Positions 1-36,544 of a DNA stretch of 36,544 nucleotides are shown here, one piece after another. The stretch covers positions 1-36,544 of the forward strand of contig JAURNW010000025.1 of NCBI GenBank assembly GCA_030829985.1, written 5' to 3'. The stretch's first letter is position 1. Every line of letters begins with the position of its first letter. The stretch is from Gammaproteobacteria bacterium. GTDB taxonomy: Bacteria; Pseudomonadota; Gammaproteobacteria; Eutrophobiales; Eutrophobiaceae. The notes below the pieces were generated by a model. It did not search any database, was not told where the DNA came from, and saw only the letters and a list, made by a program, of their open reading frames with translations. Both the position numbers and the translations under genes were made by a program.

Positions 1-1166
1 GCTACTTCCATTAATTGCCTTTGCGCTTTTGCGTGGGCTGGATTCAGCCTCAAAATGCGCTTGTAATATTCTACCGCCTCTTCTTTTCTATTCAAATTTT
101 TAAGTGTAATACCGGCAGAATAAAGTGATTCAATAAAGTCAGGATTAATTTTCAATGCCTTTTCAAAACAGGCAAGCACCTCTTGCTCACGACTATTACC
201 CAGGTCTATGAGAGCACAGCCCAGATTGTGATAAGCTTCGTAAAAATTCGAATTGATGGACAATGTTTTTTCATAACAGATAACAGCCTCTTTAGTACGT
301 CCTGTATTTTTAAAGGCGACACCCAAATTGTTAAGCGCTTCGACAAAATCAGGCTTGATAGACAATGCCTTTTCATAACATTCAATCGCAGCTTCATAAT
401 GCTCCGTATCTTTATATATATTTCCGAGATTATTATGCGCTTCAGCATAGGCTGGATTGATTGACAATGCTTTTTCATAACATTCAATCGCATCTTTCAG
501 GAGTCCAAGTTTTCTATTTAGAGTACCGAGATAATGATGCGCTTTCGCATTATCATAATTTATCGTTAATGCTTTTTTATATGACGCAATAGCAGCATCA
601 TTTTTATCTAAACCCTCAAGCGCTACTCCTTTTTGGATATGTAGCTCAGTATCATCAGGAACAATGCGTAAGGCTGAATTATAACTAGAAAGTGCATCAT
701 CCAGCCGGGCCAGTTTAGTAAATACTTTTGCCAGGTTCTTATATGCATCGACATAGTCAGGATTGATTTCCAAAGCCTTTTGATAACAGGACACAGCATC
801 TTCAAACTTACCTGATTCTTTCAGGATATTACCCATATTGTTATGAGCATGTGCCTGGTCTGGATTTATAGTCGTGGCTTTTTTGAAGCAATCAAAAGCC
901 AGATCGAATTTTTTGGCTGCTGCATACGCTGCACCACAACTATTTAAGTATTCTGCGCTATTTGGATATGCCTTGATAAGTTTTTCTAATAAGTCAATTG
1001 CCACATCATGCTTACCAGTCTGATGCGCAATTAACCCGGATAAATGCAAGGCATCAGCATGCAAAGGTTGTTTTTGCAAAATTCTTCTATATATGGCATC
1101 TGCTTTATCAAACCTTCCTGCTTGATGATGTTTAACAGCTTCCAGTATTGATTTTTGAATGTTCAG
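1..1166 (-). CDS. TPR-repeat protein, N-terminal part (cut by left window edge)
   Basis: An uninterrupted reverse-strand frame runs off position 1 and encodes about 388 residues of tandem 34-residue tetratricopeptide repeats (roughly ten; motifs such as AIECYEKALSINPAYAEAHN and AHNNMGNILKESGKFEDAV). The first repeat contains AVKHHQAGRFDKADAIYRRI, typical of the N-terminus of large TPR proteins carrying a glycosyltransferase or sulfotransferase domain further on, but that part lies outside the window. There is no ATG, GTG or TTG near the N-terminus. The frame is closed by a stop at 1220-1218, and the best start is a CTG at 1166-1164 preceded by GAGG 8 nt upstream, giving MNIQKSILEAVKHHQ. Two adjacent repeats are almost identical in DNA (around 360-400 and 462-500), which suggests recent repeat duplication. 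No signal peptide is seen. TPR arrays mediate protein-protein contacts; the partner is unknown. Confidence 0.85.
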   Translation of the reverse strand, partial: MNIQKSILEAVKHHQAGRFDKADAIYRRILQKQPLHADALHLSGLIAHQTGKHDVAIDLLEKLIKAYPNSAEYLNSCGAAYAAAKKFDLAFDCFKKATTINPDQAHAHNNMGNILKESGKFEDAVSCYQKALEINPDYVDAYKNLAKVFTKLARLDDALSSYNSALRIVPDDTELHIQKGVALEGLDKNDAAIASYKKALTINYDNAKAHHYLGTLNRKLGLLKDAIECYEKALSINPAYAEAHNNLGNIYKDTEHYEAAIECYEKALSIKPDFVEALNNLGVAFKNTGRTKEAVICYEKTLSINSNFYEAYHNLGCALIDLGNSREQEVLACFEKALKINPDFIESLYSAGITLKNLNRKEEAVEYYKRILRLNPAHAKAQRQLMEV

Positions 1167-1236
1167 ATCAAATGCCTCGGGAAATAATATAGTTATAAGT
1201 ATCCTATAAAATACCTCTTACGCGAAGAATTGTTAA

Positions 1237-1242
1237 ATTATA
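1237..1242 (-). promoter_or_regulatory. Candidate -10 box for the TPR gene
   Basis: A perfect TATAAT reads on the minus strand at 1242-1237, about 70 nt upstream of the proposed CTG start. The -35 region (TGCCGA near 1265-1260) is poor, so this is only a candidate. A start near 1230 would exclude the upstream ATG at 1248 as initiator. Confidence 0.3.
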
Positions 1243-1293
1243 AACCATGAGCCAAAGCATCGGCATGGTTGAACTTAAAATATAGAAGGTAAA

Positions 1294-1770
1294 TCAATCA
1301 ACATAAATTGTTTTAATCAAACGCCAATCATCACGCTGTATATGCACATACCATTTCCCGTTATCTAAAGCTCTCAGCTTACCTTTATAAATATTTTCTT
1401 CTGTTAAGACCAGATTCACTACTTCATCCATCCCCGCACGGGTCGCATTTAGAAATGTCACTGTCAGGCTTGATGGATAAATAAAATTTGAAGCTGCACT
1501 CAATGTCATAACGACATCTTCATTTTTCAGATTAACTTTTATGCTCGCATCCAGACCATAATCAATCGCAATTTTATCACGCTCAAGAGTACGGTTAATT
1601 TCCAACCCTTGTTTGTAATAATCATCAACCACAAGACCATCATCCGATTGCACAGCTAAAATTGTAGTAATGATGCCTCCAACCACTGCCATCATAGGAA
1701 AAAATATAAGGAACCAGACATAATATTCTTTATACCAGGGTATTACTTGTTGTGGATTTTTGTTTAGCAT
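1294..1770 (-). CDS. ccoH: FixH/CcoH family cbb3 oxidase assembly protein
   Basis: 158 residues with one N-terminal membrane segment (about 15-40, WYKEYYVWFLIFFPMMAVVGG) followed by a periplasmic beta-rich domain. The sequence VVDDYYKQGLEINRTLERD just after the membrane segment is the FixH family signature. FixH/CcoH assists maturation and stability of cbb3 oxidase. The ATG overlaps the ccoG stop by one base (TAATG), indicating translational coupling. It is the last gene of the cco operon; after it come 127 bases before the TPR gene, which is transcribed in the same direction. The family assignment is strong; the exact molecular role within the family is less well known. Confidence 0.9.
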   Translation of the reverse strand: MLNKNPQQVIPWYKEYYVWFLIFFPMMAVVGGIITTILAVQSDDGLVVDDYYKQGLEINRTLERDKIAIDYGLDASIKVNLKNEDVVMTLSAASNFIYPSSLTVTFLNATRAGMDEVVNLVLTEENIYKGKLRALDNGKWYVHIQRDDWRLIKTIYVD

Positions 1771-3194
1771 TATTGAATTGGCCCCAGGAATTTTCCAACT
1801 TCTGTTATTGATAGATCATCATCACCCGCTACTGAAAGCGTGAAACGAATTTCTGTACTACGTCCGCCTAGATTTTCCTCTTTCGCGCGTAAGCGCACAG
1901 GTAAATCATAAACAGTGCCTGCTTCGACTAGTATAGTGGTTTTATCAACAAGTAAGATGAGATCTTCAATACCATCCGCTTTGATATCGAACGTCCGATC
2001 TTGCTCAGCCTTATTAATCAACTTTAGTGTATAAATGTTTTCTATCAAACCTGATGTCTCACGGTACAACTGATTTCTATCGCGAATAATATCCAGTCCA
2101 ATAGACGTACGCTGGCTAATCTGAAAAATGAACAAGGATGTAAACAGCGCGAGTATTACCATATAGATGATTATGCGCGGACGTAATATGCGGCTTGGTT
2201 GACCGTCTATTGCATGCTGCGTCGTATAACGAATTAGTCCTTTTGGGTAACTCATTTTTTCCATCACGTCATCACAAACATCGATGCATGCTGAACAACC
2301 GATACATTCATATTGCAAGCCATTACGTATATCAATCCCAGTAGGGCAAACTTGTACACACATGGTGCAATTAATACAGTCTCCTAGTTTTTCTTTTTTA
2401 TAGTCAGTATGCACATCCGAACGTCTGGAGCCACGCGGCTCACCGCGATTTTCATCATAAGAAATAATGAGTGTGTTTTTATCAAACATCGCGCTCTGAA
2501 AACGCGCATAGGGACACATATATTTGCAAACTTGCTCGCGCATAAAGCCTGCGTTGATATAGGTTGCAAGTGTAAAGAAGGCAACCCAAAACAATTCCCA
2601 TCCGTGCAGTTGAAAAGAAAACAAGTCCTGACTTAAAAGATCTTGAGAGCTGAAGTAAGAAACATAAGTCACTGCTGTTGCGCCAGCAACTATTAGCCAC
2701 AAAATATGTTTTATCGATTTCCGTACCAGTTTATCAACCGACATAGCTGATTTATCCAGACGCATCTGTTTAATACGCGAGCCCTCTACTTTTCTCTCGA
2801 TCCATAAATAGACCTCCGTCCATACTGTTTGGGGACAGGCATAACCACACCACAAACGACCTGCAAGTGCGGTAAAGAAGAATAATGAAAACGCGCCAAG
2901 CATCAATAAAAATGCCAACAAAAGAAAATCTTGTGGCCAAAAGGTTAACCAAAACACATGGAATTTGCGCGCGGGCAAATCGAACAGAATAAGCTGGCGT
3001 CCATCCATTTCTAACCAGGGAAAGATAAAAAATAAACCCAGTAAAATGACAACAGAGAGTGTTCTTAAGATTGCGAAACGACCATGAACCTCACGCGGAT
3101 AAATTTTCTCGCGTTTCTCATAGAGAGACTGTTCCGTGGTTTTAGATACTGATTTATTTTTATTGGCCTTACTATCAGACGTATTGGTTTGCAT
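1770..3194 (-). CDS. ccoG: CcoG/FixG-type ferredoxin-like membrane protein for cbb3 oxidase assembly
   Basis: 474 residues, the usual family length. Membrane segments lie near 43-60, 89-109, 160-178, 200-216 and 340-357. Between them are the conserved motif WCGYACPQTVWTEVYLWIER (115-134) and two [4Fe-4S] motifs: C273/C276/C279/C283 and C297/C300/C303/C307. The C-terminal ~100 residues form an Ig-like periplasmic domain typical of FixG. In characterised members CcoG acts in copper reduction or delivery for cbb3 oxidase. Here it sits between the small membrane gene and ccoH in the cco operon, consistent with that role. Confidence 0.95.
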   Translation of the reverse strand: MQTNTSDSKANKNKSVSKTTEQSLYEKREKIYPREVHGRFAILRTLSVVILLGLFFIFPWLEMDGRQLILFDLPARKFHVFWLTFWPQDFLLLAFLLMLGAFSLFFFTALAGRLWCGYACPQTVWTEVYLWIERKVEGSRIKQMRLDKSAMSVDKLVRKSIKHILWLIVAGATAVTYVSYFSSQDLLSQDLFSFQLHGWELFWVAFFTLATYINAGFMREQVCKYMCPYARFQSAMFDKNTLIISYDENRGEPRGSRRSDVHTDYKKEKLGDCINCTMCVQVCPTGIDIRNGLQYECIGCSACIDVCDDVMEKMSYPKGLIRYTTQHAIDGQPSRILRPRIIIYMVILALFTSLFIFQISQRTSIGLDIIRDRNQLYRETSGLIENIYTLKLINKAEQDRTFDIKADGIEDLILLVDKTTILVEAGTVYDLPVRLRAKEENLGGRSTEIRFTLSVAGDDDLSITEVGKFLGPIQ

Positions 3195-3214
3195 TGAGAA
3201 GTAAAATTATTTCC

Positions 3215-3499
3215 TCATGAAATTTGATTATCGGAAGATGTGCTTCTTTTCGTCGGGTAGATAAAAAATACAGCTAACAAGCTGGATGATGCAGTTAATA
3301 ACCAGAACAGGAAAAAACCGATCGAATATGCCCCTGTCCGGCTCATCTCGGGGAAATCAACACAATATTGCAATTCAAACGGATCGATTGCTGAAAAAAA
3401 ACACCCTGTGGCGATACCCGCCATTAAAAAAGACAACCAGAGAACCGTCGCAATTCTCTGCGCGACAGACATCGAACCTATCCGATCCCAGGTCTCCAT
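3215..3499 (-). CDS. Small two-helix membrane protein in the cco operon
   Basis: 94 residues with two predicted membrane helices (about 15-37 and 58-82) and a short charged C-terminus. It lies between ccoP (2 bases upstream) and ccoG (20 bases downstream), so it is certainly co-transcribed. I do not recognise a named domain. Small membrane proteins at this place are seen in other proteobacterial cbb3 clusters, so an assembly or stability role is an inference from position only. The tight spacing and hydrophobic pattern support it as a real gene. Confidence 0.75.
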   Translation of the reverse strand: METWDRIGSMSVAQRIATVLWLSFLMAGIATGCFFSAIDPFELQYCVDFPEMSRTGAYSIGFFLFWLLTASSSLLAVFFIYPTKRSTSSDNQIS

Positions 3500-3501
3500 A
3501 T

Positions 3502-4407
3502 TTAATTATTGCTTAGGCTATATATATAGGCTGTGAGTACATGAATTTTGGCTTCCCCAAGAAATTCCTTATGTGCAGGCATCTTGCCATTTCTACCGAC
3601 TACGAGCGTCTCGGTTATCTTCTTCTGAGAACCACCGTAAAGCCAGATATCATCCGTTAAATTAGGTGCACCAAACATGTAATTCCCTTTACCTTCAGCA
3701 CCATGACACATAGCGCAATTCGTTTTAAAAAGCTCACCACCAAGTGACGCATGCATACTGTCAACTTCTCTACCAGCTAATTTCTCAACATAGCTAGTCA
3801 GGTTGAATATTTCATCTTTAGATAAAATCTCGCCCCAGGCAGGCATGGCAGCCTGACGCCCATTTAACAATGTGGTTTTTATATTTTCAGGTTTGCCACC
3901 ATATAGCCAATCATCATCGCGTAAGTTAGGAAAGCCTCTGCCGCCACGAGCGTCTGAACCATGACAGGTTGTACAATAACTCGCATAAATACGCTCGCCA
4001 ACTTTTAAAGCTGCGTCATCTTTAGCAAGCGTGGCAATATCAGTATTTAGATATTGTTCATAGATTGGACCATATTTATCATCTGCCACCTGCATTTCAT
4101 TTTCTAATTGATTCACTTGCGTCCAGCCTAGAACGCCTGCAAATGAACCTAAGCCAGGGTATAAGACGAGATAAATTGCTCCCCATACCAGCGTAATAAC
4201 AAACCAGTAAAACCACCAGGTCGGCAAAGGATTATTGTATTCTTCAAGATCACCATCCCAGACATGCCCCATGGTTTTAACATTATCCGGGTCTTCATCT
4301 GCACTTCTCTTTGAACATTTGATGAGAAATATAAAAAGACCAATGATACTGACGATTGTTGTTAGACTAATAAACCATGTCCAAAATCCACTTGTAAAAT
4401 CAACCAT
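3502..4407 (-). CDS. ccoP: cbb3-type cytochrome c oxidase subunit III (dihaem cytochrome c)
   Basis: 301 residues. Two N-terminal membrane segments (about 8-30 and 63-84) are followed by two periplasmic cytochrome c domains. Haem-binding motifs are CTTCH at 145-149 and CAMCH at 231-235, each followed by a likely Met axial ligand (AAMPAW near 188 and GKMPAH near 276). CcoP brings electrons from soluble cytochrome c or the bc1 complex to CcoO and CcoN. The reading frame overlaps the 3' end of ccoQ by 8 bases, indicating translational coupling. Confidence 0.97.
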   Translation of the reverse strand: MVDFTSGFWTWFISLTTIVSIIGLFIFLIKCSKRSADEDPDNVKTMGHVWDGDLEEYNNPLPTWWFYWFVITLVWGAIYLVLYPGLGSFAGVLGWTQVNQLENEMQVADDKYGPIYEQYLNTDIATLAKDDAALKVGERIYASYCTTCHGSDARGGRGFPNLRDDDWLYGGKPENIKTTLLNGRQAAMPAWGEILSKDEIFNLTSYVEKLAGREVDSMHASLGGELFKTNCAMCHGAEGKGNYMFGAPNLTDDIWLYGGSQKKITETLVVGRNGKMPAHKEFLGEAKIHVLTAYIYSLSNN

Positions 4408-4573
4408 GGTTTTTCCCCCTTGAATCTGCGTCTATTAAAGGTTCATCGGTCTCTTCAAATGGAATTTGAGCTGCTTTATCAAACTCTTTCTTATTACCCA
4501 TAAACACCCATACGACTATTCCTAAAAAAACAATCGCCACCAATACCGTCCACATCGAAAATAGTAAACTCAT
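4400..4573 (-). CDS. ccoQ: cbb3-type oxidase small subunit CcoQ
   Basis: A 57-residue frame, ATG at 4573 and TGA at 4402-4400. It has one membrane helix (LLFSMWTVLVAIVFLGIVVW) followed by VFMGNKKEFDKAAQIPFE, the characteristic CcoQ pattern in which a short helix leads into a KKxFDEAA-type stretch and an acidic tail. CcoQ stabilises the interaction of CcoP with the CcoNO core. It lies exactly between ccoO and ccoP and overlaps the ccoP start by 8 bases. Its size makes it easy to miss in automatic annotation. Confidence 0.93.
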   Translation of the reverse strand: MSLLFSMWTVLVAIVFLGIVVWVFMGNKKEFDKAAQIPFEETDEPLIDADSRGKNHG

Positions 4574-4581
4574 TTAATTTC

Positions 4582-5196
4582 TCATCGTCTCGTTTTAACA
4601 GATGTGCCTAATACCTGAAGATAAGCAATCACTGCATCCATTTGAGTCTTACCCTCAAGTGCCGCAGGTGCTTTTTCTATTTCATCATCCGTATAAGGCG
4701 CGCCTAAAGTACGCAGAACTTCCATCTTAGTTTTGATTTTACCCGCATCCAGCATCGTTGTTTCAAACCACGGATACCCCGGCATAATCGATTCTGGTAC
4801 AACATCGCGCGGATTGTTTAAGTGCACTCGATGCCATTCGTCACTATAACGACCGCCGACACGATGTAAGTCTGGTCCGGTACGTTTTGACCCCCATTGA
4901 AAAGGACGGTCATAGACAAATTCACCGGCTAATGAGTAATGCCCATAACGTTCGACCTCTGCGCGGAACGGTCTTATCATCTGTGAATGACATAAATAAC
5001 ATCCTTCGCTGACATATATATCCCGTCCGGAGAGCTGTAACGCTGTATAAGGTTTTAGTCCTTCTACGGGTTCCGTCGTTGACTCCATAAAGAACAAGGG
5101 AATAATTTGAACCAAGCCGCCGATACTAATCATCAAGATGATCAGGAACATCATTAGGCCAATGTTTTTTTCTATTTGTGTGTGCTGTAACGCCAT
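4582..5196 (-). CDS. ccoO: cbb3-type cytochrome c oxidase subunit II (monohaem cytochrome c)
   Basis: 204 residues. One N-terminal membrane anchor (about 13-37) and a periplasmic cytochrome c domain with haem motif CYLCH at 66-70 followed by [18 protein letters not shown], a strongly conserved CcoO stretch. The likely Met ligand is in [11 protein letters not shown]. It passes electrons from CcoP to CcoN. The start has a good ribosome site (AAGGAG) and lies 12 bases after ccoN. The C-terminus ([13 protein letters not shown]) matches the family. Confidence 0.97.
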
Positions 5197-5208
5197 CTTA
5201 TTATCTCC

Positions 5209-6630
5209 TTAATGTGCGCCAACAGGCTCTGGAATTGCTGTCGTTACGGGCGTGCTACCGACAATCGTTTTCCAGATGTTATAGGCCATTACCAACGTAC
5301 CTGAGAGGAATAAAACACCCCCAAGGAAACGTATGATGTAAAACGGATGCATGGCCTCAACTGACTCAATAAAGCTGTATGTCAGAGTGCCATCGTCATT
5401 AACCGCACGCCACATCAAGCCTTGCATGATACCGGCAACCCACATCGCAACAATGTAAAGCACGATACCGATAGTTGAGATCCAGAAATGAACTTCGATT
5501 AATTTAACACTGTATATCGTGCGTCCATAGAGCCGCGGAATCATGTAGTACATACAACCCAGACTAATAAATGCAACCCAGCCCAGTGCGCCGGAATGTA
5601 CATGACCAATCGTCCAATCCGTATAATGCGAGAGGGCATTAACTGTTTTAATTGCCATCATCGGACCTTCGAAGGTAGACATGCCGTAAAACGATAGTGA
5701 AACTATCATCATACGTAATACTGGATCGGTACGTAATTTATGCCAGGCACCGGATAAGGTCATCATGCCGTTGATCATGCCACCCCAGGATGGCGCTAAA
5801 AGGATGATAGACATCACCATGCCTAAGGACTGTGCCCAATCCGGTAAGGCGGTGTAATGTAAATGATGTGGCCCTGCCCAGATATAGGTGAAGGTCAACG
5901 CCCAGAAATGGACTATTGAAAGCCGATAAGAATAAACCGGACGACCTGCTAATTTTGGAACAAAGTAGTACATCATGCCGAGAAAGCCGGCAGTCAGAAA
6001 AAAGCCTACCGCATTATGTCCGTACCACCATTGCACCATGGCATCCTGGACACCGGCATAGATTGAATAGGAGTGGAGATAGCTGGTTGGTATAGCCAGA
6101 TTATTAAATATATGCAATACGGCAATCGTCAGGATGAACGCTGCGAAAAACCAGTTAGCTACATAGATATGCTTTACTTTTCTTTTCATCACCGTGCCGA
6201 AAAACACAAAGGCATATGCCACCCAAACGACTGTAATCAAAAGATCGATAGGCCATACGAGCTCTGCATATTCTTTGCCTTGGGTGATGCCAAGCGGGAA
6301 GGTTATTGCAGCGCAGACTATTATTGCTTGCCAACCCCAAAAGGTAAATGCGGCAAGCTTGTCGCTAAATAGACGCGCATGACACGTGTGCTGCACAATA
6401 TAGTATGAAGACGCAAAGAGTGCAGAGCCACCAAAAGCAAATATCACGGCATTCGTATGTAAGGGTCGTAAGCGCCCAAACGTCAACCAGGGAATATCTA
6501 AATTCAAAGCTGGCCAAGCCAATTGTGCTGCAATGATTACGCCTACTAGCATGCCGACGACACCCCAAACTATCGTCATAATTGCAAACTGACGCACTAC
6601 CTTATAATTATAAGTCCCATTATCGGTCAT
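5209..6630 (-). CDS. ccoN: cbb3-type cytochrome c oxidase catalytic subunit I
   Basis: 473 residues with about 12 membrane helices. Visible haem and copper ligands include RPLHTNAV (low-spin haem), [12 protein letters not shown] (CuB His and its nearby Tyr), AGPHHLHYT (CuB His pair) and [11 protein letters not shown] (haem ligands). This is the O2-reducing, proton-pumping subunit of the high-affinity terminal oxidase. The longer frame begins at a TTG at 6645, but the ATG at 6630 has GGGAG 7-8 bases upstream and is preferred. Its first 11 bases overlap the OmpW-like remnant upstream, so it may be translationally coupled to it. Transcription probably starts at the FNR-dependent promoter near 7283. 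Confidence 0.97.
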
Positions 6631-6856
6631 AAAGACAGCTCCCAATTTCCATTGTGTCTGATTTGTTTTTTATTATAGTAACTCTAGTCGTTTGGTTTAA
6701 CCTGACACTAGTACTACTATCATCAGGTGCAATTGCAATACCTCTTAATCGTACTTTCCACTTATCATGGTCAGTTGCGAAACCCTGACTTGATGCACTT
6801 AACAAGATTGTCATCAGTAATAATGTTTTTATTTTACTGTTTGCTATGAATGCCAT
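6620..6856 (-). pseudogene. OmpW-like N-terminal remnant overlapping the start of ccoN
   Basis: A 78-residue frame with a clear signal peptide (about 1-28, LLLMTILLSASSQGFA) and then DHDKWKVRLRGIAIAPDDSS, which resembles the first beta-strand region of OmpW-family outer-membrane proteins. After about 50 residues the similarity ends and the rest ([20 protein letters not shown]) looks unrelated; intact OmpW is about 200 residues. The remaining barrel is not visible in another frame. The ribosome site is good (AAGGA, 8-9 bases before ATG), so the piece is probably translated and terminates inside ccoN. It may be a decayed gene kept as a leader, or a small periplasmic peptide; the OmpW link is made from memory of the family and is moderate. 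Confidence 0.5.
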
Positions 6857-6897
6857 TATTTATATCCTTAAAATTTATAGATTAATATACGAAATCG

Positions 6898-7245
6898 TTA
6901 ATTTGGCTGCGCGATGAGCGTATGATTCGGGCAAAAGACCAATTCATGATTAGAAACAATCGGCTTACTCAGGACACGATCACATTCAGAGGTTTGAGTA
7001 CAAGCATTACAATTTCTAATCTGTGTTTCAATTTCTCTAATTGGGGTTTTGCTAACTAATTCCTGCGGGTCAACATTGTGCTTTGTCAACATTTGACCAA
7101 ATCGTAGAGACTCAATTTTTTCCATGATCTGCACACGAATTGATTGTCCAGTCAGGAAATTTTTTCTTATTGATATAAACAGTAATACTGCAGTCACCAA
7201 CATTGATATTCCCAGTGCCAGCAGCAATAAAATAGATAGATTCAT
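6898..7245 (-). CDS. DUF6455-type membrane-anchored Cys protein, first gene of the cco operon
   Basis: 115 residues. One N-terminal membrane helix (about 4-26) precedes a small domain with LRFGQMLTKHNVDPQELV, then IETQIRNCNACTQTSECDRVL and ELVFCPN. The CxxC-x5-C and downstream C arrangement with the FG.ML...DP motif matches what I know as DUF6455. Function is unknown; the four Cys suggest metal binding or redox. It is the gene nearest the FNR box (leader about 38 bases, AAGAG ribosome site), and a gap of 41 bases separates it from the OmpW-like remnant, so it probably heads the cco transcript. Confidence 0.75.
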   Translation of the reverse strand: MNLSILLLLALGISMLVTAVLLFISIRKNFLTGQSIRVQIMEKIESLRFGQMLTKHNVDPQELVSKTPIREIETQIRNCNACTQTSECDRVLSKPIVSNHELVFCPNHTLIAQPN

Positions 7246-7289
7246 AAACGGTGCTCTTAATTATTTGTCTTAATTATTGTTTTTTGCCT

Positions 7290-7295
7290 ATTATC
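7290..7295 (-). promoter_or_regulatory. -10 box of the cco operon promoter
   Basis: GATAAT on the minus strand at 7295-7290. The start predicted about 7 bases downstream (near 7283) places the FNR box centre (7323.5) at about -41, the class II position for FNR activation. This supports FNR-activated transcription of the DUF6455-cco genes. Confidence 0.6.
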
Positions 7296-7316
7296 ATTAA
7301 CTTTAAATGGCGTTAA

Positions 7317-7330
7317 TTGATCTAGATCAA
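7317..7330. promoter_or_regulatory. FNR/ANR box, exact TTGAT-N4-ATCAA, between cco operon and ccoI
   Basis: TTGATCTAGATCAA is a perfect match to the FNR consensus. It lies in the divergent intergenic region between the DUF6455-cco operon and ccoI-ccoS. Spacing is right for class II activation of the minus-strand operon. On the plus strand only a weak -10 (TAATTC, 7351-7356) is at the corresponding distance, so control of ccoI is likely but less certain. Confidence 0.88.
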
Positions 7331-7382
7331 CAAATGATGCATTGCAATATTAATTCGGTATTCAATTTAGATTTTGGCTAGA

Positions 7383-9821
7383 ATGCCCGGCATGCAAACT
7401 GATTGTTTCCATTGTGGGGAACCGATTCCGGCCGACCTCGAATTGACTGTTGACATAGACGAACAAGCGCAAGCTATGTGTTGCTATGGTTGTAAGGCCG
7501 TTGCTGAACAGATTATTGATTTTGGATTGATCGATTATTATCGACATCGAACCAGCCTTCCACAAAGGCCAGAGTCATTCGTTCCTGCCGATTTAAAGAA
7601 ACTCAACATATTCAATAATCCCCAGGTACAAAGCGAGTTTGTTAGCCTCAATGATGATTCGTCAAAAGAGGCTAAATTAATCATTGAAGGTATCAGTTGC
7701 CCCGCATGCGTTTGGTTAATCGAATCCCGGCTCTCATCTTTAAAAGGCATTAAAGACGTTAATGTTAATTATTCCACTCAGCGCTGCCGAATAAACTGGC
7801 ATGAGACAGAAATTTCTTTGGGAGAAATTCTTAGTGCCATCTCTCGACTCGGTTATAACGCCCTGCCCTACAATCATAAGCAACGTGAGTTGAATTTTGA
7901 TAATGAGCGTAAGGGACAATTACTCAGAATAGGCATTGCCGCTTTATTTGGCATGCAGGTGATGATGATCGCTATTACGCTCTACTTTGGCGACGTGACT
8001 GGCATTGAAGAACAATATCGTGTTTTCTTTCATTGGATCAGCTTATTGTTAACGCTACCTGTACTATTTTATTCAGGACAACCTCTACTCATAGGTGCCT
8101 ATCGCGATTTAAAAAACAAACGCCTCGGCATGGATGTGCCTATTGCGATTGGTCTTTCAATCGCATTTGTCAGTAGTGTATGGGCAACACTGCAACAAAC
8201 CGGACATGTCTACTATGACTCTATTGTCATGTTTACTTTCTTTATTCTGGGTGGTCGCTATTTTGAATTTATGAGCCGAAGAAAATCGACAGCTCATCTG
8301 GACAAGTTAACCTCAATACTACCGTTATATGCAACGCAGATTAAAATCGATAACACTCATGAAACGGTTGATTTAAATACCTTAACTGTTTCAGACAAGG
8401 TATTAGTCAAACCCGGTGAAGTTATTCCTGTTGATGGTGTCGTAGTTGAAGGTCATTCATCTGTTAATGAATCTCTAATTACCGGCGAAAGCATTCCTAT
8501 CAGTAAATCTATCGGTATGCGTGTTATTGGTGGTAGTACCAACATAGAATCGCCATTGATTATCAATATTACTGATATAGGCGAACACACCGTCCTTTCT
8601 CACATAGCGCGTATAATTGATAGAGCAAGCAGTAATAAACCTGATTCGGTCAAATTAGCAAACAAAATAGTGTCCATCTTTGTCACAGGGATAATCATTA
8701 TTGCCTGTCTGGTCGCGTTCTATTGGTATCATGTAGATCAAAATCAATGGCTGGCTATCACCATTACTGTGCTGGTAGTCAGTTGCCCCTGCGCCTTATC
8801 GTTAGCAACACCTACTGCTTTTTCTTCTGCGGCAGCTACGTTTATAAAGTATGGCATTGCCTTGATTAATAATGACTCCATAGAAAAGATAGCAAAATCC
8901 AGCTATTTCGTGTTTGACAAGACCGGCACACTTACAAAAGGCGAACTGGAACTGATCGAAATTGATATCATCGATAATAATTACAGTAGAGATGATGTCT
9001 TAAAAATTGCATCAGCTCTTGAGTCTGCTTCGGAACACCCATTGGCAAAAGCTATAGTCCACGCCTCAGGGAGTATTGATAAGATTCATGCTGATGATAT
9101 AAAAAATTATCCTGGTCAGGGGATCAGCGGCAACATAAATGGTTTATGGTTCATTGGAACAGAACGGTTTATAAGTGAAAATAGCCGGGGAGCTTTTGCT
9201 CCTCAATCTGACCCTGCTAAATCATTAAAACAAATAGTAATAGCCACTAGCGAGTCCGTTGTAGCTACATTTTCATTTAATGACGAATTGCGTAATAGCA
9301 GTAAATCTTTGATAAAGTATTTGAAGGATCAAGGCAAGAAAGTGATATTGATGAGTGGCGACCAGCCCTCTGTAGTCAATCAAGTAGCTGAAGAACTTGA
9401 AATAATTGATTGCCGCGCAGGCTTGAAACCCGAAGATAAATTAAACCATATTGCCAAGCTTCAACAACAAGGCTATCAAGTCTGCATGATCGGTGATGGT
9501 ATTAATGATGCTCCGGCCTTTGCGCAAGCTGATGTAGCGATAGCTATGACAAATGCCAGTGATATAACCAAACTCAATGCAGACATATTGCTATTGAATA
9601 ATAAAATAGAGTCACTTGGAACAATGCTAAAGATTGTGGCAAAAACAAATCGCACAATACATATGAACTTCATCTGGGCTCTGGCGTATAACATCACTGT
9701 TTTGCCATTTGCGATAGCCGGTTTTATAACACCGTGGATGGCAGCAATAGGCATGTCACTAAGCTCATTGATTGTTGTTGTTAATGCTACCAGAATAACG
9801 ACTACAGACTATTCGAAATAA
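7383..9821 (+). CDS. ccoI: P1B-type copper ATPase for cbb3 oxidase assembly (CcoI/FixI)
   Basis: About 812 residues. An N-terminal Cys domain (CFHCGEPIP, then MCCYGCKAVAEQI) precedes an HMA domain with GISCPACVW near residue 106-114 (numbering from the TTG at 7374). Further on are TGES in the actuator domain, the metal-site motif SCPCALSLATP near 470, the phosphorylation site DKTGTLTKGE near 515 and [12 protein letters not shown] near 706. This N-terminal layout is that of CcoI, which exports Cu(I) to the periplasm for insertion into CcoN. The frame opens with TTG at 7374; ATG at 7383 or 7392 are the realistic starts and cannot be separated here. It is followed 8 bases later by ccoS and shares the FNR-box region with the cco operon. 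Confidence 0.95.
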   Translation: MPGMQTDCFHCGEPIPADLELTVDIDEQAQAMCCYGCKAVAEQIIDFGLIDYYRHRTSLPQRPESFVPADLKKLNIFNNPQVQSEFVSLNDDSSKEAKLIIEGISCPACVWLIESRLSSLKGIKDVNVNYSTQRCRINWHETEISLGEILSAISRLGYNALPYNHKQRELNFDNERKGQLLRIGIAALFGMQVMMIAITLYFGDVTGIEEQYRVFFHWISLLLTLPVLFYSGQPLLIGAYRDLKNKRLGMDVPIAIGLSIAFVSSVWATLQQTGHVYYDSIVMFTFFILGGRYFEFMSRRKSTAHLDKLTSILPLYATQIKIDNTHETVDLNTLTVSDKVLVKPGEVIPVDGVVVEGHSSVNESLITGESIPISKSIGMRVIGGSTNIESPLIINITDIGEHTVLSHIARIIDRASSNKPDSVKLANKIVSIFVTGIIIIACLVAFYWYHVDQNQWLAITITVLVVSCPCALSLATPTAFSSAAATFIKYGIALINNDSIEKIAKSSYFVFDKTGTLTKGELELIEIDIIDNNYSRDDVLKIASALESASEHPLAKAIVHASGSIDKIHADDIKNYPGQGISGNINGLWFIGTERFISENSRGAFAPQSDPAKSLKQIVIATSESVVATFSFNDELRNSSKSLIKYLKDQGKKVILMSGDQPSVVNQVAEELEIIDCRAGLKPEDKLNHIAKLQQQGYQVCMIGDGINDAPAFAQADVAIAMTNASDITKLNADILLLNNKIESLGTMLKIVAKTNRTIHMNFIWALAYNITVLPFAIAGFITPWMAAIGMSLSSLIVVVNATRITTTDYSK

Positions 9822-9829
9822 AAAACGAT

Positions 9830-10027
9830 ATGGAAATAATATATTTATTAATCCTGATCACTCTGGTTTTTGTGGCGCTATTAGCCGGGATATTATTTTG
9901 GGCAATACGCTCAGGGCAGTTTGATGACCTGGAAAGGCATGGACAAGAAATATTAATGGATGATGATAATATTAAAGATGAAAATACATCATCATCGAAA
10001 CAAAAATCTGACAAAAAAAAGATATAA
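9830..10027 (+). CDS. ccoS: cbb3 oxidase maturation protein CcoS
   Basis: 65 residues: one membrane helix (about 3-27) ending in FWAIRSGQFDDLERHGQEIL, the diagnostic CcoS motif, followed by an acidic and then lysine-rich tail. CcoS is required for cofactor insertion into cbb3 oxidase. It is 8 bases downstream of ccoI, as in many proteobacteria. Confidence 0.95.
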   Translation: MEIIYLLILITLVFVALLAGILFWAIRSGQFDDLERHGQEILMDDDNIKDENTSSSKQKSDKKKI

Positions 10028-10103
10028 ATCAACGACAAATATCGTCACATCCTATCCCTTCAGCATTTACATCTAATAAATCGTTTTACTGTTTCAATTA
10101 GTC

Positions 10104-10117
10104 TTGATCCAGATCAA
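10104..10117 (+). promoter_or_regulatory. FNR/ANR box upstream of hemN
   Basis: TTGATCCAGATCAA is an exact consensus box. Its centre at 10110.5 predicts a start near 10152 for a class II promoter, giving a leader of about 24 bases to the TTG start at 10176. Anaerobic activation of hemN by FNR/ANR is known in other gammaproteobacteria. Confidence 0.88.
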
Positions 10118-10175
10118 GATTCCAAAGGCATTAATAAACTAGCCTTACGCATATTCGTTGTATTGGGCAAGGACA

Positions 10176-11567
10176 TTGAAACAAACTATTATTTTCAATA
10201 AAGAATTAATCAAACGGTACAATCTTTACGGCCCCAGATATACCTCTTACCCGCCTGCAAATAGATTCGATGAGCAGTTTGGCATTAAGGATTATTGTCA
10301 GGTCGTAACGGATTCGAATGAGTACTTATTACCGAAACCATTATCGCTTTATATACACCTGCCATTTTGTAATACAGTTTGTTTTTATTGTGCTTGCAAC
10401 AAGGTCGTAACTGCAAATCGAAATCGTGCTCGGCCTTATCTGGATGATCTACATAAAGAAATTAATCTACAAGGCCCAATGTTTGATAAAGACCGGCCTG
10501 TAAATCAGTTGCACTGGGGCGGTGGCACACCAACATTCATATCCCATGAGCAAATCACCAGCTTAATGAATGTCATAAAATCGAACTTCACTCTGCTGGA
10601 TGATGATTCGGGTGATTACTCCATAGAAATCGATCCCAGAGAAATAAAAGAAGAAACAATATCGCTATTAAGAAATATCGGCTTTAACAGGATCAGTATC
10701 GGCGTCCAGGATTTCAACCCTAATGTACAAAAGGCTGTCAATCGCGAACAGACCTATGAGAAAACGCTTAATGTTTTCAATGAAGCCAGGAAACACGGGT
10801 TTCACTCAATCAATGTGGACCTGATTTATGGTCTACCAAAACAATCAGCAAGAACCTTTTGCAATACAATCAGCAAGATTGTTGAAATGAATCCTGATCG
10901 AATTGCGATATATAACTATGCTCATCTGCCCGATTTATTCAAAACACAACGTCAAATAAATGAAGATGAATTACCAGGTCCAAATGAAAAACTGGAAATA
11001 TTGGGCGAATCAATTGAGTCACTGAAAGACGCCGGTTATATCTATATAGGTATGGACCATTTTGCCAAGCCTGATGATGAACTAGCCATTGCTCAGCGTA
11101 AGGGGAATTTACACCGGAATTTCCAGGGTTACTCCACCAACGCGAATTGTGATGTTATTGGCTTTGGGGTGACTGCAATCAGCAAAATAGGCAACTCATA
11201 TTCACAAAACATTCGTACTCTTGAAGGCTATCACAAGGCATTAGAAAAAAATAACATCCCCGTTATGCGTGGTTACAAATTAACAGATGACGATGAATTG
11301 CGCAGAGAAGTGATTACACAATTAATATGTCACTTTCAGATCGATTTCCATGAAATTGAAGACTTATTCAAAATTGATTTCAAAGAATACTTTTCCAAAG
11401 AGCTACAAATATTGAAGGACATGGAAAAGGATGAATTGGTCAAAGTTAATGACAACAATATCGAAGTATTACCGACTGGTAGATTCCTCATCAGAAACAT
11501 TTGTTCCGCTTTCGACGTATTTTTAAACCGGGACGATAACGTTCGCAACTTTTCTAAAATGATCTAA
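10176..11567 (+). CDS. hemN: Oxygen-independent coproporphyrinogen III oxidase
   Basis: About 463 residues. The radical SAM cluster motif is CNTVCFYCAC near residues 65-74, preceded by SLYIHLPF; YGPRYTSYPPA near the N-terminus and WGGGTPTF, INVDLIYGLP and IAIYNYAHLP are HemN-type conserved stretches. The enzyme decarboxylates coproporphyrinogen III to protoporphyrinogen IX without oxygen, supplying haem for cytochromes under anoxia. The start is uncertain: no ATG is available. TTG at 10176, with AAGG a few bases upstream, fits the predicted transcript start better than the TTG at 10158. The FNR box upstream fits its role. Confidence 0.93.
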   Translation: MKQTIIFNKELIKRYNLYGPRYTSYPPANRFDEQFGIKDYCQVVTDSNEYLLPKPLSLYIHLPFCNTVCFYCACNKVVTANRNRARPYLDDLHKEINLQGPMFDKDRPVNQLHWGGGTPTFISHEQITSLMNVIKSNFTLLDDDSGDYSIEIDPREIKEETISLLRNIGFNRISIGVQDFNPNVQKAVNREQTYEKTLNVFNEARKHGFHSINVDLIYGLPKQSARTFCNTISKIVEMNPDRIAIYNYAHLPDLFKTQRQINEDELPGPNEKLEILGESIESLKDAGYIYIGMDHFAKPDDELAIAQRKGNLHRNFQGYSTNANCDVIGFGVTAISKIGNSYSQNIRTLEGYHKALEKNNIPVMRGYKLTDDDELRREVITQLICHFQIDFHEIEDLFKIDFKEYFSKELQILKDMEKDELVKVNDNNIEVLPTGRFLIRNICSAFDVFLNRDDNVRNFSKMI

Positions 11568-11591
11568 CAACATTAATCTGGGTATATAGCT

Positions 11592-12350
11592 ATGTTAACT
11601 ACACCAACAATAAATGAAGAACAAATCAAACAATTTAAACAAGATGGATTCCTCCTGATTAAAAATGCTTTTAGTGCGGACGATATAAAAAAAATTGAAT
11701 CTTGGGCGACTGAACTGGCTACTATGCCTGAAAAATCCGGTGCCCATTGGGTGTTTCATGAAACCAGTCAAATTGATCCTGATATTGAACTCATCAGTCG
11801 TATAGAAAAGATATCACCCTTTCACAATGGCTTTGCTGAATTAAGTGATGTCTTAAAACAGCCGATGGCAAAATTATTTAAGGAAAAAGCAGCCCTCTTT
11901 AAAGAAAAGATTAACTTTAAAATGCCTGGTGGCGATGGGTTTAAACCACATCAGGACTCACAGGCTGGCTGGCAGGATTATGCTGACTATTTTATTAGCG
12001 TCATGGTCTGTATTGATGAGGCAACGCTGGAAAATGGTTGTCTGCAGATGGTATCCGGTTTTCAGAACAGTGGTCTATTCCGAGAATGGGAACCACTCAA
12101 CGATGACGATATGAAAAATATGGAATTCATTAATTATCCCACGAAGCCTGGTGATATTGTTTTTTTCGATTGTTATACACCGCATGCCTCCGAACCGAAC
12201 CTGACCGATTCTACCAGACGGTTGTATTTTGCAACCTACAATAAACTCTCTGAGGGTGATCATCTGGAAAAATATTACGCCGATAAGTTTAAATCTTATC
12301 CGCCAGACATCGATCGTGTAACTGGTAAAGAATATGTTTTCAGGGTCTAG
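11592..12350 (+). CDS. Phytanoyl-CoA dioxygenase (PhyH) family protein
   Basis: 252 residues. Starts with EEQIKQFKQDGFLLIKNAFS, the PhyH opening pattern. Iron ligands are H120 and D122 in KPHQDSQAGW and H198 in DCYTPHASEPN; R209/R210 in DSTRRLYFATYN probably binds 2-oxoglutarate. The family hydroxylates small or lipid-like substrates with Fe(II), 2-oxoglutarate and O2; the substrate is not deducible. It lies 24 bases downstream of hemN and probably shares its transcript, odd for an O2-using enzyme behind an anaerobic promoter. It has convergent overlap-free spacing (9 bases) with the next gene. Confidence 0.88.
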   Translation: MLTTPTINEEQIKQFKQDGFLLIKNAFSADDIKKIESWATELATMPEKSGAHWVFHETSQIDPDIELISRIEKISPFHNGFAELSDVLKQPMAKLFKEKAALFKEKINFKMPGGDGFKPHQDSQAGWQDYADYFISVMVCIDEATLENGCLQMVSGFQNSGLFREWEPLNDDDMKNMEFINYPTKPGDIVFFDCYTPHASEPNLTDSTRRLYFATYNKLSEGDHLEKYYADKFKSYPPDIDRVTGKEYVFRV

Positions 12351-12359
12351 ATTAAAACC

Positions 12360-13094
12360 TTAATGATGGTGGTGTGATGTTCCGGCTGAATCTGTATGAT
12401 TGTGGTGATTTGAAAAATACAATGTCGATACTGGCAAACTGATTGCAATCAGAATCATCAATATGGCTGTTACCCACCTGAACTTAACATTCTTTTTTAG
12501 CCGATTAAGGTAGTCTGAAAAATAGCCTGTCGTTAACATCCCGGGCAGCGTGCCTAAGCCAAAAAATAACATGGTGAACATACCATCAATCACTGTTCCC
12601 GCACTTAAACTCAGTAATAAAGCGGAATAGACGAGTCCGCAGGGCAACCAGCCCCAAAGCATGCCAAACAAAAATGCACGCCAGAGAGTATCTATCGGGT
12701 ATAAATATTTTCCGAGTGGTTGAATCCTCATCCATAATTTCATGCCAATCGATTCTGTGAATTTATTGATGGGAGCATAGCCAAGAATATTCATCGCCAG
12801 ACCGAACAAAACCAGTGCAGCTATGCACTGCAAGATAAGATGAGCATTATTATTTTGTGAACTTTCAACAAACTGTGAACCCAGAAACCCAACTATTAAA
12901 CCTGCAATCGTATAACTGCTGATGCGCCCCAGATTGTATGCGACGCTGCGATGAAAGATGTTTAATTTTGTTTTTTGTGTGGCATCGTTCGAACGACCGA
13001 GCATCAACGCGGTTAATATGCCACCGCACATACCAACACAATGCATGGTGCTAAATAAACCAAGATTAAATGCGATGATGAATGTGACGAACAT
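12360..13094 (-). CDS. TauE/SafE-like (UreH_2) membrane protein
   Basis: 244 residues with about six to seven membrane segments. The N-terminal motif FSTMHCVGMCGGILTALMLG and the later LWGWLPCGLVYSALLLSLSAG are typical of the sulfite exporter TauE/SafE-like (UreH_2) family, which is frequent beside cbb3 oxidase and fnr genes. The paired Cys (MHCVGMCGG and LPCG) resemble DsbD-type transporters. The C-terminus is His-rich (HHNHTDSAGTSHHHH), hinting at metal binding. Substrate unknown; a link to copper or redox supply for cytochrome oxidase is inferred from position. Confidence 0.85.
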   Translation of the reverse strand: MFVTFIIAFNLGLFSTMHCVGMCGGILTALMLGRSNDATQKTKLNIFHRSVAYNLGRISSYTIAGLIVGFLGSQFVESSQNNNAHLILQCIAALVLFGLAMNILGYAPINKFTESIGMKLWMRIQPLGKYLYPIDTLWRAFLFGMLWGWLPCGLVYSALLLSLSAGTVIDGMFTMLFFGLGTLPGMLTTGYFSDYLNRLKKNVKFRWVTAILMILIAISLPVSTLYFSNHHNHTDSAGTSHHHH

Positions 13095-13135
13095 GATGTT
13101 TTTGAAGACTTATCCGGATAATAAGTCTGGACTCT

Positions 13136-13900
13136 TTAAACCATTGTATTTTTATTTGTTGGCTTGTCTGAAAAACCACCGCAGATCGAATGTATAGCGG
13201 GCAGATTTTCCAGAATAATCGCCTTTCGATTTATTTTTACAAGTCCATTTCGTTGGAACTTGGTAAATAAACGGCTCACTGTTTCAATTGTCAATCCAAG
13301 ATAATTTCCAATCTCCTGTCGAGACATCGGTAAATTATATTCTTTTGCAGAATACCCCCGTTTTTGAAAACGGGATGACAGATTAATTAAAAAGGTTGCA
13401 ATTTTTTCTTCAGCACTCCGTTTATTGATAGTCATTAATAGCTGATTGTCGTTTGAAATTTCTCGACTGAGGAGCCTGAACATCTGATTCTGAAGATCCG
13501 GGATCTGCTTGCAGATATCAGTAATTTTTTCATAGGGCAAAGAACAATACGTCGCTGTCTCCATACTCACCGCTGAACAAGTATGCTTGTGATGCTCTAT
13601 TCCATCAAACCCAATAATTTCACCCGGAAAATAAAACCCGATTATTTGTTCTTCGCCAGATTCATTAATTATGTATACCTTTACTGATCCTGATCGCACA
13701 GCATAAAACGACTCAAAGGGATCTTCAGCCCGAAAAATATGTGTGCCTTTTTCTATAGGACGAGAACCTTTTACAACAACTTCAAGTTTTTCGAGATCGT
13801 CAACATTCAAACCTCTAGGTAAACATAATTCGTGCAGACTGCAGTTGGAGCAATTCGCCTTGATCTTGGAAAAATCTATTACCTGTCCTGATTCAATCAT
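13136..13900 (-). CDS. fnr: FNR/ANR-type oxygen-sensing transcription regulator
   Basis: 254 residues. An N-terminal cluster of C17, C20 and C26 (CSNCSLHELC) plus C119 provides the four ligands for an oxygen-labile [4Fe-4S] cluster, spaced as in E. coli FNR. A CRP-like nucleotide-binding fold follows, then a helix-turn-helix MSRQEIGNYLGLTIETVSRL whose ETVSR recognition helix is that of FNR, predicting binding to TTGAT-N4-ATCAA. Four exact copies of this operator occur in the window. No such box precedes this gene, so autoregulation is not seen. It is transcribed in the direction of the TauE/SafE-like gene 41 bases downstream. Confidence 0.96.
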   Translation of the reverse strand: MIESGQVIDFSKIKANCSNCSLHELCLPRGLNVDDLEKLEVVVKGSRPIEKGTHIFRAEDPFESFYAVRSGSVKVYIINESGEEQIIGFYFPGEIIGFDGIEHHKHTCSAVSMETATYCSLPYEKITDICKQIPDLQNQMFRLLSREISNDNQLLMTINKRSAEEKIATFLINLSSRFQKRGYSAKEYNLPMSRQEIGNYLGLTIETVSRLFTKFQRNGLVKINRKAIILENLPAIHSICGGFSDKPTNKNTMV

Positions 13901-14134
13901 TACCCAACACCATAATAAATCCTGTATATCCTAAAATATCAGATCTATTCTATGGTGCAATCAGAATGATACAAGCATTTGTTATAGTTAAATTTCATGA
14001 ATTACAGCATGAATTCGACGTATAGTTGATATAGCGGCATTCAAGCTCTAAATAGACGAAAAATGCAGAGTGCGAGTTGTTCACATTCATGCGAAAATAG
14101 CCCTCACGTAATCAACCAAAAGGATTATGTAATC

Positions 14135-15184
14135 ATGACTCGTCCAATTCAAACGCTACTGTGGATGTGTATCTTCACCATCATAGTTGCTATCGGTGGC
14201 ATTCTGTTAATTGAACCACTCGGCAGCGCCTACGCATCCAATGTTGTATTTAATTCGATTATTCTGCTTGTATTAATTATCGGTATTGGTATTAATTTCC
14301 GACAAGTCTTACAACTTTATCCTGAAATAGACTGGATAGGCTGCTACCAAAATAATTCGCTTGGGCTAAGCAGTCCGAGGCCAAGATTATTGTCTTCGAT
14401 GGCGCGTATGCTGGAAGGTAAAGAAGATCTCGTTATGTCGACTACCTCGATGCGTACCATTCTGGATTCTATTCGCAATCGACTTGAAGATTCTCGAGAC
14501 TTGTCTCGATACTTGATCGGGGTACTGGTGTTTCTGGGTTTACTCGGAACGTTCTGGGGACTGATGGCTACCGTTAGTACTGTGGGCACACTCATCAATG
14601 ACATGTCATTAGAAACAGAAAATGGTGCGGCCATTTTTAATAATCTGAAAAATAGTCTGGCCGGACCTCTGTCTGGAATGGGCGTTGCTTTTTCTTCATC
14701 CTTATTTGGCCTCGCTGGTTCACTTGTCGTTGGTTTTCTCGACCTGCAAGCTGGTCATGCACAAAACCGATTTGTGAATGAACTTGAAGAATGGTTGTCC
14801 AGTAGTGCGCGAATATCCAGCGGTATTATTGGTGATGAAGGTGGTGCAGTTGGTGCATCCTCTTATGTTCAGGCACTGTTGGAAAAAACTGCCGATGCTC
14901 TGGAAAAGATGCAACGTGCTGGAGCCAGTGAAGAAAATCAACGTGAGTTTCTTGCCAAACAAATGAGCGAAATGCGAGGTACGTTTGAACGGTTTAATGA
15001 TCTGTTAGGAGAACAAAATGATCGACTTGATAAACTCAATCACACCCAAAACGACATAGCAAGACTACTCAAATCAACGATTGAACAAACACAAGAGTCA
15101 CCTGCGAATGAAGAACTACGTGCTGAATTGCGACTAATGACAAAAACCATTGCTAATGCACTTTCGTCCAGAGGAACTTCGTGA
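14135..15184 (+). CDS. MotA/TolQ/ExbB-family proton channel protein
   Basis: 349 residues from the ATG at 14135 (AGGA about 10 bases upstream); an in-frame ATG at 14063 would add 24 atypical, Cys-rich residues. Two membrane segments near the N-terminus and two more in the core region (YLIGVLVFLGLLGTFWGLMATV and LSGMGVAFSSSLFGLAGSLVVG) carry the MotA/ExbB channel signature. A C-terminal cytoplasmic tail of about 130 residues looks coiled-coil. The stop overlaps the start of the OmpA-domain gene (GTGA), so the two make a stator-like complex. Flagellar genes are absent nearby; the function of this non-flagellar pair is unknown. Confidence 0.88.
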   Translation: MTRPIQTLLWMCIFTIIVAIGGILLIEPLGSAYASNVVFNSIILLVLIIGIGINFRQVLQLYPEIDWIGCYQNNSLGLSSPRPRLLSSMARMLEGKEDLVMSTTSMRTILDSIRNRLEDSRDLSRYLIGVLVFLGLLGTFWGLMATVSTVGTLINDMSLETENGAAIFNNLKNSLAGPLSGMGVAFSSSLFGLAGSLVVGFLDLQAGHAQNRFVNELEEWLSSSARISSGIIGDEGGAVGASSYVQALLEKTADALEKMQRAGASEENQREFLAKQMSEMRGTFERFNDLLGEQNDRLDKLNHTQNDIARLLKSTIEQTQESPANEELRAELRLMTKTIANALSSRGTS

Positions 15185-16329
15185 CAACGGTGCGTCGTAG
15201 AATACCACTAAACATCTGGCCTGCATTTGTCGATGCAACGGCATCCTTATTAATGGTCGTTGTATTTGTCCTGTTGCTTGCCATTCTGGGTCATCTTGTT
15301 TTAAGCAGCGCTTTGACTGATCGTGATCAGGCGTTATCTCAACTCAATAGTCGCATCACTAAACTTGCCGAGATACTCTCGCTGGAACAAGCAGAGACAG
15401 CGCGGCTTGGAAAGCTGTTAGCCGTTCGCACTGCAAACCTTGAACAAGCAGAGACACAAATCGCTACACAAAGGCTGGAAATAAAAGATAAAGAGACCTT
15501 ATTAGCTGAGCGCGATGCCACCATAACGCAGCAGACACAAACCATCACTGAGCAACTTGAATTAATTGAAACACTAAAAATAGATATAGAGGCATTAACT
15601 GCACTACGCGATCGAATAAAACTGGAACTCGAAAAAGAGATAACAGAGCATGAATATGTACAACAACGTCTTGAAGAGGAAAGTGCGCTTAATATTACTA
15701 ATCTCGCACAGATGGAATTACTGAACAGACAGTTGGAAGAACTGCGTCAACAACTCTCTGCCTTGTCCAGCGCATTGGAGGTTGCAGAGGAAGATATTGC
15801 AGAAAAACAGACTACAATCAATGACCTTGGCACACGTTTAAATACTGCCTTGGCAAACAAGGCACAAATGTTACAAAAATACCGTTCTGAATTTTTTGGA
15901 CGGCTTCGTGATGCCTTGAGTCAATATCCCGATATTCGTATAGACGGTGACAGGTTTGTATTTCCATCAGAACTTTTATTCGAATCCGGTTCTGACCGGC
16001 TCGGAACGGATGGAAAAAAACAGGTTCAACAACTGGCAACTACATTAAAAGATATTGCGCAAATTATACCGGAAGATATTGACTGGATATTACGTATCGA
16101 TGGTCATACCGATAAACGCCCAATTCTAAAGAGTGAACGATTCCAGTCTAATTGGGAGTTATCCTCGGCAAGAGCGATTAGTATGGTGCGAGAAATGATC
16201 AAAAACAATATACCTGCGAGCCGCATGGCCGCAACCGGGTTTGCTGAACACCATCCTGTTGATAAGGGTGAAACGGAAGAAGCCTATGCACGTAACCGGC
16301 GTATAGAATTAAAATTAACCAGTCGTTAA
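15181..16329 (+). CDS. OmpA/MotB-domain protein with long coiled coil, partner of the proton channel
   Basis: 382 residues from a GTG overlapping the upstream stop. A short cytoplasmic N-terminus and one membrane helix (about 15-40, with FVDATASLLMVVVFVLLLAI; the Asp is placed like the MotB proton-carrying Asp) lead into a periplasmic coiled coil of about 180 residues rich in E, Q and L. The C-terminal domain (about 255-380) has OmpA peptidoglycan-binding motifs: LRIDGHTDKRPI, WELSSARAISMVREMI, RMAATGFAEHHP, RNRRIELKL. Together with the upstream gene it would couple proton flow to force on the cell wall. Confidence 0.9.
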   Translation: MTTVRRRIPLNIWPAFVDATASLLMVVVFVLLLAILGHLVLSSALTDRDQALSQLNSRITKLAEILSLEQAETARLGKLLAVRTANLEQAETQIATQRLEIKDKETLLAERDATITQQTQTITEQLELIETLKIDIEALTALRDRIKLELEKEITEHEYVQQRLEEESALNITNLAQMELLNRQLEELRQQLSALSSALEVAEEDIAEKQTTINDLGTRLNTALANKAQMLQKYRSEFFGRLRDALSQYPDIRIDGDRFVFPSELLFESGSDRLGTDGKKQVQQLATTLKDIAQIIPEDIDWILRIDGHTDKRPILKSERFQSNWELSSARAISMVREMIKNNIPASRMAATGFAEHHPVDKGETEEAYARNRRIELKLTSR

Positions 16330-16399
16330 CGAATTAATAATTGTCAAATTAAATCTCGTTGGCACTAAAATTTATAAAATCAAGCAACAAACTCTATTC

Positions 16400-17086
16400 A
16401 TGAAAAAACTTTCCAGCCTGTTTTTAGGTATCATTATTTTATTGCCCGTTTCATCATTTTCATTCGCTCATGGCGTATCAGGCAGTGATGCTGACTTCAT
16501 AGAACAGAGTATTGGCGTACAACTTATTCCTTTCATATATCTTGGCGCAAAACACATGGTGACAGGATACGATCATCTGTTATTTTTATTTGGCGTCATC
16601 TTTTTTATATACCGTCTAAAAGATGTTGGAATTTATGTGACGCTATTCGCTATAGGTCACAGCGTAACACTGCTGTATGGCGTGTTAAGCGGCACCTATA
16701 TGAACGCTTATATAGTAGATGCCATTATTGGCCTTTCTATTGTATATAAAGCATTAGACAATCTGGGTGCTTATAAGCAATGGCTCAATTATCAACCTAA
16801 TACAAAAGTCGCAGTACTCATCTTTGGCTTCATTCATGGTTTTGGTTTGGCCACAAAGTTACAAGACTTTAAATTATCTGATGATGGATTGGTCGAAAAT
16901 ATACTTGCTTTTAATATTGGCGTGGAGATCGGTCAATTATTGGCACTAACATTTATAATAATCATTATGGATTATTGGCGAAAAACAGATGTATTCATTC
17001 ATCACGCGTATGCAGCAAATGTAATGCTCATGTCAGCCGGTTTTCTGCTATTTGGTTACCAATTATCTGGATTCATCATTACTTAA
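16400..17086 (+). CDS. HupE/UreJ-like membrane protein
   Basis: 228 residues: a signal-type first helix ending at SFAHGVSG, then six membrane segments. GAKHMVTGYDHLLFLFGVIFF, FAIGHSVTLLYG and GFIHGFGLATKL contain the conserved His/Asp positions of the HupE/UreJ_2 family, whose characterised relatives handle nickel or cobalt. It is followed 15 bases later by its membrane-anchored partner with a good ribosome site. The transported metal is not deducible here; no hydrogenase or urease gene is in the window. Confidence 0.85.
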   Translation: MKKLSSLFLGIIILLPVSSFSFAHGVSGSDADFIEQSIGVQLIPFIYLGAKHMVTGYDHLLFLFGVIFFIYRLKDVGIYVTLFAIGHSVTLLYGVLSGTYMNAYIVDAIIGLSIVYKALDNLGAYKQWLNYQPNTKVAVLIFGFIHGFGLATKLQDFKLSDDGLVENILAFNIGVEIGQLLALTFIIIIMDYWRKTDVFIHHAYAANVMLMSAGFLLFGYQLSGFIIT

Positions 17087-17101
17087 GAAGGAAAATAGTT
17101 T

Positions 17102-17704
17102 ATGCCTGATATATCAGACTTGACTCACGAACAATTACCATCAAGCACTAAGCTCTTAAAGTCGACACTTATTGCGATTAGCGTTGCAACACTGATTTTA
17201 CTCGTCGCTGTGTTACCGGCCGAATATGGTATCGACCTAACAGGCCTGGGACACAAACTAGGACTAACCAAACTGACAAACAAACCAATAACTGAAGTAG
17301 TTTCAACAAATATAACAACACCTGACCATGACTTAAAAAATACGATTGAGCATGACAAGAATTATTGGATTAGTGATGAACCTTTAAAATCCAAGACAAT
17401 TAGTCTACCGCTATTACCTAATCAGGGCGCTGAGATAAAAGCTATAATGGAACAAGGTCAAAACTTTAATTACAGTTGGCAAGCTACCGGTAAACTCTAT
17501 TTTGATATGCATGGTGAAAAGTTGAATGCAGCAACTAATGAATTCACCAGTTATTGGGAAGAACAAAACAAGAATGCCGCGAGTGGTAATCTGGTTGCAC
17601 CCTTTTCGGGAACACATGGATGGTATTGGGAAAACCGGACTTCAGAACTGGTCGAAATTAAACTCGAGATATCTGGTTTTTTTAAAGATGTTTACCTGCC
17701 CTAG
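17102..17704 (+). CDS. Membrane-anchored partner of the HupE/UreJ-like protein
   Basis: 200 residues. One membrane helix (about 20-42) and a periplasmic domain containing FNYSWQATGKLYFDMHGE and APFSGTHGWYWENR, followed by VEIKLEISGFF. This resembles proteins annotated as transmembrane anchor proteins that occur beside HupE/UreJ genes. The aromatic and His-rich motifs (DMHGE, GTHGWYW) could form a ligand or metal site, which is inference. Ribosome site AAGGA lies 11 bases before ATG. The pair is probably one operon. Confidence 0.75.
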   Translation: MPDISDLTHEQLPSSTKLLKSTLIAISVATLILLVAVLPAEYGIDLTGLGHKLGLTKLTNKPITEVVSTNITTPDHDLKNTIEHDKNYWISDEPLKSKTISLPLLPNQGAEIKAIMEQGQNFNYSWQATGKLYFDMHGEKLNAATNEFTSYWEEQNKNAASGNLVAPFSGTHGWYWENRTSELVEIKLEISGFFKDVYLP

Positions 17705-17722
17705 TTTACAGGCCTTTCTAAA

Positions 17723-17799
17723 TGGCGCGCTCGGAGGGACTCGAACCCCCAACCCTCGGGTTCGAAGCCCGATACTCTATCCAGTTGAGCTACGAGCGC
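17723..17799 (-). tRNA. tRNA-Arg, anticodon TCG
   Basis: The minus strand folds as a complete 77-nt tRNA: acceptor stem GCGCTCG/CGAGCGC, D-arm GCTC...GAGT, anticodon stem TCGGG/CCCGA with loop CTTCGAA (anticodon TCG, reading CGN arginine codons), T-arm with TTCGAGT, discriminator G and an encoded CCA (17723-17725). Confidence 0.97.
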
Positions 17800-17851
17800 T
17801 AAGGAAAATCAAAGAGTTAGTGTTGCTGTTTCGCATTATATATCATTTTTC

Positions 17852-17911
17852 ATGGTACGTTTATGGCACATTACGTTTAATTTTGTCTAGTAATGGTACG
17901 TTTATGGCACA
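17852..17911. repeat. 19-bp direct repeat, two copies
   Basis: ATGGTACGTTTATGGCACA occurs at 17852-17870 and exactly again at 17893-17911 (period 41 bp), just upstream of tRNA-Arg and next to the long palindrome. No gene is present. It may be a remnant of a mobile element or a binding-site pair; nothing in the sequence decides. Confidence 0.85.
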
Positions 17912-17923
17912 CGACTTTCACTC

Positions 17924-17988
17924 TGTACCCCGTCAGCCCCATGTGGACCAATTAGCCTAATTGGTCCACATGGGGCTGACGGGGTACA
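17924..17988. repeat. Perfect 32-bp inverted repeat with a 1-base centre
   Basis: Left arm 17924-17955 (TGTACCCCGTCAGCCCCATG...) and right arm 17957-17988 are exact reverse complements around one C at 17956. The arms are GC-rich (about 55 percent) against an AT-rich surround and contain CCCCGTCAGCCCC. It would form a very stable hairpin in RNA or cruciform in DNA. No T-tract follows on either side, so a simple terminator is unlikely. It resembles REPIN/REP-type or MITE-like elements; this is inference. Confidence 0.95.
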
Positions 17989-17999
17989 AGATAATCATT

Positions 18000-18073
18000 C
18001 TTTACTGAAAAATCAGGCGTTAATACATCTATATAAATGAATTAATCTGGACTGTCTATGTTGCTTAATATAT
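18000..18073. other. Non-coding remainder between palindrome and copper ATPase gene
   Basis: AT-rich sequence with no ORF, hairpin or promoter that I can support. With the repeats and the tRNA upstream flank it makes a 274-base gene-free stretch from 17800 to 18073. Confidence 0.6.
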
Positions 18074-20353
18074 TTATAAGGCAATCTTTCTCAATCGTAA
18101 GGCATTGCTTATAACCGATACAGAACTAAAACTCATCGCCGCCGCTGCTATCATTGGCGATAGTAACAATCCAAAAACGGGGTAAAGCACTCCCGCTGCA
18201 ATTGGAATGCCAAGCGCGTTGTAGAAAAAGGCAAAAAACAGATTCTGGCGAATATTGCGCATGGTCGCTCGACTCAGTAAACGTGCTCTGGCTATACCAC
18301 GGAGATCGCCTTTAACCAACGTGACCCCTGCACTCTCCATCGCGACATCGGTTCCGGTTCCCATCGCGATACCGACATGTGCCTGTGCTAATGCTGGTGC
18401 ATCATTGATACCATCACCGGCCATCGCTACCTTACGTCCTTCTGCCTGAAGTCGTTTAACAACTTCGACCTTTTGTTCCGGCAACACTTCTGCGATAACC
18501 CAATCGATATTTAATTTTGCGGCTACAGCTTCCGCTGTTGTCTTGCTATCACCGGTGAGCATAACAATTTGAACATTGTCTTTATGTAATGCGGCAATGG
18601 CTTCAGCGGTTGATGCCTTGATTGGATCAGCGACACCCAATATCCCGGCAAGCTTTTTATCAATAACGACAAACATTGCTGTCTGTCCTTCTCTTCGTAA
18701 TTCTTCTGCCTGTTTAATTAAAGGACTCACATCAATATCAAAATCCTCCAATAATTTCAGATTACCTATCGCTATTTGTTTATTATCAATAAATCCTTTG
18801 ACGCCTTTACCAGTGATAGAATCAAATTCGCTGGTTACGCCAAGTGAAATAACCTTTTCTTCAGCACCAGCGACGATTGCCGCCGCTAATGGATGCTCAC
18901 TGTTTTTTTCCAGACTCGCACCTAGTCGCAAAACCTCCTCTTCATTAAAATCCGTTGCCGTAATAACACTCACAAGCTTAGGCTTACCTTCTGTCAGTGT
19001 ACCCGTCTTATCAACCACTAAGGTATCGATCTGTTCCAGAACCTCCAGAGATTCGGCATTCTTTATCAACACCCCAAGTGAGGCACCTCGTCCAGTTCCC
19101 ACCATGATAGAAATAGGTGTTGCCAGACCTAGTGCACAAGGACAAGCAATGATTAAAACGGCTACGGCATTAATGACAGCATGAGAAAGTCTGGGTTCCG
19201 GACCCAACAAGCCCCAAATAATTAGAGTGATAACTGCACAGATAAGCACGGTGGGTACAAAGTACGCCGAGACAGTATCAACCGTTTTTTGTATTGGCGC
19301 GCGACTTCGCTGTGCCTCAGCAACCATATGTACGATCTGTGCCAGTAGAGTATCACCGCCTACACGTTGCGATTCCATAACAAGACTGCCAGTAGTATTC
19401 ACTGTTGCGCCGATAACAGGATCACCAACATGTTTAGTCACTGACAACGGTTCTCCTGTCACCATTGATTCATCAACGGCGCTGCTTCCTTCGATAATTT
19501 TTCCATCGACAGGAATTTTTTCGCCGGGCCTGATCCGCAGATGATGTCCTATTTGAACATTATCCAACTGGATATCTTCTTCACTGCCATCCTCCTTTAT
19601 CAGACGCGCTGTTTTCGGTGCTAGCCCTAGCAACATCTTGATCGCAGTATTGGTCTGACTCCGCGCACGAAGTTCCAGTACCTGTCCTAACAAGACCAAC
19701 ACAGTGATGACTGCGGCAGCTTCAAAATAGACTGGAATCAGACCTGCTTTAGTTTGTACTGATTCTGGGAACCAGCCGGGGAACAGGGTGGCAACAAGAC
19801 TGTATGTCCAGGCAACACCCACACCTAAACTGATTAACGTAAACATATTAAGGTGTCGTGAAATAAGTGATGACCAGCCTCTCAGGAAGAATGGTTTTGC
19901 ACCCCATAGCACAACAGGCGTTGCTAGACTAAGCTCAAACCATTGTCGCGTCTTTGGATCAATCACTTGTGAAAAGAACTCAGGCCAGAAGTCTGCAGCC
20001 ATGGCGCTGATAAAGACGGGTACTGCTAATACCAGACTAATCCAAAATCGTCGTGTCATATCAATCAATTCGTGATTGTCTTCTTCGCCTTTCATCGCTA
20101 CGGCTTCAAGAGCCATTCCACATTTTGGGCAATCGCCCGGCTCATCACGAATGATTTCGGGATGCATGGGACAAGTGTATTGTGATTTAGACGACGGGAT
20201 TGGCGGTGACGATAGTTCTAATGCCATTCCACATTTTGGACAATCATCGGGGTGATCTTGCTGAATATCAGGATGCATGGGGCAGATGTATTTACCTGAA
20301 CTATCCAGTTTATCGACTGCTTTTGTTTGATGGCTATGGCAACACTCGTTCAC
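18074..20353 (-). CDS. copA: P1B-type copper-exporting ATPase with two heavy-metal-binding Cys domains
   Basis: 759 residues from a GTG start. Instead of HMA domains the N-terminus has two copies of a short metal-binding motif ([10 protein letters not shown]...CPKCGMAL at 21-46 and CPMHPEI...[10 protein letters not shown] at 60-84). The ATPase core shows TGEP in the actuator domain, metal-site CPC in [13 protein letters not shown] near 404, the phosphorylation motif [11 protein letters not shown] near 447, HP in SEHPLAAAI and [12 protein letters not shown] near 645. It exports Cu(I), and the CPC/YN/MxxS layout fits CopA rather than a zinc exporter. A consensus FNR box 60 bases upstream predicts oxygen-dependent control. 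It lies downstream of the multicopper oxidase in the same orientation. Confidence 0.93.
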
Positions 20354-20385
20354 AAATTTTACTACACCTAAAATAGACTATTGAG

Positions 20386-20391
20386 AGTATA
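20386..20391 (-). promoter_or_regulatory. -10 box of the copper ATPase promoter
   Basis: TATACT on the minus strand at 20391-20386. The start expected near 20379 puts the FNR box centre (20419.5) at about -41, as in class II FNR promoters, with a leader of about 25 bases. Confidence 0.65.
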
Positions 20392-20412
20392 TATCGTACG
20401 TATTAAATAAAA

Positions 20413-20426
20413 TTGATTCTGATCAA
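20413..20426 (-). promoter_or_regulatory. FNR/ANR box upstream of the copper ATPase gene
   Basis: TTGATTCTGATCAA, an exact consensus box, in the 82-base gap between the multicopper oxidase stop and the copper ATPase start. The position relative to the -10 box fits activation. Copper toxicity is greater under anoxia because Cu(I) dominates, which makes this control sensible. Confidence 0.85.
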
Positions 20427-20435
20427 TACCTGAAT

Positions 20436-22484
20436 TTAAAAGTAAAATTCCAGGCCCGCACCAATATCAAAATCCGAATCATGATTTATGACCCCGGTCA
20501 TTTTTGTATTGAACTGATACTTTAGTCGAAATCGATGCTCGTTATCCGTATTCCAGTTCCAATCAAAATTAATGTGTTTAGTTAACTGGTAATCGCTTTG
20601 TAATTGAAACCGAAATTGTCCATTTGAATCATAGCGTAAGTCAGATTCGACCAGAAAGGGCAATGTGTAATTAATTCCGACAATAACCCTATTGTTAATA
20701 TCATCAACATCACGTTCAAGATTGACCCCGCCATAGAGACCTAGAAAACGTGTTATACGACGTTCATAAAATGCTTCAATATCATATTCATTTTTATAAT
20801 CGAAGTCGTAATGCAGATTAATCGTATTCCGTGTATCCATGCTCCACAGTTCACCCGCCATCATATTTGATTGAAATGACATATCAGCAAAGCTATACCA
20901 TGGATCGCCATTTGCTCTCAGGTTTTTATAAAACTCGGCATTTAAATCACTAGTAGGCTTGCTGTCTTCATAACGCACTACTCGCGCCATACCATTTTTC
21001 ATATGATAGAGGTTATGACAATGGAAAAACCAGTCTTTCTCTTCATTTGCAAAGAACTCGATAACCACTGTTTGGAAAGGAGGGACATTTACAGTATGTT
21101 TTAGTGGAGAATGATCGCCTTGCCCATTTAGAACCCGGAAAAAATGGCCATGTAGATGTACTGGGTGATGCATCATAGTTTCATTTTTCAAGATAAAACG
21201 AACATTCTCTCTTTTCTTGATTAATATCTTGTCATTTTCAGATAGCGTCTCATTATTAAACGACCAGACATAACGTTTCATACTCCCGGTGAGTCTTAAT
21301 AATATTTCGCGTTCAGTATTGTCCTGATTGAGTGAAGTATCATTTGGAGAACGCAATGCATCGTATTCATCTAGCACATTAATTCTGGAATGATGCTCAC
21401 GCTGCATAGACATTTTTTCATGATTTGGATGTTCTTCAACGCCCATCGACATTTGATGCATGGAGTGGTCCATTAGAAAAGGATTTGGTTTTGGCACATC
21501 CTTTGTTTCGACAGTTTCACCCTCTCCTACAAACAAAGAGGCATAGCCCGTTACATCCTCCGATGTTGCTCTAAACTCATAAGCCTTATCATCTTTCGGA
21601 ATGGTTATTATAACGTCATACGTTTCGGCTATGGCAATTCGCAAACGCCCAACACTGGTTGGGACAACGGGTTGACCATCTGCTTCAATAATAAGCATAT
21701 CGCCACCCGCATAGTCGACATAAAAATAACTTGAGGCGCCAGCATTGATAATGCGTAACCGCACTTTACTCCCGGGCGTTAAACCTTCCAGCCTTGATTG
21801 TTCTTTACCATTGATAAGAAATGCGTCATAACCAACATCAGAGATATCCATGGCATCCATTCTAATTAGAGAATTTTTAAATCGAGCCTTTAATGCGGGC
21901 CAGCCATTTTCAAAAATCTTGTCCCAGGACTGCACAGCATTTTTCTTCAAGGCATAATAATTATCTTTACGTTTAAGGTTCTGCAATACCTGTTTCGGGT
22001 TTTCATTGGTCCAGTCTGATAATACGATAACTTTCTCAACATCATATTCGTAAGGCTGTTCATCATCATGAAACACCATTGACCCATAAATACCGCGCTG
22101 TTCCTGTAGGCCTGTGTGCGAGTGATACCAGTATGTGCCTGCATGCGTTACCGGAAACTCATAGGTAAATGAACTGCCCGCCTTGATCGGCGATGTAGTT
22201 AAATATGGCACACCATCCTGATCATTTGGCAACAACACACCATGCCAATGTATAGATGTTTCATTCTGCATTAAATTATTGAATGTGATTTTTAGAGTGT
22301 CCCCTACCTTTGCTTCAATTGTTGGCGCGGGGATTTTATCATCGATCGACATTGCCATGGCAGGCTGCCCGACTATATTTACTTCTTTGTAATCTATATC
22401 AAAAGTATAAATCACAACTTCCGCTTTGCAGATCGTTGTGAAAATCATCAAACATAATATGCATGATTTTTTAAAAAACAGCAT
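20436..22484 (-). CDS. Multicopper oxidase fused to a CopB-like outer-membrane barrel domain
   Basis: 682 residues with a Sec signal peptide (about 1-21). Residues about 22-515 are a CopA-type multicopper oxidase: copper motifs SIHWHG, GTYWYHSHTGLQEQRG, HHPVHLHGHFF and FFHCHNLYHMKNGM. A Met/His-rich loop lies near 338-366 (MDHSMHQMSMG...HEKMSMQREHH). After the oxidase core, about 150 residues with alternating beta-strands (EAFYERRITRFLGLYGG, RFQLQSDYQLTKHINFDW) end in GAGLEFYF, with a terminal aromatic residue as in outer-membrane barrels; this matches the C-terminal half of CopB. Normal CopA oxidases stop after HCH...YHM. The enzyme would oxidise Cu(I) in the periplasm, possibly tethered to the outer membrane. 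Ribosome site GGAG precedes the ATG. Confidence 0.88.
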   Translation of the reverse strand: MLFFKKSCILCLMIFTTICKAEVVIYTFDIDYKEVNIVGQPAMAMSIDDKIPAPTIEAKVGDTLKITFNNLMQNETSIHWHGVLLPNDQDGVPYLTTSPIKAGSSFTYEFPVTHAGTYWYHSHTGLQEQRGIYGSMVFHDDEQPYEYDVEKVIVLSDWTNENPKQVLQNLKRKDNYYALKKNAVQSWDKIFENGWPALKARFKNSLIRMDAMDISDVGYDAFLINGKEQSRLEGLTPGSKVRLRIINAGASSYFYVDYAGGDMLIIEADGQPVVPTSVGRLRIAIAETYDVIITIPKDDKAYEFRATSEDVTGYASLFVGEGETVETKDVPKPNPFLMDHSMHQMSMGVEEHPNHEKMSMQREHHSRINVLDEYDALRSPNDTSLNQDNTEREILLRLTGSMKRYVWSFNNETLSENDKILIKKRENVRFILKNETMMHHPVHLHGHFFRVLNGQGDHSPLKHTVNVPPFQTVVIEFFANEEKDWFFHCHNLYHMKNGMARVVRYEDSKPTSDLNAEFYKNLRANGDPWYSFADMSFQSNMMAGELWSMDTRNTINLHYDFDYKNEYDIEAFYERRITRFLGLYGGVNLERDVDDINNRVIVGINYTLPFLVESDLRYDSNGQFRFQLQSDYQLTKHINFDWNWNTDNEHRFRLKYQFNTKMTGVINHDSDFDIGAGLEFYF

Positions 22485-22555
22485 GGTATCTCCTGCGCGT
22501 TTGACCAGACATTTACCATGTCCAGTAAAAATAAAAACTTATTACAGCAACAGAA

Positions 22556-22888
22556 TTAGAACTTTGGAGGATGAAAGATGGTGCTTTGTGGAATATTTGG
22601 ATAAGGATTTATCGTAATGTTCACCAAATCATTACTTGCGAGGAATTGTAATTTTATGGTTTCACTGAAAACTGAATTGAGGGTGTTACAGCCAAAATAA
22701 TCACAGTGAAAGCAACCGGTGTTGGAATCTTCGTGGTCAGCAACATTGTTATCGTGACATAAAACCTGTTCAGTGTTCGAACCTGAATGATTTGCCAGAC
22801 CATTCTTGCAATCCATCGCAGACAATATTGACGAATACATCATCAATGTCATCAACACATAAACGAGGTTTTTCTTGTACATAATCAT
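22556..22888 (-). CDS. Small exported Cys/His protein upstream of the multicopper oxidase
   Basis: 110 residues with a signal peptide (about 1-24, LVYVLMTLMMYSSILSA). The mature part has DCKNGLANHS, LCHDNN, and GCFHCDYFGC, then ends in IPQSTIFHPPKF. The layout (signal peptide, scattered His/Cys, CxxC-like cluster, Pro-rich end) resembles small proteins encoded beside copper or cobalt-zinc-cadmium resistance genes, but I do not recognise the exact family. It precedes the oxidase by 71 bases in the same direction and is likely co-transcribed. A periplasmic copper-binding role is inferred. Confidence 0.65.
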   Translation of the reverse strand: MIMYKKNLVYVLMTLMMYSSILSAMDCKNGLANHSGSNTEQVLCHDNNVADHEDSNTGCFHCDYFGCNTLNSVFSETIKLQFLASNDLVNITINPYPNIPQSTIFHPPKF

Positions 22889-23246
22889 GTCTTTGAATAT
22901 AGCATAATATTAGTGTCTGAGCCCTGCCAGAGGCACTGTAGTCCTTTCCATTAACAGACTCTTCTAGCCTGAATAAGGTTCAAATGCATGAAGTTTTAAT
23001 GTAGACGCATCTATTGATTTACTCAGATAGCAAATTATTGGGTGTTTTTCGATAATTTCTGTCTTAAAAACCTGAAATAGCTGATTATTCTGGCAAAACC
23101 CGTTAGTTTCTCCTATAGTGCACCAAGCTACAGATAGTGTTATTGGCAGTTTTGGTTTTTTCCATCCGTGATACTCTCCATGATTTACCCGTTTCATTAC
23201 CTGTACAACACACTATTTGTTTAATTTATTGCAGGTGCAAAGAGAC
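22889..23246. other. Intergenic region and cspA leader, no convincing gene
   Basis: 358 bases separate the divergent small copper-associated gene and the cold-shock gene. A 77-residue minus-strand frame (22964-23197) has no recognisable domain and a poorly spaced ribosome site, so I do not call it. The segment must contain the promoter and probably a structured leader of the cold-shock gene, but no clear -35/-10 pair stands out. Confidence 0.5.
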
Positions 23247-23447
23247 ATGGCTACAGGAACAGTAAAATGGTTTAACGAATCTAAAGGTTTTGGTTTTATC
23301 ACTCAGGATGACGGCGGCGCAGATGTATTCGTACATTTCAATGCTATTCAAGGCACCGGATTCAAAACCCTTAATGAAGGTCAAAAGGTAACTTATGATG
23401 TCGAGGACAGCCCTAAGGGCCTCCAGGCAACTAACGTTTCCGCTTAA
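23247..23447 (+). CDS. Cold-shock protein (CspA family)
   Basis: 66 residues, a single cold-shock domain. [20 protein letters not shown] contains RNP1 (KGFGFI) and VFVHF is RNP2; the end GLQATNVSA is standard. It binds single-stranded RNA/DNA and acts as an RNA chaperone. The frame is open upstream to 23217, but ATG at 23247 gives the family N-terminus [10 protein letters not shown] strong terminator follows. Confidence 0.97.
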
Positions 23448-23477
23448 GTAATACCCGATCGGATAAAACGATATAAA

Positions 23478-23506
23478 GAAGCCCGTTTCGGCGGGTTTCT
23501 TTTTTT
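23478..23506 (+). terminator. Rho-independent terminator of the cold-shock gene
   Basis: GAAGCCCG-TTTCGG-CGGGTTTC forms an 8-bp stem (one G-T pair) followed by a run of seven T. It ends about 30 bases after the cold-shock stop codon. Confidence 0.92.
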
Positions 23507-23552
23507 GATTTATTTACCATAACCACTTCAATACTCCGAAAGGGGAAAAGAA

Positions 23553-23813
23553 TTGAAAAAATTATTTATTGGCAATTTAGCACCCACTACCAGCGAGCAA
23601 GAACTTGAGAACCTGTTTTCAGAATTTGGCAAAGTTCGATCACTTAAGTTAATTAGTGATGTTTTTTCTGGCCAGTGTAAAGGTTTTGGCTTTATAGAGA
23701 TGGAAGGCCATGAGGCTCGAGCTGCTATCGCCGGATTAAATGGCAAAGATTTCAACGGTAAGCCGATAAAGGTTAACTTCGAAGTCATTAAACCTGGACG
23801 TGGTCGTCGCTAA
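23553..23813 (+). CDS. RRM-domain RNA-binding protein
   Basis: 86 residues, one RNA-recognition motif: RNP2 is LFIGNL (residues 3-8) and RNP1 is KGFGFIEM; the C-terminus is basic (KPGRGRR). Start is TTG at 23553 with AGGGGA about 8 bases upstream. Such single-RRM proteins are often cold-induced in bacteria, which fits its place directly after the cold-shock gene, although a terminator separates the two. Confidence 0.93.
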   Translation: MKKLFIGNLAPTTSEQELENLFSEFGKVRSLKLISDVFSGQCKGFGFIEMEGHEARAAIAGLNGKDFNGKPIKVNFEVIKPGRGRR

Positions 23814-23869
23814 ACCAGAATCAAATCTATATAGCACCTATATACTATTACTTTCATCAGACTACACTT

Positions 23870-23896
23870 GGTGATTCCAGATACATTGGAATCACC
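23870..23896. terminator. Hairpin after the RRM gene, possible terminator
   Basis: GGTGATTCCA and TGGAATCACC form a perfect 10-bp stem with a 7-base loop, 56 bases after the RRM stop and between two convergent genes. The following CTCTGCTT is only weakly T-rich, so termination is probable but not certain. Confidence 0.5.
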
Positions 23897-23948
23897 CTCT
23901 GCTTATAAAACCTGTTACCTAGTATAAACGCACTGATTTTCATATTAA

Positions 23949-24434
23949 TTAATGCTTGTTTTCAAGTAACAGTTTTTTATCAATCTCTATGAACTGACTG
24001 GCTTCCTTGATTAGTGAATCCGATGTTAATTGAGTGACTCCATACACTTCTACTTTTGTTTTGAATCGCTTTTTTATTCGTTGCAACAAGATATCGAAAT
24101 CGCCATCACCTGAGGCTAATATGACAGTATCGCAGTTTTCTGCCTCTTCATAGATATCTAACGCGATACCAACATCCCAGTCTGCTTTCGCTGTACCATC
24201 ATGACGTTGCAACATAGGCTTGAGTTTTACGGTAAAACCAATAGCGCGCAGAATATTTTGAAACTGCATTTGTTTTACATCGCCCCTGTCCGTGGCATAG
24301 GCAAATGCGCTAACAACTTGACGATTATGTGTGACTTTTGACCAAAACTTGTTGTAATCAAAACTGGACTGGTAAGCCTGACGACAAGTATAGTAGATGT
24401 TCTGTACATCAACGAAGATACTGATTTTTTCCAA
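23949..24434 (-). CDS. NYN-domain (LabA/PIN-like) putative RNase
   Basis: 161 residues, a single NYN domain. Acidic residues of the PIN-like active site are visible: D9 and N12 (IFVDVQN), D87 (KADWDVGIALD) and D110/D112 (ILASGDGDFD). The family are metal-dependent nucleases or nucleotide-binding relatives, substrate unknown here. Start is TTG at 24434 with AGG 7 bases upstream. It stands alone and is convergent with the RRM gene. Confidence 0.88.
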   Translation of the reverse strand: MEKISIFVDVQNIYYTCRQAYQSSFDYNKFWSKVTHNRQVVSAFAYATDRGDVKQMQFQNILRAIGFTVKLKPMLQRHDGTAKADWDVGIALDIYEEAENCDTVILASGDGDFDILLQRIKKRFKTKVEVYGVTQLTSDSLIKEASQFIEIDKKLLLENKH

Positions 24435-24589
24435 TGTACTACCTGCCGTAGATATTCTTAAATAAACATAATACCCCTATACAGACTACCTGTACTGAAT
24501 AATTTAGATGTAGATAACTAATATGGTTTAACCAATATCAGGTGTAAACTATTATTATTGAGGAAGTGAAAATTAACATTTATCATATC

Positions 24590-24603
24590 TTGATCTGGAT
24601 CAA
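24590..24603 (+). promoter_or_regulatory. FNR/ANR box upstream of the MlaC-like/RND operon
   Basis: TTGATCTGGATCAA, an exact consensus box in the 228-base gap between the NYN gene and the MlaC-like gene. A -10 (CATTAT, 24625-24630) lies where a class II promoter expects it; the start would be near 24637, leaving a leader of 26 bases. Confidence 0.88.
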
Positions 24604-24624
24604 GAAAGAGTTTTGTTAATAGCT

Positions 24625-24630
24625 CATTAT
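24625..24630 (+). promoter_or_regulatory. -10 box of the MlaC-like/RND operon
   Basis: CATTAT at 24625-24630. The FNR box centre (24596.5) lies about 41 bases upstream of the predicted start, the class II geometry. Confidence 0.55.
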
Positions 24631-24662
24631 TAAATCAGCTTTTCATGGAGTAACACATAAAT

Positions 24663-25268
24663 ATGAAAAATCCATATTACAAACTATTAAAAATAGCTGT
24701 ATTTTTTTACTTTACTTCATATATAAATATTGCAGTCGGCTTAACTGCAGATGAGACCGTCTACGAGACCACACAGGAAATTATAGACCGGCTCCAGAAA
24801 GAAAAAGATCGGCTTAAGGCTGAACCAGAATATATACAGGAAATTGTACGTGAATTAATAGTTCCACACCTGGACTTTAGTACAATGTCTGCCCTGACCA
24901 TGGGTAAAAATTGGGACATATTGAATGGCAATATACGAGAGTGTGTCAGTCATGGTTTTAAAAACCTTTTAGTAGAACGATACGCATATGTCCTTCTCAG
25001 TTACCGCAAACAGGACATTAATTATCAATCTGCCATACCGATTGGTGAAGAAGATTACGTCTCTATAAGACAGACTTTATCTCGCCCTGAAGTAAAGCCT
25101 TCAACCATCGAATATCGCATGCGGCCTGATGGTGATCTCTGGAAAGTAGTTGACCTTGTCATCGACGATGTAAGCTTAATTAGAAATTACAGAAAAATGT
25201 TTAATAAAGACATCAAGCATCAGGGGCTGACAGACTTTATTTATAGTTTTGATGAGTGTAAAAACTAG
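24663..25268 (+). CDS. MlaC/Ttg2D (HpnM-like) periplasmic lipid-binding protein
   Basis: 201 residues with a signal-type N-terminus (about 10-27). IVRELIVPHLDFSTMSALTMGKNW, FKNLLVERYAYVLLSY and LWKVVDLVIDDVSLIRNYRKMF are hallmarks of the MlaC/Ttg2 family, soluble periplasmic proteins that carry phospholipids or hopanoids between membranes. No Mla ABC genes are nearby; instead an RND/MMPL exporter follows 45 bases later, the arrangement of HpnM-HpnN. The gene starts under a consensus FNR box. Confidence 0.9.
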   Translation: MKNPYYKLLKIAVFFYFTSYINIAVGLTADETVYETTQEIIDRLQKEKDRLKAEPEYIQEIVRELIVPHLDFSTMSALTMGKNWDILNGNIRECVSHGFKNLLVERYAYVLLSYRKQDINYQSAIPIGEEDYVSIRQTLSRPEVKPSTIEYRMRPDGDLWKVVDLVIDDVSLIRNYRKMFNKDIKHQGLTDFIYSFDECKN

Positions 25269-25313
25269 AATATTATAATTTCGGGGAATTATTAAAATTC
25301 AGTTCATCTGCTT

Positions 25314-27782
25314 GTGAAACTCTCATCACTGTATAATTCTCTGGTACTAAAAAACCCCGTTTCGATACTGGTTATAACCTTTTGCATCGTTTGCTTTTCA
25401 ATATTTTATTCCTTTAACTTTGAACTTGATGCTTCAGGTGAGTCACTCGTTCTGGAAAACGACAATAGTCTGAATTATTACCGGAAAATCAGTCAGAAAT
25501 ATGCTTCTGATGACTTTATTGTTATTACTTTCAAACCTTCTTCAGAACTCCTATCCAAAAAGTCTATAACAGCTATTCGCTCACTCAGGGATGCTCTATT
25601 AAAAATAGACAGTATTGAATCTGTTAATTCTATTCTTGACGTGCCCATTATCTATGAGTCCGGATTAAAACTATCCGAAATTAATAGTCACTTACCTACA
25701 TTTGGATCAGGAAAAATAGATAAAGATACTGCATATAAGGAATTCAAAACAAACCCACTATACCGCGAATTGCTCGTTAGCAAAGATGGCACAACAACCG
25801 CTTTACAAGCTTTGTTCAAGAGAAACATTGAATATGATGATTTGTTAAATCGTCGACTGGAATTGCAAACATCGGAACAGATATTGACTAAAGACGAACA
25901 GGCTGAGCTTGAAAAAATAAAGCTGGAAATTAAAAACAAGAATAGATTGCTATCGATACAACGACAAGAAGATATAAAAAACATACGGGAAATTATCGAC
26001 CAACAGCGCACTTATGGACAACTGTATATGGGAGGAATCCCGATGATCACGGTTGACATGATTCGGTTCATTAAGCATGACCTTCTGGTATTTGGTAGTG
26101 GTGTGTTTTTATTCCTGATTTTAATCCTGTCCCTGTTTTTTAAAAAAATTCGATGGGTTTTGTTACCCATGTTAATCTGTGCTATCACAGGATTAGTAAC
26201 GATTGGATTAATGGGATTTAATGGCTGGTTTGTAACAGTTATCTCATCTAATTTCTTATCCATCCTTTTAATTATTACCCTTTCATTAACGATTCATCTC
26301 ATTGTTCGCTATCGCGATTTGCAACTGATAAAGCCTGAGTCTGACCATGTTGAGTTAATTCGATTGACTACAATATCTATGTTTCGTCCTTGTTTTTACA
26401 CTATATTGACTACAGCCGTAGCATTCGCTTCTCTGGTCGTGAGTGAGATTAGGCCGGTAATTGATTTTGGGTGGATCATGGTACTGGGGCTGTGTATCTC
26501 ATTCATTGTCAGCTTTACTGTCATGCCAGCATGTTTAACGTTGTTTGGACATATAGATAAACCTACTGATATTGATATCACTAAAAAAATTACATTGAAC
26601 CTGGCTAAAGCTGTACACCGCAGTCCGCTACTAATAATCATCACTTCAGTATTACTCGTGTTTCTAATTGGTTTTGGTATTACGAAACTTGAAGTCGAAA
26701 ACAGGTTTATCAATAACTTTAAATCAGATACTGAGATATATCAGGGCATGAAAATAATCGATAATCAGTTAGGTGGGACTATGCCACTTGATATTATCAT
26801 CGATCCCGATAAGGACTTCATAGAAGTCAGAGATGAGCTGGCAACAGAAACGAATGCACTGGATGACTTATTTTTTGATGATCATGATGATTTATCTGAG
26901 CCAAGTTATTGGTTAAACCCAATCATGTTAAAGAAAGCCAAAAAAGTACATGAGCATCTGGAATCGTATTCTGTAATTGGTAAAGTAATTTCAATTGTCA
27001 CTTCATTAAATATTGTTGAAAAATTAAACGGCGCGCCTTTTGAAGAATTCGAGTTAGCATTATTACGAAAACGAATTCCTGATGTGATAGCTGATGATCT
27101 TGTCAAACCATATATGTCTTATGATTCCAATCAATTACGGTTTAGTGTTCGCGTCATTGAATCTGACCCAACATTAAACCGTAAGGAACTATTAAACAGT
27201 ATCCATCAATTCCTGACGAGTGAATTAGGCCTGGAAGATTACCAGGTACATTTAACCGGGATGATGGTTCTTTATAACAACATGTTACAAAGCCTTTTTC
27301 GTTCGCAGATACTAACTATTGGCGCTGTTTTTACCGCCATATTCTTAATGTTTATACTTTTATTTAGAAAAATTAATCTGGCATTAATTGCTATTGCGCC
27401 AAATCTGTTTTCAGCAGTTTTGATTCTCGGAATTATGGGCTGGGCAGGTGTGCCACTGGATATGATGACAATAACGATCGCTGCCATAACAATTGGTATT
27501 TCGGTTGATGACACGATTCATTATGTACATCGTTTACAACATGAATATCCAGTAGATCGGGATTATAATGAGGCGATTAATCGTTGCCATGGCAGTATTG
27601 GCAAAGCAATGTACTATACTTCCATAGCCATTATATTTGGTTTTGCATTACTTTCCTTATCTAATTTTATCCCGACTATTTACTTCGGACTTTTAACAGG
27701 ATTTGCTATGTTTGTTGCATTAATAGGAGACTTACTGTTACTGCCCGCCATAGTATTGATTGTAAAGCCCAGGATCATCTGA
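25314..27782 (+). CDS. RND/MMPL-family exporter (HpnN-like)
   Basis: 822 residues from a GTG start. One membrane helix at the N-terminus (about 16-33), a large periplasmic loop including a charged coiled-coil segment (about 180-235), then a block of five or six membrane helices (about 255-430), repeated as a second loop and a second helix block (about 660-815). GISVDDTIHYVHRLQHEY in the second half and the first-half counterpart SLTIHLIVRYRDL match the RND/MMPL superfamily. Such proteins paired with MlaC-like partners move lipids such as hopanoids towards the outer membrane. The substrate is unknown; no hopanoid synthesis gene is present here. Confidence 0.9.
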   Translation: MKLSSLYNSLVLKNPVSILVITFCIVCFSIFYSFNFELDASGESLVLENDNSLNYYRKISQKYASDDFIVITFKPSSELLSKKSITAIRSLRDALLKIDSIESVNSILDVPIIYESGLKLSEINSHLPTFGSGKIDKDTAYKEFKTNPLYRELLVSKDGTTTALQALFKRNIEYDDLLNRRLELQTSEQILTKDEQAELEKIKLEIKNKNRLLSIQRQEDIKNIREIIDQQRTYGQLYMGGIPMITVDMIRFIKHDLLVFGSGVFLFLILILSLFFKKIRWVLLPMLICAITGLVTIGLMGFNGWFVTVISSNFLSILLIITLSLTIHLIVRYRDLQLIKPESDHVELIRLTTISMFRPCFYTILTTAVAFASLVVSEIRPVIDFGWIMVLGLCISFIVSFTVMPACLTLFGHIDKPTDIDITKKITLNLAKAVHRSPLLIIITSVLLVFLIGFGITKLEVENRFINNFKSDTEIYQGMKIIDNQLGGTMPLDIIIDPDKDFIEVRDELATETNALDDLFFDDHDDLSEPSYWLNPIMLKKAKKVHEHLESYSVIGKVISIVTSLNIVEKLNGAPFEEFELALLRKRIPDVIADDLVKPYMSYDSNQLRFSVRVIESDPTLNRKELLNSIHQFLTSELGLEDYQVHLTGMMVLYNNMLQSLFRSQILTIGAVFTAIFLMFILLFRKINLALIAIAPNLFSAVLILGIMGWAGVPLDMMTITIAAITIGISVDDTIHYVHRLQHEYPVDRDYNEAINRCHGSIGKAMYYTSIAIIFGFALLSLSNFIPTIYFGLLTGFAMFVALIGDLLLLPAIVLIVKPRII

Positions 27783-27808
27783 TTCTTTTGGCGATTATCT
27801 CCTTAATC

Positions 27809-28225
27809 TCAATTTAAAGGTACGAGTAGTGCTGGCTTACCTGCTTTTGCTCGAATCCAGTTAATCGCACGCAACACAGAAGGTCGAGCAATAATCCAAC
27901 GTTCCACATGATACTTGCCAGGGAAGTCGATCAGCACCAAGCCAATAATAATAGTCAAAATACCCTGCCCTGGCAGAGCCAGCATCAGAATACCCGTAAG
28001 TATAAACACGACACCTAGCAGGTTTTTCACTAGAAGTAATGGGATACGTAAAGATGGATGCAACTTGGGCCATGGTTTACGATGCCTGATCGGTAGTAAG
28101 AAATAGTCTTCTGGTAGACACACCAGAATAACGGGAACCATAACCAAGCTTAAGATGAAAAAAATGATGGAAAAAAATAACATCCACCATGCCAGTGTCT
28201 CATTATCAGATAACCATTCAAACAC
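27809..28225 (-). CDS. PGPGW-domain membrane protein
   Basis: 138 residues from a GTG start. Membrane helices near 12-36 and 64-95; between the latter two runs the conserved motif GILMLALPGQGILTIIIGLV, recognised as the PGPGW/putative transmembrane family (often annotated TIGR02611-like). LPIRHRKPW and DFPGKYHVERW are further conserved stretches. Function unknown. Convergent with the RND gene (26 bases apart). Confidence 0.82.
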   Translation of the reverse strand: MFEWLSDNETLAWWMLFFSIIFFILSLVMVPVILVCLPEDYFLLPIRHRKPWPKLHPSLRIPLLLVKNLLGVVFILTGILMLALPGQGILTIIIGLVLIDFPGKYHVERWIIARPSVLRAINWIRAKAGKPALLVPLN

Positions 28226-28247
28226 GTTATTTACTCATCAGTATTTT

Positions 28248-28973
28248 TTATACTGCCAGTTCAAAATCTGCAATTAGCGGCAAGTGATCCGATGCTAGTC
28301 TAGCCAGATTACTGTGACCTGGAAAACTGTGTAGAAAATCTAATTCTCCACGATAATAAACATGATCAAGCTGACGTACCGGCATGATTGCTGGAAAGGT
28401 ATTTGCTTTTTTACTGACTGATTTGAATCCTGCCGGAAACATTACATTCTTACCCAGCGTATTCCAAACATCATTATAATCACCTGCAAGCACTACAGGG
28501 GTCGCTTGATGTATATTTTTCAAACAAGAGCTATCCAAGATCTTCCGCAACTGCATAATCCGCTCAAAACCAGCCAATCCTAAATGACAGTTTATAAGTA
28601 ACAGTGTTCGCTGATGTTCTTTTCGTAAATGACAATGCGCAACCAATGCTTGACGGCGTTTCTTCATAGATATTGTTAAATCAATATTCTGTATATCTGA
28701 TAACGGGAATCGACTCAATATAGCATTGCCATAATGTCCTCTTTTCAGTTTCACGTTTGGCTGAAATGCTCTGTATTTCATCAACAGTGCATCACCAATA
28801 AGGTCAACCTGTCGATGAAATCGTGAACGTGGCACATCATCATCAACTTCCTGCAAAAAAACTATATCAGCATCATAGTTCTTTAAAATTGTAATAATAC
28901 GTTGCGGAAGATAACGTCGATCTACACCACCGATACCCTTATGCATATTGTAGGTAATTATACGAAATTTCAT
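28248..28973 (-). CDS. Endonuclease/exonuclease/phosphatase (EEP) family hydrolase
   Basis: 241 residues from the ATG at 28973 (a TTG at 28982 would add three residues and has a better-spaced TGGA). ITYNMHKGIGGVD (Asn ligand), VFLQEV (catalytic Glu), LLINCHLGL, AGDYND (D and N), and SDHLPLIADF at the C-terminus (Asp-His pair) are all EEP superfamily motifs. Members cleave phosphodiester or phosphate ester bonds with Mg2+; no signal peptide is seen. It lies 22 bases downstream-adjacent to the PGPGW gene in the same direction, so they may be co-transcribed. Confidence 0.9.
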   Translation of the reverse strand: MKFRIITYNMHKGIGGVDRRYLPQRIITILKNYDADIVFLQEVDDDVPRSRFHRQVDLIGDALLMKYRAFQPNVKLKRGHYGNAILSRFPLSDIQNIDLTISMKKRRQALVAHCHLRKEHQRTLLLINCHLGLAGFERIMQLRKILDSSCLKNIHQATPVVLAGDYNDVWNTLGKNVMFPAGFKSVSKKANTFPAIMPVRQLDHVYYRGELDFLHSFPGHSNLARLASDHLPLIADFELAV

Positions 28974-29012
28974 TCTTGGCAAAGTATTATTCCATTAGTG
29001 GACTAGATATCA

Positions 29013-29612
29013 TTATTCGAAATTATCTTTCTCGTTCTGAAGCTCTTTACGTAACCCCTTATAAAGCTCTCGATATTCCTCTCCTTGACCAAAATCAACA
29101 AATTGTGCATAACGTCGATGTGGGTCCAGAATTTTACGTGCATGCTTTATGGGACACCAATATTGTTCAGTCCGAGCTGCTATCTCGCGCGCATAGGAAA
29201 AAACACCTCCACCATAGCCACAATAAACACAATTAAGTTTTTCAATAGAATTTAAATAAGACAGATTATGTCTATCAATAATAATGTATTTAGATCTAGT
29301 GACCTTTGGTATACGGTACAAGGGGAAGCAGATTGCTTGATACAAGGTAACCCATAAATCGAGAATAACCAATGGCAATATTACGCTATAAATAATGGGT
29401 GCTGTTATCACATTACGCGGTTTACTGTGTCGTATAAAACTAAAGAGACCTGTTTTAAAACGTCGTTGTGCTATGCGAATATTTTTCTCAAATCGTACTT
29501 TTGTCCCTTCTATGCGGTAACTTAATGCGACCTGTTGCTCCTGAATTAGTTTATACAGTTCATCTTCGAGCTTGGTTATTTCTGATAGTATCTCTCTTAT
29601 CTGCTCATTCAT
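29013..29612 (-). CDS. Conserved hypothetical membrane protein with Cys motif
   Basis: 199 residues. An N-terminal coiled coil (about 1-30), a hydrophobic region (about 70-97) and a C-terminal domain with LNCVYCGYGGGVFSYAREIA and TEQYWCPIKHAR. The CxxC plus later C and H look like a small metal site. I recall similar proteins in other Gammaproteobacteria but no function. Start ATG 29612 with GAGG 7 bases upstream. Same orientation as the EEP gene downstream. Confidence 0.75.
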   Translation of the reverse strand: MNEQIREILSEITKLEDELYKLIQEQQVALSYRIEGTKVRFEKNIRIAQRRFKTGLFSFIRHSKPRNVITAPIIYSVILPLVILDLWVTLYQAICFPLYRIPKVTRSKYIIIDRHNLSYLNSIEKLNCVYCGYGGGVFSYAREIAARTEQYWCPIKHARKILDPHRRYAQFVDFGQGEEYRELYKGLRKELQNEKDNFE

Positions 29613-29742
29613 AATAGGCCTCAGTTAAGCTATAACTTCTTAAGTTAGTATTATGTTATCTGCTGGATGCTCCAATGACTATTTGTTATTTATACCGAGT
29701 GGAGCAATAATCAAATATTAGATCAACTGTATTTTGAATTTC

Positions 29743-30441
29743 ATGCCGGAAAGAACAGATAACCCGAAAGCAAACTCAGACATTCCTGATACACTCGCTG
29801 ATCGCATAGATAGAGCAATTAGCATGGCCTTGAAGATTATCCTCGCCATAGGAGCTGTACTTGAAGCAATACAGGGAAACTGGTTAAACACAATTGCTGT
29901 CACAGGTATTATCATTCTCACATTTTTCCCTTTATTGGTGGGTTATCGACTGCATGTACGTATACCACCCGAATTCGAGTTACTGGCCGTTATTTTCGTC
30001 TATGCCTCTTTGGTTTTAGGTGAAGTGTATGGTTTCTACACTAAGTACTGGTGGTGGGATATTTTGTTGCACACAGGCTCTGGCTTGATCTTGGGTATTT
30101 TCGGCTTTTTACTGGTCTATGTAATTAACGAACATGACGATCTTGAAATGCATATGAAACCATCGTTTGTTGGTTTGTTTGCTTTCATGTTTGCGCTTGG
30201 CATGGGCACACTATGGGAAATTATCGAATTTACTCTAGACCAATCCTTCGGAATGAATACCCAAGTCAACAGTCTGGTAGATACGATGAGTGACTTGATT
30301 GTTGATGGCATCGGCGCACTCATTATTTCCGTGCTTGGTTATAATTATCTTCGCACACCGCAAACTGATTCTTTTCTGGAACGCTGGATACAACATTTCA
30401 TTGTACTTAACCGGCGATACTTTCCTCGTAGAAAGAATTAA
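29743..30441 (+). CDS. YjdF-like (DUF2238) membrane protein
   Basis: 232 residues from the ATG at 29743 (the open frame begins at TTG 29734). Five to six membrane helices. FELLAVIFVYASLVLGEVYG, YWWWDILLHTGSGLILGIFG, MGTLWEIIEFTLDQSFG and DTMSDLIVDGIGALI are typical of the YjdF/DUF2238 family, with conserved His, Asp and Glu in or near helices. Function unknown. Convergent with the antiporter gene; a small inverted repeat (AATTAAG/CTTAATT at 30453-30468) separates them. Confidence 0.85.
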   Translation: MPERTDNPKANSDIPDTLADRIDRAISMALKIILAIGAVLEAIQGNWLNTIAVTGIIILTFFPLLVGYRLHVRIPPEFELLAVIFVYASLVLGEVYGFYTKYWWWDILLHTGSGLILGIFGFLLVYVINEHDDLEMHMKPSFVGLFAFMFALGMGTLWEIIEFTLDQSFGMNTQVNSLVDTMSDLIVDGIGALIISVLGYNYLRTPQTDSFLERWIQHFIVLNRRYFPRRKN

Positions 30442-30462
30442 AAGCTTCTATCAATTAAGAAC

Positions 30463-31635
30463 TTAATTTAGCTTCTTATTAGCTTGTCGCAAGGCAATAC
30501 GAGCAAAAACGGGGCCAATGATTTCGAAAAACACGGTAGTACTAATAACAACCGACAGTAGTAATTGCTTGTATTCCGGAAACTTATTCGCCGCAACCAA
30601 TGCCATACCCATAGCAACTCCAGCTTGTGGCAACATTGCAAGCCCCATCCAACGACACGTTACAGTATCAGCCTTACTACAATAGCCGCCAATATAGGCA
30701 CCTATTATTTTCCCAAAGACCCTACATATAATATAAACAGAACCAATCAAGCCAATATCTTCCAATGCGCTAATATCAAATGAAGTCCCCGCTAACACAA
30801 AGAATATAATCATAAACGGCCACTCTATATCTTCGATAGAATGAAATGGACGTTCATGATGCCTGGCAAGATTGGCAATTACAGCTCCCATCACCATGGA
30901 AGCAATCAAAAAAGAGACATCCAACCACAATGCCAGTCCTCCACAAATGAATACCAAGCCCAATGCCTCAGCTAATATGGGCTGTCCCATTTTAACCCTT
31001 CCAGTTAAATACGCTGATGGTAAGCCGATAATCAGCCCAACAATTAATGCTCCTCCTAGCTCATGTGTGATCGTGGTCATCACTGAAACATCTGGATGGA
31101 GACCACTCATTGCAGCAACAATTGCAAGACCGAGACTAAACAAGATTAGAGCCCAACCATCATCAAGTGCAACAATTGAAAGTAAAATTTTAGAGAATAT
31201 ACTTTTGTGATTAGATTCCATTACTGAATCTATAGATGCAGCTGGGTCAGTAGCAGCCGCAAGGCAGCCTAATATTATAGCTACTGGCAGCGGAACACCC
31301 ATCAGACAAAGTCCTAAAATAACGATTATGACACTACCAATAGCTGCACTGATAGAGATCCATAATATTTGATTACTCGATTCTCTCAGTAAAACAATAG
31401 TGAGTTTTCCACCTAATAGAAAACCCACCATTAGCAATGTCATGTCCGCAATAATCTCAAAATTATTGCTAAACAAAACCGAAACAAGACCCAGACCATC
31501 TTCGCCAATAATGACACCAAAAATCAATAGTAATGTGACTCGCGGCAAAAAAGTATGTCGACCTAGATAATCAGCGGCTAATCCAAGTAGAAGTATGCAA
31601 CCAAGTGTTAATAAAAATTGTGCTGCTGTGTCCAT
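30463..31635 (-). CDS. Cation:proton antiporter of the CPA2 (KefB/NhaA-like fold) family
   Basis: 390 residues with about 12 membrane segments. LLLIFGVIIGEDGLGLVSV, ILGCLAAATDPAASIDSVM (the DP... ion-site region) and ALDDGWALILFSLGLAI (conserved DD) are signatures of the CPA2 exchanger domain. No TrkA-N regulatory domain follows, so it is the short form. It would exchange Na+ or K+ for H+ across the inner membrane. It stands alone, with 181 bases before the next gene. Confidence 0.9.
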   Translation of the reverse strand: MDTAAQFLLTLGCILLLGLAADYLGRHTFLPRVTLLLIFGVIIGEDGLGLVSVLFSNNFEIIADMTLLMVGFLLGGKLTIVLLRESSNQILWISISAAIGSVIIVILGLCLMGVPLPVAIILGCLAAATDPAASIDSVMESNHKSIFSKILLSIVALDDGWALILFSLGLAIVAAMSGLHPDVSVMTTITHELGGALIVGLIIGLPSAYLTGRVKMGQPILAEALGLVFICGGLALWLDVSFLIASMVMGAVIANLARHHERPFHSIEDIEWPFMIIFFVLAGTSFDISALEDIGLIGSVYIICRVFGKIIGAYIGGYCSKADTVTCRWMGLAMLPQAGVAMGMALVAANKFPEYKQLLLSVVISTTVFFEIIGPVFARIALRQANKKLN

Positions 31636-31816
31636 TACAATAATATTCTATGATTAATTTTTAATAATTTAATACCATATAATTTATATAATTGACTACG
31701 CTCACCCGTTTTTAACAGGATAATTGTTTTAATTCTATAGATATAAAGTTTTAATATTGTCACACAAATAATTTATAAACTGACAATGATTAATAGTCCT
31801 GATTCTGGGAGTTAAT
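31636..31816. other. AT-rich divergent intergenic region
   Basis: Gap between the divergent antiporter and cytochrome c'-like genes. Very AT-rich with many possible -10-like runs; no FNR box or hairpin that I can support. A GGGAG ribosome site lies 6 to 7 bases before the GTG at 31817. Confidence 0.4.
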
Positions 31817-32278
31817 GTGCATAAAAATACATATCATTTTATATTATTAATTATCTGCCTAATTAATATTAATACAACACTCGCAGATGAGGAATTATCC
31901 GTTCCATCTAACGAGTTGGAGTTTCATGTTATCTATAGTGAAAAACTACGTGTCATTATGCAACGCATGAATCAATTAATTTATGTAAAGGAATTGAGCG
32001 AATTAAGAAAAGAAGAAATACGAACTCAAAACCTTGACGAATTAGTTTATGCTGTTAATGAATTAGGATTTGCAGCAATTATCTTGACAAAAGCGTTGCC
32101 TGGTTTCAATTTAACTAGTGAAGAAAAAGATATTTTTCAGGCCATTTCTATACAATTACAAAGAGAAGCAGAAAATATAAAGATAATGTTTGAAGAAAAT
32201 GACTACGCTAGCATGGAACGTTCTTATAAACGTTTAAATGATACGTGTGCTGCCTGTCATGAATTATTCCGACTCTGA
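31817..32278 (+). CDS. Cytochrome c'-like small monohaem protein
   Basis: 153 residues from a GTG start with a signal peptide (about 1-23, ending TLADEE). The mature part is mainly amphipathic helix, with a single haem motif CAACH at 144-148 near the C-terminus followed by ELFRL. This layout, a helical bundle with the CxxCH placed at the end, is that of class II (cytochrome c') proteins. It may bind NO or transfer electrons; no partner is in the window. A frameshifted paralogue lies at 34014-34518. Confidence 0.75.
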   Translation: MHKNTYHFILLIICLININTTLADEELSVPSNELEFHVIYSEKLRVIMQRMNQLIYVKELSELRKEEIRTQNLDELVYAVNELGFAAIILTKALPGFNLTSEEKDIFQAISIQLQREAENIKIMFEENDYASMERSYKRLNDTCAACHELFRL

Positions 32279-32279
32279 T

Positions 32280-33899
32280 TTATGCCCACTTTAAACGACT
32301 CATACGCACAATCAATATTGCAGTAAATGGTAAAACTAATCCAATCAAAATAGAGACAATTATCAAATCTCCTAATTGACTATAGTCCGCAGGAGTTTCA
32401 AGAATGCCTGTTGTTTCATCTCGCACCTCACGTGTAACAATATATATTTCATTTAAGTATTTCGTGCCAAGTTGCGATAATGATAAGGCGAGATTAGTAA
32501 ATGAGGCCATAACTGCGAAAAAGGTTGCTTTTAATTTTGCTGGCGCAGAATTCGCGATCCAGGCCAACATTGGAATCATTGCGATCTGTCCCAATGGGGA
32601 TTCCAGCGTGGTATTTACCAATGTAATAAATCGAGCGTCGACAATCCCCCCTGTTAAGGCGCTAGTCCACTCATGTAGACCGTAAAACATACCAAAATAC
32701 GGTAACGTTAAAAGTGTAGCAGTAATAGTAAGCGCACCGATTACATAGGCAATAGAACGTTCCGCCATGAAACGACGAAAGATGAACATCCCCGCTAATG
32801 TAAGCACGCTTCCAATTAGAGATAGTACTGAAAAGAATTGGGGATCGAATTTTAGTTCATCAATCATCCACCAGGTCAATCCCGGTCCCTGCGTTGGTAT
32901 AGCGCGAAATATAAAAATTATAATTGCAGTACCGATCAGCGTCACTCTAGCTTCGGGTTTCAGCTCACGGGTAAATTTTGCTATTAGAAAGGTAATAATA
33001 GCAAATGAACCCAGAAATATAATTTCCTGATTATAGGTATACTGGCTAAAACCCATTCCAAGAGTAAAGATTACGAATGCAAAACTGCCTCCTAAAATCC
33101 ACCAGTTAGGTTCAGTCTTTTCTGTAACTTCTTGCAGGTGCTTTTCTATTTCAGATTGACTTACACCCCTAAGACGTAAGCGGCGAACATCTCTGCGCCT
33201 TATAAATCCAGCTAATACAACGCCTGTAATAGATATGAGCGGGATCGCAAGAGCCATAAAATATACATTACGATAAATATTTGTTTTCTCTGAACCGGGT
33301 AGAAGCTGAACGTCCCTAAAGACATATAGATTTATGAGTGCAACTATTACTGCACCGCCAATGATTGCCACTCGTCCCAAAGTCTGCATAGTTGTATGCA
33401 TCAGTTTAAGTCTGTCTTGATCAAACGGATGGCCCGTCTCATCTATGCGTGGTACCGCATCGACTGTCATAGCATCCGCGACAGTATCCTGAATCACATA
33501 TCCAATGGGTGACAGTAAGGTGCTTATAACAAACCAGGTTCCAGCTGACATCACGGCTGTCATTGCTTCACGATTAGTAAGCAACCCAACCATAATGAGT
33601 AAACTCAATGCGATTAATACTGCGCCTACATAAACAAGCCAACCTTTCCAGCGCCAAATAAGATCGATTAAATGACCCAGTGGCATTTTCAATGCCCAGG
33701 GGATGTTGGCCCAAAAAGTCAGTGCTGATAAAAATGCAGCAGAAAGACCTAGATATTCCTTAACAAAGAAGGTCCCAACTATACCAGTTAGTCCAGCAAT
33801 ACCCGCAGCCATATAGACCATTAAGGGTGGTAGATATGACAGTCGCATCTCACGGCCCAATGCAAGAATATTTGAATCTATCCAGCAATAAATACCCAT
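32280..33899 (-). CDS. MFS-type transporter related to the folate-biopterin (FBT/BT1) family
   Basis: 539 residues, about 12 membrane segments with a longer central cytoplasmic loop (about 235-265, RRRDVRRLRLRG). ALTFWANIPWALKMPLGHLIDL and GYVIQDTVADAMTVDAVPR are stretches conserved in BT1/FBT proteins. Substrate unknown. Start ATG 33899 with AGGA about 9 bases upstream. Its stop is one base from the end of the cytochrome c'-like gene, in convergent orientation, and it is flanked by the two cytochrome c'-like genes. Confidence 0.8.
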   Translation of the reverse strand: MGIYCWIDSNILALGREMRLSYLPPLMVYMAAGIAGLTGIVGTFFVKEYLGLSAAFLSALTFWANIPWALKMPLGHLIDLIWRWKGWLVYVGAVLIALSLLIMVGLLTNREAMTAVMSAGTWFVISTLLSPIGYVIQDTVADAMTVDAVPRIDETGHPFDQDRLKLMHTTMQTLGRVAIIGGAVIVALINLYVFRDVQLLPGSEKTNIYRNVYFMALAIPLISITGVVLAGFIRRRDVRRLRLRGVSQSEIEKHLQEVTEKTEPNWWILGGSFAFVIFTLGMGFSQYTYNQEIIFLGSFAIITFLIAKFTRELKPEARVTLIGTAIIIFIFRAIPTQGPGLTWWMIDELKFDPQFFSVLSLIGSVLTLAGMFIFRRFMAERSIAYVIGALTITATLLTLPYFGMFYGLHEWTSALTGGIVDARFITLVNTTLESPLGQIAMIPMLAWIANSAPAKLKATFFAVMASFTNLALSLSQLGTKYLNEIYIVTREVRDETTGILETPADYSQLGDLIIVSILIGLVLPFTAILIVRMSRLKWA

Positions 33900-33965
33900 A
33901 TAATTAAAATCCTGATACTACGATGTAATTTACAACTAATAAGTGGTATTTTTTATAATAAAAAT

Positions 33966-33979
33966 TTGTGTTAGATCAA
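33966..33979 (+). promoter_or_regulatory. Degenerate FNR-like site before the second cytochrome gene
   Basis: TTGTGTTAGATCAA matches the FNR box in one half (ATCAA) and three of five in the other. It lies 35 bases before the ATG of the frameshifted cytochrome gene. Weak evidence only. Confidence 0.25.
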
Positions 33980-34013
33980 AGAAATAGCATGTAGATTATT
34001 ATAGTTTAAACAT

Positions 34014-34518
34014 ATGATGACGAATTTAAAAAGACTATCTCTACATTTACTATTACTCGTAAACGTCACTGTTTGTGATGCTGTAGAAACATTAGTGATC
34101 GAGGTAGACCAACAAGAAGAAAAAATAGAGTTGCATGGAGTCTCTGCTAATAGATTGCAATTTCTTATGCAAAAATATAAATTTAACAACGCATGACAGC
34201 AACAATATAGATACAAGAACAGATAGAATCATGCAACAAGATATGGATGATATGATAGAGGCGGTAGAAGAACTGCTGTTCCATGCAGAGATGATGTCAA
34301 CCAATTCACCATTACCCGATCTGACAAAAAGCGATATTATTACTTTCCGCTCACTTGCCGGCAAACTCTATACTGAAGCCTTGAATATCCAACAAATAAC
34401 CAGAAAGCATGATTTAAATACTTACGATTATGAATTGCTCGACGTTAATTATCATCGTCTTAATCAAACTTGTGCGACATGCCATAAAATATTCAGGGAC
34501 AGAGAAGTTAATAAATAG
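34014..34518 (+). pseudogene. Cytochrome c'-like gene with a one-base frameshift
   Basis: Two overlapping frames together encode a paralogue of the gene at 31817. Frame 1 (34014-) gives a signal peptide and ELHGVSANRLQFLMQ; frame 2 continues NINLTTHD... through MDDMIEAVEELLFHAEMM to CATCHKIFR at the C-terminus. Removing one A from the A5 run at 34171-34175 joins the frames into 167 residues, and the joined protein then aligns without gaps to the paralogue from the EFH/ELH pair to the LDE/MDD pair. The defect is therefore a single inserted A: a recent mutation, phase variation, or a sequencing error. The haem motif is intact. Confidence 0.8.
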
Positions 34519-34529
34519 CCATATGCTTC

Positions 34530-35258
34530 TTACCAATTCTCATTAGCCGTTCGAACATCAACTTCAAAGGTCCAGGCAGTCTTTGGCTGTTTATAAAGAT
34601 ATTCATAAGCATCTACTATGCCTTCAATGCTAATCATACCTTCGTCACCCAATTGCTCGGCATAGTCGCTATAATTAGCATGTGCTTTTTCACCATTAAT
34701 AAGACCGTCTATTACAACATGACCAACGTGTATTCCTTCTGGACCCACTTCTTTTGCCATAGCTTGTGCAAGTGTTCTTAGTGCTGTTTTAGATGCATTA
34801 AATGCTGAAAAACCAGCGCGACCACGCAACGAGGCACTGGCACCAGTATATAAAATCGTACCAGCGTTATTGCTCTGCATACGTCTAATCGCTTCACGTC
34901 CAAATAGAAAACCGCCAAAGCAACATGCCTTCCATGCTGCTTCAAAATATTCAGCATCCATGCCTACTATTCGACCTGGAAAATTATTACCCACATTGTA
35001 TATAGCAACATCGACAGGACCGATTTTATTCGCCGCATCAAATAAATTCTTTATTTGAGTTTCACAGGTGCTATCAGTGACAAATGCTGTCGCCTTTCCA
35101 GCATTAGCTTCGATATTCGACACTACTTTATCTAACTTAGACTTTGTGCGTCCGGCCACGAGAATGTGTTTTCCGAGTAATGCAAATCGTTTACAGAGCG
35201 CTGCTCCAAGCCCATCTTCCGGACCAACACCAAGGATAATTGCTGTACTTATAGCCAA
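34530..35258 (-). CDS. SDR-family oxidoreductase with Phe in place of the catalytic Tyr
   Basis: 242 residues, Rossmann fold. The nucleotide motif is GVGPEDGLGAALCKRFA (10-26); YNVGNN (87-92) replaces the usual NNAG; the catalytic Ser region is LYTGASAS. At the YxxxK site the sequence is F153-N-A-S-K157, so the catalytic Tyr is absent. The following HVGHVVIDGLINGE belongs to an SDR subfamily that I recall as carrying Phe here in many members, so it is likely a family trait rather than a mutation. Whether it is an active dehydrogenase is open. Stands alone. Confidence 0.85.
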   Translation of the reverse strand: MAISTAIILGVGPEDGLGAALCKRFALLGKHILVAGRTKSKLDKVVSNIEANAGKATAFVTDSTCETQIKNLFDAANKIGPVDVAIYNVGNNFPGRIVGMDAEYFEAAWKACCFGGFLFGREAIRRMQSNNAGTILYTGASASLRGRAGFSAFNASKTALRTLAQAMAKEVGPEGIHVGHVVIDGLINGEKAHANYSDYAEQLGDEGMISIEGIVDAYEYLYKQPKTAWTFEVDVRTANENW

Positions 35259-35553
35259 TTTATTACTCTCCCTCTATATAATTGAATTGCAATAATAACT
35301 AATAAGCTAATGGCAGCTTAGTGCTCGTCACAAAAACATTATTCTCGTTGGTCACTGTACTAAATATATATTATACATAAGGAGTAAGAGTCAAATCATC
35401 AAAATACAGCTACAAAAATAATGATAATCCCATGGACGAATTGAATATAATCTTGTTGTATGAAAGTTAAATTATGCGGAAATCGATTAAATTAATTTCA
35501 AAAAATATAAATGAAATTTTTAGTTTTTATAAAGGTAATAATTTTCGATATGA
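35259..35553. other. AT-rich intergenic region
   Basis: 295 bases between the SDR gene and hcp. No gene-sized frame with a convincing start, no hairpin with T-tract, and no recognised operator. It should include the promoter of the SDR gene. Confidence 0.5.
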
Positions 35554-36072
35554 CTATGCTTCACCAGTGGGTCCAGCCCATTCTTTATTATCTATAACAT
35601 CCCAACCAAAATTATAGTCAATGCTATCACTTTGTCCTGACTCATTACGAGGGCCACTTTGACTGTATTCAAACTCAACCTTATCAAACAACAAAGTTAT
35701 GTGCTCTTTAAAAAAATCATCACCAATTCCACCACCAGAGACAATAGCTTTTATGACTACGCCTTCAAGTTTAATTTCGAGATATTTTTTTGGGGCTTCT
35801 CTTTTGCCCATAACAGGAGTAACACTGAACTCAGCATTAGCAATATGATCTCCCTTGGCAAACAAAGACCTGATCCCGGGGCTATCTATACCAATAGGTT
35901 TGATTACAGATAACTCATTCATTGATGTTTTATAGTCATCCGTTTGATGCACAATTTTTCGATTACTGCTCATATTCCAGTTCCATGAATGTATTTCTGA
36001 CCAGCCTTTATGATGAGGGCATGTCGACCCTCCCATAATTCCGTCTATTTTCATATTCATCTGTAAATCCAT
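35554..36072 (-). CDS. Hcp-family protein (type VI secretion tube/effector-like)
   Basis: 172 residues from the ATG at 36072 (GGAG 7 bases upstream; the longer frame opens at TTG 36084). MNMKIDGIMGGSTCPHHKGWSEIHSWNW, with its DG...G.S, is the Hcp family opening; EIKLEGVVIKAIVSGG and ITLLFDKVEFEYS match its later strands. Hcp forms the hexameric inner tube of type VI secretion. No other type VI gene is in the window, so this is an orphan copy or lies away from its main cluster. Confidence 0.85.
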   Translation of the reverse strand: MDLQMNMKIDGIMGGSTCPHHKGWSEIHSWNWNMSSNRKIVHQTDDYKTSMNELSVIKPIGIDSPGIRSLFAKGDHIANAEFSVTPVMGKREAPKKYLEIKLEGVVIKAIVSGGGIGDDFFKEHITLLFDKVEFEYSQSGPRNESGQSDSIDYNFGWDVIDNKEWAGPTGEA

Positions 36073-36402
36073 AACTTTCTCCAATTATTACGCATTAATA
36101 CATATTTAAAGTGCTGTTATTCCATGACTGAGTTCTTATGCAACGTTAAATTCTGTCATATAAATTTCATTAAGATTACACTGTCTTTTATCATTGATAA
36201 TAGTTCCATCACGGGTTGGATCTACCACAGAAAATACTGTATTGGCTTACCCGAATAAATCATTTTGCTGGAATGAACTTAATTACCTTACGCCCTATTC
36301 TATTTAATAGCGATTTTTATCACTGTATTGAGCTAGCAACAGAAGTTTCAACTTCAATAAGGATAGTAGCTTGATTTATAACACTATTATCAGATTTTAA
36401 AT
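36073..36402. other. Gene-free region upstream of hcp
   Basis: About 330 bases of AT-rich sequence between hcp and the terminator at the right edge. I see no ORF, tRNA or consensus operator. The hcp promoter must lie here. Confidence 0.5.
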
Positions 36403-36434
36403 AAAAAAAATCCCCGACACCGAAGTGTCGGGGA
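36403..36434 (-). terminator. Rho-independent terminator of the right-edge gene
   Basis: TCCCCGACAC-CGAA-GTGTCGGGGA, a perfect 10-bp GC-rich stem with a tetraloop. On the minus strand it is followed by eight T (36410-36403). It serves the minus-strand gene ending at 36465. Confidence 0.95.
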
Positions 36435-36464
36435 CATCTTAACAAACGCTTGTTTGCTGAGATC

Positions 36465-36544
36465 TTATGGCAGAGAGAAAACCATCAAGACACCACTGTT
36501 ACGTGATGAATTCAACAGTTTACGATAACCACCCACAGCACCTA
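36465..36544 (-). CDS. C-terminal end of an unidentified gene (cut by right edge)
   Basis: The last 26 codons of a minus-strand frame, ending ...VGGYRKLLNSSRNSGVLMVF-SLP and TAA at 36467-36465. The frame is open to the window edge and is followed by a strong terminator, so it is a real gene end. The fragment is too short for assignment; a beta-barrel end such as MipA/OmpV is one thought, without firm support. Confidence 0.6.
   Translation of the reverse strand, partial: GAVGGYRKLLNSSRNSGVLMVFSLP

Follow-up and report, generated by a model that had tools for sequence, protein, structure and literature searches.

In the PcoA/PcoB (CopA/CopB) operons, the closest described system to the protein reported here, a multicopper oxidase and an outer-membrane barrel are encoded by two genes. 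The crystal structure of PcoB consists of 12 strands (PMC9210255), and the direction in which copper passes through it is disputed, with uptake (PMC9210255) set against efflux (PMC12509749). In Caulobacter, the N-terminal domain of PcoB is reported to stabilise PcoA, and a possible docking of PcoA on PcoB with transfer of Cu(II) for efflux is proposed (PMC12509749). Multicopper oxidases and CopB are reported to co-occur in β-proteobacteria (PMC6769254), and the CopB family has been listed with sizes of 424 ± 265, with no fusion named in the accessible part of that source (PMC4827864). The joining of the two parts in one chain is itself already in print, in about one sentence each. Thus, one clause from 2012 mentions fused PcoA–PcoB in five Legionella species, with a PcoA part and a PcoB part in one polypeptide (PMC3548706), and the Bizionia argentinensis protein G2EDV6 was described in 2024 as having three plastocyanin-like domains and a porin-like C-terminal region (611–809) with some similarity to PcoB (PMC11213822). 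A looser parallel is Cyc2 of iron oxidisers, a fused porin-cytochrome (cited in PMC5566968), in which an N-terminal redox domain is likewise joined to a C-terminal barrel, but with a cytochrome in place of the multicopper oxidase. Among open-licence papers, we did not find in print the cross-phylum breadth, the long and short types or the Tat/Sec contrast described below.

We analysed a window of 36,544 nucleotides from a gammaproteobacterial contig (JAURNW010000025.1), which carries on the minus strand (20436..22484) one gene for a 682-residue chain that joins a multicopper oxidase to an outer-membrane β-barrel. The frame starts with ATG at 22484, stops at 20438–20436 and ends in Phe, and the genome holds one match to this fusion. 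The N-terminal residues 1–21 (22422..22484, minus strand) form a signal peptide that appears to be of the Sec type by eye, with a helix at 2–18 in the model; the twin-arginine motif, RRx-φ-φ, is absent from these residues. The signal peptide is followed on the same strand by a CopA/PcoA-like oxidase with three Cu-oxidase domains (PF07732, PF00394 and PF07731; residues 22–507, 20964..22421), a linker with a predicted helix at 512–525 (residues 508–529, 20898..20963) and a predicted 12-strand outer-membrane barrel with a C-terminal Phe (residues 530–682, 20439..20897), the last of these on the basis of the tail model, Foldseek and hhalign. The linker has ~22 residues here and a median of 23 in the 46 fusions of the short type defined below. 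The full-length AlphaFold2 model reached a pLDDT of 89.6 and a pTM of 0.88. The protein shares with the PcoA/PcoB operons both parts and their order, the copper motifs and a 12-strand barrel. It differs in being encoded by one gene, in lacking the Tat motif that precedes 27 of 27 split CopA, and in scoring below both curated cut-offs, TIGR01480 and PF05275. By description, Bizionia G2EDV6 has the same architecture, although it was described as a putative periplasmic enzyme (PMC11213822), unlike our outer-membrane reading. The earlier note had read this frame as an oxidase with a CopB-like tail of about 150 β-rich residues ending in Phe, and the 682-residue ORF, the domain matches, a controlled profile–profile comparison and the 12-strand model of residues 530–682 bear it out.

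Pfam assigned Cu-oxidase_3, Cu-oxidase and Cu-oxidase_2 to residues 30–142, 151–308 and 392–507, respectively, and the best NCBIfam model for the oxidase was copper_res_A (TIGR01480), with 401.4 bits against a curated cut-off of 478.95. Foldseek with the full-length model gave multicopper oxidases for all 50 of the 50 matches listed. The four CopA-type copper motifs noticed earlier, up to about residue 500, were all found, starting at residues 79, 121, 440 and 488 on the minus strand: HWHG (79–82; 22239..22250), HSHT (121–124; 22113..22124), HPVHLHGH (440–447; 21144..21167) and HCHNLYHMKNGM (488–499; 20988..21023), the last of which starts with HCHNLYHM and includes Cys489 and Met499. His79, His81, His121, His123, His440, His443, His445, His488, Cys489, His490, His494 and Met499, which we take to be the copper ligands, are invariant in the 42 aligned fusions. 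In addition, a disordered Met/His-rich stretch (residues 341–366; 21387..21464, minus strand; pLDDT <50) is a candidate copper-binding loop, judging from its composition and the model. By its motifs and domain matches, the protein up to residue ~507 is thus a full CopA/PcoA-type multicopper oxidase, although it has diverged too far to be assigned to the curated family.

We then consider the tail. Its AlphaFold2 model, computed for the tail alone, shows 12 short strands with a mean pLDDT of 92.7, and the same 12 strands appear at residues 530–682 of the full-length model. Whether the tail would form part of an 8- or 10-strand barrel or need to oligomerise had been raised before; since a single chain is confidently predicted to provide 12 strands, the number in the PcoB crystal, the barrel can probably close without oligomerisation. 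Among 44 aligned tails (fusions with tails <72% identical, the window included; the corresponding oxidase alignment has 42 rows), 42 end in Phe, Tyr or Trp, and one of the other two ends at a contig end. When the tail was compared with the PDB by Foldseek, the PcoB crystal 7PGE took rank 1 (E 2.8e-6), with a loose superposition (rmsd 5.3, TM 0.60). In the VIA alignment, residues 25–177 of the tail superposed on closed 12-strand barrels, with OmpLA (Z 15.4) and PcoB (Z 14.6) in a tie, so that the fold alone cannot name CopB as the family. We thus rejected a naming on fold alone, as this alignment gives equal scores to OmpLA and further 12-strand barrels.

The sequence comparisons were more discriminating. 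The window tail scored 14.2 bits (E 0.033) against Pfam CopB (PF05275), below the gathering cut-off of 27. However, CopB matched 19 of the 44 orthologous tails at E≤1 (best 3.5e-7), against 11 of 44 for the next Pfam family, and hhalign aligned the tail profile with CopB at a probability of 95% (E 3.6e-8). Six controls gave 0.1–0.8%, including reversed CopB (0.3%), the reversed tail (0.2%) and OmpLA (0.8%); hhalign thus detected no OmpLA (PF02253) sequence homology for the tail despite the close folds, the OmpLA profile having been built from 11 whole open frames with their ends included and loci L176 and L179 left out. A tail-profile hmmsearch over PDB sequences left PcoB unmatched at E≤10, and its only match was a designed 12-strand barrel (E 0.005). 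Taken together, the profile–profile comparison with its controls, and not the fold, supports the tail as a distant CopB/PcoB homologue. A further idea, that the oxidase has replaced a Met/His-rich N-terminal domain of CopB, was abandoned, since in many of the split CopB examined the N-terminus is short and not rich in Met or His: in 26 frames, extended back as far as the preceding stop, the median was 5 Met+His in the ≤90 residues ahead of the barrel.

A continuous frame could be an artefact or an accident of one lineage, in which an assembly join or a lost stop has merged a separate copA and copB, and the in-frame TAA in the linker of one relative (G021) speaks in favour of this. We scanned genome contigs for relatives and kept the best 80 of 92; 5 of the 6 peptides in the scan patterns lie in the oxidase, so that tail-less relatives could be found, while the query itself was a fusion. 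At 78 of these 80 loci, a single frame encodes both oxidase and tail, three of the fused frames (L092, L098 and L101) being without the oxidase start, and the two exceptions are a locus that ends at a contig end (L088) and one in Shewanella surugensis (L102) that is split into three frames. Furthermore, the oxidases of the short fusions form one clade with a support of 100/100. The recurrence of the architecture across phyla refutes the assembly join and the lost stop, and we give the artefact practically no credence; as to the check proposed in the earlier note, neither of the two explains the fusion. With the CopB profile at E≤0.001, no match was detected outside the fusion frames in stretches of up to 6 kb on each side. 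The genome of the window likewise gave no PF05275 match at E≤0.001, and the tail is therefore the sole recognised CopB there. When the genome of the window and those of 57 relatives were searched (58 in all), six gave full-length matches, the window's and G021 included, and in those six PF05275 matched at E≤0.001 inside the fusion frame only (G024 and G038) or had no match.

The loci answer the question of how widespread the fusion is, which had been left open. By record titles and NCBI ranks, they belong to Pseudomonadota, Bacteroidota, Acidobacteriota, Nitrospirota, Myxococcota, Bdellovibrionota, Thermodesulfobacteriota, Balneolota, Dadabacteria and others, with the reservation that many are metagenome bins whose taxon labels may be wrong. 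Named isolates include Dyadobacter, Pedobacter, Flavihumibacter and Daejeonella, and nearly full-length matches lie on plasmids of Ilyobacter polytropus DSM 2926, Hymenobacter and Spirosoma. Most of the plasmid copies are annotated as 'multicopper oxidase domain-containing protein'; with a score below the CopB cut-off, the barrel readily escapes annotation.

We also surveyed fused against split copA/copB within the class. TIGR01480 at E≤1e-60 matched 42 of 143 genomes and CopB at E≤0.01 matched 41 of 143, the two draws being taken as the same 143 genomes from their equal size and handles. The 42 TIGR01480-positive genomes comprise 32 with the oxidase and CopB in separate frames, six with one long frame of 784–926 residues (G040, G059, G066, G077, G101 and G109), two with short fusions (G000 and G038) and two with an oxidase but no CopB match, one at a contig end (G037) and the other a match with internal stops (G145); as the draw was even over lineages, these counts are not natural abundances. 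G101 has additional CopB pieces outside its long fusion. A tail-profile search matched 29 of 274 genomes. Clear matches of the short type were few, with G000, G038, G252 and G196 in long frames and G170 in short frames with no oxidase part, and the remaining, weaker matches were mostly CopB-sized frames and some long fusions.

The fusions are of two types. A tree of 81 oxidase domains, built without L191 (contig end) and without the columns of the variable Met-rich stretch, has three sides, with 27 split CopA, 7 long fusions, and 46 short fusions together with the G021 row; the oxidase of the window falls in the short-fusion clade, outside the long-fusion clade. The long fusions have frames of 784–926 residues and match PF05275 far above its cut-off; they may be of the Legionella type, as far as the Legionella proteins are known from their description (PMC3548706). 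The barrel region has a median of 152 residues in the short and 187 in the long fusions, as measured with two different profiles. By the domain tree and profile scores, the short fusions stand apart as their own clade, and their barrel is smaller and more divergent. In a second tree, of 48 rows (20 short, 7 long, 13 split and 8 other multicopper oxidases as the outgroup), the short and long fusions together formed one clade with a support of 97/89, and each type was supported at 100/100. Since the alternative topologies still stand (AU p 0.14 and 0.08), a single ancestral fusion is favoured by this tree, not shown.

The export signal also separates the fusions from the split proteins. A twin-arginine motif precedes the oxidase in 27 of 27 split CopA but in none of the 7 long fusions and none of the 46 short ones, among them that of the window; the split rows come from gammaproteobacterial genomes only, chosen from those with a CopB match, and for this count the short rows were trimmed to a Met near the domain, leaving nothing before it in L055 and L068 and little in a few others, whereas the split and long rows were read back to the previous stop. 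In an untrimmed recount, with four frames left out as cut or too short, 2 of 71 distinct fused frames matched the pattern, both upstream of the likely start Met, which is about the background rate (13 of 651 windows). Tat moves folded proteins, whereas outer-membrane barrels reach BAM unfolded via Sec, so that a fusion of an oxidase with a barrel should have to use Sec. The sequences fit export of the fusions via Sec and BAM, unlike the Tat export of separate CopA, and in that case the periplasm must be where the oxidase folds and acquires its copper. The contrast lies between clades, and it may thus reflect one historical event and not a forced rule. If it holds, it means that this oxidase lineage must acquire copper outside the cytoplasm.

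From these data, we propose as the probable reading that the fusion is a natural covalent CopA–CopB (PcoA–PcoB) unit for copper detoxification of the envelope, exported via Sec and BAM, which passes Cu(II) to its own barrel. The chain would leave the cytoplasm unfolded via Sec, BAM would insert the barrel into the outer membrane, and the oxidase would fold and load copper in the periplasm while tethered to the inner face of the outer membrane, a placement that follows from the topology of the model. There, it would oxidise Cu(I) that the Cu+ ATPase encoded alongside supplies from the inner membrane, and the Cu(II) would travel only a short way into the pore of the attached barrel, so that a separate CopA, exported by Tat, would no longer have to dock onto CopB. 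The docking proposed for PcoA/PcoB (PMC12509749) fits such a natural fusion. As the 1:1 ratio and the oxidase–barrel distance are set in a natural fusion, the docking idea becomes testable on one purified chain. We regard as speculative, though worth stating, the wider view of an old self-contained device that oxidises and expels copper, in which the joining forced a switch from Tat to Sec/BAM, the tethered oxidase feeds Cu(II) into its own pore, and a single ancestral fusion has spread across phyla, partly on plasmids; it would then be a natural one-chain model of CopA–CopB cooperation.

We mapped the PcoB pore carboxylates (D97–E207, E130–E223 and E187) onto the tail via the CopB alignment and hhalign. 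Acidic residues of the tail lie ≤2 positions from PcoB E187 and E207, in a register that is uncertain because the hairpins of the tail are shorter than those of PcoB. In the 44-row alignment, position 613 is Glu in 20 and Asp in 9 tails and position 631 is Asp in 18 and Glu in 16, while position 568 is acidic in 39 of 44 and Arg575 is present in 38 of 44; on this uncertain register, the conservation of the pore residues looks partial. This partial conservation, together with the smaller barrel of the short type, its short strands and the score of the window tail below the CopB cut-off, would suit a barrel that no longer conducts copper and is a mere outer-membrane anchor for the oxidase. However, these in-strand charges recur in tails from different phyla (position 631 is acidic in 34 of 44 in all), which a barrel that only anchors would hardly seem to require, and PcoB itself is reported to be important for resistance in split systems (PMC12509749). 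We therefore hold a mere anchor to be rather unlikely; as it shares every step of the proposed detoxification unit except the passage of Cu(II), its odds overlap with those of that explanation.

The neighbouring genes are consistent with a role in copper handling. A Cu+-type P1B ATPase with two HMBD motifs (18074..20353, minus strand; PF00122, PF00702 and PF19335 in two stretches; TIGR01511 above cut-off) starts 82 bp downstream of the fusion on the same strand, and is its probable partner. Among 58 other loci with flanks of 2.5 kb to either side, only five had an ATPase scoring >200 bits by blastp to that of the window within this distance, and we thus rejected a conserved operon with the Cu+ ATPase. 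A heavy-metal ATPase does, however, adjoin the fusion on a Flavobacterium plasmid. Promoter-like sites in 17900–23300 were no commoner than in shuffled sequences (15 vs 14.9).

An alternative role is the oxidation of Fe(II), or Mn, at the cell surface, in which the fusion would serve as a porin–oxidase conduit and not in copper detoxification. PcoAB has been proposed as a porin–multicopper oxidase system in iron oxidisers (PMC5566968), and Cyc2 offers the precedent of a redox domain fused to a barrel. The Met/His-rich loop of the oxidase and the adjoining Cu+ ATPase point away from iron, as do the heavy-metal and copper proteins near the plasmid-borne fusions, and we consider this role improbable. 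The genes near the fusion code, among others, for periplasmic heavy metal sensors, a cation transporter and a cupredoxin on the Ilyobacter plasmid, and for a four-helix copper-binding protein and a heavy-metal-associated protein on the Hymenobacter plasmid.

Finally, a small Cys/His-rich ORF (22556..22888, minus strand), whose product is probably secreted, lies 71 bp upstream of the fusion in the window. It had no Pfam match at E≤10 and one NCBIfam match far below the cut-off. Similar small ORFs lie upstream of some other fusions, and the small protein is a possible partner of the fusion.

Immediately upstream of the fusion gene, we found small proteins (~100-117 aa) with a hydrophobic N-terminus, clusters of Cys and His, and PPK, PPR or PPI at the end. 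A crude pattern scan for such proteins gave matches at five of 72 loci, to which we added by eye the copies in the window (22556-22888, minus strand) and in the relative G021 (L212 4220-4648, minus strand). Such proteins lie upstream of the fusion at L032, L040, and L085; in two of the five scan matches, L076 and L088, the start as read is not hydrophobic. The small protein of the window matched nothing in Pfam and no NCBIfam model above a cut-off. These proteins are possibly a family of copper-binding helpers.

The relative G021, with a genome of about three contigs, carries one in-frame TAA in the linker between the oxidase and the barrel (L212, near 2596-2598). This stop codon may mean that the gene is naturally split or decaying, or it may be a sequencing error. 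The copy in Shewanella surugensis (L102 5965-8093) is split into three frames and is probably a pseudogene. In a Bacteroidetes bin, two fusion genes follow one another (L110, 4808-7651 and 8242-10899). Fusions are also borne on plasmids of Ilyobacter polytropus (pILYOP02, L222), Hymenobacter (L223), and Flavobacterium (L224), where the neighbours are metal-related and the annotation reads "multicopper oxidase domain-containing protein".

Short-barrel homologues with no oxidase in frame were found in genome G170, both on the minus strand: a 220-aa protein with a signal-like start (L189 3405-4064) and a 126-aa piece (L190 3567-3944), with no oxidase match in the L189 and L190 stretches.

Elsewhere in the window, the genes at 1294-11567 code for FixH and FixG, for a second P-type ATPase (PF12156), which we take to be CcoI-like, and for a HemN-like radical SAM protein. 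The region appears to be an unremarkable one for the assembly of a cbb3 oxidase. An MlaC-family protein and, after it, an MMPL-family transporter are encoded at 24663-27782 (plus strand); by family they are an ordinary lipid-transport pair.
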